Program-made: the position numbers and the translations under genes | NCBI RefSeq assembly: GCF_007990755.1 | Contig: NZ_BJXA01000015.1 | Location: forward strand, 91,149-155,148 | Reading direction: 5' to 3' | Origin: Nocardia ninae NBRC 108245 | GTDB lineage: Bacteria; Actinomycetota; Actinomycetes; Mycobacteriales; Mycobacteriaceae | Length of the DNA: 64,000 nucleotides | Notes under the pieces: model-generated | What the model was told of the DNA's origin: nothing | Seen by the model: only the letters and a program-made list of their open reading frames with translations | Databases searched by the model: none | In this document: positions 1 through 64,000 of the stretch, piece after piece | How positions within the stretch are numbered: position 1 is the stretch's first letter | Layout of the letters: every line of letters starts with the position of its first letter

Positions 1-1
1 C

Positions 2-373
2 CAAGAGGCAGTACGGATCGAGCTGGGGTGGTGGGAGCGCCTTTTCGCCGGTCAGCGCAAGCGGCTGGTCGTTCCGGTCGCATCAATAGTCGAGGCTGAG
101 CGTGTCGATCGACCGACCAAATTTTCCGCTACACCGGGCGCTCGCTCCGGTCTGGTGGTTACCGGCGTCGTGAAGGTCGGACGCTGGGGGATCGGGACAG
201 GCACGTCGTTGTTCGTGAGCGTGCGCCGGTCGGTTCCCGCGCTCCGGTTGGCTATCGACAAGCCGACTGCCGAGCAGTTGGGGTTCGACGTCATCCTCGT
301 CAGTACCCCGGAGGTCGACCGACTCGTCGGCTCGCTCACCAACGGTTCCGTGACCGGCGCGGTCCGCGGATAG
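2..373 (+). CDS. C-terminal part of an unidentified protein, cut by the window start
   Basis: The frame is open from the second base of the window and ends at a TAG, giving 123 visible residues; the true start lies upstream. The visible part begins with WWERLFAGQRKRLVVPV and goes on as a beta-strand-rich stretch (TGVVKVGRWGIGTG, then VSVRRSVPALRLAID). It ends with a hydrophobic-basic helix around DRLVGSLT. No signal peptide or membrane segment is visible. The strand pattern could fit a small PH-like beta-barrel, but I do not recognise the family and assign no function. Confidence 0.6.
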   Translation, partial: QEAVRIELGWWERLFAGQRKRLVVPVASIVEAERVDRPTKFSATPGARSGLVVTGVVKVGRWGIGTGTSLFVSVRRSVPALRLAIDKPTAEQLGFDVILVSTPEVDRLVGSLTNGSVTGAVRG

Positions 374-1054
374 TCACGAGCGGGTGCGAGTGTCGGTCGG
401 CGGGGGTAGGCCACGTCGCACCCGTACCCGCACATCAGGACAAGTGCAGGCTGTCCGGTGCGGTAGCGAATTCCGAACTGGTCCGCACCTCGGGCAGGCA
501 CGCTTCGATCGCCGCACGGTCATGGTCGAGCCGATCGCCCAGCCCGTCGATTTCGACTAGGTGCCCGCCCCCGCCCGCCGCAAGATCGGCGACACCATCG
601 GCGGTTACACACCCCGGCAGCGGGCTCCTCGACTACTTCGCGCGGAAGGCCGATGCTTTCCAGCAAGCGGCGACGGAAATCGGCGCCACGGGCCCCGCCG
701 CCGACTAAGTGGAGTGCACGCCGCCACCACCAGCCCACGTACAGCTCTCGCCACCGCGGGTCTGCTGATCCTGGCCAGGTCGTTGCTGCTACCACGTCGC
801 CGAGATTCCCGCTCCCACCCTGACCGCGAGCAGGTAACGGCTCATGCCCGGCCGCAGGCAGCCGGGCGGCTTCGTGCGTCACCGCGTGCCACAACAGAGA
901 GTGCGTTCCACGCTGACGCAGCATGGACCAGTCGATCACTGCACGTGCCCGCAGGTTCTGCGAATAATCACGACAGGAGGTGTCGTGATTATTTGAAAGG
1001 CTGTCTCGGCGACCGTCGGAGAGCCCGATCGGTCACGTCGCGAAGGAGCGTCAC
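374..1054. other. 681-bp gene-poor stretch
   Basis: No convincing gene. The minus strand carries a 139-codon frame (520-939) whose composition looks like noise, although it contains LHLVGGGARGADFRRRLL, which recalls a nucleotide-binding loop and could be a decayed gene. The only structured element is the perfect inverted repeat near its right end, listed separately. The promoter of the following VOC gene must lie here. Confidence 0.4.
963..993. repeat. Perfect 13-bp inverted repeat with GGAGG in the loop
   Basis: AATAATCACGACA and its exact reverse complement are separated by only GGAGG. The arms are AT-rich in a GC-rich neighbourhood, and the element ends 61 bp before the next start codon. 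It could be an operator dyad, a terminator for the gene-poor stretch upstream, or an RNA hairpin that presents a Shine-Dalgarno-like loop. Confidence 0.6.
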
Positions 1055-1477
1055 GTGAGTTCTGGAGTCAATCCGTGCATCGTGTTCAACGGCAATGCAC
1101 GGCAAGCGATGGAGTTCTATCGGGAGGTCTTCGGCGGTGAGTTGGTGGTCGGAACGGCCGCGGACTTCGGCTCACCGGAATCGCCCAACGCCGACAACGT
1201 CATGCACGCCCGACTCGACACGCAGGCGGGTTACACGCTGATGGGATGGGACTTCCCGGAAGACCGGCTCGGCCACCCGCCCTATCAGCCAGGTAACAAC
1301 GTGGCGGTCTTCATCGGTGGCGACGACGACGAACTTCGCGGCTACTTCGAGAAGCTATCGGTCGGCGGCACTGTAACGCTGTCACTCGAACAGCAGGTGT
1401 GGGGCGACGAGGCGGGCTCGCTCGTGGACAAATTCGGAATCAGCTGGATGTTCAACATCGCGGCTCAGCAGCACTGA
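1055..1477 (+). CDS. VOC-family (PhnB-like glyoxalase-fold) protein
   Basis: The 140-residue protein fits the PhnB/3-demethylubiquinone-like branch of the vicinal oxygen chelate superfamily. It starts with VNPCIVFNGNARQAMEFYRE, has the FGGEL turn and an ALPG-like middle (MHARLDTQAGYTLMGWD), and ends with DKFGISWMFNI, a typical C-terminal signature. Such proteins are small cytosolic dimers, often stress- or metabolite-related; the substrate cannot be told. The GTG start is supported by AAGGAG seven bases upstream. It is monocistronic. Confidence 0.85.
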   Translation: MSSGVNPCIVFNGNARQAMEFYREVFGGELVVGTAADFGSPESPNADNVMHARLDTQAGYTLMGWDFPEDRLGHPPYQPGNNVAVFIGGDDDELRGYFEKLSVGGTVTLSLEQQVWGDEAGSLVDKFGISWMFNIAAQQH

Positions 1478-1695
1478 TCAAGAACCGAGTAGCTGCGCTG
1501 AACACGACGACTCGAACGCCCGGCTGCACCGGGTCGGGCAGCATCCGTCTGGCTTTCCGGGAGACGGCGGAGCGAGGGTACGCGCGCGCTCATCGGCAAG
1601 AGCGACCGTTGAGAAGGTGTGCCAGCCAACCATTCTGGACCACTGACCAACGCGCGACATGCGGCAATGCAGTGCGTCGGCACCGCCCCAGCGGG

Positions 1696-2556
1696 TTACG
1701 GGAATCGCTTTGCGATCGCCGCTGTGATCGCGTCCGGTGCATGTTCCTGAATGAAGTGCCGGGCGTGTGGCAGCTCGACCATGTCGAGATCGGTGAAGGC
1801 GGCCCGCATCCGCGGGACGCAGTCGTTCGGACGGAACACCATGTCCCGCATGCCCCACACCAGCAGCGTTGGCTTGTCGCCGAGCAGGACGGGCACGTCT
1901 CGGGCGAGTTGCTCCAGCAGCGGGCGCGCGGCACGAATTTGTTTGGGCATCATGGCAAGTCCGCGCCGGGCTTCGACAGTGGGTTGCACCGCGCGGTAGT
2001 GCTCGGCCTCGGCCGCGGTGAGTGTGCGACCCAGCTCTGCGAGCAGGACGCGCTCGACGAGGAAATTCTGTTCCAGTATCCGCCGCTGCATCGGACGGCT
2101 GCTCATGATCGCGCTGAAAGCCCGATTAAACATCGCTTCGATCGGCCAGAACACGGTGTTGCCCAGCACGATTCCCCGCACCCGGTCCGCGCGGGCGGTG
2201 ACCGCGCCCAGACCGATGGGTCCGCCCCAATCGTGTCCCATCACAACGAAGTCGTCGAGTTGCAGGTGATCGATCAGCTCGCCGAGGACCGTGGTGTGCT
2301 CCGCGATGGTGTAGCCGAAACGCGCAGGGCGTTCGGACAATCCGAAACCCAGGTAGTCGACGGCGATGCACCGGTACTGATCGCGCAGGTCCTTCACGAT
2401 GTTGCGGTAGAGGAAACTCCACGCCGGAGCACCGTGACAGAACAGTATGGCCGGTCCGGTGCCCTCATCGATGTAGTGAACCCGGCCGGCAGGCGAGTCG
2501 AACCAACGCGACTCGAATGGGTACAGATCCCCGTCGGGAACAAAGTCGATCAACAT
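1696..2556 (-). CDS. Haloalkane dehalogenase-like alpha/beta hydrolase
   Basis: A 286-residue alpha/beta-hydrolase. HGAPAWSFLYR (residues 41-51) is the oxyanion-hole segment of the haloalkane dehalogenase/epoxide hydrolase group. The nucleophile is an Asp (D109 in GHDWGG), followed by the halide- or epoxide-side Trp110. D238 (VWGMRD) and H267 (HARHFIQE) complete a plausible triad. Family enzymes hydrolyse carbon-halogen or epoxide bonds in the cytosol; the Asp nucleophile excludes a serine esterase. The purine-rich GGGAGGGG lies just before the ATG. It could equally be an epoxide hydrolase. Confidence 0.85.
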   Translation of the reverse strand: MLIDFVPDGDLYPFESRWFDSPAGRVHYIDEGTGPAILFCHGAPAWSFLYRNIVKDLRDQYRCIAVDYLGFGLSERPARFGYTIAEHTTVLGELIDHLQLDDFVVMGHDWGGPIGLGAVTARADRVRGIVLGNTVFWPIEAMFNRAFSAIMSSRPMQRRILEQNFLVERVLLAELGRTLTAAEAEHYRAVQPTVEARRGLAMMPKQIRAARPLLEQLARDVPVLLGDKPTLLVWGMRDMVFRPNDCVPRMRAAFTDLDMVELPHARHFIQEHAPDAITAAIAKRFP

Positions 2557-2981
2557 CAGGCCCCTCCCTCTCGGGCGAGGCTACATGTGGTCCACCCGGG
2601 CGCGGTAGACCCACCAACAACACCATTGAACAAGCCGGCAGTTCCGGACGCGGTTCCGACGAGTTCCATAGTGCAACTATCTGATGGCCCGCCGATCTTC
2701 TACATTGCTGAGACATTGTTTCGTTGCCACCGCATACCGCCTGGCGGTGCGCATCTTGACGCCGTTGCCGCCGAACTCGATGGCCGCCCACGCCTGCATA
2801 AACTGCTCGCGGCCTGATCGACACGACCACGTATTGCACGGGCAGGTAGCGCGCTACGCGAGGCAGCCGCATCCGGACAGCCAGCACCGGTCCAACTGGC
2901 CTTGGCCCGGCGCGCCCTCGTAGCCGTCGTGGCGGTCACGGCGTTCTGGAACAACCAAGATCGCGAAACCGGGTTTAAGTG
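2557..2981. other. 425-bp stretch with no gene seen
   Basis: Several short frames exist on both strands, but none has gene-like composition, a Shine-Dalgarno sequence or a recognisable motif. It separates the dehalogenase-like gene from the 3' end of the flavin monooxygenase gene, so it should hold the hydrolase promoter. I could not point to a clear -35/-10 pair. Confidence 0.4.
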
Positions 2982-4103
2982 TCAGGAGTGATCGAAGAGA
3001 GTGACTACGCTCTGCGGTGCTTCCGGGCCGAAGAAGGCCGCCAGGTTATGCGCCGAGCGGCCGGCGGCGTCGCTACTACGCAGGAATAGCCGCTCTTCGT
3101 AGGCGGTGAGCGCGACCTCGATGTCGGCTAGCTCAACCAGCTTGCTCGCCAAGTCCGCGCCGTCGTACATGGCGAGGTTCGCGCCCTCGCCTGCGAAGGG
3201 AGACATCAGATGCGCGGCGTCGCCGACGAGCGTCACGCCGGGCACCCTGTCCCACTGGAGCCCGACCGGAAGGGCATAGATGGGTCGGAGCCACGGCTCC
3301 ACCTCGCTCTCTGTCACGAAGGCGGTGAGCAGCGGCGACCAGCCATCGAACTCGTCGGCGACTTGACGCAGGCCGGCGGACGGGTCGCCGAAGTCGATCG
3401 ACCTCATCCACTCCTCGGACTTGTTCAGCGCCACGTATCCGCGCACCTGCCCGTCGGCGTAGCGATGGGTGATGATGCCTTTGCCCGGCGCGACCGCCAT
3501 CAGCGTGCCACTGCCGATCGCGGCCACGCTCGCCCGACAGTTCTGACCGCCTGAGGTGAGGGCGATCTCGATAAAGCAGGTTCCGCTGTAGAGAGGCTTG
3601 GCGGGGGTGAGCAGCGGACGCACCTTCGACCAGGCACCGTCCGCGCCGATGACGATGTCGGCGTGTGTGGCGGGACCTTTCGCGAAGGTGAGGTCGTAGC
3701 CGCCCTCCGGACGGTGCCGGACCGAGTCGAGCTTGTGACCCCACCTGATCGTCCCGGGCGCCAGTGAGTCGATGAGCAGGCGCCTGAGTTCGCCACGGTC
3801 CACCTCGGGACGAGCCGAACCAGGGTCTGCGGGGATGTCGAGCAGAATCGTGCCGTGGTGGTCGACCACCCGCTTGGCATCCTCGCCTGGGCGGACCAGA
3901 GTGAGGAACTCGTCGTACAGACCGGCTGCGTGAAGCGCGACCTGCCCGATCGCTTCATCGATGTCGAGCAGGCCGCCTTGCGCACGGTTCTTCGCCGAAG
4001 CTTCCCCCTCGTAGATCGTCGCGGTGATGCCGTGAGTCTGAAGCACCCGGGCGAGCGTCAGCCCGCCCAGTCCTGCTCCGACAATGGCGATGGTCTTCTG
4101 CAT
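2982..4103 (-). CDS. TetX-like FAD-dependent monooxygenase
   Basis: A 373-residue class A flavoprotein monooxygenase. It has the N-terminal Rossmann motif GAGLGG (residues 9-14), AQGGLLDI, an internal GADGAW and the late FAD motif GDAAHLMSPFAGEGAN. Family members use NAD(P)H and O2 to hydroxylate aromatic or polyketide substrates; the AQGGLLDI signature is shared with the tetracycline-inactivating TetX group. A longer frame runs 50 codons upstream, but AGAGGA seven bases before the ATG at 4103 decides the start. The window holds a paralogue near 38 kb. The substrate is unknown. Confidence 0.88.
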   Translation of the reverse strand: MQKTIAIVGAGLGGLTLARVLQTHGITATIYEGEASAKNRAQGGLLDIDEAIGQVALHAAGLYDEFLTLVRPGEDAKRVVDHHGTILLDIPADPGSARPEVDRGELRRLLIDSLAPGTIRWGHKLDSVRHRPEGGYDLTFAKGPATHADIVIGADGAWSKVRPLLTPAKPLYSGTCFIEIALTSGGQNCRASVAAIGSGTLMAVAPGKGIITHRYADGQVRGYVALNKSEEWMRSIDFGDPSAGLRQVADEFDGWSPLLTAFVTESEVEPWLRPIYALPVGLQWDRVPGVTLVGDAAHLMSPFAGEGANLAMYDGADLASKLVELADIEVALTAYEERLFLRSSDAAGRSAHNLAAFFGPEAPQSVVTLFDHS

Positions 4104-4545
4104 GCTGCGCTCCTCTGTTGCGCCGACACGCGTCGGCGACGGGTCAGTGCTGGAGCGGGCGGGATGCCCGGTCTCAGCAAGGAGACGCTCAACGATCAGA
4201 ACCATCTGGATCGATGTACGAACGATGTCCTGCGGAGAGATTGCGCGGAACATCGCTTTTCGCGACCCAGTGACTATATCTCGGCATCCGCCTCGCGGCA
4301 GCCGGGGCCGCTTACGCTGCGACGCACCGCGCCCGCCAGGTTCAGCCTCGACGGCTCGACAGTCCTTCGGGGTGCCGTTGGGGTGCTACCGGAAAGAGGT
4401 GACACTCACTCGCCGTGGTATCTGCTGTCGGCGCCGCTGGCAACAGTCCGAGGCAGCCGCTACTGACGACGGACCGCCCGCCAGCCCAGAGCGAACGCCA
4501 CGTAATCGGTGCGGGCTCAGGCGGTCAACGCCGTCAGCCGGCGCT
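4104..4545. other. 442-bp stretch between monooxygenase and DUF1048 genes
   Basis: No gene supported. It contains the likely promoter of the TetX-like gene and, near its end (4508-4532), CGGTGCGGGCTCAGGCGGTC, one copy of a short sequence that recurs near 7304 and, more weakly, near 16868. No divergent regulator gene is present here. Confidence 0.35.
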
Positions 4546-4905
4546 TTATTTTTCGGCGTGCGCGATGGCCTCGATCAGTTTCTTGCGTACCCGGGCGGAG
4601 ACGTAGCCGCCGTCTGTGTAGTTATGGACAAGTGTCCCGACGAATTCGCCCGGGTCCGGCCCTACGATCTCGCGGATCGGGGTGCCCTGGGCCGCGGCCT
4701 GCTCGAACCGGTCGGCGAGATCGTCGAACATCGAGATGCTGGCCTCGCCGTCGGTCGGCACGAAGTGCATCATGTATCGCTCTATCGCTTCCACGGCCGT
4801 GCGGTAGTTCGGCGGCAGCTGACTCACACGCGACTTGTATTTGCGCCAGCGCAGTTTGGGGCCGACCACCTTGGAGATGAAGCCGCCCTTTTCGGTATCG
4901 GGCAT
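4546..4905 (-). CDS. DUF1048 family protein
   Basis: The 119-residue, mostly helical protein matches the DUF1048 pattern: a lysine/arginine-rich start (VGPKLRWRKYKSRVSQLP), then YRTAVEAIERYMMHF and MFDDLADRFEQAAAQG, and a C-terminal basic helix. Family members are small helical proteins often encoded beside PadR regulators; their role is not known. No PadR gene is visible here. A strong AAAGGAGGA precedes the ATG. It lies 115 bp downstream of the P450 gene on the same strand, so co-transcription is possible. Confidence 0.8.
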   Translation of the reverse strand: MPDTEKGGFISKVVGPKLRWRKYKSRVSQLPPNYRTAVEAIERYMMHFVPTDGEASISMFDDLADRFEQAAAQGTPIREIVGPDPGEFVGTLVHNYTDGGYVSARVRKKLIEAIAHAEK

Positions 4906-5020
4906 GGTTATTTTCCTCCTTTGGGGAGCTGTTCGAGCTGTCCTGCAAGGAAGCTCCAGGTCCTCCAGAACTCGTAGAGATATTCCTGCCCTGCCCTTTT
5001 CGGCAGCAGGGATCCTGCGG

Positions 5021-6226
5021 TCACACGTCCCAGGTGACCGGGAGGCTCTTCACCCCGAAGATGTCCGCGGTTTCCGGGCGCAGGGCGACCTCGTCGGCCG
5101 GTACGGCCAGGCGCAGTGCGGGGAATCTGTTGATCAGGGCCGGGAAAGCGACGCGCATTTCGACGCGGGCGAGCTGCGCTCCCAGACAGTGGTGGGCGCC
5201 GTAGCCGAAGGCGAGGTGTCCGCCGGCTGGCCTGTGGATATCGAACGCGTGGGGATCGGCGAAGCGCTCGGGGTCGTGATTGGCGGTGTGGTACGACGCG
5301 ATGACTACCTGTCCGGCCTTGATCGTCTGGCCGGCCAGCTCGACGTTTTCCAGCGCTGTTCGCATGGAGGTCTTGGCGACGCTCAGATACCGCAGCAATT
5401 CCTCCACTGCCTGGCCGGTGAGCGCGGGATCGGCGCGCAGCGCGGCGAGTTGGTCCGGGTGGCGCAGGAGCGCGAAGGTGCCCAGTGCCAGCATGTTCGC
5501 GGTGGTGTCCAAGCCTGCCGCCAACAGAACCAGGGCCATGCCCCGCAGTTCCTCATCGGTCAGATCGGTGTCGGTGAGCTCGCTGAGCACGTCGTCAGTA
5601 GGGTTCGCGCGCTTGGCGGCCACCAGTGCCGTGAGGTACTCGTAGGTCGCGGTAACCGCCGCCATCAGGTCCTCGTCGCTGATCTCCCCGCCCATGAACG
5701 ACTCCACGTTGTCCTGGAAGGAGCCCCGGTCCGCGTAGGGCACCCCCAGCAGTTCGCAGATCATGATGGCGGGGATGGGTCTGGCGAACGCCGCCAACAG
5801 GTCTGTCGGCGGCCCGGCCTTCTCCATGGCGTCGAGCCGGTCGGCGGTGATTTGCTCGACGCGTTCGGTGAGCAGTCGCATGCGCCGTGCGGTGAACTTG
5901 CTCGCCAGCGGTTTCCGATAACGCCCGTGCTGCGGTTCGTCCATGAGCAGGAACTCGCCGGGCGGTGCCGGTGGGATCTCGAAGCCCGAGTAGTCGATGG
6001 TCGGGTGGAGCATGAGCTCCTTGCGTGAACTGAATCGCGAGTCGGACAGGATCGACCGGACCAGGTCGTATCCGGTGACCAGCCAGCCGGGTTTTCCGCC
6101 GGGGAAGGTGTAGTGGCTGATCGGGCCTTGTCGGCGGGCCTCGATCAGCTCGGCCGGGGGGTCGAACGGGCAGCCAGGCTGACGCGCTGTCGGTAGCGTG
6201 GTGATCGTGTGGAGAGCTTCGCTCAT
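5021..6226 (-). CDS. Cytochrome P450 (CYP105/107-type bacterial monooxygenase)
   Basis: A complete 401-residue bacterial class I P450. Visible landmarks are the I-helix oxygen-binding motif AAGLDTT (236-242), the K-helix ExxR (E276-R279), and the haem loop FGYGAHHCLG with axial Cys347. It has no membrane anchor and is cytosolic, needing ferredoxin and reductase partners; none is encoded next to it. The family oxidises secondary metabolites, terpenes or xenobiotics; the substrate cannot be inferred. The Shine-Dalgarno sequence is weak (AAGGGAA). The gene downstream encodes a DUF1048 protein. Confidence 0.92.
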   Translation of the reverse strand: MSEALHTITTLPTARQPGCPFDPPAELIEARRQGPISHYTFPGGKPGWLVTGYDLVRSILSDSRFSSRKELMLHPTIDYSGFEIPPAPPGEFLLMDEPQHGRYRKPLASKFTARRMRLLTERVEQITADRLDAMEKAGPPTDLLAAFARPIPAIMICELLGVPYADRGSFQDNVESFMGGEISDEDLMAAVTATYEYLTALVAAKRANPTDDVLSELTDTDLTDEELRGMALVLLAAGLDTTANMLALGTFALLRHPDQLAALRADPALTGQAVEELLRYLSVAKTSMRTALENVELAGQTIKAGQVVIASYHTANHDPERFADPHAFDIHRPAGGHLAFGYGAHHCLGAQLARVEMRVAFPALINRFPALRLAVPADEVALRPETADIFGVKSLPVTWDV

Positions 6227-6545
6227 GCTCAGTTCCCTTGCGGCAGCAGGTGTTTGGGGATCTCGGAAAGCGCTATAGACCCACTATAAGCATATGTATA
6301 CGTAGACGCAAGGCTCGCTGTCATGATCTGCCTGGCGGTCACGCCCGGCTGGAGTCTCGCGAACGCACTGCAGTGGATCGCCCGACGCGGTACCCGGATC
6401 CGCTGCTACCGCTGCATAATCGGCATGTCCGGGCTCCCTGCGGCGCAATCGATCTCACTGCGCCCACCGCCCGACCAGCGGCATAGCGGATGCTCAAATA
6501 AGTCGATCGACTGCCAATGGCTATCGCGCACTGGCGGCTTCTGTC
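6227..6545. other. Intergenic region with AT-rich promoter patch and imperfect inverted repeat
   Basis: The part nearest the P450 gene holds an AT-rich patch (about 6278-6306, ACTATAAGCATATGTATACG) that stands out from the background. It contains overlapping CATATG and GTATAC palindromes and is a good candidate for the P450 promoter/operator. Farther right, 6398-6414 and 6476-6491 form an imperfect inverted repeat with ATCCGCT and CCGCTG blocks. No gene is seen. Confidence 0.4.
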
Positions 6546-7202
6546 ATGCTGCACCTCGTGACGACGCTGGGTCGCAACGCTGACCGAACTGTTCGGGATG
6601 AGAAGAAGTCTCGCATCAGGCAGTCTCATGTCGCACCGCTCAATCACCTGGCCGATCACATCGCCGATGCTGAAGGCCTCCCGCGTGGTTTCGTTCCGTA
6701 CGTCGATCCGGATCAGGGCGGCGTCCACGCTCGTGTTCTCGTGCTGTTGGACAACCCTTCGACAAAGGCCCAGGCCGCCCGGGACGGCGGTTCTGGATTG
6801 CTCAGCCTGGACAACGACGACTGGACGGCTAAGAACTGCCGAGAAGCGTACGCCGCCAACGGGATTGACTGGTCACAGGTCGTTCACTGGAATGTCTGCC
6901 CCTTCCCGATCAGCCGGGACAACGGCGGATCGACCGCCGCCGAGCGCAGCCGTGGAGCGCGTTGGACACGAGAGATGGTCGATCTCCTGCCCGAACTCGA
7001 GATCGTGCTTTGTCTGGGGCGGGCAGCCGAGGATGGATGGAAACGAGCCGCAGTACGAAGGAGCCTGTACATATTTCCGCGAGGGGTGCCACATTGCTCA
7101 CGCCGTGGCCTTGCCTCGCCCCCGGCTCGGGAACGTTTCGAGAGCGCAATTGCGCAACTGGCCCTCATGCTGAAGTCGTCCAGCGATACCGTCCGTCGCT
7201 GA
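6546..7202 (+). CDS. Uracil-DNA glycosylase-like protein
   Basis: A 218-residue protein with the layout of the uracil-DNA glycosylase-like superfamily. VPYVDPDQGG and VLVLLDNPS occupy the place of the substrate-pocket loop, HWNVCPFPIS that of the helix after strand 2, and VLCLGRAAEDGW plus RGVPHCS that of the late catalytic strand and loop. Known relatives excise uracil or act on nucleotides, but many actinobacterial members are uncharacterised, so activity is uncertain. The N-terminal 25 residues are poorly conserved in style and the start may lie a little downstream. No operon partner is evident. Confidence 0.55.
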   Translation: MLHLVTTLGRNADRTVRDEKKSRIRQSHVAPLNHLADHIADAEGLPRGFVPYVDPDQGGVHARVLVLLDNPSTKAQAARDGGSGLLSLDNDDWTAKNCREAYAANGIDWSQVVHWNVCPFPISRDNGGSTAAERSRGARWTREMVDLLPELEIVLCLGRAAEDGWKRAAVRRSLYIFPRGVPHCSRRGLASPPARERFESAIAQLALMLKSSSDTVRR

Positions 7203-7457
7203 AGGGACTCAGTGCTCGGTCCAAACGCGATGCGGAACGACTCCGCGCCGTAAAGCTCGGCTTTGACGAATGCCTGCCGGGAGATCGCATCACGCACGCA
7301 CTTCGGTGTGGGCTCAGGAGGTCAACGCAACACCTCTGTGGCCTCTTCGCTCAGCGCGGTATGCGGCATAGAGTGCGTTCGTCGGCCGAGGCCGGTATCC
7401 GATCCGGCGCGGCTTGATGAATTCGTTGATCAGCTGCCGAGCCACCCGGGAGTGCAC

Positions 7458-7919
7458 ATGCACCACAACGACCAGCCCGACACCGAGCCGACAGCGATCT
7501 CGCCTGAACGGATCGCCGCCATCAACGAGTTCATCGACCGTGTCACCCGGTGGGCCGCTGGCCGCGACGATGTCGTGGGCCTGCTTCTCGTAGGGTCGTG
7601 CGCTCGCAACGCCGCCCGACCCGACTCCGACATCGACGTTGTCGTACTCACCACAGCCGAGTCCCGATATACCGACACTGCCTGGGCTGGCGAACTTGAA
7701 CTCGGCACCTTGATCAGAACCCGTTCATGGGGGCCCATTAACGAACAACGCTTCGCCACGGCCGCTGGTTTGGAAGTCGAGATCAACGTCGGAACGCCCG
7801 ACTGGGCGGTCACCGACCCCGTCGAACCCGGCACACTCCGCGTCATCACCGACGGTGCCCGCCCGCTACACGACCCCGCGGGAATCCTCGACAACCTACT
7901 CAGCGCCTGCATGCCATGA
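7458..7919 (+). CDS. Minimal nucleotidyltransferase (Pol beta/MNT fold)
   Basis: A 153-residue protein with the nucleotidyltransferase core. VGSCARN (GS at 46-47) is followed by PDSDID with metal-ligand candidates D58 and D60, and a later acidic strand LEVEIN. Such proteins transfer nucleotides to antibiotics, proteins or RNA, or act as MNT antitoxins; no HEPN partner gene lies adjacent. A longer frame extends upstream but encodes implausible sequence. CCGGGAG just before the ATG at 7458 supports the shorter start. Confidence 0.75.
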   Translation: MHHNDQPDTEPTAISPERIAAINEFIDRVTRWAAGRDDVVGLLLVGSCARNAARPDSDIDVVVLTTAESRYTDTAWAGELELGTLIRTRSWGPINEQRFATAAGLEVEINVGTPDWAVTDPVEPGTLRVITDGARPLHDPAGILDNLLSACMP

Positions 7920-8373
7920 CAACGCCCCTGTTCGGATCCGCACAACTCTGAGGAGCCACCTCACCAAGGGTGTCGACGTCAGGGTCTGGACGCTCCCCAA
8001 ACCAAACCCCTTCCACCGCCTGACGCCAACCGTCCGCCAGAGCACAGCGACCGGAGACATCCAGCCCCGTGCGAATCCGCAACTGATGCCTGCAATCGGC
8101 ACTATCGTGCGTTGGCCAGCCGCGCGCTCCGCGGCATGTGCGGACGCAATCTGGGCGGCAGCTGGGAATCGACATCATCCAGAACGTTCACAGCTACGAA
8201 TACATCGTTGGGACCGGTAGCGCTATAGCAGTGTTCGGCCTTCTCTCGTTGGCGTCCATTTCCGTTATTTCGTCCCAAATGTGTGTGAGCTCTCCACATC
8301 GATTCTCGACTATAGGAGGTTGGTTATTCTCACTGCTGGTGCTTGGCCCGCTGATTCATGTTGGTCACATGTC
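7920..8373. other. 454-bp stretch with no convincing gene
   Basis: A plus-strand frame (8138-8398) encodes a hydrophobic stretch, but it lacks a Shine-Dalgarno sequence and overlaps the signal-peptide coding region of the next gene. A good AGGAGG lies at 8312-8317 with no suitable start codon at the right spacing. The promoter of the glycine-rich secreted protein is expected here. Confidence 0.4.
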
Positions 8374-9147
8374 ATGGTCAGGGTCGTCAGGCCGATGACG
8401 GTGCTGGTTGCCGTGGCTGCGGTACCCGTCTGGTTCTCACCGTCGGCGTTTGCCGCTGACAAGCCCTGTGAATCGGAAATGTTCAGCGCTCCCTCGGGCA
8501 CGACCACCTGTGTAGTGCCAGAAGGCATGACGCATATGGATGTCGTCGTAGGAGGCGGCGGTGGCGGCGGGGGTGGCGGCGGTGGATGGAATTCCAACCC
8601 CGGCGGGGGTGGTGGCGGTGGCGGTGCGGGGTCCGGGGCTAAATGCACGGTGGCTGTCACTGCGGGGCAGGTCGTGACGATGACTGTGGGCAAGGGTGGC
8701 CCCGAAGGGAAGGCCGGCAAGGGTAGCGCCAGTGGAACGGCTACCCGAGGTGGCGCGGGTGGTGACGGGGAACGCTCGGCTGTCGCTGTCGGAGGGGAAG
8801 AGGTGGCCGCGGCCGAGGGCGGATTCGGCGGCGACGGCGGAACTGCCGGTACCGACCAAGCGGCGGGTGAAAACGGAGTCCCCGGAATCGGCGGCCCCAA
8901 GGAGGCGTCGTTCTGTACCGGTGACTCCCCGACAGTCATTACAGGAAGTGCCGGAGTACCAAATTCCGCGAGAGGGGGAAGCTCAGTCGGGGGAACGGGA
9001 GCAACCTGTGGAGGCGCCGGTGGTCCTGGCGGGACCGGCGGCAGCAAACCCACGCGCGCAACCGATTCCAGGCGTTCGGTCTCCGGGAATGGCACAAAGG
9101 GCGGCCACGGTAACAAGGCTTGCGTGGTCCTGGAGTTCAAGCCTTGA
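8374..9147 (+). CDS. Secreted glycine-rich domain protein
   Basis: About 257 residues. It has a Sec-type signal peptide (MVRVVRP, hydrophobic core, cleavage after AFA), then one copy of a glycine-rich module: TTTCVVPEGMTHMDVVV leading into long Gly runs, a core strand CTVAVTAGQVVTMTVGKGG, more Gly/Ala/Thr-rich sequence and a closing CVVLEFKP. Conserved cysteines bracket the module. It is clearly related to the larger protein at 12954-14555. The pattern resembles the glycine-rich modules of bacterial surface adhesins and phage fibres; an extracellular or wall location is inferred. No PE domain is present. The start is uncertain; ATG 8395 is the alternative. Confidence 0.7.
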   Translation: MVRVVRPMTVLVAVAAVPVWFSPSAFAADKPCESEMFSAPSGTTTCVVPEGMTHMDVVVGGGGGGGGGGGGWNSNPGGGGGGGGAGSGAKCTVAVTAGQVVTMTVGKGGPEGKAGKGSASGTATRGGAGGDGERSAVAVGGEEVAAAEGGFGGDGGTAGTDQAAGENGVPGIGGPKEASFCTGDSPTVITGSAGVPNSARGGSSVGGTGATCGGAGGPGGTGGSKPTRATDSRRSVSGNGTKGGHGNKACVVLEFKP

Positions 9148-9224
9148 CCAGGTATGACAACCGCGAGCGCGTCGGCGGGCTGTTCAACGTCCATGCTTTA
9201 TCTTGTCGACAGGAGAGCCGATCA

Positions 9225-9731
9225 ATGAGATGTCTCAGGATTGTCGGCAGTGTGGCGGCAGCCTGCGCCATAGCCCTCGGAGGCGCTGTGCTCAATGCGC
9301 CGGTGCACGCCGCGCCGCAGGAGCTGTGCCCATTGGTGAAGGCGGCATGCAAGTGCGCACAAATTTCACTGTGCACTGCCCACCAGAACTCGGAGTATGT
9401 CTTTCTCGCCGAGATAACAGGCGCACCACGACCCGGCAAAGCGGCCGATCGTGTTGCGTACCCTGTCAGCGTTTTGCAGACGCTCAAGTCATTCGATAAC
9501 GCAACCGCCGATGTGACCACGGTGGAAACGTGGGAAAACACGGCCATGTGCGGCGACATATTCCGGCCGGGCCGCGTCTATCTGATCTTCGGTACTGGCG
9601 AAAATGGGGACAGCATTTCGACGAACCAATGCTCCGGAAATGAGGACGCTACTGATGTGGAGACAAGGAAGAATCTGTTGAAGCGCCTTCACGACTGTCC
9701 AGAGGGCACCGGTCGTCCATCGGAAAACTAG
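9225..9731 (+). CDS. Secreted NTR/TIMP-like domain protein
   Basis: 168 residues with a clear signal peptide (cleavage near VHA/APQ). The mature chain starts with a cysteine cluster (CPLVKAACKCAQISLC) and continues as a beta-rich OB-like domain: YVFLAEITGAP, YPVSVLQTLKS, VTTVETW, CGDIFRPGRVYLIFG. This order of Cys-x-Cys start, VFxAxV strand and late CGxxFxxGxxYLxF fits the netrin/tissue-inhibitor-of-metalloproteinase-like fold found in many secreted actinobacterial proteins. Its role there is unknown; metalloprotease inhibition is only a possibility. AGGAGAG precedes the ATG. It follows the glycine-rich gene by 77 bp. Confidence 0.65.
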   Translation: MRCLRIVGSVAAACAIALGGAVLNAPVHAAPQELCPLVKAACKCAQISLCTAHQNSEYVFLAEITGAPRPGKAADRVAYPVSVLQTLKSFDNATADVTTVETWENTAMCGDIFRPGRVYLIFGTGENGDSISTNQCSGNEDATDVETRKNLLKRLHDCPEGTGRPSEN

Positions 9732-9958
9732 GTCATGCCAGCTGTGGGCGACTCTCGACTCCAGCGCCACCGGCTCAACCCCGCACGCCGGCACTTCGGA
9801 CAAACCATCCGGACTCACCACAAACAACAATACCGTCGACCTGCAAACAGCGCCTTGACACGGGAGGAGAGCCGATACCGCGCGTTGGAAGCCTTGTCCG
9901 CCGACCGATCTGGACGGTTGGCCCACGCGCGGGTCGCGGCATTTGCGTGGTGTGGTTT

Positions 9959-12313
9959 CTATCGATGGATCGGCGTGGTGGGCGGTTCAGGGTCGGTGGA
10001 GAGGGCTCGGGGCGGGCGGGGTTGCCGGAGTCGTGATATCCGCTGTGGTGACGGTGCGGGGTCGGGACCGAACACCGCGGGTAGCTGTGTGGTGACCGGA
10101 TCGGTGACCGGTGTGGTGCGGATCAGATCTACGGGGTTGGCGTTACGCGGGTGCGCGTCATCGAGGACAGGTTCGCCCAAACCCACTCTCTGCTGAATGC
10201 GTTTCATCCATGGTGGTGCCCACCAGCAGTCGTCGCCGAGCAGTTTCATGGTCGCTGGCACCAGCAGCATGCGCAGCACCGTGGCGTCGATGACCAGGGC
10301 CGCGATCATGCCGACAGCGATGTACTGCATCATCACCAGATCCGAGAACGCGAACGCGCCGACGACCACTAGCAGGATCAACGCGGCGGCGGTGATGATG
10401 CGCCCGGTGTGGGCGGTGCCGATGCGCACTGCCTCGGTGGTCGAGGCTCCTTGCGCGCGGGCTTCGACCATGCGTGAGAGCAGGAAGACCTCGTAGTCGG
10501 TGGACAGACCGTAGATGATGGCCATGATGACCACCAGTACCGGCGAGGTGATCGGTTGCGGGGTGAAGTTCAGCAGCGTTGCGCCGTGGCCGTCGATGAA
10601 GATCCAGGTCAGGATTCCGAGGGTGGAGCCGAGGCCGAGCGCGCTCATCAAGGCGGCCTTGATCGGCAGTACCAGTGACCCGAAAGTCAGAAACATCAGC
10701 ACTGTCGTGACGAGCACGACCAGGGTGACCATCCACGGTATCCGCGAGCGCAGGGTGTCGACGCTGTCTTTCTGCAGGGCGGGCATACCGCCGACGAGCA
10801 TACGCACGGAGTCGGGCTGTGGGAGGTCACGCAGGTAATCGATGGAGGGCCCGGCGTTGCTGGAGTCGGTGAGCGCGGCGGTGGTGCGGAAGACCTCGGG
10901 TTGTGTGGTCGAGCGGGACGGCACACCGAAGGGGGCGGCCAGTCCCGGTGCTGTGTTGGCTTGTTTCCACAGTGCGCCGACCGCCTTGGAGTCGTTGGAG
11001 ACGAAGACCAATTCGAGGGGGTCGGATTTGCGGAGCGGGAAGAGCTGGTCGAATTCCTGTTGGGCCAGACGTGTCGGGTTGTTCGGGGGCAGGTACTTCT
11101 CGCTGAGTCCGCCGAATGCCAGGTTGCCGACGGGCAGGATCAGCAGCACGAGCCCCAGCACCAGTGGGACCAATATTTTGACCGGGTGGCGCATGACCCA
11201 TCGGGTGCTGCGGCCCCAGAACCCGTTCTCGACCTCCTCGGCGGGTCTGGTCCTGCGAAACCGCTTGATACCCAGCATGTCCACGCGTGGACCGAGAACC
11301 GCAAGCATCGCGGGCAGGATCGTGATGGCGGTCAGCGCCGCCATCGATACCGTGGCGATCGCGCCGTAGGCGAAGGATTTCAGAAACCCTTGCGGGAACA
11401 GCAGCATCCCGCCGACGCTGGCGACGATCATCGTCGCGGAGAAGACGACGGTGCGGCCCGCGGTCATGACCGTGCGCCGCACGGCAGTAGCAGTGTCATA
11501 GCCTTCGGCGAGTTCTTCGCGGAACCGGCTGACGATGAACAGTCCGTAGTCGATGGCAAGGCCGAACCCGATCATCGAAACCACCGCGGAGACAAAAGAG
11601 TTGACCTCGGTGAACTCGGTGAGGAACTTGACGATGCCGAAGGCACCGAAGACCGTCAGCCCGCCCACGACCAACGGCAGTGACGCAGCGACAAGACCGC
11701 CGAAGATGAAGAACAACAGCAGCCCGACTACGGGAAAGGCCAGCAACTCCATCCGGTGGATATCGTCGGCAATGGTGTCGTTGAGGGCACCGGCCACCGG
11801 CTGTAACCCGCCCACCTGCACATCAACGCCGGCGATGTCGAAGGCACCCTTCACAGTCCGGAAGTTACGGACCATCGTCGTGTCGTCATCGCCGTGCAAG
11901 GCGATGGCCGCGAAGGCATGTCTGCGATCGTCGGTCGCGACTTGGGGGCCACTGAATTTTCCCGTTTCGGTGCGCCAGTAGGCGGCGGTGATCCCCGAAA
12001 TCTGCTCCGGGAATCGCCGCGGCAGATTGTTGAGGCTTTCGACGACCCTGGCCGAGAACTCGGGGTCGTCGACCGTCTTCCCCTCGGGGGCGGTGTAAAG
12101 GACGAGGACATCACCTTCGTGGTTGCGCCCGAACGCCGTATCAGCCAGCCGCGCGGCTGCCGAGGACTCCGAGGTCGGGTCGAACATCCCGCCCGAACTC
12201 AGATGATCCGCGAGCCCAGCCCCGTAACCGGCCAAACCGAGCATGCCCGCGGCCACCACCCCGATGACCACGAACCGGATCCGCGAAACCAGGCCACCCC
12301 ACCACGCAAACAC
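9959..12313 (-). CDS. MMPL family (MmpL/RND) lipid transporter
   Basis: A 784-residue membrane protein with the two-fold MMPL layout. A first transmembrane helix is followed by a periplasmic loop, then helices 2-6 with GFGLAIDYGLFIVSR. A second loop is followed by helices 8-12 with IYGLSTDYEVFLLSR; the Asp-Tyr pairs are the proton-relay positions. The C-terminal tail is Pro/Thr-rich and cytosolic. MMPL proteins export lipids, siderophores or drugs across the inner membrane using the proton gradient. It stands alone, with a GTG start after GGTGGGGTGA. The substrate is unknown. Confidence 0.92.
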   Translation of the reverse strand: MFAWWGGLVSRIRFVVIGVVAAGMLGLAGYGAGLADHLSSGGMFDPTSESSAAARLADTAFGRNHEGDVLVLYTAPEGKTVDDPEFSARVVESLNNLPRRFPEQISGITAAYWRTETGKFSGPQVATDDRRHAFAAIALHGDDDTTMVRNFRTVKGAFDIAGVDVQVGGLQPVAGALNDTIADDIHRMELLAFPVVGLLLFFIFGGLVAASLPLVVGGLTVFGAFGIVKFLTEFTEVNSFVSAVVSMIGFGLAIDYGLFIVSRFREELAEGYDTATAVRRTVMTAGRTVVFSATMIVASVGGMLLFPQGFLKSFAYGAIATVSMAALTAITILPAMLAVLGPRVDMLGIKRFRRTRPAEEVENGFWGRSTRWVMRHPVKILVPLVLGLVLLILPVGNLAFGGLSEKYLPPNNPTRLAQQEFDQLFPLRKSDPLELVFVSNDSKAVGALWKQANTAPGLAAPFGVPSRSTTQPEVFRTTAALTDSSNAGPSIDYLRDLPQPDSVRMLVGGMPALQKDSVDTLRSRIPWMVTLVVLVTTVLMFLTFGSLVLPIKAALMSALGLGSTLGILTWIFIDGHGATLLNFTPQPITSPVLVVIMAIIYGLSTDYEVFLLSRMVEARAQGASTTEAVRIGTAHTGRIITAAALILLVVVGAFAFSDLVMMQYIAVGMIAALVIDATVLRMLLVPATMKLLGDDCWWAPPWMKRIQQRVGLGEPVLDDAHPRNANPVDLIRTTPVTDPVTTQLPAVFGPDPAPSPQRISRLRQPRPPRALSTDPEPPTTPIHR

Positions 12314-12953
12314 TCACCCCACCGCCACAGTGCACGCGACGGTTAATCGTTCGATGCGTTCTCCCACTGTGATACTGCCGAAACGCACCTGCCCGACCGT
12401 GCCTACCCGCATGTGGCCAGCATCCTTCCCACCATTGAACCCACCCGATGTGCCTCCCCGCCAACGGCTCTCACAATCGCCGAGTTCCCACACCGCGCGC
12501 ATTCTCAGGAAAGAATCAGGGTCATCGGCCCCACAGGCATCGTTCCGGCGAGGCCAAAACGGACTGGAAGTGCCTGGCATGCCACCGCGGCGTCCAGTGC
12601 GTGGAGTCGACATATTGGCGCGTTGCCGACGCTGAGATCATCTCTGGCCGTCGATCTTCCGCAGCCCCGCTCTTGCCGCTTCACACCGCGCTGTTTGCGG
12701 CAGTTGCGGATGTTGGCACAGCGCGAGCCGTCGTCTCATCGTTGCTACGCCAGCCGAAATGAAGGTCCCGAGGCGCGGGCGGCGCGTTAGTGGAGTGGTT
12801 TTGCCATCCGGAACCGTCGCGGTGACGAATGTTTGGCACCGACGTGATCCGCGAGGCGCTACTCGGCACCAGCGAGGGCGAGACGAGTGCCGAGTGCAGA
12901 ACTCGATGTCTGCGTATGGCCGTGAAATTAACAGGCAGGAGGAAGACAGACCA
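12314..12953. other. 640-bp divergent intergenic region
   Basis: It lies between the outward-facing MMPL gene and the duplicated glycine-rich gene, so it must hold both promoters. No internal gene is convincing; the frames on both strands have poor composition. The clearest element is the inverted repeat at 12861-12895, listed separately. Confidence 0.4.
12861..12895. repeat. 9-bp perfect inverted repeat upstream of the glycine-rich gene
   Basis: ACTCGGCAC and GTGCCGAGT are exact complements separated by 17 bp, ending about 58 bp before the GTG start. The wide spacing fits an operator for a dimeric regulator better than a terminator. An mRNA leader hairpin is the alternative. Confidence 0.5.
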
Positions 12954-14555
12954 GTGGTGACCAGAACAGGGAAGTCGACAGCGATGCTCGGTGAAAACCG
13001 AGGCAGTTCCGGTCGGGTGGGGTGGGCGTGGCTGGGGGTGTTGGCTATGGGCGGTGCGTTGCTGCCGTTGGGTGTGCCGGGCACGGCCGCCGCCGCGGCG
13101 GACTGTCCGACCGAAGGCACGTCGGCCGTGTGTGAGACCCCCGGCAATTTCGGTTACACGGTTCCTCGAGGTGTGAACGAAATCCTGATCACCGTCATCG
13201 GCGCCGGTGGGGCCGAAAGCAGCGATGGGTTCGGTGGCGGAGCCGGGGCGGCGTTCACCTGCAGCGTCAGTGGTCTGCGGGCCGGAACCGTGCTGGATGT
13301 GACGGTCCCGGCCGGAGGCAAGCAGAGCGCGGAGCCCTCGACCTCCGGTGGCGGGTCCGCTTCGGTGAGATCCACCGCCGACGGCGTGGACGTCACCGCC
13401 TCCGGAGGCGGCGGCGGAAGGAGTTACACCGACGACGACTCCGCTGACCAGGATGGCACTGCCGGTGAAACCGGCACCGGCGGTAGCCCGGGCACCTCGC
13501 CCACCTGCACCGCGACTGGTTCCGGGTTGACGGCCACCCTCGGTGCCGTCGCCACCAGCACGGCCGGGCACAGTGCTTCCCCCGACACCGAGAGCACCGG
13601 CGGGACGATCACACCGGACGGCTTCGCCCCTCAGTGCCCGCCCCTGGCCGGGTTCGGCGGCGCAAGCGCTGACCCGTACCTTCTGCATTCCCTCTTTCCT
13701 GACAAAGATCCCAGAGCCGGTCAGGACGGCTGCGTCGTGATCACCCCGGGTGCGGCCTGCGAGGTCACCGGTGACACGACCGCTTGCGCGACCCCCGGGC
13801 CCACCCAGTACACGGTGCCCGCAGGAAAGACCTCGCTCGCCATCACGACTATCGGTGCCGGAGCCGGCGGCGGCGGGGGCGGAATCGGAGGTGCCGCCAG
13901 TCGCGGACTGGACGGGAGTGACGGTGCGAACGGTCAGGGCGGTGCCGGCGGCGGTGCCGGAGCCGCGATCACCTGCACCATCACCGGTCTGCACGCTGGG
14001 ACCGTACTCGACCTGACCGTTCCCCAAGGCGGCGCCGGGGGCGCCTCTTCCAACAGTGGTAGCGGTGAAGGCGGATTTGGAGGCCAGGAGGCCACCGCCG
14101 TCTACGGTCCCGGCGAGGTGAGCGTGCTGAGCCCCGGCGGCGGAGGAGGCGGCGGCGGCTATACCGGCAGAAGCATTGCCCCCGGTCGGGACGGGACCAG
14201 CGGAAGTCCTGACGGGCAAGGGGGCGGCACCCCCGGAACGGGTGGCACCGCAACCCAGGAGTCCGTCGGCGGCGGCCCGGGCACCTCACCGACCTGCACC
14301 GCGACCGGCGACGGCCTGACAGCCACCCCCACGGTCTACTCGAGCGCCGCAGGTACCGCCAGCGACGCTCTCACCGCGGGCACCGGTGGAACAATCGCCG
14401 CACCAGACGCCGTGACCACCGCCTGTGGCACCAACGGCACGGGTGGCACCGGCGGTAGCGGCGGCAAGGGCGGCACCACCAGTGACATCTACGGCAAATC
14501 TGGTTCGCACAGCGAGTCCGGAAAGCCCGGTTGCATCATGATCGTCGCATCCTGA
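12954..14555 (+). CDS. Secreted protein with two glycine-rich modules (internal duplication)
   Basis: About 533 residues: a signal peptide (hydrophobic core, cleavage near GTAAAAA), then two tandem modules of the same type as the protein at 8374-9147. Module 1 opens with AVCETPGNFGYTVPRGVNEI, module 2 with ACATPGPTQYTVPAGKTSLA. Each then has a Gly-rich run, a strand (CSVSGLRAGTVLDVTVP / CTITGLHAGTVLDLTVP), a repeated PGTSPTCTATGxGLTAT and a closing GCVVI/GCIMI. The duplication is obvious by eye. A surface or wall role is likely; the function is unknown. GTG 12954 is chosen because AGGAGG lies upstream; GTG 12957 and ATG 12984 are alternatives. Confidence 0.7.
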   Translation: MVTRTGKSTAMLGENRGSSGRVGWAWLGVLAMGGALLPLGVPGTAAAAADCPTEGTSAVCETPGNFGYTVPRGVNEILITVIGAGGAESSDGFGGGAGAAFTCSVSGLRAGTVLDVTVPAGGKQSAEPSTSGGGSASVRSTADGVDVTASGGGGGRSYTDDDSADQDGTAGETGTGGSPGTSPTCTATGSGLTATLGAVATSTAGHSASPDTESTGGTITPDGFAPQCPPLAGFGGASADPYLLHSLFPDKDPRAGQDGCVVITPGAACEVTGDTTACATPGPTQYTVPAGKTSLAITTIGAGAGGGGGGIGGAASRGLDGSDGANGQGGAGGGAGAAITCTITGLHAGTVLDLTVPQGGAGGASSNSGSGEGGFGGQEATAVYGPGEVSVLSPGGGGGGGGYTGRSIAPGRDGTSGSPDGQGGGTPGTGGTATQESVGGGPGTSPTCTATGDGLTATPTVYSSAAGTASDALTAGTGGTIAAPDAVTTACGTNGTGGTGGSGGKGGTTSDIYGKSGSHSESGKPGCIMIVAS

Positions 14556-14642
14556 CAGCGAACAACTCCCACTAACGGCGGTCAGCTCACACCGTGCCCG
14601 CCGACTCGAACCCGCACCCGATAACACCCACCTCCCTGACCA

Positions 14643-14675
14643 GACCACCACACCGGATACACCGGTGTGGTGGTC
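14643..14675 (+). terminator. Hairpin terminator after the glycine-rich gene
   Basis: A perfect 14-bp stem (GACCACCACACCGG and its complement) with loop ATACA is followed by AGTTCTTCTTG. It lies 88 bp past the stop codon and ends the glycine-rich transcript. Confidence 0.75.
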
Positions 14676-15035
14676 AGTTCTTCTTGTCGACACCGCTGGG
14701 CAACGGCGAACACCCCCGCAACCACCACAACAGATCCGCCGACTGAATGATCTAGAGACACAAATTGTTCCGCGCATCGCGGCCACTGATCCGACGAGAC
14801 CGCGGATCGCAGACCGGCCATTGAACCGGGCGCGGTCGCCGCGGTGATGAGGGTTCAGCCACCCATGAACCGACGTCCGTCGGTGCGGGTTCAGGCGCCT
14901 CTGACACGAAGGGGGCGCTGCTCGCCGACCACGCCCGCGACGAAACTGGTCCCACGACCCGTACTTCGCTGCGGTCCTGCAGCATCGAGTCAGCCGATCC
15001 GGATACGGAACCGGTTTTCCCGGTCCCCGGGCAGC
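14676..15035. other. 360-bp stretch with no gene seen
   Basis: It lies between the terminator and the 3' end of the reductase-like gene on the other strand. The only structure seen is ACCGAC-GTCC-GTCGGT at 14869-14884, a 6-bp dyad of uncertain meaning. No coding frame is supported. Confidence 0.35.
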
Positions 15036-15590
15036 TCAGCCGTTGGTCACGGCGTATCGGAGCAGAGCCACGCCGGAACGCAACGCCCGTGACTCGAGCA
15101 GCTCGAGACCGGAGAACGAGGTGCCCTCAGCGACCAGACCCTTTCCGCGGCCCTGGACGGCGGGGAAGACGAGCAGCCGGATCTCGTCGACGAGCCCGGC
15201 TGCCAGCACCGCGTGCGCCAAGGTCAGGCTGCCGCACAACGTGATGTCGCCGCCGTCGGACTCCTTAAGCCGACGCACCTCTTCGACCGGGTCACCGGAG
15301 AGGATCGTCGAGTTGCGCCACTGCGGATCCGTCATCGACGAAGAGACGATGTATTTCTGCACTTGGTCCAGGTACGCACCGGCCGGCTCGTCGGTGTGTT
15401 GAGGCCAGTGGCCGCGAAAGTCCTCGAAGGTCTGCCGACCCAGCAACACCGCGTCGGAGGACGCGCCCAAGAGCTTCGTCGCGTCCAACCAGTCCTCGAT
15501 GCCCCCCTCGGGAGATGGGTCGAACCACTCATCGAGCATCTCGATCCGCCCATCGGCAGTGATGTTCTCGGTGAGCAGCAGTCGGCGCAT
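15036..15590 (-). CDS. Dihydrofolate reductase-like (RibD C-terminal fold) protein
   Basis: 184 residues of the RibD_C/DHFR-like family: MRRLLLTENITADGRIE at the N-terminus, LLGRQTFEDFRGHWP in the cofactor-adjacent helix, DITLCGSLTLAHAVLAAGLVDE (the conserved G-S/G-x-x-L segment binding NADPH phosphates) and VFPAVQGRGKGLV. Family members reduce pteridine- or deaminoriboflavin-like substrates; most stand-alone actinobacterial copies have unknown substrates. The gene is monocistronic and divergent from the DUF5958 gene. Confidence 0.85.
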   Translation of the reverse strand: MRRLLLTENITADGRIEMLDEWFDPSPEGGIEDWLDATKLLGASSDAVLLGRQTFEDFRGHWPQHTDEPAGAYLDQVQKYIVSSSMTDPQWRNSTILSGDPVEEVRRLKESDGGDITLCGSLTLAHAVLAAGLVDEIRLLVFPAVQGRGKGLVAEGTSFSGLELLESRALRSGVALLRYAVTNG

Positions 15591-15755
15591 GACACCGTTC
15601 TAGCACCGATCAGAAGCGCCCACAATCGCGTCTGGCGCAGCGCCGCACTCGTGGCAGAAACATGTCTTGGTAGGCGCCGTTCTGTCACACTTCGAGCACG
15701 GCTTCGCCGGCCGTGGCGGGTGGCAGGACGGATCGGTCGGGGGAGTGGGGGCGAG

Positions 15756-16163
15756 ATGCACGAGAGCGAGATCGTTCTGAACGAGCTCGCGCAGGCGTTG
15801 CGGCCTATGCCGGATGGCGTGGAGTGGTTCGAAAGCCTCGGGGCTGACCAACAGTTCGTCGTTCTGCGCCGTGCTGCCGAGTACTGCCTTCAGGCGCGCG
15901 CCACCATTGATGACGGGGCGGAGAGTATTCGCCGGTCAGGTATACGACCGACCCACACCCCAGCGGTGCTGATCCAGCGCGGGCACCTGAACGTGCAGCT
16001 GACAAAGATCATCGGCCTGCCAGAAGGCGAGCGGGTCAAAGCCTTTCGCCTGCTGATCGCGCTGTTGGGTGTCGCAGACGAGCGCAGGCGTGCACGCTAC
16101 TGCGCCGACGGGTGCAGCCATGCTTGGCACCAGTTGCCGTCGGGCCGGGGGATAACAGCCTGA
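15756..16163 (+). CDS. DUF5958 family protein
   Basis: 135 residues, mostly helical, with features I associate with DUF5958: VLNELAQALRPMPDGVEWF, CLQARATIDDGAESIRRSG, RPTHTPAVLI, FRLLIALLGVADERRR and a closing CADGCSHAWH. The paired cysteines and histidines at the C-terminus might bind a metal, but this is inference. Function unknown. GGGGGAGTGGGGG lies just upstream of the ATG. A longer upstream frame exists but overlaps the divergent gene and is rejected. Confidence 0.7.
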   Translation: MHESEIVLNELAQALRPMPDGVEWFESLGADQQFVVLRRAAEYCLQARATIDDGAESIRRSGIRPTHTPAVLIQRGHLNVQLTKIIGLPEGERVKAFRLLIALLGVADERRRARYCADGCSHAWHQLPSGRGITA

Positions 16164-16259
16164 AGCTCCGTGTGTTTGTGATGCACGCAACGCTGGACCT
16201 CGAGTGGGCTCGAGGTTGCACGATGGTTCGGACATCGTATTCGAGGAGGGAAGCGAACT

Positions 16260-16688
16260 GTGCCGAAACTTGACCGGATCATCGAGTCCGCGTTGTATGT
16301 CGACGACCTCGGTCGTGCCCGCAAGTTCTATACCGATGTGCTGCAACTGAAGCCGATTCTCGACGCGGATCCGTTGTGCGCGTTCGATATCGGGGGCGAC
16401 AATGTGCTGCTGCTGTTCCGCCGCGGCGGATCGCTCGAACCGAAAGTGCTGCCCGAACCGGCTCTGCCGAACGGCGAGATCCCACCCCACGACGGCAGCG
16501 GCCGGCTCCATGTGTGCTTCGCGGTCTCCGAGGACCAACTGAGCGAGTGGGAAACTCACCTGAACGCGCACGACATCCCGATCGAAGGCCGGACCAACTG
16601 GGCCCGTGGCGGACGCAGCATCTACTTCCGGGATCCCGACGAGCACCTACTCGAACTCATGACTCCGGGTAACTGGCCGACTTACTGA
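16260..16688 (+). CDS. VOC-family (glyoxalase/bleomycin-resistance-like) protein
   Basis: 142 residues with two beta-alpha-beta-beta-beta modules. The first is IIESALYVDDLGRARKFYTD through DIGGDNVLLLF, the second begins GRLHVCFAVSEDQLSEWE and ends with RSIYFRDPDEHLLELM, where the conserved His and late Glu are typical metal ligands. It could be a glyoxalase-like isomerase, dioxygenase or resistance protein; the substrate is unknown. The GTG start follows a strong GAGGAGGGAA. Confidence 0.85.
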   Translation: MPKLDRIIESALYVDDLGRARKFYTDVLQLKPILDADPLCAFDIGGDNVLLLFRRGGSLEPKVLPEPALPNGEIPPHDGSGRLHVCFAVSEDQLSEWETHLNAHDIPIEGRTNWARGGRSIYFRDPDEHLLELMTPGNWPTY

Positions 16689-16864
16689 ATCTCCCGAGCA
16701 GGGCGAGTGTCAGCCTGTGCTTTAGTCGGGCGCAGCCAGCGCTCCGAGATGGCGAGCGGGTAGCCGACGCGGATCTTGCCGATCGGGCCGTAGACCCATC
16801 TGGGCCAACACCTTTCGGTGAGCTTCGGCCTGGACTCGACCAACTCGATGGCCAGGAACCTCAC
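16682..16864 (-). CDS. Doubtful 60-residue reading frame
   Basis: It reads MRFLAIELVESRPKLTERCW and continues with GKIRVGYPLAISERWLRP. Composition is more protein-like than neighbouring frames, but there is no Shine-Dalgarno sequence before the GTG and its 3' end overlaps the VOC gene by seven bases. It may be a small gene or the remnant of a longer one. No family recognised. Confidence 0.2.
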   Translation of the reverse strand: MRFLAIELVESRPKLTERCWPRWVYGPIGKIRVGYPLAISERWLRPTKAQADTRPAREIQ

Positions 16865-17034
16865 GGAGTGGGCTGTGCCCAGGCAGTCAACTCGGCGGCC
16901 GAGTGCCTTCGCGGCCAGGCGAGATGGCGTCGTGACCGCGCGGGTCGTTCATCACTACGCAGGGCACGTGGCGCCGCAGACTGGATGTCGCCGAGCATGG
17001 AGCTGAGGGCGACACGCCGGTCTGCGGCGAGCAC

Positions 17035-17487
17035 TCAGGGCAGGACGGCGCAGGCAGGGCCGAGATTGATGCCGGTTCCGACGTTCATTGCCGTGCGGGG
17101 GAGGTAGACATCGAAGTCGTCACCGTCCAAGAGTTCGAGGACCACGATTTTGTGCGGGCCCTTCCGGTCGGGGGTCCACGTGGCGCGCGCCACTCCCGAC
17201 GCATCCGCAATCAATTCATACGGCTGGAATTGCTTGTAGTCCGCGGTTTTCGGGTCGTCGCCGATCTGGTCGAGCAGGACCACCTCCTTGCCGGGGTCTG
17301 TGATCACGGTGACCGGGTAGGAGCAGCCGGTGCCGCGGGCATCTGCCGAGCTGCCGAAACTCTGTCCGGTCTCGACGCGGACGCTCGTGACGGTTGCTCC
17401 CGCCTGCGGCGCGGTGAATGCGATGGCTGAGGCCAATATGCTGAGCGTCGCCATGGTGGTGGCGGCTGCCCTGTTGGAGCTATGCAC
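17035..17487 (-). CDS. Secreted small protein, Ig-like
   Basis: 150 residues with a Sec signal peptide (N-terminal basic patch, hydrophobic run, cleavage near AGA/TVTS). The mature part has a disulphide pair (GTGCSYPVTVIT and GPACAVLP) and strands PVTVITDP, KEVVLLDQIG, ARATWTPDRKGPHKIVVLEL, which suggest an immunoglobulin-like beta-sandwich. Many nocardial genomes encode such small secreted proteins of unknown role. No operon partner. Confidence 0.7.
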   Translation of the reverse strand: MHSSNRAAATTMATLSILASAIAFTAPQAGATVTSVRVETGQSFGSSADARGTGCSYPVTVITDPGKEVVLLDQIGDDPKTADYKQFQPYELIADASGVARATWTPDRKGPHKIVVLELLDGDDFDVYLPRTAMNVGTGINLGPACAVLP

Positions 17488-17579
17488 GTTGAATTACTCT
17501 CTCTAGCAATGGATTCCCCCGATTGGAGTTGAGGCGAACTATACAGGCGACCGGCACTGCGGAGGCTGGATATAACCAG

Positions 17580-17619
17580 CGCATCGCGCGTCGAGGTACC
17601 GCTGCCGACGCGCGATGCG
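17580..17619 (-). terminator. Hairpin downstream of the HEAT-repeat gene
   Basis: A perfect 14-bp stem, CGCATCGCGCGTCG paired with its complement, around a 12-base loop. It starts seven bases beyond the HEAT gene stop, in the position of its terminator, though no long T run follows. Confidence 0.6.
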
Positions 17620-17625
17620 TTCGCA

Positions 17626-18390
17626 CTACCTACGCCTCGTTGCCTCTTCGCGTACTTCGGGGTCGGGGTCGGTGGTCAAGCGGGCCAGTAAGCGGCGGGC
17701 CTCGGTGCCGCGATAGTTGTGTAGTGCGTACGCGAGGGCGTAGCGGACTTCGGAATTGGCGTGGTCGATGAGGTGAGCGATGTCGGTGACGTCGCCGCGG
17801 CTGCGACTGCCCAGACCGTAGAGGGCGAGGATCAGGTCGTCTTCGTTGTCCGCGTTTCGTAGTTGTTCCAGCAGTTGAGGTTTCGTTGGTTCCGGGCCTT
17901 CGGTGGCGAACCGGCGGCGCAGGTCGGCGGACTTGAATTCACCGCGGCCCAGGCAGGCAGGGCAGACGCAGGGGCGGCGGCCGTGCGCGTTCGGATGGTA
18001 GCGCCATCCCGTCACCTGGCGTACGTGCCGAACCCGGTGGAGTTCGGTGGGGGCGATGGAGCGGGGTACGACGACCTGGTAGCCGCGGGCGTCCTCGGCG
18101 CGCATGATCAGCGAAACAGCTTCGGCGGCGGTCATTTCCGTGCCGGCGTCGGAGTAGTGACCGACGAGGACCGGTTCGTCGTCGGGTATCCGGAAATGTA
18201 CTGCGATGAACAGGCGCTGACCGCCGCGCCGTAGCTCGCGTAACCATTGATGCGACAGCACATACGAGGCAAGCACCGGCATGCAGAAGACGCCGCGCTC
18301 GAAGCCGGGCGCGGTGATGCCCGTCCGGCGGATTCGCCGAGCGTTCTTCTCCGGTGTCAGGTGCACTAGCAGGGCCACAACGCAAACCAT
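17626..18390 (-). CDS. HEAT-repeat protein with an N-terminal domain of unknown function
   Basis: 254 residues from the ATG at 18390; a longer frame upstream lacks support. The N-terminal part reads VHLTPEKNARRIRRTGI, VFCMPVLASYVLSHQWLREL and FIAVHFRIPDDEPVLVGHY, a pattern I have seen in actinobacterial proteins ending in HEAT repeats; its start faintly recalls ADP-ribosyltransferase-type folds. The middle has CVCPACLGRGEFK, a possible zinc site. The C-terminal 90 residues hold two to three HEAT units (SEVRYALAYALHNYRG, DPDPEVREEATRRR). A protein-binding role is likely; the activity is unknown. Confidence 0.65.
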   Translation of the reverse strand: MVCVVALLVHLTPEKNARRIRRTGITAPGFERGVFCMPVLASYVLSHQWLRELRRGGQRLFIAVHFRIPDDEPVLVGHYSDAGTEMTAAEAVSLIMRAEDARGYQVVVPRSIAPTELHRVRHVRQVTGWRYHPNAHGRRPCVCPACLGRGEFKSADLRRRFATEGPEPTKPQLLEQLRNADNEDDLILALYGLGSRSRGDVTDIAHLIDHANSEVRYALAYALHNYRGTEARRLLARLTTDPDPEVREEATRRR

Positions 18391-18577
18391 AGATCGGTGG
18401 CTGTGAGGACCTCCAGTGGCGGGCGGGTCTCGTTGTGGCACAACCAAATGTTCACCCGTTGTTCGCCGTCGACTCGCGGAGTTTGGTGTCGCATGAAAAC
18501 ATCTGTGCCAGTTGACTATCGGAATGCGGATGGCAGCAGCGCCGCTTCGTCCCAAGGCTTAGGAATTCGGAGATCAG

Positions 18578-18760
18578 ATGCTGTTCTGGGCAACCATCGT
18601 AGGCGCCGCGCTCCTCGTACTGCTGTTACTCGGCGCGGCGGCACGAGCAATGGATCCGCGTGGCCAGAAAGAGCGGCGGCGCAATTCGAGTGCCGGCCCG
18701 CGCAGGACTGTGCTGCAACAGAGTTGGCCGCAGGCCGGTCGCCCGGGTTCGCGCCGCTAG
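18578..18760 (+). CDS. Small single-pass membrane protein
   Basis: 60 residues: an N-terminal membrane helix (MLFWATIVGAALLVLLLLGA) followed by a basic, Arg/Ser/Pro-rich tail. A clear GGAG lies six bases before the ATG, and the hydrophobic-then-basic layout is typical of real small membrane proteins. No homologue recognised. The following 216 bp hold no gene that I can support. Confidence 0.5.
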   Translation: MLFWATIVGAALLVLLLLGAAARAMDPRGQKERRRNSSAGPRRTVLQQSWPQAGRPGSRR

Positions 18761-18976
18761 GGTTCGCCGCAACGGTGCCGGGCGGGCTTCGCGGAAAGCG
18801 TGGCCCGCTCGGTTGCGGCGTTACTCTGGCCGGAGTGTCCTCGCGGCCTCGGACGATGAGCTCACCCGCATCGCTGCGGACGCCGACCGGCGGCTCGCCT
18901 TCCGAGCGAACCATTCGATCACCAGACCAGCACAGCTCGCGAAAGCGTCGCTCAATTCAGGTGCGGCGCATGAACG

Positions 18977-19237
18977 CTATTGTGTAGTAAACGTTTCGAT
19001 GTTCCGTTCGACCACACTCACCAACTCCCAGCCCTGCGATTCGAGCAGTTCGATGCCGTTGACCAGGTGGACGACCGGTTCGAAGATCGCGCGCTGGTAG
19101 TCGGCCGAGCCGAACACGAAGCCGCCGGTCTGTGGGGAGCTCAGCACGAGGTGCCTGCGTGGATAGGACCGCAGATCTACCATGCCGTTCAACACTGCGA
19201 TCACATCGAAAATGGGCCCGGGCGCAGGAGCATTCAC
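18977..19237 (-). CDS. Small protein of unknown function (86 residues)
   Basis: From GTG 19237 it reads VNAPAPGPIFDVIAVLNGMV, then DLRSYPRRHLVLSSP, GFVFGSADYQRAIFEPVVHL and a closing helix with ELLESQGWELVSVVE. It has no signal or membrane segment. The ending 'LLESQGWELVSV' is frequent in DUF4177-like small actinobacterial proteins, but I do not claim membership. A longer frame upstream has arginine-rich, non-protein-like composition and is left out. Confidence 0.5.
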   Translation of the reverse strand: MNAPAPGPIFDVIAVLNGMVDLRSYPRRHLVLSSPQTGGFVFGSADYQRAIFEPVVHLVNGIELLESQGWELVSVVERNIETFTTQ

Positions 19238-19310
19238 GTGCCTATCTTCCCGCACGCGCGGGCGCGCTCGACCACGGCCACTGTTGGTCGACGACACCCG
19301 GGGCGCTCGG

Positions 19311-19742
19311 TCAGGTGGCGAAGACCTGGGAGTCGTCGGCGAAGGCCTTGAACTCCAAGGCATTACCCGCGGGGTCGAGCAGGAACATCGTCCACTGCTC
19401 GCCGGGCTGTCCCTCGAACCGCACGTATGGCTCGATCACGAACTGGGTGCCTGCGGCTCGAAGACGCTCGGCGAGCTGATGGAACTGCGGGATCGGCAGG
19501 ATCACGCCGAAGTGAGGGACCGGTACGTCATGGCCGTCGACCGGGTTGTGGATCCGCTGCGGGCGGTCCGGTGCGAGGTGGGTGACGAATTGGTGGCCGT
19601 GCAGATTCCAGTCCACCCAGGTCTCTGCGCTGCGCCCCTGGGGCAGGCCGAGCACCGCGCCGTAGAAATGGCGCGCGGCGTCGAGGTCGTCGACCGGCAT
19701 CGCCAAATGAAATCTCGGAATCGGAGAGTCGAGAGCGGTCAT
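19311..19742 (-). CDS. VOC-family (glyoxalase-like) protein
   Basis: 143 residues. PRFHLAMPVDDLDAARHFYG opens module 1 and carries the first His; VPVPHFGVILPIPQFHQLAE opens module 2; PAGNALEFKAF closes it with the conserved Glu. HGHQFVTHL contributes a further metal-ligand-type His. This order matches the vicinal oxygen chelate fold of dioxygenase- or glyoxalase-like proteins. It is transcribed separately from the gene beside it. Confidence 0.85.
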   Translation of the reverse strand: MTALDSPIPRFHLAMPVDDLDAARHFYGAVLGLPQGRSAETWVDWNLHGHQFVTHLAPDRPQRIHNPVDGHDVPVPHFGVILPIPQFHQLAERLRAAGTQFVIEPYVRFEGQPGEQWTMFLLDPAGNALEFKAFADDSQVFAT

Positions 19743-19785
19743 GCGACAACCTTATTCGGCGCGACGCGGATCAGGGCCGTACCGG

Positions 19786-20217
19786 CTACTTCGGTTCGAG
19801 CACGAACACCGGGATCAGCCGGTCGGTCTTCTCCTGGTACTCGGCGTAGGGCGGGTAGGCCGCTACCGCTCGCTCCCACCACTCGGCTCGCTCAGCGCCC
19901 TCGACCTCACGCGCGACGTAGTCCTTCGTCACGGTGCCGTCCTGCAACGGGAACTCCGGGTACGCCTTGATGTTGTAGTACCAGGTGGGGTGCTCGGGGG
20001 CGCCGCCCTTGGACGCCACCACCGCGTACTTGCCGTCGTGCTCGACGCGCATCACCGGGGTGTAGCGCAGTTTGCCGGTCTTCGCGCCGCGCAAGGTCAG
20101 CAACACCACTGGCGACCCGAGCACATCGATGCCCTCGGTGGTCCCGGTCTCGAGGATCTGCTTCGTCTGGTCCTGCACCCAATCGGTGGGGCTGAGTTCT
20201 GCGGATTCGTTGGCCAT
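19786..20217 (-). CDS. Deazaflavin (F420)-dependent nitroreductase family protein
   Basis: 143 residues from the ATG at 20217. It matches the Ddn/DUF385 family: [21 protein letters not shown] in the F420-binding part, [36 protein letters not shown] and a C-terminal [19 protein letters not shown] helix. Known members use F420H2 to reduce quinones or nitro compounds at the membrane in mycobacteria and relatives, so the gene supports an F420-using host. A frame extending upstream is not supported. Confidence 0.9.
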
Positions 20218-20331
20218 GACCAGGCCAACATTACTTGCGTCCGCCTTATTCCCGCGCCGACATACTACGCGGATGCGCGCTCCTGTCGTACCCCTACGAG
20301 ACCATGGCGCTATCGGAAAGGAGATACCGCC

Positions 20332-20706
20332 ATGACCGATGAGCACGCATCAGACATCCAGACATGGCTCGCCGGACTCGACGAAAATCAGCGGGGTCGA
20401 GCTGAGGAGCTTGTAGCACTGGTCAGTGCTGCGGACCCCCGCCTTCAGCAGGCTGTGAAGTGGGGCCGCATCACGTTCACCATCGAAAACAGCTGGCACG
20501 ACTGGTTGTGCGGGATCGCGGCCGCCAAAAAGGGAGTACGACTCGTCTTTCACAAGGGCGCGCTACTGGACGACCCCGCCGGGCTGCTGAACGGGTCGGC
20601 GCGCTATGTGCGTGAGCTCCCGGTGGAGCGGGCCCTCGAGTCTCCCGAAGCGGTCGATGCCCTGATCCGCAGCGCTGTCACCCACCAGACCGACCTGATC
20701 GAGTAG
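20332..20706 (+). CDS. DUF1801 domain protein
   Basis: 124 residues with the DUF1801 (YdhG-like) layout: [37 protein letters not shown], a central strand region with [17 protein letters not shown] and a C-terminal helix. The fold is compact alpha/beta; the biochemical role is unknown. A strong GGAAAGGAGATA precedes the ATG. The promoter lies in the spacer shared with the divergent Ddn-like gene. Confidence 0.8.
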
Positions 20707-20896
20707 GTCGGCAGCGACCGAGATCCGCTCGAACCGCATAGCGTGAATGAAACGCCGGAGACGTTGTTGCCTTGCATGATTCGGGTGATCAGTCTTCGCG
20801 CAACCGCCACAGCGCCGATACCAGGCGCTTCGCGGCCGGGTGATCGTGCCCGCCGTCCCGTGACAGCCGGTGCGCCCGGTATCGTCCGCTCAGGTC

Positions 20897-21931
20897 ATGA
20901 TGGCAGGCGATATCGGTAAAGCGGCACCCACCTGGGATCACCCACGTGGGTCGGCAGCGGTGCGCGTGCTCGTCGAGGTCGGGGTGGCGCACGGGATGTC
21001 GGTGACCACCTGCCTGATCGGCAGCGGGCTTCGATCCGAAGATCTCACCGACCCGACGACAGTGGTGCAGGCCGCGCAGGAATTGTCCGTGGCACGCAAC
21101 CTCATTCGGGAGCTGGGCGACCGGCCCGGCCTGGGTGCGGAGGCAGGCAGCAGGCACACCATCGGCAGCCTCGGCGTCTGGGGGTACGCGATGATGTCGA
21201 GCCCGACGCTGCGTGACGCCATCCTGCTCGGCATCCGCTATGTCGAACTGTCCTTCGCGTTCGTGCGGGTACGGCTGGTGGAGGCAGACCGCGAGGTCGC
21301 GGTGGTCTGCGACGACGCGGACATTCCCGTGGATGTCCGCGCGTTCTTCGTCGAACGCGAGCTGGTCAAGATCGCGCATCTGGTTCCGATCGCGCTGGGA
21401 CCGAGCGTCGGTGTGCGGGTCGAAACCGGGTTGACCGGCGCGCGAGCCGACGCGGTGCGGTCGCGGATCGGCGACATCGAGCTGCGGTCGGGCTGTCGGC
21501 GCCATCGCATCGTGCTGGACCGCGATGTGCTCGACCTGCCGCTGCCGAACGCGGACCCACTGGTCACCAGCGAGTTGGAGCGCGAATGCCTGCGGCTGCT
21601 CGACCTGCGGCGCGGGCGTGGTGCGTTGGCCGCTCGGGTGCGGGCGCTGCTGCTCGCCGACCTCGACTCCGCGCCGGGGATGGACCTGATCGCTGCCCGG
21701 TTGCACGTCGACCCGCGGACGCTGCGGCGCAACCTGGCGGCTGAGGGCACCTCGTTTCGGGAACTCGCCGACGAGGTGCGCGCGGCGCTCGCGGCAGAAC
21801 TGCTGGGTACCGGGCTCCCCGTGGCGGCCGTCGCCGCCCGGCTGGGCTTTCACGACGCCGCCGGATTCTCCCGGGCTTACCGCAGATGGACTGGAGAGAC
21901 GCCGGGTCGCGCCCGGCGCCTGCCTGGCTGA
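20897..21931 (+). CDS. AraC family transcriptional regulator
   Basis: About 344 residues. The N-terminal two thirds match the arabinose-binding-like sensor domain of the group that regulates steroid or lipid catabolism in actinobacteria (VTTCLIGSGLRSEDL, VARNLIRELGDRPGLG, GSLGVWGYAMMSSPTL). The C-terminal double HTH reads GMDLIAARLHVDPRTLRRNL and VAAVAARLGFHDAAGFSRAY. It is encoded just upstream of a Baeyer-Villiger monooxygenase on the same strand and probably controls it. ATG 20897 or 20900 may be the start; both have weak Shine-Dalgarno sequences. Confidence 0.85.
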   Translation: MMAGDIGKAAPTWDHPRGSAAVRVLVEVGVAHGMSVTTCLIGSGLRSEDLTDPTTVVQAAQELSVARNLIRELGDRPGLGAEAGSRHTIGSLGVWGYAMMSSPTLRDAILLGIRYVELSFAFVRVRLVEADREVAVVCDDADIPVDVRAFFVERELVKIAHLVPIALGPSVGVRVETGLTGARADAVRSRIGDIELRSGCRRHRIVLDRDVLDLPLPNADPLVTSELERECLRLLDLRRGRGALAARVRALLLADLDSAPGMDLIAARLHVDPRTLRRNLAAEGTSFRELADEVRAALAAELLGTGLPVAAVAARLGFHDAAGFSRAYRRWTGETPGRARRLPG

Positions 21932-22029
21932 CCGGATCGAACGCCGCATGGCCGAATGTCCGAAACGGACAACAACCTTGTCCGCCTCGGACCTGGGGCG
22001 CGCACGGTGACGTTCCTATCGTTGCGAAC

Positions 22030-23487
22030 ATGACCGGATCAACACCGACGGTAGCCATTATCGGCGCGGGCTTCGGCGGGCTTGCCGCCGCTATCGAACT
22101 GGGCCGCAACGGAATTCACAGCTACCGCGTCTTCGAGCGGGGCGACTCGGCGGGTGGGGTGTGGCGCGCCAACACCTACCCAGGCGCGGCGTGCGACGTG
22201 CCGTCCCCGGCCTACTGCTTCTCCTATGAGCTCGAGACCGAATGGTCGGCGCGCTATGGCTCGCAGCCCGAGATTCACCGATACTTGCAGCGCTGCGCGG
22301 ACAAGTACGGGGTCACGCCCAAGATCAGCTTCGATACCGAGGTTACGGCGGCGACCTTCGTGGACGGGCGCTGGCGGCTGACCTTCGCCGACGGCGACAG
22401 TCAGGAATTCGACGCGCTGATCTGCGCCACCGGCCAACTGTCCAGGCCGAAGATTCCGGAGCTGCCGGGGCTGGACATCTTCGCGGGCAACCAGTTCCAT
22501 TCGGCGGAGTGGGATCATTCGGTACAGCTGAGCGGCAAGCGGGTCGCCGTGGTCGGCAGCGGCGCCAGTGCGGTGCAACTGGTCCCGGCGATCGTCGACG
22601 AGGTGGCCGAACTCCATGTGGTGCAGCGGTCGCCGTACTGGGTCGGCAACAAGTACAACCACCGCGGTGACGGACTGATGCATCGGCTGGTGCACCGGAT
22701 TCCCGGCCTGCCCCGCCTCCAGCACAATGCCGAATGGCTTTGGTACGAACTGCGTGTCCCGATGATCTTCAACCGCGCCGACCCGCTGCGCCACATCTAC
22801 CATGCGCTGTTGCGGGCCAAGATCCGCCGGGAGATCCGAGATCCGCTGCTGCGCAAGATGGTTACGCCGCACTACAAGGTCGGCTGCAATCGCGTTCTGC
22901 TGTCCAATGATTGGTATCCGGCGTTGGAACGTTCGCATGTCGGCGTGTACGCGGAGGGTGTCCAGCAGGTAGGTCCGCGTGGACTCGTCTTGGCCGACGG
23001 CACCGAGATCGATGTCGACGTCATCGTCTGGTGCACCGGCTTCACGCCGAACGAGTATCTGGCGCCGATCGAGATCACCGGGCGGGACGGCCGGTCGCTG
23101 CACACCGAATGGAAGGACGGACCGCAGGCATACCTCGGCATCTGCGCGGCCGGCTACCCGAACCTGTTCATGATGTACGGGCCCAACACCGGCTCGCTCA
23201 CCAACACCATCACCTTCCTGCTGGAGAAGCAGGCCCGCTACATCCGGATGGCGCTGCAACATCTCGAGCGCACCGGCGGATGGTTGGACGTGCGGCCCGA
23301 GGTCCAGGAGCAGTTCAACGAGAAGCTCCAAAAACGTGCGCACGCAACGGTATTCACCTCCGGGTGCCCGGGTTGGTACCACACCGACTCTGGCAAGGTA
23401 TTCGCCGTGTGGCCCGGTTCGCATGTCGCATATGCCAGGGCGACGCGGGAGTTGGTCCTCGCCGAGTACGAGCAGGCGGCCGGCTGA
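22030..23487 (+). CDS. Baeyer-Villiger flavin monooxygenase
   Basis: A 485-residue protein with two Rossmann motifs (GAGFGG at 12-17 for FAD; GSGASA for NADPH) flanking the Baeyer-Villiger fingerprint FAGNQFHSAEW (FxGxxxHxxxW), plus ATGQLSRPKIPEL and a C-terminal GxNTG-type segment (YGPNTGSLTN). Such enzymes insert oxygen into ketones, turning them into esters or lactones, often in steroid, cyclic ketone or side-chain degradation. The ATG at 22030 begins the FAD domain; a longer upstream frame is not supported. The AraC-type gene next to it is the likely regulator. Confidence 0.92.
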   Translation: MTGSTPTVAIIGAGFGGLAAAIELGRNGIHSYRVFERGDSAGGVWRANTYPGAACDVPSPAYCFSYELETEWSARYGSQPEIHRYLQRCADKYGVTPKISFDTEVTAATFVDGRWRLTFADGDSQEFDALICATGQLSRPKIPELPGLDIFAGNQFHSAEWDHSVQLSGKRVAVVGSGASAVQLVPAIVDEVAELHVVQRSPYWVGNKYNHRGDGLMHRLVHRIPGLPRLQHNAEWLWYELRVPMIFNRADPLRHIYHALLRAKIRREIRDPLLRKMVTPHYKVGCNRVLLSNDWYPALERSHVGVYAEGVQQVGPRGLVLADGTEIDVDVIVWCTGFTPNEYLAPIEITGRDGRSLHTEWKDGPQAYLGICAAGYPNLFMMYGPNTGSLTNTITFLLEKQARYIRMALQHLERTGGWLDVRPEVQEQFNEKLQKRAHATVFTSGCPGWYHTDSGKVFAVWPGSHVAYARATRELVLAEYEQAAG

Positions 23488-23517
23488 CGTAAACCGGTCG
23501 ATGCCGGGCGAATCGAG

Positions 23518-24030
23518 CTAGTCCGGTTGCCTGACGGCGTCGAAGTGTTCGCGCAGTGCGTCGACCACCGCGGTCAGCACGCGATGCGCGGCGAGCAGGT
23601 CGGCGTCGGGAAACTCCGCCATGGCAGCGCGGGTGCGTTGACCGAGCGGGATGAAGAAGTTTTCGGCGGCCGCCCGGCCCGGTTCGTCGTGATACAGGAT
23701 CACCCGGCGCCGGTCGCCGGCGTCGGTGCCGCGACGGAGGTGGCCGGATTCGATCATCCGCTCGACCAGGTAGGTAACCGCGGCCGAGGACATCCCCATC
23801 AACTTGCCCAGCTGGCCCGGGCTGAGCGGGCGGCCCGCGAATTCGGCGGTCGCGACATGCAGTAGCGCACGGAAATCGTTCGGCCGCAGGTTGTTCGACC
23901 GGGCGAAGACATGACCGAGCTGCTCGGAGATGGCGGTCAGTGCGCGCAGGTCGGCACCGATCTCGGTCTCCAGCCGCGCGCGCTCGTCCGCTGGTGCGGC
24001 GCGTTTTGCTGTGCTGTCGCCTTCGATCAC
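23518..24030 (-). CDS. MarR family regulator
   Basis: 170 residues. The winged helix is seen in FAGRPLSPGQLGKLMGMSSA, AVTYLVERMIESGHLRR and the wing GTDAGDRRRVILYH. The C-terminal helices form the dimer interface. It is divergent from an MMPL exporter gene and separated from it by a short spacer holding a dyad centred at 24072, so it most likely represses that exporter and itself, with release on ligand binding. GTG start; GGAGG lies about 13 bases upstream. Confidence 0.9.
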   Translation of the reverse strand: MIEGDSTAKRAAPADERARLETEIGADLRALTAISEQLGHVFARSNNLRPNDFRALLHVATAEFAGRPLSPGQLGKLMGMSSAAVTYLVERMIESGHLRRGTDAGDRRRVILYHDEPGRAAAENFFIPLGQRTRAAMAEFPDADLLAAHRVLTAVVDALREHFDAVRQPD

Positions 24031-24056
24031 GCAGGTCAGCTTAACCTCCAGAACTC

Positions 24057-24087
24057 TCTCACTTGTTTAATAGTTAAGAATCTGAGA
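24057..24087. promoter_or_regulatory. Dyad operator between marR-type gene and MMPL gene
   Basis: Imperfect palindrome centred at 24072 with outer arms TCTCA/TGAGA and inner TTAA-TAG-TTAA, AT-rich against the background. This is the usual form of a MarR operator in a divergent spacer. It overlaps the likely -35/-10 area (GATAGT at 24086-24091) of the MMPL gene, which begins only 12 bases later. Confidence 0.65.
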
Positions 24088-24098
24088 TAGTTTTTCGA

Positions 24099-26198
24099 GT
24101 GAGCATCTGGGATCGGTATGCAGCTGTGGTCACCGCTCGATGGTCGTGGGTTCTGCTGGCGGTTCTCATGGCCGTCGCCGGGTTGTTGATCGCAGGCGTC
24201 GGCGGGAACGACGCGTCGGGAGAATCGCCGAGGTCGCTGCCGGACACGGCGGAATCGGCCCGCATCGAAAAGGTGTTGTCGCAGTTCCCCGACTCGGGGG
24301 TGGCTCCGGTGATCGTGGTGGTCAGCCGGGCCGACGGCGCGGCCCTCGGTGCATCCGACCGTATGGCGGCGGCCGCGGCGGTCACACGTGCGGCGGGATC
24401 CGAACCGAGTCTGGCGAGTGCACCCGACGGGGCGGCGGTGCTTGCCCAGGTCCCGGTATCCACCGACCTGAGCGGAACCGCGCTCACCGCGGAGATCGAC
24501 CGGTTGCGGCAGGCTGCCGCCGATGGACTTCCCGAGGACCTGGTGCTGCAAGTCACCGGCGGTCCCGCCTTCGCGGCGGACATCTCCGATTCGTTCTCCG
24601 GTGCGAACACGACCCTGCTGGCGGTGACTGCCGTAGTCGTCGCGCTGCTGCTGATCCTGACTTATCGATCGCCGGTGCTGTGGCTGGTCCCGCTGCTGAT
24701 CATCGGCGCGGCAGATCGGGCGGCCACCGGTGCCGGTACCGGGCTGGCCCGGCTGACCGGACTGACTTTCGACGGTTCCACCGCAGGCATCACCAGCGTG
24801 CTGGTCTTCGGCGCGGGCACCAACTACGCACTGCTGCTCGTTTCCCGATACCGCGACGAACTGCATCACGAGCAGGACCATCGGCTGGCATTGCGCCGCG
24901 CGGTAGGTCGCGCCGGACCGGCGATTCTGGCGAGCAACCTGACTGTGGTCATGGCACTGCTGGTGCTGTTGCTGGGGTCGGTCCCGAGCACCAGAAGCCT
25001 TGGTGCCCTGGCCGCGGCCGGGCTACTGGTGGCATTGTTGTTCGTGCTCGTCGGGCTGCCTGCGGCTTTGGCGCTGTGTGGGCGGAATGTGTTCTGGCCC
25101 TTCGTGCCTCGCCCGGATGGGCGCGACGCTGCCGAGCAGGGGATCTGGCACACCATCGCCACCTGGGTGGTCGGCAGGCCGGTGCGCGTGACCGTCGCCG
25201 CGTCCGCTCTACTCGCGGTCTGCGCCGCCGGGCTGTGGACGGTCGACATCGGTTTGTCGCAGACCGAACAGTTTCGGGTACGCGCGGAGTCGGTAGCCGG
25301 ATTCGACACGCTCGCAGCACATTTCCCGTCCGGCGCGGCCGACCCGACCGTGGTGGTGGCCGCGACGACGCTCGCCCCGCGCGTCGAAGCAGCACTCACC
25401 GCCCGGCCCGGGGTGGTGCGGGCGACCAGCACCGGTACCTCGCCTGCCGGCATGACGCGGTGGGCGGTAGTCCTCGATGCCGAGCCCGGATCCGACCGTG
25501 CGTTCGCCGTGATCGAGGCGATCCGGTCCGAGCTGGGTCAGGTGGCAGGCGCGGACGCGCTGGTCGGCGGCAGTGACGCCGAGGCGTTGGATACCCGAAA
25601 CGCCGCGAGCCGGGATCGGCTGGTGATCATTCCGCTTGTTCTTGTCGTCGTGTGCGTGATCCTGCTCGCGCTGCTGCGTGCGGTCCCCGCGGCGCTGCTC
25701 CTGGTCGGCGTGACGGTGGCGAGTGCGCTGGCCGCGCTCGGCCTGGGCAGTTGGATGAGCGTGCACGTGTTCGGCTTTCCCGCGATCGACACGAATGTGC
25801 CGCTGTTCGCCTTCCTGTTCTTGGTCGCGCTGGGCGTCGATTACACGATCTTCCTGGTGACCCGCGCCAAGGAGGAAACGCCGGGCCACGGCGTCACCCG
25901 CGGCATCGTCCGCGCGGTGTCCTCGACCGGCGCCGTGATCACCAGCGCCGGAGTGGTGCTCGCCGCGGTGTTCTGCGTGCTCGGGGTGCTGCCGCTGATC
26001 ACCTTGACCCAGCTCGGCATCGTGGTCGGCCTCGGCATCATGCTCGACACACTGGTGGTGCGCACGGTGATCATTCCGGCGATGTTCCGGTTGGTCGGCC
26101 CGCGGATCTGGTGGCCGAGCCCGTTGGCCGGAGTCGATGAGCGCGGGGTATCCGAAACGGCGGAGCGTCAAGCGGATCGGGAATCAGTCCATACCTGA
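24099..26198 (+). CDS. MMPL/RND family exporter
   Basis: A 699-residue membrane protein with 11-12 predicted helices in two halves. The first half carries FGAGTNYALLLVSRYRDEL and the second LGVDYTIFLVTRAKEE, the duplicated MMPL proton-relay motif. The external loops are shorter than in MmpL3-type proteins, as in drug-exporting MMPLs. Divergence from a MarR gene suggests ligand-induced efflux. The GTG start lacks a Shine-Dalgarno sequence and lies close to a candidate -10 box, so the mRNA may be leaderless. Confidence 0.9.
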   Translation: MSIWDRYAAVVTARWSWVLLAVLMAVAGLLIAGVGGNDASGESPRSLPDTAESARIEKVLSQFPDSGVAPVIVVVSRADGAALGASDRMAAAAAVTRAAGSEPSLASAPDGAAVLAQVPVSTDLSGTALTAEIDRLRQAAADGLPEDLVLQVTGGPAFAADISDSFSGANTTLLAVTAVVVALLLILTYRSPVLWLVPLLIIGAADRAATGAGTGLARLTGLTFDGSTAGITSVLVFGAGTNYALLLVSRYRDELHHEQDHRLALRRAVGRAGPAILASNLTVVMALLVLLLGSVPSTRSLGALAAAGLLVALLFVLVGLPAALALCGRNVFWPFVPRPDGRDAAEQGIWHTIATWVVGRPVRVTVAASALLAVCAAGLWTVDIGLSQTEQFRVRAESVAGFDTLAAHFPSGAADPTVVVAATTLAPRVEAALTARPGVVRATSTGTSPAGMTRWAVVLDAEPGSDRAFAVIEAIRSELGQVAGADALVGGSDAEALDTRNAASRDRLVIIPLVLVVVCVILLALLRAVPAALLLVGVTVASALAALGLGSWMSVHVFGFPAIDTNVPLFAFLFLVALGVDYTIFLVTRAKEETPGHGVTRGIVRAVSSTGAVITSAGVVLAAVFCVLGVLPLITLTQLGIVVGLGIMLDTLVVRTVIIPAMFRLVGPRIWWPSPLAGVDERGVSETAERQADRESVHT

Positions 26199-26256
26199 GG
26201 ACAACGGCAAATAGTCGCCGCATCCACGCGAATGACGATGACAGGACGGAGTGATG

Positions 26257-26790
26257 ATGAAAAGCACTACGGATCAAACAGATTCGACCGGCAGCCGATT
26301 CACGTCTTCGCCGTACGGGATCGGTGCGCAAGTCGGCGGGGGAGCGATAATACTGCTGCTCGTGGTCGCTGCGGCGGCCACCGGGAACCTCGCCGCCCAG
26401 TCGTCGGCCGAGCAGTACAACCAGTTGAACCAGCCGGGATGGGCCCCACCCTCGTGGGTGTTCGGGCCGGTCTGGACCCTGCTGTATGCGTTGATAGCGC
26501 TGTCGGCGTGGTGGGTCTGGCGGGGCGAGCCGTGGCCGCGAGTGCGGTGGGCGCTGGCTGTCTTCGTCGGCCAGCTGGTGCTCAACGCATTGTGGACGCC
26601 GCTGTTCTTCGGGGCGGATCTGCGTGGCCTCGCACTGGCCGAGATCCTGCTGCTACTCGGCGCAATCATCGCGACCATCGCGATCTTCTGGCGGCACAGC
26701 AGGTTTGCCGCCGGCCTGCTGGTGCCCTATCTGATGTGGACAGCCTTCGCGGCGGCGTTGAACTTCAGTGTCTGGCAATTGAACAACTGA
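26257..26790 (+). CDS. tspO: TspO/MBR family membrane protein
   Basis: About 177 residues with five membrane helices. Family signatures are NQPGWAPPSWVFGPVWTLLY (the ligand-side loop and helix 2), QLVLNALWTPLFFG, and LLVPYLMWTAFAAALNF with the cholesterol/porphyrin-binding aromatic set. TspO proteins bind tetrapyrroles and steroids and take part in stress responses; bacterial roles vary. ATG 26257 fits GGACGGAG; GTG 26251 and ATG 26254 are alternatives. It follows the MMPL gene and may be part of its transcript. Confidence 0.9.
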   Translation: MKSTTDQTDSTGSRFTSSPYGIGAQVGGGAIILLLVVAAAATGNLAAQSSAEQYNQLNQPGWAPPSWVFGPVWTLLYALIALSAWWVWRGEPWPRVRWALAVFVGQLVLNALWTPLFFGADLRGLALAEILLLLGAIIATIAIFWRHSRFAAGLLVPYLMWTAFAAALNFSVWQLNN

Positions 26791-26851
26791 CCTCGGGTCC
26801 CGCTCATCGGGGCCGCACGGGCTTCGAGGTGCGATTCGCTAGCGTTGGCGG

Positions 26852-27754
26852 ATGGAACTGCGACAGTTGCGGTACTTCCTCGCGGTCGCCGAGGAGCGGA
26901 ATCTCACGCGCGCAGCGGAGGTGGTGGGGATCCGGCCGACGTCGTTGAGTCAGCAGATCATCGCGCTCGAGCGCGAGCTCGGTGCGGCGTTGTTCGTGCG
27001 TAGTCCAGCGGGGATGACGCCGACGCAGGCCGGTGCGCGGTTGGTGGGGCATGCCCGGACGGTGGTGGAGTCGGCGCAGCGGGCGCGGGAGTCGATCCAG
27101 CAGCGTCCGGGATTGCGGCTGGCCGTGACACCCGGCGCGCCACCGTGGTGTGCGTCGGCATTGTGGCGTGCGGCCGGAGAAGTGGCGCCCGAGATCGCGG
27201 ACATGCAGACCGCTGAACAGTTGACTCGGCTGCGCGACGGTGCGCTCGATGCCGGTGTGTTGCTGTTGCCTGCCGACTTGTCGGGTTTGCAGGCGGTCAC
27301 GATCGAGGACACCGAACTGGGCGTCGTGGTGGCGCGGGACCATCGGCTGGTCGACCGAAAGGTGGTGCGGTGGGACGATCTCGACGGCTGCTCCTTGTCG
27401 TGGTTCGCGCGTTCGTGGGCACCGGGCTACTACGACGCGATTCGCGAGACGTGGAGTCGGGCCGGTTGGCATCCAGTGGCTGTGCGTGAAAGTGCGCCGC
27501 GCAGGGGCCTTTTCGGTGCCGAACTCGCACACGGCGGGAATATCGTTGCGCTACGACCGGCCTGGGATGTAGGGCCGAATGACGGGTTGGCTTGGTTGCC
27601 GTTCGCCGCCGACGCACCGCGTATCCGGTATGCCCTGGTATGGAATGCCGCCGATTCCGCTGCCGCGCGATACCGTTCGATCGCCGCTGACCTGGTGGCT
27701 ACGGCAACGCCGCACACGCGTGCGGTGCTGCCTCGTGGACAGGGCAACCGGTGA
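26852..27754 (+). CDS. LysR family transcriptional regulator
   Basis: 300 residues. The N-terminal HTH is canonical: MELRQLRYFLAVAEERNLTR, AAEVVGIRPTSLSQQIIALE, RELGAALFVRS, TPTQAGARLV. The effector domain carries the usual two-lobed alternation (GLRLAVTPG through GVLLLPADLSG and back). It lies 77 bp upstream of the DUF6506 gene on the same strand, which may be its target. The inducer is unknown. Confidence 0.9.
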   Translation: MELRQLRYFLAVAEERNLTRAAEVVGIRPTSLSQQIIALERELGAALFVRSPAGMTPTQAGARLVGHARTVVESAQRARESIQQRPGLRLAVTPGAPPWCASALWRAAGEVAPEIADMQTAEQLTRLRDGALDAGVLLLPADLSGLQAVTIEDTELGVVVARDHRLVDRKVVRWDDLDGCSLSWFARSWAPGYYDAIRETWSRAGWHPVAVRESAPRRGLFGAELAHGGNIVALRPAWDVGPNDGLAWLPFAADAPRIRYALVWNAADSAAARYRSIAADLVATATPHTRAVLPRGQGNR

Positions 27755-27831
27755 TCGGTTCTGCTGGAAGCGGAGAGGGCCACATCGAGTCATCGGTGCG
27801 GCCGAAATCGGCTGACAGGAGAGGTTGGCGA

Positions 27832-28128
27832 ATGGCGCTCACCGCATGGGGATTCATCTACACCGCGAGCGGCAGTGACCCGGACCGGGAGACGGTCGTC
27901 GAAACACCCAGCTGCCGTTCGGTTTTCGTCGGCGTAGATCATCCGGAGCAGGCTGTGGCCGTGGCGCGCCGCCTCGTCGCCGGTGGTGTTCAGTTGATCG
28001 AATTGTGTGGCGGGTTCGGGCCGGTATGGACCGCACGGGTGATCGAGGCTGTGCAGGGTGCGGTGCCGGTGGGTGCGGTTGCCTACGGTACCGAGGCCAT
28101 CGATCAGGTACACGCGATCTTCGCTTGA
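27832..28128 (+). CDS. DUF6506 family protein
   Basis: 98 residues from an ATG preceded by AGGAGAGG. It reads WGFIYTASGSDPDRETVVET, then VFVGVDHPEQAVAVARRLV, GGVQLIELCGGFGPVWTARV, and PVGAVAYG, the layout I associate with DUF6506. The conserved IELCGGFGP segment looks like a binding loop in an alpha/beta (TIM-barrel-fragment-like) fold. Function unknown. Confidence 0.75.
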   Translation: MALTAWGFIYTASGSDPDRETVVETPSCRSVFVGVDHPEQAVAVARRLVAGGVQLIELCGGFGPVWTARVIEAVQGAVPVGAVAYGTEAIDQVHAIFA

Positions 28129-28171
28129 CCGCGGCCAGGCCGGGACTTCGCTCATCGTCTCAGGGGAAAGA

Positions 28172-28197
28172 TGGCGGCACCGGTTCGGGTGCCGCCA
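28172..28197. terminator. Bidirectional hairpin between convergent genes
   Basis: A perfect 10-bp stem TGGCGGCACC with loop GGTTCG lies between the DUF6506 gene and the convergent MFS gene. It can serve both transcripts. Confidence 0.7.
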
Positions 28198-28211
28198 CCT
28201 CGGAAACTGGC

Positions 28212-29693
28212 TCAGTCGGCCTGCCTGTTCGCCTGCTTCGGCAGGAAGAACATCACGGCCCACATCACCGTCAAGGCCCCACCGACCCACCACAGCACGC
28301 CGGTGAACGCGTCGCGGTTGAGCACGCTCGCGGCTGAGCCGCCGGTGGCGGCGAAGAACACGAGAGCAGTCAGCGCGGCACCGAGGGCGATGCCCAGGTG
28401 CATTGCGGTGTTGAACAGGCCCGAGGCCGAACCGGCGCTCTCGTGCGGAACTTTCGCGAGCGTCAGGTCGGCGATCGGTCCACCGACCATGCCGAGGCCG
28501 AAGCCGATCAGCATGACGGGGATGGTCATTGCGAGCAAGGTCAGGTCGGCCTGCCCGCTGCTGATCTGGAGCCCGTAGGCCGTCATCGATGCGAGGGCGA
28601 TCACGACTCCGGCTTGGGGCAGACGGCGCCCGAAGCGCCCAGCGGTCTTCGTCGCAATCATCGCACCGGCGAACTCGCCGACGGCGAGCAACATGAAGGC
28701 CAAGGCGGCAAGCACCGGGCTCATACCGAGGCCATCCTGCAGATACAGCGTCCAGGTCATGAAGAACAGCCCACACAGCAGGCCCAGCATGAGCTGAGCG
28801 GACAGACCACCGGCGAACGCCTTCTCCTCGAACAAAGACAGCACCACCAGCGGGGCATCGTCTTTGCGCCGCTGCTGCTGACGCAGGAAGACGCCGAGCA
28901 CGAGCAGACCGCAGGCGAGCATGGCGAAGCACCACAGCGGCCAATGGTGGGTGCGGCCCTCGGTGAGCGGGAAGACGATCAGCACCATGGCCACCGCGGA
29001 CAGCAGCATGCCGGTGAGGTCGAGCCGGTCGGCCTTCGCCGCGGTCGACTCGATGATGAACTTCCGTCCGAGAACGATCACGGCGAGACCGACGGGGACG
29101 TTGATCAGGAAGATCGGCCGCCAGGACAGGCCGAACAGGTCGGCCTCGGTGAGCAAGCCGCCCAGGACGGGACCCAGGACGCTGCCCATCGACAGGACTG
29201 CTCCGTACAGACCGAACGCCCTGCTGCGATTCTCGCCGTCGAAGGTGACGTGCAGGGTGGCCAGGACCTGCGGGATCATCACCGCGACACCGATGCCCTG
29301 GCACACGCGAGCGGCGATCAGCACGCCGACGCCCGTGGCGAGGCCGCACAGCAGTGAGGCGAGCGTGAACACAACGGTGCCGATGAGCAGGACCTTGCGC
29401 CGGCCGTAGATGTCGCCGAGCCTGCCGCCGGTGATCAGGCCGAGGGCGACGGTCAGCGAGTAGCCGGCGGTCAGCCACTGCACCGCGGCCGGCCCGGCGC
29501 CGGTCGACGCCTGGATGGCGGGCAGGGCGGTGAGCACGACCGACTGGTCGAGGATGTCCATGAGTTCGGCGACCAGGACGACCACGAGGGCGATCGTGGC
29601 GGCCCGGGTCATCTTCGACGACCGGCCGGATGCGGGACCAGCCGAGGACGCGGCGGTGCGGTGCGGCTCGTTGTCGAGCGCGGAGGAATTCAC
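28212..29693 (-). CDS. MFS drug exporter, DHA2 (14-helix) type
   Basis: 493 residues. Helix 1 carries LMDILDQSVVLTALPAI, typical of the EmrB/QacA group; motif A is GRLGDIYGRRKVLL; motif C follows as GAVLSMGSVLGPVLGG, the antiporter signature. Fourteen helices can be counted. It should export cationic or amphipathic compounds in exchange for protons. The GTG start follows AGGAG. The leader holds a terminator-like hairpin and a separate inverted repeat, and no regulator gene lies adjacent, so control may be by attenuation. Confidence 0.9.
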   Translation of the reverse strand: MNSSALDNEPHRTAASSAGPASGRSSKMTRAATIALVVVLVAELMDILDQSVVLTALPAIQASTGAGPAAVQWLTAGYSLTVALGLITGGRLGDIYGRRKVLLIGTVVFTLASLLCGLATGVGVLIAARVCQGIGVAVMIPQVLATLHVTFDGENRSRAFGLYGAVLSMGSVLGPVLGGLLTEADLFGLSWRPIFLINVPVGLAVIVLGRKFIIESTAAKADRLDLTGMLLSAVAMVLIVFPLTEGRTHHWPLWCFAMLACGLLVLGVFLRQQQRRKDDAPLVVLSLFEEKAFAGGLSAQLMLGLLCGLFFMTWTLYLQDGLGMSPVLAALAFMLLAVGEFAGAMIATKTAGRFGRRLPQAGVVIALASMTAYGLQISSGQADLTLLAMTIPVMLIGFGLGMVGGPIADLTLAKVPHESAGSASGLFNTAMHLGIALGAALTALVFFAATGGSAASVLNRDAFTGVLWWVGGALTVMWAVMFFLPKQANRQAD

Positions 29694-29758
29694 GGTGAGA
29701 CTCCTGTTCAGGAATCGGGGAGCTCGCCGTCAGCCGCACAGGGGTCGGAAAAGACGAA

Positions 29759-29790
29759 ACCCGGGGCAGTCGGCAGAGCTGCACCCGGGT
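29759..29790 (-). promoter_or_regulatory. Terminator-like hairpin in the MFS exporter leader (possible attenuator)
   Basis: An 11-bp stem (ACCCGGGGCAG against CTGC-CCCGGGT with one bulged base) is followed, in the direction of the exporter gene, by the T-rich TTCGTCTTTTCC. It sits about 65-95 bases before the start codon, where an intrinsic terminator would only make sense as an attenuator. Confidence 0.45.
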
Positions 29791-29842
29791 CTTCTGGGGG
29801 ATGGGTGACGCAACTCAGGCCAGTGCGACGTCCGCCCCTTGG

Positions 29843-29865
29843 CACGTTCGAAGAATCAGAACGTG
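29843..29865. repeat. 7-bp inverted repeat upstream of the MFS gene
   Basis: CACGTTC and GAACGTG are separated by nine bases. It is a candidate operator for a TetR-type repressor encoded elsewhere. The remaining leader (29866-30083) shows nothing else that I can name. Confidence 0.35.
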
Positions 29866-30083
29866 GGGGAAATGCGGACGACTACATGGCCTGGGATATA
29901 AGTCACCACCTCGAATCCGCTACAGAAGGAACAGAAAGTCTTAGCTGCCGCCGAAGGGTCTTCGGGACAGGATCTCATCCACGGTACGACAGACAGCGGT
30001 CCCTACGCACGTCATAGTGGTGTCCGCCACCATCTGGCTCAACCAGGGAACGGTACTGCCGCCCCCGAACGGTTGACCGGGAT

Positions 30084-32075
30084 CTAGACGACCTTGGCGT
30101 CGATCAGCAGGTTCCAGATCTCACCCTGGTCGACGACCTCGACACCGAGCTTCTCCGCCTTGGTCAGCTTGCTCTCGCCGACTCCCGCGCCGGTGATCAG
30201 CATGTCGGTGCTCGCCGACACCGAGGACGCCGCCGTCGCTCCCGCCTTCTCACACAGGCGCTGGAACGTTGGGCGAGCGACCTTTTCGCCGGACCGCGGG
30301 TCGCTGATGGCACCGGTGATCACCACCGTCTTGCCGGCCAGCGGTGCGCCGGCCGCGATGACCGGCGGCAGGTCCTCCTCGCGCACGTCCAGCGAGACGC
30401 CCGCCTGTCGGAGCCGCTCCAGTTCCGGGCGCAGGCGAGTGAGATGCACGACCAGGGAGGCGGCGACCTTCGGTCCGATGTCCTCCACCGCGACGAGCCG
30501 TTCCTCGCCCGCGTCGGCGACCTCCTCGAGGGAGCCGAAGCCCGCGCGGGCCAGGCGCGCGGCGGTGCCGTCGGAGGCCATCGGGATCGCCAGGCCGATC
30601 AGCGCGCGGCGCAGGCCGACCTGTCGGCTGGCATCGATGGATTCGATCATGCGCGCGGCCGAGACCTCGCCGATGCGATCGAACTCGAGCAGGCGCTCCT
30701 TGGTCAGCGTGTAGAAGTCCGCGGGACTCTCCAGGATCCCCGCCTCGGCGAGGCGTTCGATCCACTTCTGCCCGATGGCGTCGATGTCGGCCGCTGCCCG
30801 CGAGGCCCAGTGGATCAACCTGCGCACCGTCTGCGCGGGACAGGAGACGTTGGTGCAGAACAGCTCCCGGCTGTTGCCCTGCTCGGTCACCGGCTGCTCG
30901 CAGGAGGGGCAGACCGTGGGCGGCACGATCTCCTGCTCCTCGCCGGTGCGTTTGGAAGCGTCGAGCACGCCCGCCACGAACGGGATCACGTCGCCCGCGC
31001 GGCGCACCAATACCGTGTCACCGACCTTGATGTCGCGGGCGCGGATCACCTCTTGGTTGGCCAACGTGGCCTTCGTGACCGTCGTGCCGCCGACGAACAC
31101 CGGCTCCAGCCACGCGACCGGGACGATCTTGCCGGTCTTGCCGACGTCCCAGATCACCTCGCGCAGCAACGTGGTCTTCTCCTCGGCGGCGAACTTGAAC
31201 GCGAGCGCGCCACGCGGGGAGTTCGACCGAGTTCCGGCCGCCGCGTAGGCCTCTCGGTCGGCCAGTCGCAGTACCGCGCCGTCGAGGTCGTAGTCCAGAT
31301 CGTTGCGGCCCTGCTCGACCGCGGTGATCGCCGCCTGCGCCTGCTCGGCGTCGGCGCAGTGCCGCATCTGCGCGCCGGCGATGCCCAGCGCGCGTAACCC
31401 CTCCTCGAGGTCGACTGCAGCGCCGCCGTCGGAGGTGTCCAGGTCGAAGCCGAAGAACCGCAGGCGGCGTTCGGCGACCGTGGTTGGGTCCTTCGCGCGC
31501 AGCGTGCCCGCCGCGGCGTTGCGTGGGTTGATCAGCGGCTTGTCCGGATGCGCGGTGTTGTATGCGACGAAGGTCGAACGCAGCATCACCGCCTCGCCGC
31601 GCACCTCGACCCGGCCCGGCACGTCGATCCGCTCCGGAATACCGTCGACCAACGCGCGGACCAGCATGGTCACGTCGTCACCGGTGGTGCCGTCACCGCG
31701 GGTCACTGCCCGCGCCAGCCGCCCGTCCTCGAAGACCAGGGCCAGCGACAAGCCGTCGAGCTTCGGCATCACCACCACCGACTGACCGGGGAATCGGTCG
31801 AAGAACGCCGCCACCTGCTCGGGCTTGGTCGCCTTCTCCAGTGACAGCATGGGCCGCGAATGCCGGATCGGGGCGTGCAGCACCGCGGGCGCGCCGACCT
31901 GCTCCAGCGGATTCGGGTCCGGCGTGAGCTCGGGGTTCGCCTCGATCAGGCCGCGTAGCTCGTCCTCGATCGCGTCGTACTCGGCGTCCGCGACCAGCGG
32001 CGACCCCTGGTAATAGGCATCGCGCAGCGCCACAATGCGATCCGCGAGCTCTTGGATACGTTCACCGATTTCCAC
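30084..32075 (-). CDS. ligA: NAD-dependent DNA ligase
   Basis: 663 residues with the full LigA order: Ia domain (YYQGSPLVADAEYDAIEDEL), adenylation domain with catalytic Lys105 in MPKLDGLS and TRGDGTTGDDVT, OB fold, a four-cysteine zinc finger (CPSC...CTNVSC), helix-hairpin-helix array and a C-terminal BRCT domain (LAGKTVVITGAISD). It seals nicks in duplex DNA using NAD+. Actinomycetes of this group sometimes have a second LigA; I cannot tell whether this is the essential copy. It is divergent from the AfsR-type gene across 120 bp. Confidence 0.93.
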   Translation of the reverse strand: MEIGERIQELADRIVALRDAYYQGSPLVADAEYDAIEDELRGLIEANPELTPDPNPLEQVGAPAVLHAPIRHSRPMLSLEKATKPEQVAAFFDRFPGQSVVVMPKLDGLSLALVFEDGRLARAVTRGDGTTGDDVTMLVRALVDGIPERIDVPGRVEVRGEAVMLRSTFVAYNTAHPDKPLINPRNAAAGTLRAKDPTTVAERRLRFFGFDLDTSDGGAAVDLEEGLRALGIAGAQMRHCADAEQAQAAITAVEQGRNDLDYDLDGAVLRLADREAYAAAGTRSNSPRGALAFKFAAEEKTTLLREVIWDVGKTGKIVPVAWLEPVFVGGTTVTKATLANQEVIRARDIKVGDTVLVRRAGDVIPFVAGVLDASKRTGEEQEIVPPTVCPSCEQPVTEQGNSRELFCTNVSCPAQTVRRLIHWASRAAADIDAIGQKWIERLAEAGILESPADFYTLTKERLLEFDRIGEVSAARMIESIDASRQVGLRRALIGLAIPMASDGTAARLARAGFGSLEEVADAGEERLVAVEDIGPKVAASLVVHLTRLRPELERLRQAGVSLDVREEDLPPVIAAGAPLAGKTVVITGAISDPRSGEKVARPTFQRLCEKAGATAASSVSASTDMLITGAGVGESKLTKAEKLGVEVVDQGEIWNLLIDAKVV

Positions 32076-32195
32076 AGTCCCTGACGCTACCGATACCTAC
32101 CGACAACCGCGCGAACGACGCCACCCGGCGCGCTCGATCCGGGTCGGGCAGGGTCGAGGACAACGGCCCGGCACCGCCCACGGCAGAATGGTGCG

Positions 32196-35100
32196 GTGCA
32201 GATCGGGATGCTTGGACCGCTCGAGATCCGAGAAGAAGATGGCGGATTGATCGAGATACCAGGTGCTCGATTGCGGACGCTGGTGGTTGCCCTCGCGCTC
32301 GAACCCGGGCGCGTGGTTCCGAAGTCGACCCTGGTCGACTGGATTTGGGGTGAGCAACTGCCCGCCGACGCGGCGAATTCCTTGCAGGCGTTGGTGTCCC
32401 GGCTGCGGCGGGTGCTGCCGGAGGGGGCGCTCGACGGCCAGGCGGGCGGTTACCGATTGGCGGTGGAGCCGCGCGCTGTCGACGCGATCCGGTTCGAACA
32501 GCTGCTCGACCAAGCTCGCGGCGCTGAGGACGCGCACCAGGCCAAGCTGTTGCGGGAGGCGCTCGGGCTGTGGCGTGGTGCGCCGATACAGGACGTCGGC
32601 GTGCAGGATAGCGGCGCGGCCGACGCGGTGGTGACGCGCCTGGAAGGGCTGCGTCTCGCCGCGCTGGAGGACTGCTACGAAGCGGAGATCCGACTCGGTC
32701 GGGGTAGCGAACTGATCAGCGAGCTCACCGAACTGTTCGCCCGGTATCCGGTGCGAGAAAGGCTGGTCGCCGCGTTGATGCGTGCCCTCGGTGCCGCAGG
32801 CCGCAGCAACGAGGCTCTCGGCGTATACCAGCGGGCACGGGAAACCCTCGCCGACGAACTGGGCGTCGACCCGTCAGCGGAGCTCGCCGCACTGCACGTC
32901 GCGCTGTTGCGCGGCGAGTTCGGCGCACAGGACCACGACCGCAAGACGAACCTGCGGGCCGAATTGACCACCTTCGTCGGCAAATACGGCGACGTCGCCG
33001 CGGTGCGCGAACTCGTCGCGCAACACCGGCTCACCACGTTGACCGGTCCGGGCGGCTCCGGAAAAACCCGGCTGGCTTTGGAAACCGCGCGGACGCTGCT
33101 CGACGATCTGCCGGAAGGCGCCTGGCTGGTGGAACTGGCGTCCGTCGGCGCGAATGGTGATGTGGCGCAATCGGCGCTCGCCGCACTCGGACTCCGGGAC
33201 GCGCTGCTCGGCGGCGCACCGGACGCGGAACCGATAGACCGGCTGATCGCCGCGATCCGCGAGCGCGAAACGCTGTTGATCCTGGACAACTGTGAGCACC
33301 TGATCGAGTCCGCGGCGGCGTTCGCCCACCGGATGCTCGGCGAGTGTCGCCGGCTGCGCATCCTGGCGACGAGCAGGGAACCGCTCGGCATCACCGGCGA
33401 GGCGCTATGGCAGGTCGTGCCGCTGGCGCTGCCCGCCGAGGACGCGGATCCCGGTGCGATCGAGTCCTCCTCGGCGGTTCAGCTGCTGCGCGACCGGGCC
33501 GGTGCAGTGCGGACAGATTTCGCGGCCGACGCGAACGCATTGGCGACCATGGCGCGCGTCTGCCGCGCGCTGGACGGAATTCCGCTGGCGATCGAGCTGG
33601 CCGCGGCGCGATTGCGCACCATGTCCCTCGATCAGCTCGCCAACCGCCTCGACGATCGGTTCCGCCTGCTGACCGGCGGCAGTCGCACCGCGCTGCCGCA
33701 CCATCGGACGTTGCGTGCGGTGGTCGACTGGAGCTGGGAGCTGCTCACCGACGCCGAACGGTTGGTGCTGCGCAGGCTTGCGGTTTTCGCCGGCGGCGCG
33801 AGTCTGGAAGCGGCCGAACAGGTTTGCGCGGGCGAGGAGGCGGTCGAGCGGTGGGAGGTGCTCGATCTGCTCACCGCGCTGACCGAGAAATCGCTGCTGG
33901 TCGTCGCCGGGGACAGCGGCCCGCGCTATCGGATGCTCGACACGATCAAGCAGTACGCCACGGACCGGCTGGTGGAGTCGGGGGAGGCGGACGCGGCGCG
34001 CCACGCGCATCTCGCGTACTTCACCGGGCTCGCCGACACCGCCGAGTCACATCTGCGCCGCGCCGAGCAGTTGACGTGGCTGGCCACGCTCGAGGTCGAG
34101 CACGACAACCTCGCTGTCGCGATGCGGGGTGCGCTCGCGGCAGGCGACGCGGCCGGGGCGATGCGGCTCGCGGCGGCGGCAGGCTGGTACTGGTGGCTCA
34201 GCGGGCACAAGGCCGAGGGCATGGAGCTGATCGCCGCCGCCGCCGACCTACCGGGCGAGGTGGACGATGCGACCAGGGCGATGGTGTACGCGCTGGTCGT
34301 GCACTTCATGAGCTCGGGGCCGAGTGACGATAGCCAGGTGGAGGAATGGATCCACAAGGCGTATCGATTCAGTCGGAACAGTCAGGCCCACAACCCGTTG
34401 CTGCGGTTCGTGGACGCGCTGGAACACATGCTGCACGGGCCGGATTCGCTGCTGCCCGCGTTCGAGCCGCTGATCACCGATGACGATCCCTGGGTGCGGG
34501 CGCTGGCCCGGCTGCAACTGGGCAAGATGCGGATCGTGCTCGGTCACCAGGGGCGAGAGGCGGACGTCTACCTCGAGACCGCCCTGGCCGAGTTCCGAGC
34601 CATCGGCGAGCGCTGGGGCATGTCGTTCGCGCTGACCGAGCTCGCGAATCGGATCGCCATGCGCGGCGAATTCGCCGGTGCGTGTGCGCATCTCGATCAA
34701 GCGATCGCGGTGGTCACCGAGGTCGGGGCGATCGAGGACGTGCTGCTGATGCGGGCGCGGCAGGCCCAGTTCTACTGGCTCCTAGGGGATGCGGAGGCGA
34801 GCGCGGCCGCGATGACCGAGGCGCAGCGGTACGCGGATCAGTCCGCCTGGCCGAACGCACTGGCCGAACTCGCCTTGGCGCGAGCGGAGTTGGCCCGTTG
34901 GCGTGGCGACCCCGAGGAGTCATATCGGCAAATCGACCTTGCGACAACACTATTGGGCAACGATGCGAAGCGCGGGTACATCAGCGCGCTGATCCACGGC
35001 ATGCGCGGCTATCTCGCGGAGGGTCTGGACGACGCCCGCGAACAGCACGCGGCGGCCTTCGATGCGGCATCGGCTGCGGGATTCGCCCCGCTAATCGCCC

Positions 35101-35336
35101 AAATACTCGTCGGGATAGCGGATTTGGCGCTTCGCCATGAACAGGACGAGCAGGCCGTGCGGCTGCTCGCGGCGAGTGCCGCGGTGCGCGGCCTGCCTGA
35201 TCTTTCCCAACCGGATGCGGTCCGGATCGAGCAGACCGCACGACGTCGCCTCGGCGAAGCACGCTTCACCGAGGCGACGGAGGATGGGGCACAAGCAGAT
35301 TGGCGCGAGCTGGTGGCAACTACGCTTGCTCGCTGA
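32196..35336 (+). CDS. AfsR/SARP-type regulator with ATPase and TPR domains
   Basis: 1046 residues. An OmpR-like winged helix (IGMLGPLEI, RLRTLVVALALEPGRVV, NSLQALVSRLRRVL) leads into a BTAD domain (about 100-245), then an STAND-type NTPase with Walker A GPGGSGKT (284-291) and Walker B LLILDNCEH, then TPR-like helices to the C-terminus. Such proteins activate promoters with direct repeats phased at 11 bp and are often gated by ligands or phosphorylation. Repeats of that type lie 2 kb downstream (37234-37370). The C-terminus overlaps the convergent serine hydrolase gene by 17 bp. Confidence 0.9.
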   Translation: MQIGMLGPLEIREEDGGLIEIPGARLRTLVVALALEPGRVVPKSTLVDWIWGEQLPADAANSLQALVSRLRRVLPEGALDGQAGGYRLAVEPRAVDAIRFEQLLDQARGAEDAHQAKLLREALGLWRGAPIQDVGVQDSGAADAVVTRLEGLRLAALEDCYEAEIRLGRGSELISELTELFARYPVRERLVAALMRALGAAGRSNEALGVYQRARETLADELGVDPSAELAALHVALLRGEFGAQDHDRKTNLRAELTTFVGKYGDVAAVRELVAQHRLTTLTGPGGSGKTRLALETARTLLDDLPEGAWLVELASVGANGDVAQSALAALGLRDALLGGAPDAEPIDRLIAAIRERETLLILDNCEHLIESAAAFAHRMLGECRRLRILATSREPLGITGEALWQVVPLALPAEDADPGAIESSSAVQLLRDRAGAVRTDFAADANALATMARVCRALDGIPLAIELAAARLRTMSLDQLANRLDDRFRLLTGGSRTALPHHRTLRAVVDWSWELLTDAERLVLRRLAVFAGGASLEAAEQVCAGEEAVERWEVLDLLTALTEKSLLVVAGDSGPRYRMLDTIKQYATDRLVESGEADAARHAHLAYFTGLADTAESHLRRAEQLTWLATLEVEHDNLAVAMRGALAAGDAAGAMRLAAAAGWYWWLSGHKAEGMELIAAAADLPGEVDDATRAMVYALVVHFMSSGPSDDSQVEEWIHKAYRFSRNSQAHNPLLRFVDALEHMLHGPDSLLPAFEPLITDDDPWVRALARLQLGKMRIVLGHQGREADVYLETALAEFRAIGERWGMSFALTELANRIAMRGEFAGACAHLDQAIAVVTEVGAIEDVLLMRARQAQFYWLLGDAEASAAAMTEAQRYADQSAWPNALAELALARAELARWRGDPEESYRQIDLATTLLGNDAKRGYISALIHGMRGYLAEGLDDAREQHAAAFDAASAAGFAPLIAQILVGIADLALRHEQDEQAVRLLAASAAVRGLPDLSQPDAVRIEQTARRRLGEARFTEATEDGAQADWRELVATTLAR

Positions 35337-36429
35337 GGTCGGTCTGCCCGCCGCAGAACACCTCCGCGACGAGGAGCTTCGTCGCTTCCTGGAAGGCCGC
35401 GGCCATGGACAGGTCGGGGTCGTCCACGTAGTTCAGCGCGGCGGTCAGGGTCGTGCTGCCGTCGGGCGTGCTGTACATGAGCGCGGCGTGGCCCGAGATG
35501 CCGCCGTTGTGTGTGATGACGGTGCCGCCGCAGCCGGTGTCCTGCACGAACACGCCCAGGCCGTAGCCGACTTTGGGATGCGGCGTGCACATTTCCGCCA
35601 GCAGTGGTGCGGGCAGGAGCTTGCCGCCCACCAATGCGGCGATGAAGGTCTGCAAGTCCAGGGTCGTCGAGATCATGTCACCACCGCTGGAGATCCAGGA
35701 CGGGTTCTGGCTGGTCACGTCGACCGTCTGCAGCTCGCCGCCGTCCTCGTAGCGGTAGTAGGCGTGGGCATGCGGCTCGGGGATGGCCGACTCGGTGGTC
35801 GGTGCCACGGTGTCGTGCAGGCCCAGCGGCCCGAGAATCAGCCGCTGCATCTCCTCGGCGTACGAGCGGCCGCTGACCTTTTCGATCAGCAACCTGGCCA
35901 GCACGTAATTGGTGTTGGCGTAGCTCCAGTCCGCCCCGGGTTCGAACCGTGGCGGCTTGGACAAGGCCAGCCGCACAAGTTCTTCGGGCCGATAGGTCTT
36001 GAACCGGTTGTCCACCCACTCCTTGCCGGACCAGGCGATCCCGGGCACGAACGTCCCGTCCTCGAGTAGCTCGCCGGTGAAGTTGAAGACTCCGCTGGTG
36101 TGCTGCAACAGCATTCGCACCGTGATCCGCGGGTCCAGCTCGAACTCCGGCAAGTAGTCGACCGCCGCGGTATCGAGGTCGATCTTGCCTTCGGCCACCA
36201 ATTGCAGGACCAGGGTCGCGATGAAAGTCTTTGTATTGCTGCCGATTCGGATGTGTCCGTTGGTCGGTGGCTTGGCGGTTCCGCCCAGTTCGCGCACGCC
36301 GGCGCTGCCGAGCCACTCGCCCTGCTCGTCGTGCACGCGCAATTCGATACCGGTGAAACCGGAATCGACCATCTGCTGAATGAGCTTTTGGAGTTCCGGA
36401 CGATCCGGCGCGGTGGATGGGGTGTTCAT
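35320..36429 (-). CDS. Beta-lactamase-fold serine hydrolase (class C/DD-peptidase-like)
   Basis: 369 residues with penicillin-binding-protein-type active-site motifs in order: SNTK (SxxK), YAN in DWSYANTNYVLA (YxN), and HNG (HxG in place of KTG). It has no signal peptide, so a cytosolic esterase or hydrolase role is as likely as a wall role. It starts 48 bp after the DUF4097 gene and probably shares its transcript. The substrate is unknown. Confidence 0.88.
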   Translation of the reverse strand: MNTPSTAPDRPELQKLIQQMVDSGFTGIELRVHDEQGEWLGSAGVRELGGTAKPPTNGHIRIGSNTKTFIATLVLQLVAEGKIDLDTAAVDYLPEFELDPRITVRMLLQHTSGVFNFTGELLEDGTFVPGIAWSGKEWVDNRFKTYRPEELVRLALSKPPRFEPGADWSYANTNYVLARLLIEKVSGRSYAEEMQRLILGPLGLHDTVAPTTESAIPEPHAHAYYRYEDGGELQTVDVTSQNPSWISSGGDMISTTLDLQTFIAALVGGKLLPAPLLAEMCTPHPKVGYGLGVFVQDTGCGGTVITHNGGISGHAALMYSTPDGSTTLTAALNYVDDPDLSMAAAFQEATKLLVAEVFCGGQTDLSEQA

Positions 36430-36477
36430 GATTCTGCTTCTCTCTGCTGTCGTGCTCGGGTGGTTCGGGGGCGGTGT

Positions 36478-37113
36478 TTACGCGGCGTGGCGAATGGTGA
36501 TGTTGCCGAAGGAGTTACGCGCGAACACCTGCACGGTTTCCGCCTTCTCCGGCTGGTGGACCGGGTTCATTGCGTTGCGGACACTCCCGTGCAGGGCGTT
36601 GGTTTCCAGCCGCACCGCGCTGCCCGGGTGGATCCCTACTTCCAGCTCGCCGACGGCCGTCTCCAGCCGCAGGACGCCGCGCGAGGCTTCACCGATGCGG
36701 ATGTCGCCCTTGGCGACTTTGGCGGTCACCGAATCGCCGGGGCACTCGACGGTGATGTCGCCCGCCGCGATCGCCAGGTCGCACTCGCCGAGTTCGCCTG
36801 CGCCCAGCAGCCGGCCCACCCCGGCGGTGGCCGTCAGCTGGGAGCCGGTGGGGACCTCGATGGTGACTGTGATCGACGGGTTGCCGCCGAACGGGGTGTA
36901 GGTCCGCCACTGCTTGGGCGTTTTCACGGTCAGGGTGCCTGCGGTGAAATCGACCTGGGTCTGCTCGGCGGCGCGCACGTCGCCCTTCTTGGCCGGGTCG
37001 GCCGGTCGGACCTCGACGACGGTGTCGGTGCGGTCGGAGGCGATGACCGTGACGTCGCCGCTGAGCACGTCGACGGTGATGGCGATGGGGGCGGGGGTCT
37101 GAAAAGTAGACAT
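36478..37113 (-). CDS. DUF4097-type beta-helix protein
   Basis: 211 residues from the ATG at 37113, preceded by AGAGGAG; a 17-codon longer frame is less likely. The chain is made of short repeating strands such as VDVLSGDVTVIASD, GDITVECPGDSVTAKVAKGD and GNITIRH, as in the DUF4097 (putative adhesin) family, which folds as a right-handed beta-helix. It has no signal peptide. It is first gene of a pair with a serine hydrolase and sits downstream of 11-bp-phased repeats. Confidence 0.8.
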   Translation of the reverse strand: MSTFQTPAPIAITVDVLSGDVTVIASDRTDTVVEVRPADPAKKGDVRAAEQTQVDFTAGTLTVKTPKQWRTYTPFGGNPSITVTIEVPTGSQLTATAGVGRLLGAGELGECDLAIAAGDITVECPGDSVTAKVAKGDIRIGEASRGVLRLETAVGELEVGIHPGSAVRLETNALHGSVRNAMNPVHQPEKAETVQVFARNSFGNITIRHAA

Positions 37114-37233
37114 GGTTGTACTCCTCTGGTGTGGAACGGATTTCGAATCGGTCAGCTGGTGCACATTGCCGAGGTGGGCTTGCGTCGTCCCTCGGTTGCT
37201 GTGCTGTTCATGGGACTACTGTCGCGAGCCCGG

Positions 37234-37274
37234 CTGATACCGGCCTGACAGCGGCCTGACACGTCTACTGACAT
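37234..37274 (-). promoter_or_regulatory. Four direct repeats CTGACA(G/C/T) at 11-bp spacing
   Basis: CTGATAC, CTGACAG, CTGACAC and CTGACAT begin at 37234, 37245, 37256 and 37268, that is 11, 11 and 12 bp apart. Direct heptamers on one helix face are the known binding pattern of OmpR-fold SARP/AfsR regulators. Read toward the DUF4097 gene they are TGTCAG repeats. The AfsR-type gene 2 kb away is the obvious candidate. Confidence 0.65.
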
Positions 37275-37341
37275 GGCGTCAGACCAGGTCACAGCTGGAT
37301 TGTGGCTCCGGCTCGCGTCGTCCGCGCTGACGGCAGGGCGG

Positions 37342-37370
37342 TGCAAGGGTGATGCAAGGGGCGTGCAATC
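37342..37370 (+). promoter_or_regulatory. Three direct repeats TGCAA(G/T)(G/C) at 11-bp spacing
   Basis: TGCAAGG, TGCAAGG and TGCAATC begin at 37342, 37353 and 37364. They end 21 bp before the monooxygenase start codon. The phasing is again SARP-like, but the sequence differs from the neighbouring cluster, so a second regulator or low specificity is possible. Confidence 0.6.
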
Positions 37371-37391
37371 GGACGCACGGAGAGTGAAGCC

Positions 37392-38573
37392 ATGACCGAA
37401 ACACTCGATGCGCACTCGAACGCCCCGGAACGAGGAACCTCCATCCACACACCCGTCACGATCATCGGCGCCGGACTCGGCGGACTGACGCTGGCTCGCG
37501 TGCTGCACGTGCACGGCATTCCGGCGACGGTCTACGAGGCCGAACCTTCTCCGACGGCGCGTGCGCAGGGCGGGTTGCTCGACATCCACGACTACAACGG
37601 GCAACTCGCCATCGCCGCAGCCGACCTGATGGACGAGTTCAGTGGTCTCATCCTCCCGGGCCGCCAAGCGATGCGGATCCTCGACCGGGACGGCACCGTC
37701 CTGCTCGACAAGCCCGACGACGGCACCGGTGGCCGTCCCGAGGTGCAGCGCGGCGAGCTGCGCCAGCTGCTGCTCGACTCACTACCCGCAGGCACCGTCC
37801 AATGGGGTCACAAGGTCAGTGGTGTTCGTACTCTCGGCCAGGGCAGGCACGAGGTGAGCTTCGCCGACGGCGGCACCGTCGTCACCACCCTGCTGGTCGG
37901 CGCCGACGGTGCGTGGTCACGCGTTCGCCCACTGCTGTCCACCGCCACACCCGAATACGTCGGCGAGTCGTTCGTCGAGACCTACCTCTTCGACGCCGAC
38001 ACCCGCCACCCCGCGGTGGCCGCAACGGTCGGCGGCGGATCGCTGATGGCGCCCGCACCCGGCAGACAGATCCACGCCCACCGGGAAAGAGGCGCGACGA
38101 TGCACGCCTATGTGGTGCTCGCCGAGACGCTGGACTGGTTCGCCGGCATCGATTTCACCGATACGGCGGTGGCCACCGCGCGAATCGCCGCGGAGTTCGA
38201 CGGTTGGGCCCCGGAGCTCACCGCGCTGATCACCGACACCGACACAGCGCCGGTGTGGCGCCCGAACTACGCGCTGCCGCGCGGCCACCGGTGGGACCGG
38301 GTGCCAGGCGCAACCCTGCTCGGCGACGCCGCCCACCTCGCCGCCCCCAACGGCGAAGGCGCCAACCTGGCCATGCTCGACGGCGCCGAGCTCGGCAAGG
38401 CCCTCGCCGCACACCCAGGCGACATCGAAGCTGCCCTGACCGAATACGAGCAGACCATGTTCGCCCGCAGCACCGAGATAGCCACCGAGGCAGCCGAATT
38501 CTTCGAAGAGCTCTTCGACGGCACAGCCGCGAGCTTGGTCGCAGTGTTCGCCGGACAAGACCAGACCCGCTGA
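37392..38573 (+). CDS. TetX-like FAD-dependent monooxygenase (second copy)
   Basis: 393 residues, paralogous to the protein at 2982-4103. It has GAGLGG after a 20-residue extension, AQGGLLDIHDYNGQ, GADGAW and GDAAHLAAPNGEGANLAM, where one residue of the usual MSPFAGEGAN loop is missing. It is expected to hydroxylate an aromatic or polyketide-like substrate with NADPH and O2. GGAGAG lies just before the ATG. Divergent from the DUF4097 operon, across a spacer rich in 11-bp-phased repeats. Confidence 0.88.
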   Translation: MTETLDAHSNAPERGTSIHTPVTIIGAGLGGLTLARVLHVHGIPATVYEAEPSPTARAQGGLLDIHDYNGQLAIAAADLMDEFSGLILPGRQAMRILDRDGTVLLDKPDDGTGGRPEVQRGELRQLLLDSLPAGTVQWGHKVSGVRTLGQGRHEVSFADGGTVVTTLLVGADGAWSRVRPLLSTATPEYVGESFVETYLFDADTRHPAVAATVGGGSLMAPAPGRQIHAHRERGATMHAYVVLAETLDWFAGIDFTDTAVATARIAAEFDGWAPELTALITDTDTAPVWRPNYALPRGHRWDRVPGATLLGDAAHLAAPNGEGANLAMLDGAELGKALAAHPGDIEAALTEYEQTMFARSTEIATEAAEFFEELFDGTAASLVAVFAGQDQTR

Positions 38574-38615
38574 GTTCGGTCCGGCATCGTCAGCAGCTCA
38601 CGCGCACCAGGATGT

Positions 38616-39572
38616 TCACCCTGAAGTCGCGTGGGCTGCTGGGGCATTGGCGAGTCGGGTGGAGCGGGCGAGCGCGTCGTACATCCAGTTATGCGCTTGT
38701 CCCACGGTGATCCGAGTTTTCAGGAGCTGCTCGGTCAGTGCCCAGTAACGGTGAATCCGACGGTCGGTGCCGGTGACGTCGTTCAGTAACTGCTCGCGGA
38801 AACGCGGGGAGTCACGTTCGCCTCGCGCACCGGCATGGGCGTTGACGAATCGATCGAGTTCGTCGCCGCCGTGTGGCCGTACGTCTTCCGATACCAGTGC
38901 CGCCACCTCCGCCATGGCCTCGCCCGCTTCGGCGTACAGTCCTTGGCGATCGCGAATCAGCTCCGGCTGTTTCCGCCAGAGTTGCTCTCGGACAGCACTG
39001 TTCAAGTCGGGTTCGGCGACGAGCGCGGCCAGCTCGGCATACGCGACGACCTCCTCGACAGACGGATCAGTGGGCGGTTCAGGGACATTCCAGCCGACGA
39101 AGATGTCTACATCGCATCGACGTACCGGTGCGAGGACGCGCCGCCAGAACCGCTGGAGGCCCTCGTGCGCCGCACCGCTGTCCTGCACGGTGGCCAGCAA
39201 CGCGAGCCGTCCGGCTCGCTGCGGTGGGGTAGCGGCCTCGACCGCACGCAGTGACGCCCGCCGCCATGCCATCGACCTGAATTCGACATCCAGTCGCGAA
39301 CTTTCGGCCGCGACGGCCTCGGCTATCGACTGCTCTCCGTGCAGCACATCGGCGATCGAGCTCAGCCCGAAACCGAGCGCGCGCAGCCGCCGAGCCAGCA
39401 GCAGTCGTTCAATGGTGCGGTCCACGTAGAACATCCGATGCCCGCCTGGGCTGCGGTGCGATTCGAGAATGCCTTCGTCGCAATAGAACCGGATCGTGCG
39501 CACAGTAACCCCGGCGCGGCGCGCCAATTCTCCGATGCTCACCAGCCCATCGGCTTGTGTGTCGTCTGTCAC
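38616..39572 (-). CDS. MerR family regulator
   Basis: 318 residues from GTG 39572, chosen because GGTGGAGG lies nine bases upstream; the frame itself runs much farther. HTH and hinge: VSIGELARRAGVTVRTIRFY, CDEGILESHRSPGGHRMFYV, ERLLLARRLRALGFGLSSIA. The C-terminal 200 residues are helical and arginine/glutamate-rich, without the TipAS pattern. MerR proteins activate promoters with long spacers; exactly such a promoter lies upstream and points at the acyl carrier protein gene. Confidence 0.88.
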   Translation of the reverse strand: MTDDTQADGLVSIGELARRAGVTVRTIRFYCDEGILESHRSPGGHRMFYVDRTIERLLLARRLRALGFGLSSIADVLHGEQSIAEAVAAESSRLDVEFRSMAWRRASLRAVEAATPPQRAGRLALLATVQDSGAAHEGLQRFWRRVLAPVRRCDVDIFVGWNVPEPPTDPSVEEVVAYAELAALVAEPDLNSAVREQLWRKQPELIRDRQGLYAEAGEAMAEVAALVSEDVRPHGGDELDRFVNAHAGARGERDSPRFREQLLNDVTGTDRRIHRYWALTEQLLKTRITVGQAHNWMYDALARSTRLANAPAAHATSG

Positions 39573-39578
39573 AACCAG

Positions 39579-39610
39579 TTGAACCTCCACCCCGGTGGAG
39601 CTCTTAGCGT
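39579..39610 (+). promoter_or_regulatory. MerR-type promoter with 20-bp spacer and central dyad
   Basis: TTGAAC and TAGCGT are 20 bp apart, longer than the usual 17, with the dyad CTCCAC-CCCG-GTGGAG in the spacer. This is the classical layout of MerR-activated promoters. It faces the acyl carrier protein gene 93 bp away and starts 6 bp from the MerR start codon, implying autoregulation. Confidence 0.65.
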
Positions 39611-39702
39611 ACTGGCACTGCGCTCGACTCCCGCATGGGAACCGCTGCCGTCGAGCGAGCGGCGTAGCGCAGTTAGGTGATCGCATCGAGGAAGGGTGAT
39701 TC

Positions 39703-40008
39703 GTGGCTACCACGCAGGAAGAAATCGTCGCAGGCATTGCCGAGATCGTCGAGGAGGTGACCGGCATCGATGCTGCCGAGGTGACGATCGAAAAGTCCTT
39801 CGTCGAGGACCTGGACATCGACTCGCTGTCACTGGTGGAGATCGCCGTGCAGCTGGAGGACCGGTACGACGCCAAGATCCCCGACGAGGACATGGCAGGT
39901 CTTCGAACAGTCGGCGATGCGGTTGCCTATGTGCAGAAGATGGCGACGGCGGAGCCGCGACTCGCCGCGGAAATGGAGGCGAGGTTCAAGGAAGGCCAGG
40001 AGAATTGA
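39703..40008 (+). CDS. AcpM-like acyl carrier protein, orphan copy
   Basis: 101 residues closely resembling the mycobacterial meromycolate carrier AcpM: QEEIVAGIAEIVEEVTGID, KSFVEDLDIDSLSLVEIAV with the phosphopantetheine Ser41, KIPDEDMAGLRTVGDAVAYV, and a short charged C-terminal tail. Carrier proteins shuttle acyl chains for FAS-II. Unlike acpM, it is not followed by KasA/KasB-type synthases but by an SRPBCC gene, and its promoter looks MerR-controlled. It may be a condition-specific carrier. GTG start after AGGAAGGG. Confidence 0.85.
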   Translation: MATTQEEIVAGIAEIVEEVTGIDAAEVTIEKSFVEDLDIDSLSLVEIAVQLEDRYDAKIPDEDMAGLRTVGDAVAYVQKMATAEPRLAAEMEARFKEGQEN

Positions 40009-40038
40009 GGCCGTTGCCCTCGTAGAGGAGGTACTTCG

Positions 40039-40482
40039 GTGATTGCTGATCCACAGTTGAATCCTGCTGCGGTCGAGCTCGGTAGCTTTTTTCCGCAGCC
40101 GCCGGACGCCGTGTGGCGGGCGTTGACGGAGCCGGATCTGCTGGAGCGGTGGCTGCTCAGACCGACCGGATTCGTTGCCTCGGTCGGCACACGCTTCCGA
40201 TTCACCGCCTCGGGCGCATCGAACGATGAGATCGTCTGCGAGGTGCTGGCGGCCCGGCCGGGGGAGCAGCTGACGTACAGCTGGCTGCATCCGCAGGCCG
40301 AGCAGCCGGCACGGTGGATTGTCGATTGGACGATACGGCCGCAGGGGCGCGGCACCCGACTTCTGTTGACACAGACCGGTTTCGATATCGAAGACCGTCG
40401 ACAGAAGATGATTCGCAACGCTACGGAGCGAAGTTGGAAGCGTCTCGTTCTGCCGCGACTCGGTGCGGTGATCCACCACTGA
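40039..40482 (+). CDS. SRPBCC (AHSA1-like) domain protein
   Basis: 147 residues of the START/Bet v1-like superfamily: FFPQPPDAVWRALTEPDLLE, RWLLRPTGFVASVGTRFRF, then strand and helix alternation to a C-terminal long helix (ATERSWKRLVLPRLGAV). The fold has a hydrophobic cavity and often binds lipids or polyketides. It starts 30 bp after the acyl carrier gene, so the two probably share the MerR-controlled transcript; a role in handling a carrier-bound acyl chain is inference. Confidence 0.82.
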   Translation: MIADPQLNPAAVELGSFFPQPPDAVWRALTEPDLLERWLLRPTGFVASVGTRFRFTASGASNDEIVCEVLAARPGEQLTYSWLHPQAEQPARWIVDWTIRPQGRGTRLLLTQTGFDIEDRRQKMIRNATERSWKRLVLPRLGAVIHH

Positions 40483-40583
40483 CCGCGGAAAAGTGCATCC
40501 GACGGGTCCGCCGGTCGACGCGGGGGCCGACAACTCCCCGGGCGGGTGCTCGGGATGCGTCCGTGGCCTGGTTGGTCGGCTGA

Positions 40584-40640
40584 TCAGGTGGAACTGGTGC
40601 TGGCATCGGTCGAGAGCTGACCAGCACCAGTTCCACGTGA
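40584..40640. terminator. Long bidirectional hairpin between convergent genes
   Basis: A perfect 16-bp inner stem (GTGGAACTGGTGCTGG) extended to 20 bp with a single G-G mismatch, loop of 17 bases. It lies between the SRPBCC gene and the convergent repeat-protein gene. The arms are unusually long for a simple terminator. Confidence 0.7.
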
Positions 40641-40717
40641 TCGCTTGTCCAGTAATGTATTTCGGATGGCACCGTCAGGCCGCATGTTGAATGCGCGGGT
40701 GGCTAACGGCAGGATGC

Positions 40718-41119
40718 TCAGTCTCCGTTGTCGCCGCGCTGGCCTTGACCTTGGTTGGTTGCGCCGTTCCCCTGGTTACCGGCGTTGCCGCTTTGGCTTC
40801 CAGCCTGGTTACTCCCGTTCCCACTTTGAGTGCCGGCTTGGTTACCAGCGCCCCCGGCTTGGTTGCCCGCGTTTCCGGTTTGGTTTTGACCCTGGTTCCC
40901 GGCGTTGCCGCTGTCACCCTGCGCTTCGTTACCTCCGTTTGCGGCCTCCGACTCGGCCGCTTTGTCTTTGATGCACTTCTTGAACGCTTTGTAGTCTTCC
41001 GAATCCTCGGCGCACTGAACCACCGCCTTGTCGACAGCGGCGGCTGCGGGTCCGGCGAGCACGGTGCCCCCGATGCTCGCTGCCACAACTCCGGCTATGA
41101 CGAATCCAACTTTCCGCAC
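40718..41119 (-). CDS. Secreted Gly/Asn/Gln repeat protein
   Basis: 133 residues from GTG 41119 (GGAG five bases upstream). A Sec signal peptide ends near PAAAA. A short mature head with two cysteines (VVQCAEDSEDYKAFKKCIKD) is followed by about 65 residues of imperfect repeats built from GNAGNQ, GAGNQ and TQSGNGSNQ. The head may be folded; the tail is flexible and low-complexity, possibly a wall-spanning or aggregating segment. No family recognised. GC content stays high, so it looks native. Confidence 0.65.
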   Translation of the reverse strand: MRKVGFVIAGVVAASIGGTVLAGPAAAAVDKAVVQCAEDSEDYKAFKKCIKDKAAESEAANGGNEAQGDSGNAGNQGQNQTGNAGNQAGGAGNQAGTQSGNGSNQAGSQSGNAGNQGNGATNQGQGQRGDNGD

Positions 41120-41273
41120 AAACACTCCAATCGGTCGAGGAGCACGAGTGAGCACTGCACGGCGAACGGCTCCGATGAAGGCCGCGCGAACCAACGCCGG
41201 GTATTCGGTGCGGACGTACTGAAGGATGGGCGGGCGGTCGTGGTGCCGAACTGTGAGGCCGTCGGTGCGTCGG

Positions 41274-42299
41274 TCAGGAACTCGGTAGCGGGTCGGGGGC
41301 GACGCGCAGGAGTTGTTTGCCGAGGTTGCGGCCTTCGAAGAGTCCGCGCAGCATCGCGGGCGCGAGTTCGAGACCCTCCTGGATGTCCTCGGCGTACACG
41401 ATGTCGCCCTGCGTCATCCATGCGTGGAGTCGGCCGAAGGCCTCGGGGAAGCGGTCGAGGTAGTCCAGGAAGATGAACCCTTCCATTCGTGCCCGTTTGA
41501 GTCCGAGCTGCAGATAGTTTCGCGGTCCGGGAGGTGGTTCGCCCACCTCGTAGCCGGAAGAGATGCCGCCGCAGACCACGATTCGGGCTCGCTCGGCGAT
41601 ATTCGCCAGGGCGGCGTCCAGTACGGCACCACCGACGTTGTCGAAGAACACATTGATACCGTCGGGCGCGAGCTCGCGGATCCGCGCCTCGACGTCGTCG
41701 GTCTTGTAGTCGATGCACGCGTCGAACCGAGCCACCTCGGTGACCCAGGTGCACTTGGTGGTGCCGCCCGCGATGCCGATCACCCTGCACCCCAACGCTT
41801 TAGCGATCTGCCCGGCGATGGATCCCGTCGCACCGGCAGCACCCGACACCAGCACGGTTTCGCCGGCGGCAGGTTTGCCGATATCGATCATGCCGAAGTA
41901 CGCGGTCAACCCGGTGGCGCCGAAAATGCTGAGCATCGCCTTCGGATCCACGCCTGGCGGAACAACATTCAGCCCGAGCAACCCCTGGCCCGTGGCGATC
42001 GCATAGTCCTGCCACCCGACCATCCCGCAAACCCAGTCTCCGACTGCGTAATCGGCACTGTTGGACGCCACTACCCGCCCGACACCACCACCGCGCATCA
42101 CTGCACCCAGCGGCACCGGATCCATGTAGTTCGGGCCGTCATTGAGCCAGCCCCGCTGGGTCGGGTCGAAAGCCAGCCAGACCACCCTCACGAGTGCTTC
42201 GCCCGGCCCAGGAGACGGCACGGGGCCACTCCTGAGCTCGAAACTACTGTCATCGACCATGCCGACCGGGCGCTTGACGAGGATCCACTGGCGATTCAC
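41274..42299 (-). CDS. Zinc-independent MDR family NADP-dependent oxidoreductase
   Basis: 341 residues resembling leukotriene B4 dehydrogenase/CurA-type reductases. The N-terminal GroES-like domain includes VRVVWLAFDPTQRGWLND, the cofactor domain has VLVSGAAGATGSIAGQIAKALGCRVIGIAGG, then NVFFDNVGGAVLDAAL and YLDRFPEAFGRLHAWM. There are no structural-zinc cysteines. It should reduce alpha,beta-unsaturated carbonyls with NADPH in the cytosol. It stands alone, divergent from the GNAT gene. Confidence 0.9.
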   Translation of the reverse strand: MNRQWILVKRPVGMVDDSSFELRSGPVPSPGPGEALVRVVWLAFDPTQRGWLNDGPNYMDPVPLGAVMRGGGVGRVVASNSADYAVGDWVCGMVGWQDYAIATGQGLLGLNVVPPGVDPKAMLSIFGATGLTAYFGMIDIGKPAAGETVLVSGAAGATGSIAGQIAKALGCRVIGIAGGTTKCTWVTEVARFDACIDYKTDDVEARIRELAPDGINVFFDNVGGAVLDAALANIAERARIVVCGGISSGYEVGEPPPGPRNYLQLGLKRARMEGFIFLDYLDRFPEAFGRLHAWMTQGDIVYAEDIQEGLELAPAMLRGLFEGRNLGKQLLRVAPDPLPSS

Positions 42300-42505
42300 C
42301 GAGCGAAGCTAACCTTCCGATCCCATCGCTGTCATCCGGTTTTCCGGCCCCGCCCAGCGGTATCGGTGAGTCTGTTGCACCGCCTCTCGGTGACGGCCCG
42401 GGCGGATCGCCCCTTTCGGCGTAACGAGCCGTGGCGGGCCCCCGAGCCGAAGGGCGGCAAGCAGTCTCAGCTGCCGAACCACGCCGGACGCTATAGTCGG
42501 AAGTC

Positions 42506-43135
42506 GTGCTGCACCCGGACTATCCGATAGTTACCGAGCGACTACTGCTCCGCCCCGCGACTCTCGCCGATCTCGACGAAATGTATGCCTACAAATCCCG
42601 GCCGGATGTTTGCCGCTATTTGCCGTACGAACCCATGTCGCGCGAACAAGTGGCCGAACGTATTTCGGGTTTATGGGCGAGAACCGAATTGACCGAAGTG
42701 GGGCAGTCGCTCAATCTGTGCGTCGAAGAGAAGGCGTCCGGCCGGTTGCTCGGCGATGTCGTTCTCTTCTGGCGTAACGCCGAAAATCGCACCGGCGAAA
42801 TCGGTTACGTCTTCTCGCCCGACGCCGCAGGACACGGCTACGCCACCGAAGCCGCCACCGAACTCTTACGATTGGGCTTCGAAGGACTCGTACTACACCG
42901 CATCACCGCCCAACTGGATGCCCGCAACACCGCCTCCGCCCGCGTCCTGGAGCGCCTCGGCATGCGCCGCGAAGCCCTCCACCGCGAGGACATGTGGTTC
43001 AAGAACGAATGGAGCGACACCGCGACATACGCGATGCTCGCGCACGAATGGCACAATCTGAAGACCGCCGCACACGACCGGGCACGGCTGAACGAGCGGT
43101 CGGAGCCCGGCTCGGTGGACGTCGTCGGCGGGTAG
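42506..43135 (+). CDS. GNAT N-acetyltransferase (RimJ/RimL type)
   Basis: 209 residues. ERLLLRPATLADLDEMYAY starts the RimJ/L fold; the acetyl-CoA loop is GEIGYVFSPDAAGHGYATEA; NTASARVLERLGMRRE closes the domain. The C-terminal 30 residues are hydrophilic and variable. Target unknown: ribosomal protein, small molecule or antibiotic are all possible. GTG start. The 242 bp that follow hold direct GATTCGGG repeats at 43266 and 43276 and no gene. Confidence 0.88.
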   Translation: MLHPDYPIVTERLLLRPATLADLDEMYAYKSRPDVCRYLPYEPMSREQVAERISGLWARTELTEVGQSLNLCVEEKASGRLLGDVVLFWRNAENRTGEIGYVFSPDAAGHGYATEAATELLRLGFEGLVLHRITAQLDARNTASARVLERLGMRREALHREDMWFKNEWSDTATYAMLAHEWHNLKTAAHDRARLNERSEPGSVDVVGG

Positions 43136-43377
43136 CGACTACCAGCGGATTTTTCTACTCGCCCGTGCTGGTTGTCATCGACGAAAGCGACGGCCCGTCG
43201 TCGTTGCTCGGCAGCCAGGAGATCGACTGGAATAACCGAGTTCATTCAGTGGACCGAATTTGCTCGATTCGGGCGGATTCGGGTAGCGGTCTACTCGTGT
43301 GGGGGAACATGGGGTGGGGTCTGATGGGGCGAATGAATTGTATTCGTTGAAAGACGTGGGATATGTGGGTAGCGAAA

Positions 43378-44190
43378 TCAGCGACTATGGGGTGGGTGCA
43401 GCCTGGCTCGGCTGGTCCACGGACAGTGGTGTGCGCGAGCGGGAAATCGGGTTCGGGCGCGGGGGTGCGGGCTACCGCGCAACTGGCGTTGTTCGGCGGG
43501 TTCGAGCTGCGGTTGGCGGGTGGGAAAGTGGTGCTGCCGGTGCATGCGCAGCGGGTGCTCGCCTATCTGGCGCTGCGCAAGATGGCGGGGGAAGAGTGCG
43601 GGCGGCAGGTGCTGGCGGAGCGGTTGTGGGAGAACTCGTCGCCGGAGCGGTCGTCGGCCAGCTTGCGGACGGCGCTGTGGCGGATCCGCCGCGCCGGGCC
43701 CGAGTTGCTGGCGGGGGATGCGGACCGGGTGACGCTGGCGGATCACGTCGAGGTCGACGTGGATCAGTTTCGGCGTCGTGCCGAGGCGATGTTGTCGGGT
43801 GCCGAGCGCACGCCGGCGCACGTGCACATGCTGTGCACCGCGGCCGAGTTGTTGCCCGGCTGGGACGAGGATTGGCTGCTGCTGTGCCGCGAACAGGTGC
43901 GGATGCTGCGGCTGCATACGTTGGAGGCCGTCGCGCGCCGGTATTGCGAGCAGAGCCGGTATCCGCAGGCCATCGACCTGATCCTGCGTGTGGTCGCCGA
44001 GGAACCGCTGCGCGAATCGGCCCAGGCGATTCTCATCGACGCCCACCTGGGCGAAGGCAATGCGGCCGAGGCTCGCAGGCAGTTCGATCTGTTCGCCACC
44101 ACGCTGTGGCGTGAACTCGAGCTGCGCCCGTCCGCAGAACTCGGGCACCGCGTCGGCCTACCCGTGTGCGCCGTGACTACGCGGTCTTGA
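43378..44190 (+). CDS. Short SARP-type regulator (winged helix + BTAD), copy 1
   Basis: Up to 270 residues; the true start may be internal because the first 35 residues are atypical. The OmpR-like DNA-binding part reads AQLALFGGFELRLAGGK, RVLAYLALRKMAGE, SSASLRTALWRIRRAG; the BTAD part follows with WLLLCREQVRMLRLHTLEAV and a final EARRQFDLFATTLWRELEL. It lacks an ATPase. The gene at 45885-46664 is its close paralogue, and both flank the M1-like peptidase gene, suggesting paired control of this cluster. Confidence 0.85.
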   Translation, partial: SATMGWVQPGSAGPRTVVCASGKSGSGAGVRATAQLALFGGFELRLAGGKVVLPVHAQRVLAYLALRKMAGEECGRQVLAERLWENSSPERSSASLRTALWRIRRAGPELLAGDADRVTLADHVEVDVDQFRRRAEAMLSGAERTPAHVHMLCTAAELLPGWDEDWLLLCREQVRMLRLHTLEAVARRYCEQSRYPQAIDLILRVVAEEPLRESAQAILIDAHLGEGNAAEARRQFDLFATTLWRELELRPSAELGHRVGLPVCAVTTRS

Positions 44191-44225
44191 CGCCAACGAC
44201 CACACCTCCGGCGCATGCTGAAACG

Positions 44226-45944
44226 ATGTCGGCCGACTTCACCAACGCGCCTCCTCCGACCAAGGTCGGCGGGCTGCGCGCGGTGCCGATGCACATCCGG
44301 GACCTGCGTGCTGTGGTCACCCTCGACGCCGCGACCGGTACCGGCACCGTCGAGGCGACGCTCGACTACATAGTCGGCCCGCACACCGGATCTCCGATTT
44401 TCGACCTGCGGCAAGCCGTGCAGACCTGCCTGCTCGACGCGGTAAAGCTCGATGTCGCGAAGATCGCCCCGCGTGATGTCGGCGCGGGACCTCACAGTTC
44501 GATCCGGATCATCGGTGTCGAGCAGGCGGCGGGATCGGCGCACAAGCTCAACCTGACCTACCAGCTGGCGACTCCGGACGCCGACCTCGGCGGCGCCTAC
44601 CCGCCGGTGCTGCACGGCTCGAACGGGCGGATCCGCTGGTCGTTCGGCATGTCCGACCTGTTCGCCGGCCGCTATCTCGAAGCGTGGTTCCCCTCGAACC
44701 TGCCGTTCGACCAGTTTCCGTGGACGCTGGAACTACGGATCACCGGCACCACGACCGCGCATTCACTCGTCACCAATGGTTCGGCCACCGTGGTCGGCGT
44801 GCACGCCTGGTCGGTGCGCTTCCCGGACTGGTTCACCACCATGTCGTCGCTGCTCGAACTCCGCCCCTCCGACGCGCTGCTGTTCCGGTCGTCGACCGTG
44901 GTACTGCCGGTTTCGCGGCGGTCGGTGGTGATGGAAACGTGGAAACCTGTTGGCGGGCAGGAGAATTTACCCGCGCTGAACAGTCGCATCGGCACGCTGC
45001 TCGCGGAGAACGAAACCACCTACGGCCCATTCCTGGCCGACCGGTTCGTGTGCTTCTTCCACGGCGCCGGTGGCGGAATGGAATACGCCGGTGCGGCAAC
45101 CACATCCGCGGGTGCGCTCGGCCATGAAGTGTTCCACTCCTGGTTCGCTCGCGGCATCACCCCGGCGGCGCAGTCCGACGGCTGGTGGGACGAGGCGTAC
45201 ACCAGCTTCCGCGATGACGGCGACACCCTGACCGAGCCTTTCGATTTCACGCTGCCACCGGTGGAGCTGTGCTCGCGCAAACCATTTCAGCGCACCACGC
45301 CGGCGTCCGCATACGACGAGGGCAGTCGCTTCTTCCGTGGTGTGGCGCAGCGGCTCGGTGCCGACCGGCTGCGCACGGTGCTGGGGGAGTTGTACCGCTC
45401 TCAACGTGGAACACCGCTCAGCACAGGCGAACTAGAGGCGCATTTGATCGTTCGTTCCGGCGCAACAGATCTCGTGGACGCGTTCCACCGCTTCGTCTAC
45501 GGCTTCACCGAGCCCACCCCGGACGCGCGCATCGAATTCGTCACCGCCCCAGCATTATGGGTGCGCCGCGCCGCCGACGGCGTAACCACACACATCAACC
45601 CGAAAGCCGGACAGGACAGCTGGATTCATGCCCGTGTGCGCAACGGCGCGAAGGCTGGACCGTGCCGCCACTTCGTCGTCACCTTCACTGTCCGGACCAC
45701 GACGACGACACCACCCACCTATCCCACCGACTTCTTTCCGGCACAGACGGCAACAGTAGGTTTCGATCTCGCCCCGGGCCGCTGGCGCACGGTGTCGGCC
45801 CGTTTACCCGCCGCACTGGTGCCCGCACGCGGCACCCGGATATCGATACTGGCGTCGGTACACGCCCGCCGCTCCCATCCGGCGTCAGGCACTCGGGTGC
45901 GGGAGCAGGCGTCGATTGCGCAGCGCGACATGACCGTTGACTGA
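44226..45944 (+). CDS. M1-like gluzincin metallopeptidase
   Basis: 572 residues. GGMEYAG (284-290) matches the GxMEN exopeptidase loop of M1 peptidases with Tyr in place of Asn; GHEVFHSW gives the HExxH zinc site (300-304), and exactly 18 residues later Glu323 in WWDEAY is the third ligand. The N-terminal beta-sandwich and a C-terminal beta domain complete an M1-like build, but at under two thirds the usual length. It has no signal peptide. The Asn-to-Tyr change suggests altered N-terminus recognition. A GTG at 44166 is an alternative start. Its 3' end overlaps the convergent SARP gene by 60 bp. Confidence 0.8.
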   Translation: MSADFTNAPPPTKVGGLRAVPMHIRDLRAVVTLDAATGTGTVEATLDYIVGPHTGSPIFDLRQAVQTCLLDAVKLDVAKIAPRDVGAGPHSSIRIIGVEQAAGSAHKLNLTYQLATPDADLGGAYPPVLHGSNGRIRWSFGMSDLFAGRYLEAWFPSNLPFDQFPWTLELRITGTTTAHSLVTNGSATVVGVHAWSVRFPDWFTTMSSLLELRPSDALLFRSSTVVLPVSRRSVVMETWKPVGGQENLPALNSRIGTLLAENETTYGPFLADRFVCFFHGAGGGMEYAGAATTSAGALGHEVFHSWFARGITPAAQSDGWWDEAYTSFRDDGDTLTEPFDFTLPPVELCSRKPFQRTTPASAYDEGSRFFRGVAQRLGADRLRTVLGELYRSQRGTPLSTGELEAHLIVRSGATDLVDAFHRFVYGFTEPTPDARIEFVTAPALWVRRAADGVTTHINPKAGQDSWIHARVRNGAKAGPCRHFVVTFTVRTTTTTPPTYPTDFFPAQTATVGFDLAPGRWRTVSARLPAALVPARGTRISILASVHARRSHPASGTRVREQASIAQRDMTVD

Positions 45945-46664
45945 ACGCGGCGTGGGTGGCGGCGGCGCGACCATACCGACCCTGCCGAACAGCTCCGGCG
46001 AAGGCCGGATGCTCAGCTCGGTCCAGAGCAGGTCGGTGAACATGCGCAACTGCCTGCGCGCCTCCACCACATTGCCCTCGCACAGGTGCGCTTCGATCAA
46101 CGCCGCCTGCGCCGACTCACGCAGCGGCTCCTCGGCGACCACCGCGAGCATTACATCGATCGCCTCCGGGTAGCGTCCGCGCTCGGCGAGCTTGCGCGCA
46201 TCCACCTCCAGTGCGTGTAATCGCATCTGCCGCAGCTGTTCCCGTGCCAGCAACAGCCAGGTCTCGTCCCAGCCGGGCAGTAGATCGTTGGTGCGCGCCA
46301 GCAAGGCGGCACGGTCACGCGGACAGTCCTGCTGCGCGGCCAGCATCCGCTCGGCGTTCCCGCGGAACTCGTGCACGTCGACCCGCACGTCGGCACCGAG
46401 GCGCACCCGGCCGCCCGCTCCGTGCACCAGCGCGGGGCTGGCCTGCCGGATCCGCCACAGCGCGGTGCGCAGGCTGGCCCGCGAACGATCCGCGGTCGCG
46501 TCGGGCCACAGCCGCTCGGCGAGTACCCCGCGGTCGCAATCGGGTTGGGCGATCTGGTCCAATGCCAAGTAGGCCAGCACGCGGCGCGAATGTTGCGGCA
46601 CGGCAACGTGGTTCGCGTCGACCCGCAGTGCGAATCCGCCGAGCAAACAGATGGCGAGCTGCAT
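45885..46664 (-). CDS. Short SARP-type regulator (winged helix + BTAD), copy 2
   Basis: 259 residues from the ATG at 46664, preceded by GGGAGG. MQLAICLLGGFALRVDANHV, VLAYLALDQIAQPDC and SRASLRTALWRIRQAS align closely with copy 1 at 43378; the BTAD half continues with WLLLAREQLRQMRLHALEVD. It is divergent from the seven-gene run starting at 46783, and the spacer carries 11-bp-phased repeats. It is the best candidate for the cluster's activator. Confidence 0.88.
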   Translation of the reverse strand: MQLAICLLGGFALRVDANHVAVPQHSRRVLAYLALDQIAQPDCDRGVLAERLWPDATADRSRASLRTALWRIRQASPALVHGAGGRVRLGADVRVDVHEFRGNAERMLAAQQDCPRDRAALLARTNDLLPGWDETWLLLAREQLRQMRLHALEVDARKLAERGRYPEAIDVMLAVVAEEPLRESAQAALIEAHLCEGNVVEARRQLRMFTDLLWTELSIRPSPELFGRVGMVAPPPPTPRSVNGHVALRNRRLLPHPSA

Positions 46665-46734
46665 CGAAAGCCTCCCTCGGTCACCGGCCGGTTGTGGCCG
46701 ATCGAGCAAGCGTGCCGACGCGATGCTGCGCGCG

Positions 46735-46773
46735 CGTCAACGCCGCGTCAACGCCGCCCACGCGGCGTTGACG
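46735..46773. promoter_or_regulatory. 11-bp-phased CGTCAACG repeats plus inverted copy
   Basis: CGTCAACG at 46735-46742 and 46746-46753 are exactly 11 bp apart; an inverted CGTTGACG lies at 46766-46773. Together they fill the spacer between the SARP gene and the 75-residue gene. Phased direct repeats are the known SARP operator form; the inverted copy could serve the opposite promoter. Confidence 0.65.
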
Positions 46774-46782
46774 GGAGTTGGT

Positions 46783-47010
46783 ATGGCCGCGCGCGAGGGT
46801 GTTCCGGTGAGTGGACCCGAGAGCAAGACCATCGTGGTGCGGGCCTGGCGTGATCGCGGGCGACTGATCATCCGGGTACTGACGGGTGTTGGCGAGATAG
46901 GCGCCGGACAGGAATGGGTGTTCGCCGATATCGACGCGTCGCTGACCCGCGTCGGCGAGCTGCTCGCCGAGCTGCACGACAATCCCGCGAACGACGAGAC
47001 AAAGCGTTGA
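46783..47010 (+). CDS. 75-residue protein heading the cluster
   Basis: Start ATG 46783 follows GGGAG. The chain reads TIVVRAWRDRGRLIIRVLTG, GQEWVFADIDASLTRVGELL and a charged end. It has a strand-strand-helix feel, no signal peptide and no cysteines. I do not recognise it. Being first in a same-strand run under likely SARP control, it may be a regulatory or chaperone-type component. Confidence 0.6.
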   Translation: MAAREGVPVSGPESKTIVVRAWRDRGRLIIRVLTGVGEIGAGQEWVFADIDASLTRVGELLAELHDNPANDETKR

Positions 47011-47075
47011 CGCTCGCGCACACCGTGGCCGCGCACAGTAATCCGAAACGCCCGTCGTTTGCGGAGGTGACCACA

Positions 47076-49505
47076 ATGCGCAGTGACTCTTACACCGAGT
47101 CTCGCGGTGCTACCGAGGACTATGTTTCGCCCTTCTCCGGGCTCTCACCCTTCGGTGAGGCGGTGGACGAAGCGGTCGAACAGTCGACCGCGGAGTTCGA
47201 CGAGTCGCCGTTCGAGAGCTACTCGTTCACCGAGTCTCCCTTCGGTGAGAGTGCCTATTCGGCGGCCGACGAGCAGTCGCAGCTGGCCACCGAGTTCCTG
47301 GAGGCCTTGCACGACGAGGAGTTCACCGAAGCGCTGGAGCAGCTGCTCGACGAGGGCGCGGCTCGTGCGCTCGCCGACGCGCAGCAGTGGTCGATGACGC
47401 CGTCGGAGGCCGAATGCCGGGAGTCGCTGCAGGAGTGGATCGCGCCGCTGATCACCGAGTGGGAACGCACCATCGACAATTTCGCCGGCGGGCTGGAGAA
47501 CGCCGATCTGCACGGACTCGCCGAGCAGGAACTCGATGAACTGCTCGATTCCCTGGAGACGCCCGGCGCGCTCGGGTCCGAGGTATTCGAGAATTTCCTC
47601 GGCAAGATCGTCCGCAAGGTGAAGTCGGTCATCAAGCAGAAGGTCCGGCAGGCGATCGGGTTCGTGAAGAATCCGGTGAAGGGCGTCATCGGCATCGCCA
47701 AGAGCGGGCTGAAGACCATCAAGAGCGGCCTGCAGACAATCGGCAAGCACTTGATCGGCCCCCTGCTCGCACGGCTGAAGAAGATCGGGCTGTCCCTGCT
47801 CAAAGGGGTGGTCGCCAAGCTGCTGAACCCGCTGACCCGAATCCTGCCCGCCGAGATCCGCCCGCTGGTGCCGATCCTGGCCAAGCGCCTCGGCATCGGT
47901 GAGGCGGCAGATGAAGCGGCGGACGAGGCCGACGAGGGCGCCGACGAATTCGGCACCGCGGCTGAAATGTCGGAGGCCTTCGATCAGCAGCTCTTCGCGA
48001 TGTTCAGCGCCGAAGAATCCGGCGAAGCCGACGAGGCAGCCGCGGACGAGTACGACGAGGAGGTCGATGCCGAAGAGCCGGAACACAATACGGTCGCAGA
48101 GCTGGACGACGCCCGCGCCCGGCTCGCGGCACAACTGAGCGCCTACACCCGGGCCGAGGAGCCGATCGCCGAGATCGAGCAGTTCATTCCCGCGGTGCTG
48201 GCGATCCGGCCGCTGCTCAAGCTGGGGCTGAAAGTCACCGGCGCCCGGGCCAAATTGGTCAATCTGATCGCGCAGCCGCTGGCCAAGCTGATCAAGGGCA
48301 TGGTGGGTCCGGACGCCGCGCGCACCATCGGGAAGATCGCCGGCCAGGACCCGTCGGTGATGATCGCCCGCGCGGTGGTCGGCGTCGGATTCACCGCGCT
48401 CGGCCTGGAAACCGCAGGGCAAGAAGAAGATACGATCCCCGGCGAGGCACTGGCCTCGGCCGTGGAGGCCACCGTGACGCGGGTGCTCGACGAACTGCCG
48501 GACGAGGCTTTCACCGACCCGTTGCAGGTCAGTGCCGCGGTGCAGCGCGCGTTCGCCGAGTCGGCCGCCGCCTACCTGCCGGACCGGCTGCTGCGCGCCG
48601 ACCTGCCGGAACGCGAGACCTCCGAGGAGGGCGGCTTCTGGGTGATGATGCCGCGCTCGACCAAGCCGCGCTACCGATTCCGCAAGTACACCCGGGTTTT
48701 CGCGATGCCGATCCCACGGCAGGTCGCGCGGGCGGTGCGCTGGAACGACGGCGGCACGCTGGAGACGTACCTGCTCGACCGCGGCGTCGACCGCTGGCCC
48801 GTGCACGCGGAGATAGATCTCTACGAGACGCTGCCCGGCACCATGCTGGGCCACCTGACCCGAGACGAAACCCTGCCTGCCGCAGAGCATCCCGGTGCCG
48901 ACGAGTTCCAGCCGCTCACCGCGGAGGCCGCGGGACTGCTGCTCCGCGAACCCGCGCTGGGTCGCCGCCGCAAGGTCGGCACCGCGCCGGGCGCCTACCG
49001 GCCCGTGCCCGGACAGCGGTACTTCCGGGTCCGCGTCGCGAAGCTGCCCGCCCGCAAGGCCCGTCGGCCGCGCAGGCTGACGACGGTCCGCTGGGATCCC
49101 GCGTCGAAGCGCCTCGGTATCGTGGTCAAGTTGTCCGAGCGGCGAGCCCGCGGTTTGCAGGCCCGCCTGCAAAGGGCCGCACCGGCCGGTCAGCGTGATC
49201 TGCCCGCCGTGTTGTCGGCACTGCGTGAGATTTTCCTGCCTCGCCTGCAGTATCGGATCGCCCGGCGGCTGCTGAAAGCGCAAATGGTCACCGATCCGGC
49301 CGCGGCCGCCAAGCTGGCCGGCGAACTGACCGCCGCGACCAGCACCGGCCTGGCCACCTATCTCGCGCAACGCGGTGCCCAATTCGCCGCTGCCGTAGCC
49401 GATCCGGCCGACGGGGTCACCCTGGCGGTGACGTTCACCGGCGTCCAGGCGGACTCGGCGCAACTCCCGGCCCCTGAAGTCGTCGCGACGCCCGGACTGA
49501 AGTGA
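47076..49505 (+). CDS. Large protein with acidic leader and basic amphipathic core, unknown family
   Basis: 809 residues; ATG follows GCGGAGGTGA. Residues 1-95 are acidic and carry four SPF motifs (at 18, 24, 44 and 54), for example ESPFESYSF and ESPFGES. Residues 100-170 are helical and acidic. Residues 175-255 are a Lys/Gly-rich amphipathic stretch without acidic residues (KVKSVIKQKVRQAIGFVK, GLKTIKSGLQTIGKHL). A second acidic block covers about 275-365. The C-terminal half (about 380-809) is folded-looking, with a Gly/Ala helix set and a beta-rich part (YRFRKYTRVFAMPIPRQVAR, YFRVRVAKLPARKARRPRRL). No signal peptide. It may be a scaffold or membrane-active component. Family unknown. Confidence 0.65.
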   Translation: MRSDSYTESRGATEDYVSPFSGLSPFGEAVDEAVEQSTAEFDESPFESYSFTESPFGESAYSAADEQSQLATEFLEALHDEEFTEALEQLLDEGAARALADAQQWSMTPSEAECRESLQEWIAPLITEWERTIDNFAGGLENADLHGLAEQELDELLDSLETPGALGSEVFENFLGKIVRKVKSVIKQKVRQAIGFVKNPVKGVIGIAKSGLKTIKSGLQTIGKHLIGPLLARLKKIGLSLLKGVVAKLLNPLTRILPAEIRPLVPILAKRLGIGEAADEAADEADEGADEFGTAAEMSEAFDQQLFAMFSAEESGEADEAAADEYDEEVDAEEPEHNTVAELDDARARLAAQLSAYTRAEEPIAEIEQFIPAVLAIRPLLKLGLKVTGARAKLVNLIAQPLAKLIKGMVGPDAARTIGKIAGQDPSVMIARAVVGVGFTALGLETAGQEEDTIPGEALASAVEATVTRVLDELPDEAFTDPLQVSAAVQRAFAESAAAYLPDRLLRADLPERETSEEGGFWVMMPRSTKPRYRFRKYTRVFAMPIPRQVARAVRWNDGGTLETYLLDRGVDRWPVHAEIDLYETLPGTMLGHLTRDETLPAAEHPGADEFQPLTAEAAGLLLREPALGRRRKVGTAPGAYRPVPGQRYFRVRVAKLPARKARRPRRLTTVRWDPASKRLGIVVKLSERRARGLQARLQRAAPAGQRDLPAVLSALREIFLPRLQYRIARRLLKAQMVTDPAAAAKLAGELTAATSTGLATYLAQRGAQFAAAVADPADGVTLAVTFTGVQADSAQLPAPEVVATPGLK

Positions 49506-50755
49506 TGGACGCCCGATTCGCCACCGAGACAGCCGCGCTCGCCACCGAAGCTAGGCACTGGCGGCGCGCCTGCGCGGCGCTGGGTGACCTCGAGGTGAGT
49601 GCGTCGCCGGCGGCCTGGCGCGAGCTGGAGTCCTACCTCGGGCTCAGCGTTCGGGCGAGCCTCGGCGGTCAGGCGCGCAGGCTCACCGCGCAGGCAGACC
49701 GGACGATCTTCACGATCAAAGGCGCGACGACCCAGGCCGACCTTGAAACCGCACGCGCGGAACTACTTACGTTACGACGCAGGTACAGCCGGGCCGAGGC
49801 GATGGTCGACTTCTACTGCGACGCGGTGAACACCCGGACGAATCCGCGCCTCGCCGCGGTATTGCGTGGGCTGGACGCCTTGGCCGTGCACAGCATGGAT
49901 CAGGTGTTGCGGCCGTTGGGCATCGATACGCCCTCGGTGCTGACCTACCTCGACAAGGGGATGGGTGCGTCGATTCTGCGGGCCGGTGCACGGCTCTGGG
50001 ATGCTTCGCTGTCGCCGGCCGCCGCCATCAAGATCACGCGGCACAACTTGTGGCAGCCGACCTCGCTGGTGCACGAGACCGGCCATCAGGTTGCCCATTT
50101 GACCGGCTGGACAAAGGAATTGGCGGCCGCACTGCACGCCGCGCTCGCACCGCACAGCCCGATGGCCGCAGCGGCGTGGCAGAGCTGGGCGTCCGAGGTA
50201 GCGGCCGACGTATATGCCTTCTGCTTGCTCGGCTACGCGCCGGTGCCGGCCTTGGCGACCGTGGTGGACGGTCCGTCGAGCCAGGTGTTCCGGATGCCGT
50301 TCGGCGACCCGCATCCGGTCTCGGCGCTGCGCGTGCAGTTCAACGCCGCGCTGTGCCGGGCCTGGTTCGGCCAGGGACCGTGGGACGCGCTCGCCGCGCG
50401 CTGGCAGGCCAGACACCCACTTACGCAGGCTCCTTCGGATGTCGCCGCGATCATGGCGGCGAGCATGCCGCTGCTGCCCGCGATCGTCGAGGTGTGCACA
50501 CGGATGCCGATGCGCGCCTTCCACGGAGTGCCGCTGTCGACGCTCGCCGACCCGCGGCGCGTGTCGCCGGGTGAGCTCACTCGACTGGCCGATCGCGCGG
50601 GGGCTTCGCTGTACACCTCGACCCACCTGCAGCGGGTCGAGCCGATGCGCATCCTGGCGCTGACCGTGCTGCGCGGTCTCGAATCGTCCACCGCGCCATC
50701 GGAGATGGAGACATGGCTGCGACGGATGGGTGGCGGCGACCGCGTCGCCGCCTGA
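49505..50755 (+). CDS. Putative zincin metallopeptidase, new-looking family
   Basis: 416 residues from ATG 49505, whose A is shared with the preceding TGA (ATGA overlap), implying translational coupling; GTG 49502 is an alternative. The first 110 residues are helical and Arg/Ala-rich. The centre carries LVHETGHQVAH (HETGH at 190-194), followed by a Glu/Asp-rich helix (WASEVAADVYAF, Glu231), the order of a gluzincin active site. A gapped third ligand 37 residues after the second His is longer than in M1 or M4. The C-terminal part is helical. No signal peptide. The catalytic call rests on the motif only. Confidence 0.6.
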   Translation: MDARFATETAALATEARHWRRACAALGDLEVSASPAAWRELESYLGLSVRASLGGQARRLTAQADRTIFTIKGATTQADLETARAELLTLRRRYSRAEAMVDFYCDAVNTRTNPRLAAVLRGLDALAVHSMDQVLRPLGIDTPSVLTYLDKGMGASILRAGARLWDASLSPAAAIKITRHNLWQPTSLVHETGHQVAHLTGWTKELAAALHAALAPHSPMAAAAWQSWASEVAADVYAFCLLGYAPVPALATVVDGPSSQVFRMPFGDPHPVSALRVQFNAALCRAWFGQGPWDALAARWQARHPLTQAPSDVAAIMAASMPLLPAIVEVCTRMPMRAFHGVPLSTLADPRRVSPGELTRLADRAGASLYTSTHLQRVEPMRILALTVLRGLESSTAPSEMETWLRRMGGGDRVAA

Positions 50756-50776
50756 ACGCACAGATAGGAGACCGAG

Positions 50777-51313
50777 ATGGATAACGAGCCAGGCAAGGCG
50801 ACGGTGGACGTGGATCAGCTGATCCAGTTGTTCACCGGCGTACTCCAGCAGTACCGGCAACCCGACAGCCCAGAAACGAGCACGCTCCACGACGGCAACG
50901 ACTTGACGCTGTCGATCTTCTCGGAGCTGCAGTACGCGTTGCAATCACGCAACCTCTCGTCCAAAGGGCCGGTGGCGCAGGCGCTGCCCGCGCAGGTGGA
51001 TGTGCAACACAAGATGCTGTTCTTCAAGCGGAGGCTGCCGCGCTATGCGGAGCGAGTCGTGGTCATCCACCACGGCAACATCGCCCCCGAGGTGCACTAC
51101 GTCTACGACCAGGAGAGCAGAGACGGCGGCAACGGCGGCGATTGCGATACGCCGACGACTTTCGACCTCGCGCATCCCCATGAGGCGATCGCCGTGCAGA
51201 TCCAGGACTGCCATGAGCGGATCCGGCTGGTCAGCTTCGTGACGTTCGCGCCGATCGACACCGGTGGCGGTTCCCGAGTCGCCGCGAACACCGTTTCGCC
51301 GCAAGCAATTTAA
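50777..51313 (+). CDS. 178-residue protein of unknown function
   Basis: The ATG follows a plausible AGGAGA. An N-terminal helix (VDVDQLIQLFTGVLQQYRQP) is followed by SIFSELQYALQSRN and a beta-rich half (MLFFKRRLPRYAERVVVIHH, VHYVYDQ, IAVQIQDC, RLVSFVTFAPI) with a Gly/Asp-rich loop containing GGNGGDCD. No signal or membrane segment. No family recognised. It lies 21 bp after the zincin gene and 13 bp before the next, in one transcript. Confidence 0.6.
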   Translation: MDNEPGKATVDVDQLIQLFTGVLQQYRQPDSPETSTLHDGNDLTLSIFSELQYALQSRNLSSKGPVAQALPAQVDVQHKMLFFKRRLPRYAERVVVIHHGNIAPEVHYVYDQESRDGGNGGDCDTPTTFDLAHPHEAIAVQIQDCHERIRLVSFVTFAPIDTGGGSRVAANTVSPQAI

Positions 51314-51326
51314 GGAAGGCAGCGCC

Positions 51327-52643
51327 ATGTTCCGACAGTTGGCTACCAAGCTCCCCCCGCTCACCGGCTCGCTCACGCCGGCCGACGCGGTCTTCACATT
51401 CCATCCCGAGCAGTTGAGCCGATGGCTGGACGAGGTCTGGGCGCAAGGCGGAATCAGCAGCTGGCCCAAGGTCTTCAACCAGACCCAGGTACCGCTCGGC
51501 GACCCGGCCGCCGTCCGGATGACGCAGCTCCCGGACAACCTGATCAGGGAGTCGTTCAAGTCCGGTGTGCACGGGCCGACCACGGGGACACCGCCGTTCA
51601 CTCCGCCACTGGGCTACAACCCGACCACCGACCCGCAGGTGGTGCCGCTCTGGGATCACATGTTCTATGCCTACCTGGTGGAGAGCACCGGCGTCGTCGA
51701 GATCTTCGCGGAAGTGGTGCGGCGCTACGTCGTCGGCGAAACACTGCCCGCGCCCTCGGTGGAAACCATGACCTGGGTGCGTGCCACCGAAGAACTGTTC
51801 TTCCGCGATCCGCCGCTGTTCCGAGTGGGCGGGCTGACCAGTCAGCTGCGGCCGGACGCCCGGGTGAACCGGCGAAATGCGTACTGGCGCATGTTCGGAC
51901 TCGACCTGCCGCATCCCGCACCCGGCGCCGACAGTCAGGCTTGGAAGCGAGACACCGGCGCCGCGAGCAACGTTCGGTTCATCGAGATCTGGAACGAACT
52001 GCTGCGCCAGATCTGGCTCGGTATCGAGAACGAGCGCAACACCTCCGGCTCGAATCCGACCGACGCCAGCTACATCGGATACCTGTGCCAGACCCTCGCG
52101 GAGATGCTGCGGCTGCGCCGCCTCGGCGGGATGCTCTCGCGCGAAGAGTTCAGCTACTCCTGCCTGCTGAACTGGTTCCACCTCACCGTCGACTACGAAA
52201 GCGCGGTGGTGCGCGACCTGAGCGCGAACGCGGGCATCGCGGGCGGCAATCCCGCCGACCGGCTCGCTACCGTCGGTGCCAGGGTGGGCGTCGCGCCCTC
52301 TCGTCAGGCGCGTGAGCTTTTCGAACTCGCCTCCCTGGTGTCGCCGCTGCTGTGGGCGATCGAGCTCGGGGTGTTCGACGAGCAGCCGCAAGCCGAGCTG
52401 CTCTACCGCTCCACCGGGGTGCCGGGGCCCGGACCCGCGCAGACGATGAACCGAATCATCGATCTGTGGCAGTCGGCGACGGGCGAGCGGGTCAAGGACC
52501 TCGCTGTCACCATGCGCCGCAGCACGAACCAGGTCCGGTCCGCGCAACCGGCGAAACTGCTGCCCGCAGGCGTGCTTTCCGGCGCCACCGCACCGGCGGC
52601 ACCGGTGACGAACGGACATCGACGAGTCGCCCCTCGGCTCTGA
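51327..52643 (+). CDS. 438-residue protein of unknown function
   Basis: The ATG follows AAGGAAGG. The chain is rich in Trp, Arg, Leu and Pro: VFTFHPEQLSRWLDEVWAQG, a Pro/Thr loop (GPTTGTPPFTPPLGYNPT), VPLWDHMFYAYLVES, VRFIEIWNELLRQIWLGIEN, EMLRLRRLGGMLSREEF. It looks like a globular helical protein with a Pro-rich tail ending AAPVTNGHRR. No enzymatic motif, signal peptide or membrane helix is seen. I do not recognise it; a structural partner for the enzymes around it is a guess. Confidence 0.6.
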   Translation: MFRQLATKLPPLTGSLTPADAVFTFHPEQLSRWLDEVWAQGGISSWPKVFNQTQVPLGDPAAVRMTQLPDNLIRESFKSGVHGPTTGTPPFTPPLGYNPTTDPQVVPLWDHMFYAYLVESTGVVEIFAEVVRRYVVGETLPAPSVETMTWVRATEELFFRDPPLFRVGGLTSQLRPDARVNRRNAYWRMFGLDLPHPAPGADSQAWKRDTGAASNVRFIEIWNELLRQIWLGIENERNTSGSNPTDASYIGYLCQTLAEMLRLRRLGGMLSREEFSYSCLLNWFHLTVDYESAVVRDLSANAGIAGGNPADRLATVGARVGVAPSRQARELFELASLVSPLLWAIELGVFDEQPQAELLYRSTGVPGPGPAQTMNRIIDLWQSATGERVKDLAVTMRRSTNQVRSAQPAKLLPAGVLSGATAPAAPVTNGHRRVAPRL

Positions 52644-52695
52644 GCCGTTGGGACGCCGAGTCGTTCGCCACCGCGCGATAACGAGGGAGCCTGAT

Positions 52696-55065
52696 ATGAG
52701 TACCGTTGCCGAATCGTCGATCTTCGCCTCGCCCGAATCGACGCCTGATCCCGGTGGGTGGCCCACTCGCGAAGATGTGTTCGCCGAGGAGGTGGGTGAC
52801 ACGGAATACGATGGCGAAACCGGTTGGCGGAACGCGGATTCCGCTACTGAGGTGGGCGAAACCGGTTACGCCGGTGCGGAGTCCAGCGAGACCTACACCT
52901 ACGGAGCCGCTTACGGCCAGGAGGATGGGGATCTCGAAGCCGAGAATGAGGTTGTCTATTTCGAGGATGCTGCTGACCGAGCGGCGGCGGAGGAGGCGGA
53001 CTTCGAAGCCTCGGGCTACGAGTATGCCGGGTACGAAGCGGCTGACTACGAGGATGCTGAGGCAGAAGCTGCGGACTCCGAGTACGGCGGGTACGAAGCC
53101 AGCGGTTACGAGACCGCTGATCCTGAAGCCGCCGGCTACGAGTACGCCGGGTACGAAGCCTCGAACTACGAGGATGCTGAGCCCGAAGCCGCGAGCTACG
53201 GGTACGCCGGATACGAGGCGGCTGACCATGAGGACGCTGATCTCGAAGCCTCAGGCTACGAGAATGCTGACTCCGAAGCCGCGGGCTACGAGTCTGCCGG
53301 CTACGGAGTCGGCGGCTATGAGACGGCCCACTACGAGGAGGCGGACTACGAGAACGCCGACTACGGGGAAGCCGATTACGAGAATGCCGATTACGCGGAA
53401 GTCGATTACGAGGCTGCCGATTACGAGGACTCCCCACCGACCCCGGTGACGCCCGGCCGGTTGATCGTCAAACGGCACCCGCTGCTTCGCACCCACGCGG
53501 GCACCCCACCGGACCTGCTCCTCGAATGGAACGGCATGGTCGACCCCTCGGTGGTCGACGTCGTCGTCCACCTGCACGGCTACGCCGGGCAGGGTGCGGC
53601 CATGAACATCGTCAAGCACAAGAAGCCCATCAGCGGACTGGATTTCACCGACCCCGCCAAGCCGTCGGTCGCCGGGCGCACCACCCCGACGCTGCTGATC
53701 CTGCCGCGCGGCCATCACCAGCCGAAGGGCAATCCGGCGCGATACACATTCCCCGCGCTCACCAAACCCGATGCGCTGCAACGCTTGGTCGACGACGCCC
53801 TGGCTCGATTCGGTGCCGCGACCGGGACCACCGTGCGGCGCAACCGTTTGATCCTGACCGCGCACTCCGGTGGCGGCGCCGCACTGATGGCCATTCTCGG
53901 CCACACCGATCCCGACGAGGTGCACAGCTTCGACGCGCTGTACAACGACCCGAAGGCGCTGATCGCCTGGGCGCGCAAGCGCATGGCGGCCGGCACGGGT
54001 GCGTTGCGTGTGCTGTACCGCCCCGGTGAGGGCACCGCGCGGGCGAGTGAGCGGGTCGCGGCGGCGGTCCGAGGCGCGGCTTCGCCGAACTTCCGAGTAG
54101 AGCGAACACGAGTGCCGCACAACGACATTCCCCGTCGCTTCGGGTGGCAGCTGCTGGCCGACGCCTCCGCCGACTTGCGCGGGGGAGTACTGGCCGGCGA
54201 GAGCAGCGATGAGCTGTGGACTCCGCAAGAAGGCGACGGCGAGTACTGGGGCGAAACCGCCTGGGAAGCAGAGGATTACCTCGGTGAGTCGCCATCGCAC
54301 GAGTGTGGTTGCCGGGGTAAAGAAAGCGAGTCGTCCGAAGCGCCGTGCCCGGCGAAACCCTCGCGCCGCAGCCTCGGAAAATGCAGGCCCGCGCAGGACG
54401 ACTGCAAGCCGGAGGCGCCGTGGAGCGAGATGCAGAAGCGGTTCCGTAAGCGTTGCAGCTTGACCACGCATCGCCTTGACCCCAAATCGGCGATCGACTG
54501 CGCGTGCGCGTTCGGTGATCCCCGCGATGTGGCGATCTTCTCGATGGCGCGCGTGGTGGCTGCGGGCCCGCTCGCGGCGCGGCTGTTCGCCCATTTCCTC
54601 GGCGCCAGCGGCACCGAGGTCACCATCGATGTCGCCGACATGATCAAGCGGTCGGCCGGCGTGCGCGAGAAGATCCGCAAGTCGATGGCGCGCGGCGGCT
54701 CGACCGGCGTGACCCGGATCGAGCAGAGTGAATACCGCGACAGCGAACTGCAATTCGCCTACGGAGCCATCGACTGCGTGCAGTGGCGGGTGCTACCACC
54801 CGTCGCGAAGGATTGGCGCAAGAAGCAAGGCACCCGGATCGAGATCTCGATGCTCGACTACTACGAATTCCATCCCGCCAGGCCGGGTGTCAGCCAATGC
54901 GCGCACGCGGCGTGCGTGGAACTCGTGGCGCGCGGGCAGGCGAAGAACTTCTGGACCAGCGGAAGCGCCGTGGTCACCCTGGCAGACCTCGGGGCGCGCG
55001 CTCCCGCACCGGCACCCGCGCGGCCGAGAGAACGCCGCACTGTGGTCTACCAGAACACTTACTGA
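52696..55065 (+). CDS. Acidic pentad-repeat / alpha-beta hydrolase / unknown C-terminal domain protein
   Basis: 789 residues; ATG after CGAGGGAGC. Residues 1-100 are an acidic leader. Residues 101-245 are exactly 29 five-residue units of the form A-(D/G)-Y-E-x. Residues 255-500 look like an alpha/beta-hydrolase: oxyanion HG at 294-295, nucleophile Ser391 in TAHSGGG, acid candidates D413/D419 and His475 in VPHND. Residues about 540-789 form a separate Cys-containing domain with ELQFAYGAIDCVQWRVLP and ISMLDYYEFHPARPG, a strand-rich pattern reminiscent of secreted toxin or effector domains, but no family is certain. No signal peptide. Confidence 0.65.
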   Translation: MSTVAESSIFASPESTPDPGGWPTREDVFAEEVGDTEYDGETGWRNADSATEVGETGYAGAESSETYTYGAAYGQEDGDLEAENEVVYFEDAADRAAAEEADFEASGYEYAGYEAADYEDAEAEAADSEYGGYEASGYETADPEAAGYEYAGYEASNYEDAEPEAASYGYAGYEAADHEDADLEASGYENADSEAAGYESAGYGVGGYETAHYEEADYENADYGEADYENADYAEVDYEAADYEDSPPTPVTPGRLIVKRHPLLRTHAGTPPDLLLEWNGMVDPSVVDVVVHLHGYAGQGAAMNIVKHKKPISGLDFTDPAKPSVAGRTTPTLLILPRGHHQPKGNPARYTFPALTKPDALQRLVDDALARFGAATGTTVRRNRLILTAHSGGGAALMAILGHTDPDEVHSFDALYNDPKALIAWARKRMAAGTGALRVLYRPGEGTARASERVAAAVRGAASPNFRVERTRVPHNDIPRRFGWQLLADASADLRGGVLAGESSDELWTPQEGDGEYWGETAWEAEDYLGESPSHECGCRGKESESSEAPCPAKPSRRSLGKCRPAQDDCKPEAPWSEMQKRFRKRCSLTTHRLDPKSAIDCACAFGDPRDVAIFSMARVVAAGPLAARLFAHFLGASGTEVTIDVADMIKRSAGVREKIRKSMARGGSTGVTRIEQSEYRDSELQFAYGAIDCVQWRVLPPVAKDWRKKQGTRIEISMLDYYEFHPARPGVSQCAHAACVELVARGQAKNFWTSGSAVVTLADLGARAPAPAPARPRERRTVVYQNTY
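52996..53430 (+). repeat. 29 tandem 15-bp coding repeats (pentapeptide array)
   Basis: In-frame units such as ADYEN, ADYGE, AGYEA, SGYET and ADPEA follow each other without a break for 435 bp, all in register. Position 3 is mostly Tyr and position 4 mostly Glu. The layout recalls pentapeptide-repeat proteins (A-D/N-L-x-x), but with Tyr where Leu/Phe is usual. The DNA repeats are diverged, so the array is old rather than a recent slippage product. Confidence 0.85.
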
Positions 55066-55084
55066 CGCGATCGGAGGCGGAGTC

Positions 55085-56878
55085 ATGACAACCTATGCCG
55101 AGTGGCCTGTCCGCGAAAACTATCCGGGCACTGCCGAATACGACCACGAGGTGGACTCCGAGGACCTCGACGCCGAGGATTTCGGTGACGAGGTGATCGA
55201 CGAGGCCGAGGAGTCCGGTGCGGTCGAACAGCACGAGTTCGACGAAGCCTTCTTCGACGCCGAGGCTTTCCCGTCCGGACTGGTGCTCACCGCCAGACCC
55301 GGCCCGTCGGCCGCCGGTCAAGAGCATTGGGATCCCAACAACACCGGCCTCCCGCTCTATGACACCGGCCCGGAGGTACGCAAGAAGAAGCTGGCGCCGA
55401 ACTTCACCGTCGGTGAACTCGTCAGCAGCGGTGGACGACCCGCCGACCGGGCCCGTATCTCGCCCGCCCTCGTGCGCTGTCTGCAGGCCATCCGCGAGCG
55501 CGCCGGGCGACCGGTGAAGATCAGCTCGGGGTACCGCTCCTGGGCGAGCAACGTCGCCGTGTACCGCGCTCGCGGGAAGAAACCGACGCTCAGCAGGCAT
55601 TGCAGCGGGCAAGCCGCCGACATCAGCATTGCCGGGCTCACCGGGTTACAGATCGCCGAACTCGCGATCGACGCCTGCGGCAATGACATTGCCCTCGGTA
55701 TCGGCGGGAACTTCGCGCACATCGATGTGCGGGGGCGGCCGGACACCTGGACCTATATGTCGGGCAAAGCCAATGCGGCCGCGCTCGCCCATGTGCGGCA
55801 GTATCGCCGAAACCGCAGCGCACCAACGCCTAAGCCGGTCCCAACGCCCACCCCCACACCGACTCGGACGCCCGATCGCGCCGCGGGCGTCGTCCGTCGC
55901 GGCACCTTCACCAAATGCACGACGGGCGAGCAGCCCGGTGCACGGGCGATGGCCGATCAGTGGAAGCGGTTGACCGGGCGGAAGGCGGGCACATTCAACT
56001 GCCGTTCCACCACATTCGGTACCCCGTCGCTGCACGGCGAGGGCCGGGCGATCGATCTGTACGTGAACGCGGCAGACCCGGCGCAACGTGCGCAGGTCGA
56101 CGCTTACCTCGCGTGGCTGCAGGCCAATGCGGTGGAACTGCAAGTGGCGTACATCATCTGGAATCGCAGGCAGTGGGGTTGGCAGTTCCGCGCCAAAGGA
56201 TGGCGGCCCTACGGGGGAAGCAATCCGCACACCGACCACATCCATGTCGATCTCAGCTGGGAAGGCGCACGGACGCCGAGTCCGTTGTTCGCCGGGCCGG
56301 TTCCAGGTCTCGGCGGGAATACCGCACCGACTCCCGTACCGACACCGAAACCCGTTCCGAAGCCGGCGGGACGCATCCCAGCACACGTCGTCGAGTTCGT
56401 ACGGAAGTACCGCCCGCACGCGCAAGCGAACGAAACCCGCAGCCGCATCCCCTGGCTGGTCACCCTCGGCCAGGCCGCGCTCGAAACCGGCTGGGGCGCA
56501 AAAGCCTGCGGAAACAACTTCTTCGGCATCAAGGCGGCACCGAGCCTGCCGGAGTCCCAGCGCAGACTCTGCACGACCACCGAGGTGCACGCCACCCCGA
56601 ACGTGCGGAGCTACCCCGAGGTCGTCTCCGTGACGCCGCGCTCCGACGGCCGCTACACCTACGTCGTGAAGGCCTGGTTCCGCGCCTTCGCTTCGCCGGC
56701 AGCGTCGTTCGACGGCCACGCTCGCGTACTGCTCGCGCCGCGCTACGCCAAGGCCTTCGCGCACACCGCCGATCCCTACGCCTTCGCTCGCGAAGTAGCC
56801 GCGGCCGGGTACGCCACCGAACCCAGCTACGCGGCGACGTTGACCGGCGTCATGCGCCTGATCGAGAAGGTGCCGTAG
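55085..56878 (+). CDS. Three-module peptidoglycan hydrolase without signal peptide
   Basis: 597 residues. Acidic leader (1-65). Module 1 (about 85-240), peptidase M15-like: SSGYRSWASNVAVY, RHCSGQAADI and NFAHIDVRG give the His/Asp/His zinc set. A PTPxP linker follows. Module 2 (about 265-400), an endolysin/extensin-like carboxypeptidase domain: SLHGEGRAIDLYVN and HTDHIHVD. A second Pro-rich linker follows. Module 3 (about 425-597), glucosaminidase: PWLVTLGQAALETGWGAKAC, NNFFGIKA. Together they cut stem peptides and glycan. No Sec or Tat signal is present, so release needs another route, lysis or a carrier. It starts 19 bp after the preceding gene. Confidence 0.85.
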   Translation: MTTYAEWPVRENYPGTAEYDHEVDSEDLDAEDFGDEVIDEAEESGAVEQHEFDEAFFDAEAFPSGLVLTARPGPSAAGQEHWDPNNTGLPLYDTGPEVRKKKLAPNFTVGELVSSGGRPADRARISPALVRCLQAIRERAGRPVKISSGYRSWASNVAVYRARGKKPTLSRHCSGQAADISIAGLTGLQIAELAIDACGNDIALGIGGNFAHIDVRGRPDTWTYMSGKANAAALAHVRQYRRNRSAPTPKPVPTPTPTPTRTPDRAAGVVRRGTFTKCTTGEQPGARAMADQWKRLTGRKAGTFNCRSTTFGTPSLHGEGRAIDLYVNAADPAQRAQVDAYLAWLQANAVELQVAYIIWNRRQWGWQFRAKGWRPYGGSNPHTDHIHVDLSWEGARTPSPLFAGPVPGLGGNTAPTPVPTPKPVPKPAGRIPAHVVEFVRKYRPHAQANETRSRIPWLVTLGQAALETGWGAKACGNNFFGIKAAPSLPESQRRLCTTTEVHATPNVRSYPEVVSVTPRSDGRYTYVVKAWFRAFASPAASFDGHARVLLAPRYAKAFAHTADPYAFAREVAAAGYATEPSYAATLTGVMRLIEKVP

Positions 56879-56899
56879 CTCGGCGGCACAACGGCGAAC

Positions 56900-57292
56900 T
56901 CATGCGGCCGCAGCGGTCTCGTGGACCGACCGCCACATGTACCCGTGGTCGGTCCTGAGCAGTATCGCGGTGACCAGCCGACGAGTCCGGCTGTCGCCCA
57001 ACCGGTTCTCGGCGACGAACCGGACGGTGACAATGCTGCCGCTCTGCGCGATCTCCTCGACGCCGGTGATCGCGATATCGAACCCCGGCTGCGCGTTCCG
57101 CGCCGACCACACTCCCGCCAGCAGCGTGTCCCGATCGATCACCTGCCCCACCGTGGTCACCGACGAAAACTTCTCGTCCAACGCATTGGCGAACCGATCG
57201 AACACCTTCGGTGGCGCATTCGAGCCCATCCACTCGGCAAGGTCCGAGTGCAGGGCCTCGATCACATCGGCCAGGTCGGGGTGTGCAGGCAT
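56900..57292 (-). CDS. SnoaL/NTF2-like (DUF4440-type) protein
   Basis: 130 residues: an N-terminal helix pair (VIEALHSDLAEWMGSNAPPK), VFDRFANALDEKFSSVTTVG, then strands GFDIAITGVEEIAQSGSIVT, VRFVAENR, LVTAILLRTDHGYMWRSVHE, ending in HETAAA. The order fits the cone-shaped NTF2-like fold, used by isomerases, dehydratases or as a ligand-binding domain. It is convergent with the peptidoglycan hydrolase gene 21 bp away, so it is probably not part of that operon. Confidence 0.7.
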   Translation of the reverse strand: MPAHPDLADVIEALHSDLAEWMGSNAPPKVFDRFANALDEKFSSVTTVGQVIDRDTLLAGVWSARNAQPGFDIAITGVEEIAQSGSIVTVRFVAENRLGDSRTRRLVTAILLRTDHGYMWRSVHETAAAA

Positions 57293-57463
57293 CGCGGCAA
57301 TCTCGGTCTCAGCGGGCCCGGTCGGCCCATGCCGAAGATCATATCCAGCCCGGCTACACCCCGGGCCGACCCGCCCTTCGGCACCCTGGGTTTCATTACT
57401 AAGGCGAAATGACTAGCTCGCCAATAGAATCACCGAGTGGTGGGAGATGAATCAAGAAGTGGA

Positions 57464-58060
57464 ATGACCAACCGACGCGCGGTCATCGTCGGCTCCGCAG
57501 CGGCCGTTGCAGGCGTCGGGGTGGGGGTGGGTGTCGGACGGCTCGCCGAGGCGGACGAGGATCCGTCCACCGTGGAGAGCTCGTTCACGGTCGTCGATCG
57601 GCGCGGCACGCAGCGTTTCTTGCTGGCGACGCAGAAACCGCCGATCATTCTGGGCGGCAAGACCTATCCCGCGCAGACACGGGGCGGTCCGGACGAATGC
57701 TCGGCGCTCGTGTTCAACGACGAGAACGGTGATGAGAAGGGCGGCATCGTCGCCGCCAGTGACGGGGCACTGATCGCGCTCGACTATCCCAACGGGGACG
57801 CTATTCACCTGCAGACCAGCTGGGAGGACAAAGTGGGCGGCGCCGCGCTGGTCATCACGCACATCGGTGATCCGACGACGCCGATCGATGCGGCGAAACA
57901 TCCGCTGGCAGTGCAACTGTCCGCCGACACCGAGGAGGGGACGGCTCTGACACTGTGTGACCCACAAGGGCGGGCGCGGATCAAGTTGCGGGTCGCGATG
58001 GACGGTACGCCGTCCATCGCGATTCTCGACGAGCATGGCGGGGTTGTCAGAGAGCTCTGA
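57464..58060 (+). CDS. Protein with Tat-like leader, unknown function
   Basis: 198 residues. NRRAVIVGSAAAVAGVGVGV is a twin-arginine start followed by a short hydrophobic segment, so export through Tat or a membrane anchor is likely. The mature part is Asp/Gly-rich and beta-rich: TVVDRRGTQRFLL, IILGGKTYPAQ, ALVFNDENGDEKGGIVAAS, ALTLCDPQGRARIKLRV, PSIAILDEHGG, a pattern of short hairpins. No family recognised. ATG 57464 or GTG 57437 may be the start. Confidence 0.6.
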   Translation: MTNRRAVIVGSAAAVAGVGVGVGVGRLAEADEDPSTVESSFTVVDRRGTQRFLLATQKPPIILGGKTYPAQTRGGPDECSALVFNDENGDEKGGIVAASDGALIALDYPNGDAIHLQTSWEDKVGGAALVITHIGDPTTPIDAAKHPLAVQLSADTEEGTALTLCDPQGRARIKLRVAMDGTPSIAILDEHGGVVREL

Positions 58061-58066
58061 GGTCGA

Positions 58067-58102
58067 GGGATTGCCGCCTGCGGTCGAGCAGGCGGCAATC
58101 CC
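58067..58102. terminator. Bidirectional hairpin terminator
   Basis: A perfect 15-bp stem (GGGATTGCCGCCTGC with its complement) and loop GGTCGA lies between two convergent genes, seven bases past one stop codon and 15 before the other. Confidence 0.8.
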
Positions 58103-58117
58103 GTTAGGGTCGGAAGG

Positions 58118-59071
58118 TCAGGCAGTGCAATTCTTTTGGGCGTCGGTGCGGACCTTGCGGCCGGTGAACTCCTCGAGAATGGCGATGTTCTCGGGGGCGT
58201 AGTTCTTCGCGGTGATCTTATCGGCGTCGGGGCTGCCGAGCTTGCTGCCGTAGGGGGCGGATTTCTCCAGCCAATAGGCGGTGCGCAGGAATTGGGTGAG
58301 TACCAGATCGCGCATCTTGGGCTCGTTCTTGATCTTTGCCCAGTAGTCGGCGTGCTTGCTCTTGGCTACGCGCAAGTACAGCAGCAGATAACGGAGATTG
58401 GTCGCGGCGATATCCCTGGAGTTGCTGGCACCGATTCCCTTGATGTATTCCTGCACCACGGTGGCGGCGGGCAGGCCCATCAGGCCGGCGTTCAACTCTG
58501 CGGTCACCCCTTGCATGCGATAGTTGCCCTGCTCGCGATCGCGCAGATAGATGCCGTCCATGTCGTCGCTGAGCTTGTCCGTGATCAACGGCAGGATTTC
58601 TTTGCGCGGGAAGCCACCGTGCAGCGGGATGGCGGTCATCTGCTGCGAGGCATTGATCCAGGCCGCGGTGTACTTGTCCCATTCGGTGCGTGACCCGTCC
58701 AGGTCCCACATGTGGGTCTCCTCGTGGATCGCCACCATCATCGACTCGGCGAACGCCTCGAAACTGCTCGTTTCCACGAACTGATTCCAGTACGGGTCCT
58801 TGGCCTGGGCGATCGCCAACTTCTCCCCGCTCGGCCAGCGGCGCTTGTACATGGCCTGCAGGGTCGGCATCCAATTCGACCGGGAGAAGCGGGCTTTGAG
58901 GTCGCTGATATCGGCCTGCGGTGTGTTGGGCTCTTCGTAACAGAACGGCGCGGCGGCCACCGGGTCGGCGTTGTCGCTGCTCGGTACTGGTACTGCCTCC
59001 GCCACCGAGCCGGTCCCGAGCGACAGGATCAAGCAGGCGGTGACGATGGGTAAAAGACGTTTGCGGTTCAC
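58118..59071 (-). CDS. Secreted protein with HEETH zinc-site motif
   Basis: 317 residues. A Sec signal peptide (MNRKRLLPIV, hydrophobic run, cleavage near AEA/VPV). The mature chain has AESMMVAIHEETHMWDLDG, giving HEETH at 116-120, and later GVTAELNAGLMG with Glu192 as a third-ligand candidate. Long Tyr/Trp/Lys-rich helices follow. The motif points to an exported zincin-type peptidase. No known family is recognised; a motif match alone cannot prove activity. It is convergent with the Tat-leader gene and does not share its promoter. Confidence 0.6.
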   Translation of the reverse strand: MNRKRLLPIVTACLILSLGTGSVAEAVPVPSSDNADPVAAAPFCYEEPNTPQADISDLKARFSRSNWMPTLQAMYKRRWPSGEKLAIAQAKDPYWNQFVETSSFEAFAESMMVAIHEETHMWDLDGSRTEWDKYTAAWINASQQMTAIPLHGGFPRKEILPLITDKLSDDMDGIYLRDREQGNYRMQGVTAELNAGLMGLPAATVVQEYIKGIGASNSRDIAATNLRYLLLYLRVAKSKHADYWAKIKNEPKMRDLVLTQFLRTAYWLEKSAPYGSKLGSPDADKITAKNYAPENIAILEEFTGRKVRTDAQKNCTA

Positions 59072-59462
59072 GGGGTGCCTCGCTTCGGAGGGGATGTGCA
59101 GGGGGCAATGTGCTGAACAGTCAGACGAACCCGTGACCGGTGGACGCTGGGGAATTTGCTATGTGCTCGCAGTGAGCGAGGCGTCGCAGGGTATGGCCGA
59201 GCGAAAACCGAGAACTGCTGTGCGAGAGTGTTTCCCAGCTGACGGCCGTGGGGTACGCCGTCATTTCTGAACAACTTTGTGAATAGTGACACGAAACACG
59301 CGCCCCGGATCTCCCCAGTGGAAGTGGGGAGGTTTCGCGAATTCCCGGGCGAAATAAGCGGCAGCACAGACTATCCGGACGAGTGATCTGACTCACCCGG
59401 TGTCACAAGGATCGAGCGCCCGGTGTCTTGTGGCCGAACCAGTGAAAACTTAGGAGAACCCC
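59072..59462. other. 391-bp divergent promoter region with small hairpins
   Basis: It lies between the secreted HEETH gene and the DoxX gene. It holds a 7-bp hairpin (CTCCCCA/TGGGGAG, 59311-59331), TTTCGC/GCGAAA (59333-59354), and near the DoxX start CACAAG/CTTGTG within CCCGGTGTC repeats. These may be operators or leader structures. No gene is supported. Confidence 0.4.
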
Positions 59463-59846
59463 ATGAACCTCGCACTGTGGATCGCCGCCGGACTGCTCGC
59501 CGCGGTTGCCCTCGCCGGCGGCATCATCAAGCTGGTCGTACCGCTGGAGAAAGTCGCCGCGACCTCCGGTGGGGAATGGACCGAGGACTTCGGCGCCGGG
59601 TTCATCAAGGCGCTCGGCGTCCTCGAAATCCTGGCCGCCGTAGGCCTGATCCTGCCTGCCGTGCTCGATATCGCACCGGTCCTGGTACCGGTGACCGCTG
59701 TCTGCTGGGTAGTACTGATGATCGGCGCGATGATCGTTCATCTGCGCCACGGTGGTGTCAAGTTCGCGGTGGTGAATCTGCTCTATATCGCTCTCGCAGT
59801 CTTCATCGCATGGGGCCGCTTCGGTCCCCATTCCTTCACTGCCTGA
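59463..59846 (+). CDS. DoxX-like membrane protein
   Basis: 127 residues with four membrane helices: LWIAAGLLAAVALAGGIIKL, FIKALGVLEILAAVGLILPA, VTAVCWVVLMIGAMIVHLRH, and AVVNLLYIALAVFIAWGRFG. The KALGxLExLAAxGLILPA segment marks the DoxX-like family, integral membrane proteins of uncertain function, some linked to redox stress. TTAGGAGAACC precedes the ATG. Monocistronic. Confidence 0.85.
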   Translation: MNLALWIAAGLLAAVALAGGIIKLVVPLEKVAATSGGEWTEDFGAGFIKALGVLEILAAVGLILPAVLDIAPVLVPVTAVCWVVLMIGAMIVHLRHGGVKFAVVNLLYIALAVFIAWGRFGPHSFTA

Positions 59847-59955
59847 ACGATTCGCCGCCGAGATCATGGGTCTGCTGGCCGGAGCCGACAACATTTGGCA
59901 CGTCGAAGCCCGCGCTCGATCGTCACCGCAAGCCGGACCTGGCCGCGCAGCCCAG

Positions 59956-59989
59956 CGGCCCCGTACTCATGACAACGAGTGCGGGGCCG
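59956..59989. terminator. Hairpin between DoxX-like and ferritin-like genes
   Basis: A 13-bp stem (CGGCCCCGTACTC with one G-T wobble) and an 8-base loop lie between the two convergent genes, 16 bases before the ferritin-like stop codon. It is bidirectional in position. Confidence 0.6.
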
Positions 59990-60004
59990 TCCAGCGGGCA
60001 GGAC

Positions 60005-60967
60005 TCAGTTCAGACCGGTGACGTCCTGAGCGATCGCCGCGAGCCGCGTCTGGGCGGCCGAGACGACACCGTGCCGGTTCTTGTTCGTCTCCTCGTACGC
60101 GATGACCGCGCGCACGTCGGCGGGGTCGGTCAGTTCCTTGATCGCCGCGACAGCCTGGCTGACGTTCAGATCGTCGTAGTCGCCGATCGGCAGCTCACGG
60201 GGTTCGAGTACGCCGGTGGCGGTGCGGAACGAGTGCAAGGCGTCGGCGGTGCCGTCCGCACCTTCGCGCCGGGTGACCTGCTCGGCCGTTTCCAAGGCGG
60301 CGTCGCGTGAGGCGGTGAGTGTTTTCACCGCCACATCACCGACGCGCGCACCCCGGGCGAGCAGCTCGCTGAGCGCGGGCGGGGTGGAGCGGAAAGTGTC
60401 CAGCGCCCGGTCCAGTCCGCGCGCGGACCAAGTGACCGGAATGGTGGCCAGCTTGACGATGGTGCCGCTGGCCGCCTGGAGCGGGGTGCGGCGCAATGCC
60501 GCCGGACCGCCGAGGGCCTCCTCGGCCAGCACGGTGCTCAGCCAGTCCACGGTCGCCGAGTGCGCGGTGATCAACCGCTCGGCCAGCGCCACCACCTCGG
60601 GGCGCTGGGCGGTGGTCGCGAGGGCCTTGATGTAGCGGGCGCGGTCGAGGATCTGATGCTCGAGGGTGAGGTCGCCGAGCAAGGCCTCGTCGAACGGCTG
60701 GGCCTGCTCACCCACGGCCTTGACCGCGGCGGCGGCCCGCCCGATGAACGGGCCGATCAGCGCGGGGACACCGCCGAGTTCGCGGATGGCGGACTCGGTG
60801 GCCTCGGCGCGGGCGCGGGCGTTGTCGGCGTTCTCGGACAACTCGCGGCGCACCGCCTCCGTTCGCGCCTGCGCGATACGGGTCTCCGCGACCTGGATTT
60901 CGGTGTTGGTCAGATCGCGGACGGCGCGCAACTGCGCCAGCAAGGTAGTGATGTCGCGTGTGCTCAT
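60005..60967 (-). CDS. Ferritin-like superfamily protein, actinobacterial type
   Basis: 320 residues from ATG 60967. The first 170 residues are a four-helix bundle: TTLLAQLRAVRDLTNTEIQV, ARTEAVRRELSENADNAR, LEHQILDRARYIKALATT, LAERLITAHSATVDWLSTVL. The EH and DH pairs in helices 3 and 4 are compatible with a di-metal centre. The remainder is Ala/Arg-rich helices with a less defined fold. Mycobacteria and nocardiae carry close relatives of unknown role. No encapsulin gene is adjacent. Confidence 0.75.
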   Translation of the reverse strand: MSTRDITTLLAQLRAVRDLTNTEIQVAETRIAQARTEAVRRELSENADNARARAEATESAIRELGGVPALIGPFIGRAAAAVKAVGEQAQPFDEALLGDLTLEHQILDRARYIKALATTAQRPEVVALAERLITAHSATVDWLSTVLAEEALGGPAALRRTPLQAASGTIVKLATIPVTWSARGLDRALDTFRSTPPALSELLARGARVGDVAVKTLTASRDAALETAEQVTRREGADGTADALHSFRTATGVLEPRELPIGDYDDLNVSQAVAAIKELTDPADVRAVIAYEETNKNRHGVVSAAQTRLAAIAQDVTGLN

Positions 60968-61290
60968 GTGGAATCGCGTCCTTCGATATCGACGTCGGGT
61001 CGGCGCAAATCGCACCGTTCCGTGGGTACCCGACACACGCGACCAAAACATTGCGCGGCAAGTGATTTCGACCGCACAGCCCCGATAACCGCTGCTCACC
61101 GGGTCAGCAAACCGGCGGCAGTTGTTCGGCGCCGACTGCCCGGCAAGCCACTCGCAAGTACCGGAAATCCCGCACTGCGCCGGGGCTTTTCGGCGACTTT
61201 CGCCGGACTCCGCACCGCGGCAAACGGTTAGGCGAAGATCAGTTCATCGATCGTCGCGCACTCTGGGCACAAATCATGTCGCGGTAGGGG

Positions 61291-61833
61291 TCAGCCGAGT
61301 GCGTGTTCGGTGACCGAGGACGTGAGGTTGGTGCCGTTGAGGTCCAGGTACAGGGAGCGTTCGGTGATCGAGAGGGTCGCGGTGTTGCGCCGGTCCACGG
61401 CGGCGACGGCGGCGTCGATGAAGGCGCGGTCGAAGCTGTAGAGGGGGATGGCTTCGGCGCGATGGATGCGTTTGCCTGCGAGTTGAGCCAGCACCTTGGC
61501 CGGGTCCCGGTGGGTGTAGACGGCGGCGCGGCCGGCGAGTTTGCTCCCGCGGTGCAGGCGTTCCGCGTCGGGCGCGCCGACCTCGATCCAGGCGGTGAGT
61601 CGGCCGGTGAGGTCGCGCACCAGCACCGCGGGCTCGTCGGTGGACGAGACGCCACCCTCGCTGAAGGCGATGCCGTCCTGGTATTCGAGGCAGTAGGCGA
61701 GCAGGCGGGTCACCATGAACTCGGCGGTCTCGGACGGGTGGCGCGCGATCCGCAACTCCAGGTCCTGGTACACGTCGCGGTCGACGTCGGCCAGTTGGAC
61801 GGCGAAGTTGTGCAGTGTTGCGGGAAGGGCCAT
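61291..61833 (-). CDS. YaeQ family protein
   Basis: 180 residues with the YaeQ layout: ALPATLHNFAVQLADVDRDVYQ at the start, RHPSETAEFMVTRLLAYCLE, DEPAVLVRDLTGRLTAWIEV, AEAIPLYSFDRAF and a C-terminal strand set. The fold is of the PD-(D/E)xK nuclease group; the Glu-x-Val and Lys/Arg positions are present but activity has not been shown for the family. It is unrelated to its neighbours in orientation timing and likely monocistronic. Confidence 0.88.
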   Translation of the reverse strand: MALPATLHNFAVQLADVDRDVYQDLELRIARHPSETAEFMVTRLLAYCLEYQDGIAFSEGGVSSTDEPAVLVRDLTGRLTAWIEVGAPDAERLHRGSKLAGRAAVYTHRDPAKVLAQLAGKRIHRAEAIPLYSFDRAFIDAAVAAVDRRNTATLSITERSLYLDLNGTNLTSSVTEHALG

Positions 61834-61884
61834 AAGTCCAGGAGCTTAGGTGAACCCCGCTGCCCGCCCGGTCGGCGGCGCTGG

Positions 61885-63132
61885 TCAGGGGATGAACCGG
61901 GTGTCCGGGTGGCGCGGATCGTTCCCGTCGAACAGGTCGCTGGCGATGCCTTTCAGGTGCAGGTCGAAGAAGGCCGCGATGTAGTCCTGCTGTGCGCTCA
62001 CCGAGCGGGCCGGATGGATGGTGCCGACTTCGCGCTGCCGGGTCTCCGGCGACAGCAGGCTGGCACACTGCGGCACCGCGACCTGCAGATCGGTGAAACT
62101 GTTGTGCGCGGCGCCGTCGAAGTGCAGATCCCGTTTCCAGCCTTGCTGATTGGTCCAGAACTCGCGCCAGCTCGGATCCATGTCGTCCACGTGCGAATGC
62201 TCGAACTCCCGCTTGGTCTCCGGGTGCACCCCGTCGGCGCCGACCAGCATGAACGGCCGATCCACGCCGTGGCGCACGACCTCACCGAGCTTGCCGACGC
62301 CCATGCTGCCGTCGAGGTTGATCCCCGCGCCGATGCGTGGATCGCGGAACATCGTTTCACCCGCCGTGTAGCCGCCCAGCGAATGACCGAACATGCCGAC
62401 CTTCGACAGGTCGAGGGCCGCCGCCAACCCTGCTGGCAGCGCACGGTTTTCGGCGTCCGGATTCGCGCCTTGGGTCAGGCGGGTCAGCTGGTCGAGTACG
62501 AATCTGGTGTCGGCCACCCGCGCATCGATCGAGGTGGCGAGGTACTGCGGATCCGGCTTGGCATCGCTGCTGAGCAGGCGTCCGCCGGGGAACTCGACCA
62601 CTTTCGCGTCGTAGGTGTGGGAGATGGACACGACGACGTAGCCGTGGCTGGCCAGATCATCGGTGCGGACCGAATTGAGTTCGCGCACCACGCCGAATCC
62701 GTGCGAGAACAGCACAACCGGCCAGGCGCCGCCGGTGTGCTCCACCTCGACCCCGGTGCTCGCCTGGCGCTTGGTACCACCCCAATCGACCGCGCCCGGC
62801 GACAAGCCGAGCATGGGCGCGTCGGACGCGAGCCGGTCGACCGCCTCCGCCACCGCAGGCGACATCCACGGGGCGCGGTCGCCGGTGCGTTGCGCCGGGT
62901 AGGTCACGGTGACCATCAGCTCCCGCTTATCGGCCGGGTGCCAGGGGTCCTGGCGCGAGTCCACCAGATACAGGTCGACCGTGCCGACCGGGTAGCGGCC
63001 GCTGAGCGGCGGCAGGGTGATCTTCGCCGCCGTACCGGTCGACTCGGGTGCGGACTGCTCGCAGGCGGCCAGCGCGATGGTTGCGGCGAGCGCCGCTGCC
63101 AGTGCCAGCGCGCAACCGCGCAATGTGAACAC
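61885..63132 (-). CDS. PAF-acetylhydrolase-like lipoprotein
   Basis: 415 residues. GTG 63132 is chosen because GAGGAGGA lies eight bases before it; the signal peptide is then short and ends in a lipobox (ATIALAAC), so the mature protein is a lipoprotein on the outer face of the membrane. The alpha/beta-hydrolase fold shows oxyanion-side VVLFSHGFGVVREL, nucleophile GHSLGG, NLDGSMG and a late His in FDGAAHNSF. Family enzymes cleave short-chain acyl esters of phospholipids or polyesters. Monocistronic. Confidence 0.85.
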   Translation of the reverse strand: MFTLRGCALALAAALAATIALAACEQSAPESTGTAAKITLPPLSGRYPVGTVDLYLVDSRQDPWHPADKRELMVTVTYPAQRTGDRAPWMSPAVAEAVDRLASDAPMLGLSPGAVDWGGTKRQASTGVEVEHTGGAWPVVLFSHGFGVVRELNSVRTDDLASHGYVVVSISHTYDAKVVEFPGGRLLSSDAKPDPQYLATSIDARVADTRFVLDQLTRLTQGANPDAENRALPAGLAAALDLSKVGMFGHSLGGYTAGETMFRDPRIGAGINLDGSMGVGKLGEVVRHGVDRPFMLVGADGVHPETKREFEHSHVDDMDPSWREFWTNQQGWKRDLHFDGAAHNSFTDLQVAVPQCASLLSPETRQREVGTIHPARSVSAQQDYIAAFFDLHLKGIASDLFDGNDPRHPDTRFIP

Positions 63133-63330
63133 TTTGTGGGTCCTCCTCGACGGTCGGCTCGACGTCATGATGGCAAAGGTTCCGTTGCGCGCGCGTCAGC
63201 CCGACGGCCGAGTCGGCGTACCCCGAGATGTGTAGGGGTATACCCCGAACGGTCTATTTCTAGCGCCGAGGACCACCGGCGCCGTCGCGAGCGCGACCCG
63301 ATGCCGCGTCGGGTCTACGTACTCGCCAGC

Positions 63331-63393
63331 CTAGGGCCTGTTGCAAAGTCCCATCCGGCGCCTCCGGGGGCTGGACTTTGCGACAGACCCTAG
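63331..63393. mobile_element. 63-bp MITE-like palindromic element with IS-type ends
   Basis: Two 21-bp arms, CTAGGGCCTGTTGCAAAGTC(C) and its complement with two differences, flank a 21-bp centre. GG(G/T)CTGTTGCAAAG-type ends are typical of bacterial insertion sequences (IS6- and IS5-like), and the CTAG flanks look like a target duplication or palindrome extension. No transposase is nearby. It sits 30 bp before the DUF1059 start and may act as a leader hairpin. Confidence 0.6.
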
Positions 63394-63422
63394 ACTTGTC
63401 GATCGAGAGGAAAGGACAGTCG

Positions 63423-63569
63423 ATGAAGCGAAACCTGAACTGCCCCTGCGGAGAAGCCATCGTCGGGACCGACGAGGACGACCTGGTGGCCAAGACGCAG
63501 GCTCATCTGGCCGAGAATCATCCCGGGCACGAGTACTCGCGCGACGAGATCTTGTTCATCGCTTACTGA
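63423..63569 (+). CDS. DUF1059 small cysteine protein
   Basis: 48 residues from ATG 63423, after GAGGAAAGGA. NLNCPCGEAIVGTDEDDLVA and the HAxxNHPGHE-type ending (AENHPGHEYS) with CPC and two His match DUF1059, small proteins that probably bind a metal. Function unknown. A longer frame starting at 63378 lies within the MITE-like element and is not favoured. Confidence 0.85.
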   Translation: MKRNLNCPCGEAIVGTDEDDLVAKTQAHLAENHPGHEYSRDEILFIAY

Positions 63570-63590
63570 TTCACCGAGCAGGCGGCCCGC

Positions 63591-64000
63591 TCAGTTACGC
63601 GGCCAGGTCACCGGCTCCGGCAGGCACAGGCTCGCCGAGCGAGTGGTCGGCACCGGTCCGGTGCCGGCGGGGAAGGCCCACTGGGCGATCGGACCCGCCG
63701 CTTTCCAATGCAGCGCACCCCCGTCGGAAACCACCTCGTACACCGACTCGCTACCACCGACGAGTTGGGTGCCCACGCAGTAGTCGTTGTATTCGGTGCC
63801 CGGTTGCTGCGCTCCGGCGCTGAACGTCCCTGCCGGATCGGTGCGAGCGCCGGGGTTGGCCACGGTGCTCGGTGTACCACGGGCCGCCCCGCGAACCCAG
63901 CGCGGTGCGCCGAGTTGATCTGTCGCACAGGTGAAAGCGCGGCCACCGGCCACGACGGTCGTGCCCTGCGCATGGCCGGTGCCCGCCCACAGGCAGTCGG
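63591..64000 (-). CDS. C-terminal part of a secreted-looking protein, cut by the window end
   Basis: The frame is open to the right edge, so the start lies beyond it. The visible 136 residues read DCLWAGTGHAQGTTVVAGGR, FTCATDQLGAPRWV, TEYNDYCVGTQLVGGSESVY and LHWKAAGPIAQWAFPAG, rich in Gly, Thr and Cys with cysteines spaced as in disulphide-linked exported proteins. Two halves look like repeats of one module (DCLWxGTG and DYCVGTQ). No family recognised. It is convergent with the DUF1059 gene. Confidence 0.55.
   Translation of the reverse strand, partial: DCLWAGTGHAQGTTVVAGGRAFTCATDQLGAPRWVRGAARGTPSTVANPGARTDPAGTFSAGAQQPGTEYNDYCVGTQLVGGSESVYEVVSDGGALHWKAAGPIAQWAFPAGTGPVPTTRSASLCLPEPVTWPRN

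What the first reader, a model, noticed from the sequence alone, without database searches (positions are those of the whole stretch)
43378..56878. Candidate new system: SARP-switched cluster of signal-less wall hydrolase, zincins and acidic-leader proteins
Seven genes on one strand (46783-56878) have tiny gaps or an ATGA overlap, so they form one transcript, divergent from a SARP gene, with a second SARP and an M1-like peptidase next door. Contents seen in sequence: a three-module peptidoglycan hydrolase, a HETGH zincin-like protein, an alpha/beta-hydrolase with a pentad array, an 809-residue acidic/basic protein and three proteins I cannot place. Three proteins share acidic low-complexity leaders, and none of the seven has a Sec or Tat signal. 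No sheath, baseplate or holin gene is visible, so it is not a standard contractile system or phage. Inference: a co-assembled or co-exported wall-attacking complex.
Basis: partly seen in the sequence, partly recalled or inferred. Interest (0 to 1): 0.88.

Follow-up and report, generated by a model that had tools for sequence, protein, structure and literature searches.

The report
Unknown operon with swappable leader-tagged enzymes
A Nocardia genome carries a switched block of genes, also found together in distant soil bacteria, in which the same unfamiliar core proteins are paired with different wall-cutting or other proteins that share an unusual front end, which suggests an undescribed way of releasing or delivering them.

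Summary
In detail: seven tightly spaced genes (46783-56878, +) lie beside a divergent SARP gene and a SARP/M1-like pair. The system idea also holds. The core (A, zincin B, small C, D) is kept in order in 17 of 17 type I loci examined, with a SARP gene near in 16 and a payload gene after D in 16. In one draw of 394 class genomes, strong B and D hit the same 9. Two related core types occur on proteobacterial megaplasmids and in actinobacteria. What changes is the payload: M15/glucosaminidase, alpha/beta-hydrolase-like, NlpC/P60, tyrosinase, OmpA, GIY-YIG or amidase proteins. 21 of 23 payload N-termini carry an [ST]PF or WP motif against 16 of 321 other ORFs; 16 of 17 A proteins carry [ST]PF too. 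Core proteins A-D have only chance-level matches in Pfam, NCBIfam and PHROGs and none in PADLOC. Inference: a module that collects leader-tagged proteins, processes them with B and releases or delivers them. Export, target and mechanism are not shown; controlled self-lysis is a serious rival. A by-product: the only two of 325 class genomes with sigma-54 above Pfam's cut-off carry it inside this system.

The parts
43363..44190 (+). sarpA, small SARP-type regulator (DNA-binding region plus BTAD)
   Evidence: BTAD 39.1 bits vs cut-off 22.1; kept in the Nocardia loci L004-L007
44226..45944 (+). M1-like peptidase; accessory, matched in Nocardia and Rhodococcus loci only
   Evidence: HExxH-18-E read in the sequence; Pfam E 0.097, below cut-off; relatives in L004-L008. 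Start codon is a judgement
45885..46664 (-). sarpB, divergent SARP-type regulator (start is a judgement; the open frame reaches 46709)
   Evidence: BTAD 50.6 bits vs 22.1; SARP gene near 16 of 17 type I loci; dN/dS 0.083 vs L005
46735..46755 (+). candidate SARP box: CGTCAACGCC twice, 11-bp period
   Evidence: repeat kept in L004-L007 with small changes; a direct 10-mer pair 11 apart in 15 of 20000 shuffles of this gap; one other such pair in the window, near 37230
46764..46773 (-). inverted copy of the same 10-mer
46783..47010 (+). gene S, 75 aa
   Evidence: matched by tblastn in L004-L008; a 72-89 aa ORF in the same place in L029, L032-L034, L040, L041; readable in L010; not seen in L009, L011, L030, L031
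47076..49505 (+). gene A, 809 aa: acidic leader with four SPF motifs, lysine-rich amphipathic stretches, C-terminal domain; proposed carrier
   Evidence: alignments A3, A9; leader motifs; only chance-level family hits
49505..50755 (+). gene B, stand-alone zincin-type metallopeptidase
   Evidence: HExxH and a following W..E...D kept in 20 of 20 homologues printed; profile match to proteobacterial relatives E 4e-34
50777..51313 (+). gene C, 178 aa, fast-evolving, between B and D
   Evidence: dN/dS 0.556 vs L005
51327..52643 (+). gene D, 438 aa, core protein without known family
   Evidence: alignments A2, A10; same 9 of 394 genomes as strong B
52696..55065 (+). gene E, payload 1: leader with WPTREDVF, acidic pentad array (about 52996-53430), alpha/beta-hydrolase-like domain
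   Evidence: domain reading is from the HSGGG motif by eye, no Pfam hit
55085..56878 (+). gene F, payload 2: acidic leader with WPVR, M15_3 peptidase (about 55436-55726), second M15-like stretch (about 56024-56245), glucosaminidase (about 56414-56863)
   Evidence: Glucosaminidase E 9.7e-24, M15_3 E 7.6e-13, M15_4 E 0.003 below cut-off

Best explanation
This is one member of an undescribed, probably horizontally moving gene system. A dedicated activator (here a SARP) switches on one operon. Its constant part (S, A, B, C, D) makes a machine or particle; its variable last genes make proteins whose N-termini carry an address with an [ST]PF or WP motif, often strongly acidic. Proposed working: the leader docks the payload on A (or D), A's amphipathic segments carry it or open the way across the membrane, and the zinc peptidase B trims leaders to free or activate the payload outside the cytoplasm. 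In this Nocardia the freed enzymes would cut peptidoglycan peptides, glycan and probably an ester. Shown: co-conservation, order, payload exchange, shared leader motifs, kept zinc-binding motif, activator linkage. Inferred: docking, trimming, membrane passage, and that the target is another cell.
For: A-B-C-D in order in 17 of 17 type I loci, payload after D in 16, SARP near in 16. B and D hit the same 9 genomes of one 394-genome draw, own genome included; type II Y hits exactly the two genomes with type II B; window B and L028 Y hit the same four of 72,556 plasmids, two of them near-identical. Payload exchange behind one core. Leader counts over all payload genes identified behind type I cores plus L026 and L028: [ST]PF in the first 80 or WP in the first 40 residues in 21 of 23 payloads, 16 of 17 A, 1 of 5 X, 16 of 321 other ORFs of the same loci; net charge -12 or beyond in the first 80 in 12 of 23, 11 of 17, 5 of 5 and 0 of 321; WP[TVLAI][RKQH] in 12 of 13 payloads of the Nocardia-like group and 0 of 321. 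WPxRxDVF is shared by window E and the L008 payload, which has no tblastn match to E or F. Core genes are constrained: dN/dS 0.096-0.112 for A, B, D.
Against: No transport apparatus is recognisable and no N-terminal signal. The strongest internal hydrophobic stretches (Kyte-Doolittle 1.95 in B, 1.61 in D, 1.59 in A) do not make a clear membrane protein. Docking, processing and export were not tested. 4 of 5 X proteins lack [ST]PF, and the two proteobacterial payloads have DPF/EPF with a net basic N-terminus instead. The motifs were chosen after looking, and the pooled sequences are related (several per genus), so the counts overstate independence. L034 has a core with no payload next to D; L029 has no SARP match but two LuxR/AAA regulators. 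D-to-Y homology is weak by profile comparison (E 0.065); A-to-X is modest (E 7e-4). No other gene of the own genome has a recognisable copy of the E leader (next best E 0.53).
Confidence: 0.42

Rival explanations
1. Controlled self-lysis or suicide module: the signal-less enzymes stay inside until A's amphipathic segments breach the producer's own membrane (holin-like), then the wall hydrolases lyse the producer and release its contents. B is a trigger peptidase.
For: No signal peptides by hydropathy; wall hydrolases common among payloads; no known immunity family among the window proteins scanned; distant B relatives lie beside CHAT and STAND-type genes in L057, L058, L039, and published conflict systems carry peptidoglycan-attacking effectors (PMC7159879, passages).
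Against: Tyrosinase, OmpA and GIY-YIG payloads do not fit pure lysis; A's best hydrophobic stretch is only borderline (1.59); no sensor domain was found in the short SARPs.
Confidence: 0.27
2. Cargo-loaded protein compartment: A/X forms an intracellular shell or lipid-associated particle and the leaders are cargo-loading tags; enzymes are stored and released when the cell dies.
For: Same leader type on A and on unrelated payloads; amphipathic and glycine-rich segments in A/X.
Against: No capsid or shell family hit; no structure could be predicted.
Confidence: 0.13
3. Ordinary wall-remodelling or nutrient-scavenging operon of the producer, with enzymes leaving by a nonclassical route.
For: F matches wall-hydrolase families and E looks like an ester hydrolase by eye.
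Against: Rare and patchy: D in 2 of 40 relatives (own genome included), 9 of 394 class genomes (own included); B in 1 of 396 of the phylum draw, the own genome; payloads change type between genera.
Confidence: 0.12
4. Effector cassette of a contractile injection (eCIS/PVC) system with the tail genes elsewhere.
For: OmpA and glucosaminidase domains are listed as PVC toxins, and alpha/beta-hydrolases among polymorphic toxins (PMC3482391, passages).
Against: Sheath family PF04984 in 2 of 12 carriers examined, none in the own genome; no PVC-type metallopeptidase family hit in B.
Confidence: 0.04

Closest known systems
PVC/eCIS toxins with N-terminal PVC-metallopeptidase (PMC3482391)
   Same: A metallopeptidase paired with widely varying C-terminal domains, OmpA and glucosaminidase among them; often no immunity gene (passages)
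   Different: Here the zincin is a separate gene without the HExxHxxQ pattern; 10 of 12 carriers have no sheath match
Polymorphic toxin systems (PMC3482391)
   Same: Common front end, exchanged C-terminal domains
   Different: No known trafficking domain or immunity family recognised in the window proteins; the front end is a short low-complexity leader
Broken-hairpin toxins (PMC12419801)
   Same: Signal-less toxins of many kinds proposed to use a shared domain for externalisation (passages)
   Different: That domain is a C-terminal beta-hairpin; here an N-terminal leader plus a multi-gene core
NTP-dependent conflict systems of multicellular bacteria (PMC7159879, PMC8195603)
   Same: Some peptidoglycan-attacking effectors (passages); distant B relatives beside CHAT/STAND-type genes
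   Different: No NTPase, CHAT or effector-associated domain hit in the window core proteins
Glucosaminidase hydrolases such as GsmA and FlgJ
   Same: F's C-terminal module matches
   Different: Far below the equivalog cut-offs (95.1 of 240 bits for GsmA) and fused to M15 domains and the leader

Membership tests
SARP regulators (sarpA, sarpB) | BTAD domain | tested here: met
   39.1 and 50.6 bits vs cut-off 22.1
SARP regulators (sarpA, sarpB) | OmpR-like DNA-binding domain in front of BTAD | tested here: inconclusive
   No Pfam hit for it at E 0.1; sarpB residues 19-240 align weakly to AfsR in NCBIfam, E 0.07
SARP regulators (sarpA, sarpB) | Direct-repeat operator with 11-bp period in the target promoter | tested here: inconclusive
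   Repeat present; that SARPs use such repeats is recalled; binding untested
Zincin metallopeptidases (B) | HExxH plus downstream glutamate ligand | tested here: met
   20 of 20 homologues printed; that this glutamate is a ligand is inferred
Zincin metallopeptidases (B) | Zincin fold | not testable with these tools
   structure prediction switched off; no PDB sequence match up to E 1
PVC-metallopeptidase toxins | HExxHxxQ-E domain N-terminal to the toxin in one chain | tested here: not met
   B is a separate gene and lacks Q at that place; definition from PMC3482391 passages
Contractile injection systems | Sheath protein in the genome | tested here: not met
   none in the own genome; 2 of 12 carriers
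Polymorphic toxin systems | Exchange of C-terminal toxin domains behind a constant front | tested here: inconclusive
   Payloads exchanged behind a shared short motif leader; that they are toxins is not shown
Polymorphic toxin systems | Known trafficking domain or repeat | tested here: not met
   no such Pfam hit in E or F
Polymorphic toxin systems | Immunity protein | tested here: inconclusive
   no known immunity family hit in C, D or G, but C is fast-evolving and unassigned
Phage or phage-derived lysis cassette | Homologues in phage genomes | tested here: not met
   B only: none in 50,697 phage records, none confirmed in IMG/VR. F's hydrolase domains do match phage endolysin families
Known anti-phage defence systems | PADLOC model match | tested here: not met
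   0 of 10 proteins at E 0.01: A-F of the window and four of other loci

The most novel reading that the evidence does not exclude
A new, self-contained protein release or delivery module, shared by Actinomycetota and Pseudomonadota. Proteins are addressed by an [ST]PF/WP leader, gathered by an amphipathic carrier (A/X) and freed by a stand-alone zincin. Each lineage carries its own strict switch with it: SARP in type I, a sigma-54 activator in type II, including the sigma-54 gene itself where the module sits in actinobacteria, which otherwise lack one.
Probability: 0.33. Interest if true: 0.9.

Novelty: categorically new. Interest (0 to 1): 0.73.

Why it matters
If true, bacteria have another way to get cytoplasmic enzymes out of the cell, with an address tag that can be read from sequence, so that many orphan hydrolases, tyrosinases and nucleases could be assigned a destination. 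It may also explain why rare actinobacteria hold a sigma-54 factor: in the sample searched, both such genes over the cut-off sit inside this system. Even if the module turns out to lyse its own cell, the operon is a conserved, regulated unit whose core families are unnamed in the libraries searched.

Tried and rejected
Rejected: chance gene neighbours (exact co-occurrence); phage origin of the core (B only tested); contractile system; known defence system. Hits not used: tape-measure families for A (E 0.06-0.07), trigger factor for A (E 0.044), and, on E's low-complexity array, DotG (E 0.0011), phrog_15350 (E 3.5e-7, unknown function) and Decapeptide (E 0.05). G302 (E 6e-5) is a false hit: the frame there reads as a serpin by eye and does not return with profile A8. 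D against Y alone is weak; I treat Y as a probable D relative because position and motif order agree. A search for A on plasmids gave nothing. The phylum draw with profile A8 found only the own genome, 1 of 396; the first look scored few candidates per genome there and, so sensitivity is limited. S was checked only through its L033 counterpart, in Pfam (no hit); C was not searched against PDB.

Led nowhere: structure prediction and hence fold search; a sigma-54 promoter scan gave two strict matches in seven loci, one about 670 bases before the X start of L026, the other facing another gene (0 in twelve control loci). Literature searches for the system returned no paper whose title, abstract start or inspected passages describe it; one search was on sigma-54. 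That is a limited claim: open-access PMC papers only, seen as listings. Six papers were looked into by passage search; none was read in full.

One search is an earlier, smaller count (A 13 of 14, payload plus X 11 of 23, background 13 of 286) and agrees. The payload set leaves out L036's amidase, an unassigned 211-residue ORF in L035 and the type III loci.
Full report
What is in the window. The genome is a Nocardia: the operon genes are 87-99.5% identical to N. suismassiliense. Seven + strand genes, S-A-B-C-D-E-F (46783-56878), have gaps of 65, -1, 21, 13, 52 and 19 bases. sarpB is divergent; sarpA and an M1-like peptidase gene lie beyond it. A, B, C and D have no family in Pfam, NCBIfam or PHROGs beyond chance-level hits and none in PADLOC. 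Profiles of A, B and D find no relative among PDB sequences (no hit for B; best E 0.81 for D and 0.45 for A, taken as chance). F is a wall hydrolase with M15 and glucosaminidase domains; E has an acidic pentad array and a probable alpha/beta-hydrolase domain.

It is a conserved unit. One scan of genome contigs with B found 8 loci, in four Nocardia, Rhodococcus, Streptosporangium, Arthrobacter and Planctomonas. In all eight, A, B and D stay together with a SARP gene near. A draw of 394 class genomes gave 14 with B at E <= 1e-3, own genome included; the nine strongest are exactly the nine with D in the same draw. I fetched the neighbourhoods of the 13 other genomes; eight are type I. With the window and the eight named loci that makes 17 type I loci. 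A, B, a 106-253 residue ORF in C's place and D are in order in 17 of 17; a SARP relative lies in the fetched flank in 16 (not L029); a payload gene follows D in 16 (not L034). The L008 payload runs off its contig. L003, a partial copy from G008, was not counted. The loci are not independent: five are Nocardia, five another genus, two a third. C is conserved by place more than by sequence. B of the Arthrobacter locus is 66% identical to the window's, that of Planctomonas, of the same order (recalled), 45%; with the patchy spread (2 of 40 relatives, own included) this suggests horizontal transfer. No tree was built.

Two further types. Window B also hits four of 72,556 plasmids; Y, the large protein beside that B, hits the same four. 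A type III B query hits seven plasmids, these four and three more. The rhizobial and Paraburkholderia megaplasmid loci (L026-L028) and two actinobacterial ones (L035, L036) form type II: X (acidic leader plus glycine-rich stretch), B and Y, in L036 in the order B, sigma-54, X, X, Y. An aminotransferase-like gene follows in L028 by Pfam and in L026 and L035 by eye. Payloads are assigned in L026, L028 and L036. In the 394-genome draw Y occurs in exactly two genomes, G316 and G259, the two with type II B. B of types I and II are homologous (E 4e-34), A and X modestly (E 7e-4), D and Y weakly (E 0.065) but with matching motif order. Type III (L037, L056) has an acidic X, B and two or three other proteins. 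More distant B-like zincins stand beside CHAT or STAND-type genes, with no X seen (L057, L058, L039).

The payload changes. Pfam assigns M15 and glucosaminidase (window, L009, L010; M15 only in L011), PG_binding (L008; a caspase-like region follows by eye), NlpC/P60 (L029), PG_binding with tyrosinase and DUF7868 (L030, L031), OmpA (L033; L032, L040 and L041 are alike by N-terminus), PG_binding with GIY-YIG (L026), PG_binding with DUF2272 and glucosaminidase (L028), and Amidase_2 (L036). In L009, L010 and L011 the E- and F-like modules are one protein of 814, 1026 and 1333 residues.

The shared leader. Over all payload genes identified behind type I cores plus L026 and L028, [ST]PF in the first 80 or WP in the first 40 residues occurs in 21 of 23; the other two, the proteobacterial ones, have DPF or EPF. 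It occurs in 16 of 17 A proteins (the other, L030, has TPF at residue 108 behind a far-upstream called start), 1 of 5 X proteins and 16 of 321 other ORFs of the same loci. A net charge of -12 or beyond in the first 80 residues is found in 12 of 23 payloads, 11 of 17 A, 5 of 5 X and 0 of 321. WP[TVLAI][RKQH] is in 12 of 13 payloads of the Nocardia-like group (L006 F has WPVP) and 0 of 321. Window E and the L008 payload share WPxRxDVFAxEV though L008 has no match to E or F. I read this as an exchanged address tag. The motifs were chosen after looking at the sequences, and relatives are pooled, so the counts describe rather than test.

The switch. The sarpB-S gap holds CGTCAACGCC twice at an 11-bp period and once inverted; the window has 5 copies against 0.51 expected, three of them here. 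A direct 10-mer pair at that period arose in 15 of 20000 shuffles of the gap; across the window one other place has such a pair. It is kept in L004-L007 with small changes; L008 and L010 show none by the same rule. Type II loci instead carry a sigma-54 activator gene: by Pfam in L027, L028, L035 and L036, in L026 by its GAFTGA motif read by eye. In the two actinobacterial ones a sigma-54 gene lies in the locus: in G259 next to B, in G316 about 1.9 kb before B, directly upstream of X. Of 325 class genomes 5 match Sigma54_DBD at E <= 1e-3 and 2 pass the cut-off, these two; in an overlapping, hand-picked set of 26 only these two match, while same-genus genomes G302 and G041 do not. Published surveys call sigma-54 nearly absent from Actinomycetota (PMC12316311: 4 of 173, one misclassified; PMC3162934; passages). 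L035 also has a SARP gene.

How it may work. B keeps HExxH and a downstream E...D in 20 of 20 homologues printed, so it is probably an active zinc peptidase. A, B and D are under strong constraint (dN/dS 0.096-0.112), C under little (0.556) (one species pair, window and L005). None of the seven window proteins has an N-terminal signal by hydropathy; internal stretches in B, D and A are borderline. I favour leader-dependent docking, leader trimming by B and release through or with A; controlled self-lysis is the main rival and is not excluded. Without structures and experiments I put the delivery reading at 0.42 and the reality of the conserved system at about 0.95. The mended counts did not change these odds.

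Novelty. No paper found describes these genes together (searches listed under Tried and rejected; open-access library, listings and passages only). It does not meet the tested definitions of contractile systems, PVC toxins or known defence systems, and shares with polymorphic toxins only the exchange principle. I rate it categorically new as an assembly, with the warning that a fold comparison could still tie A or D to a known family.

Noticed in passing
L036 7555-8907 (-) and L035 5784-7076 (+): Sigma-54 factor genes in two actinobacterial genomes, both inside type II loci of this system; the only 2 of 325 class genomes over Pfam's cut-off.
   Followed up: yes
L057 8746-10167, L058 8764-10152, L039 9412-10680: Distant B-like zincins beside CHAT proteins, a phospholipase D-like protein or large STAND-type ATPases, with no A/X or D seen.
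   Followed up: partly
window 38838-38847 and 40119-40128 (-): Two further exact copies of the 10-mer CGTCAACGCC, away from the SARP promoter; meaning unknown.
   Followed up: no
L026 16056-16805, L027 13535-14335, L056 15431-16231: A similar small amidohydrolase gene near type II and type III loci (Pfam-confirmed in L027 only, the others alike by eye); role unknown.
   Followed up: no
window 57437-58060 (+): Gene with a twin-arginine-like, hydrophobic N-terminus just downstream; of the loci searched with it, matched in L004 only, so not counted as part of the system.
   Followed up: partly
C-termini of X proteins in L026, L027, L028, L035: A recurring C-terminal GxW[VI]R motif followed by a hydrophobic strand, in 5 of 5 aligned X proteins; use unknown.
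   Followed up: no
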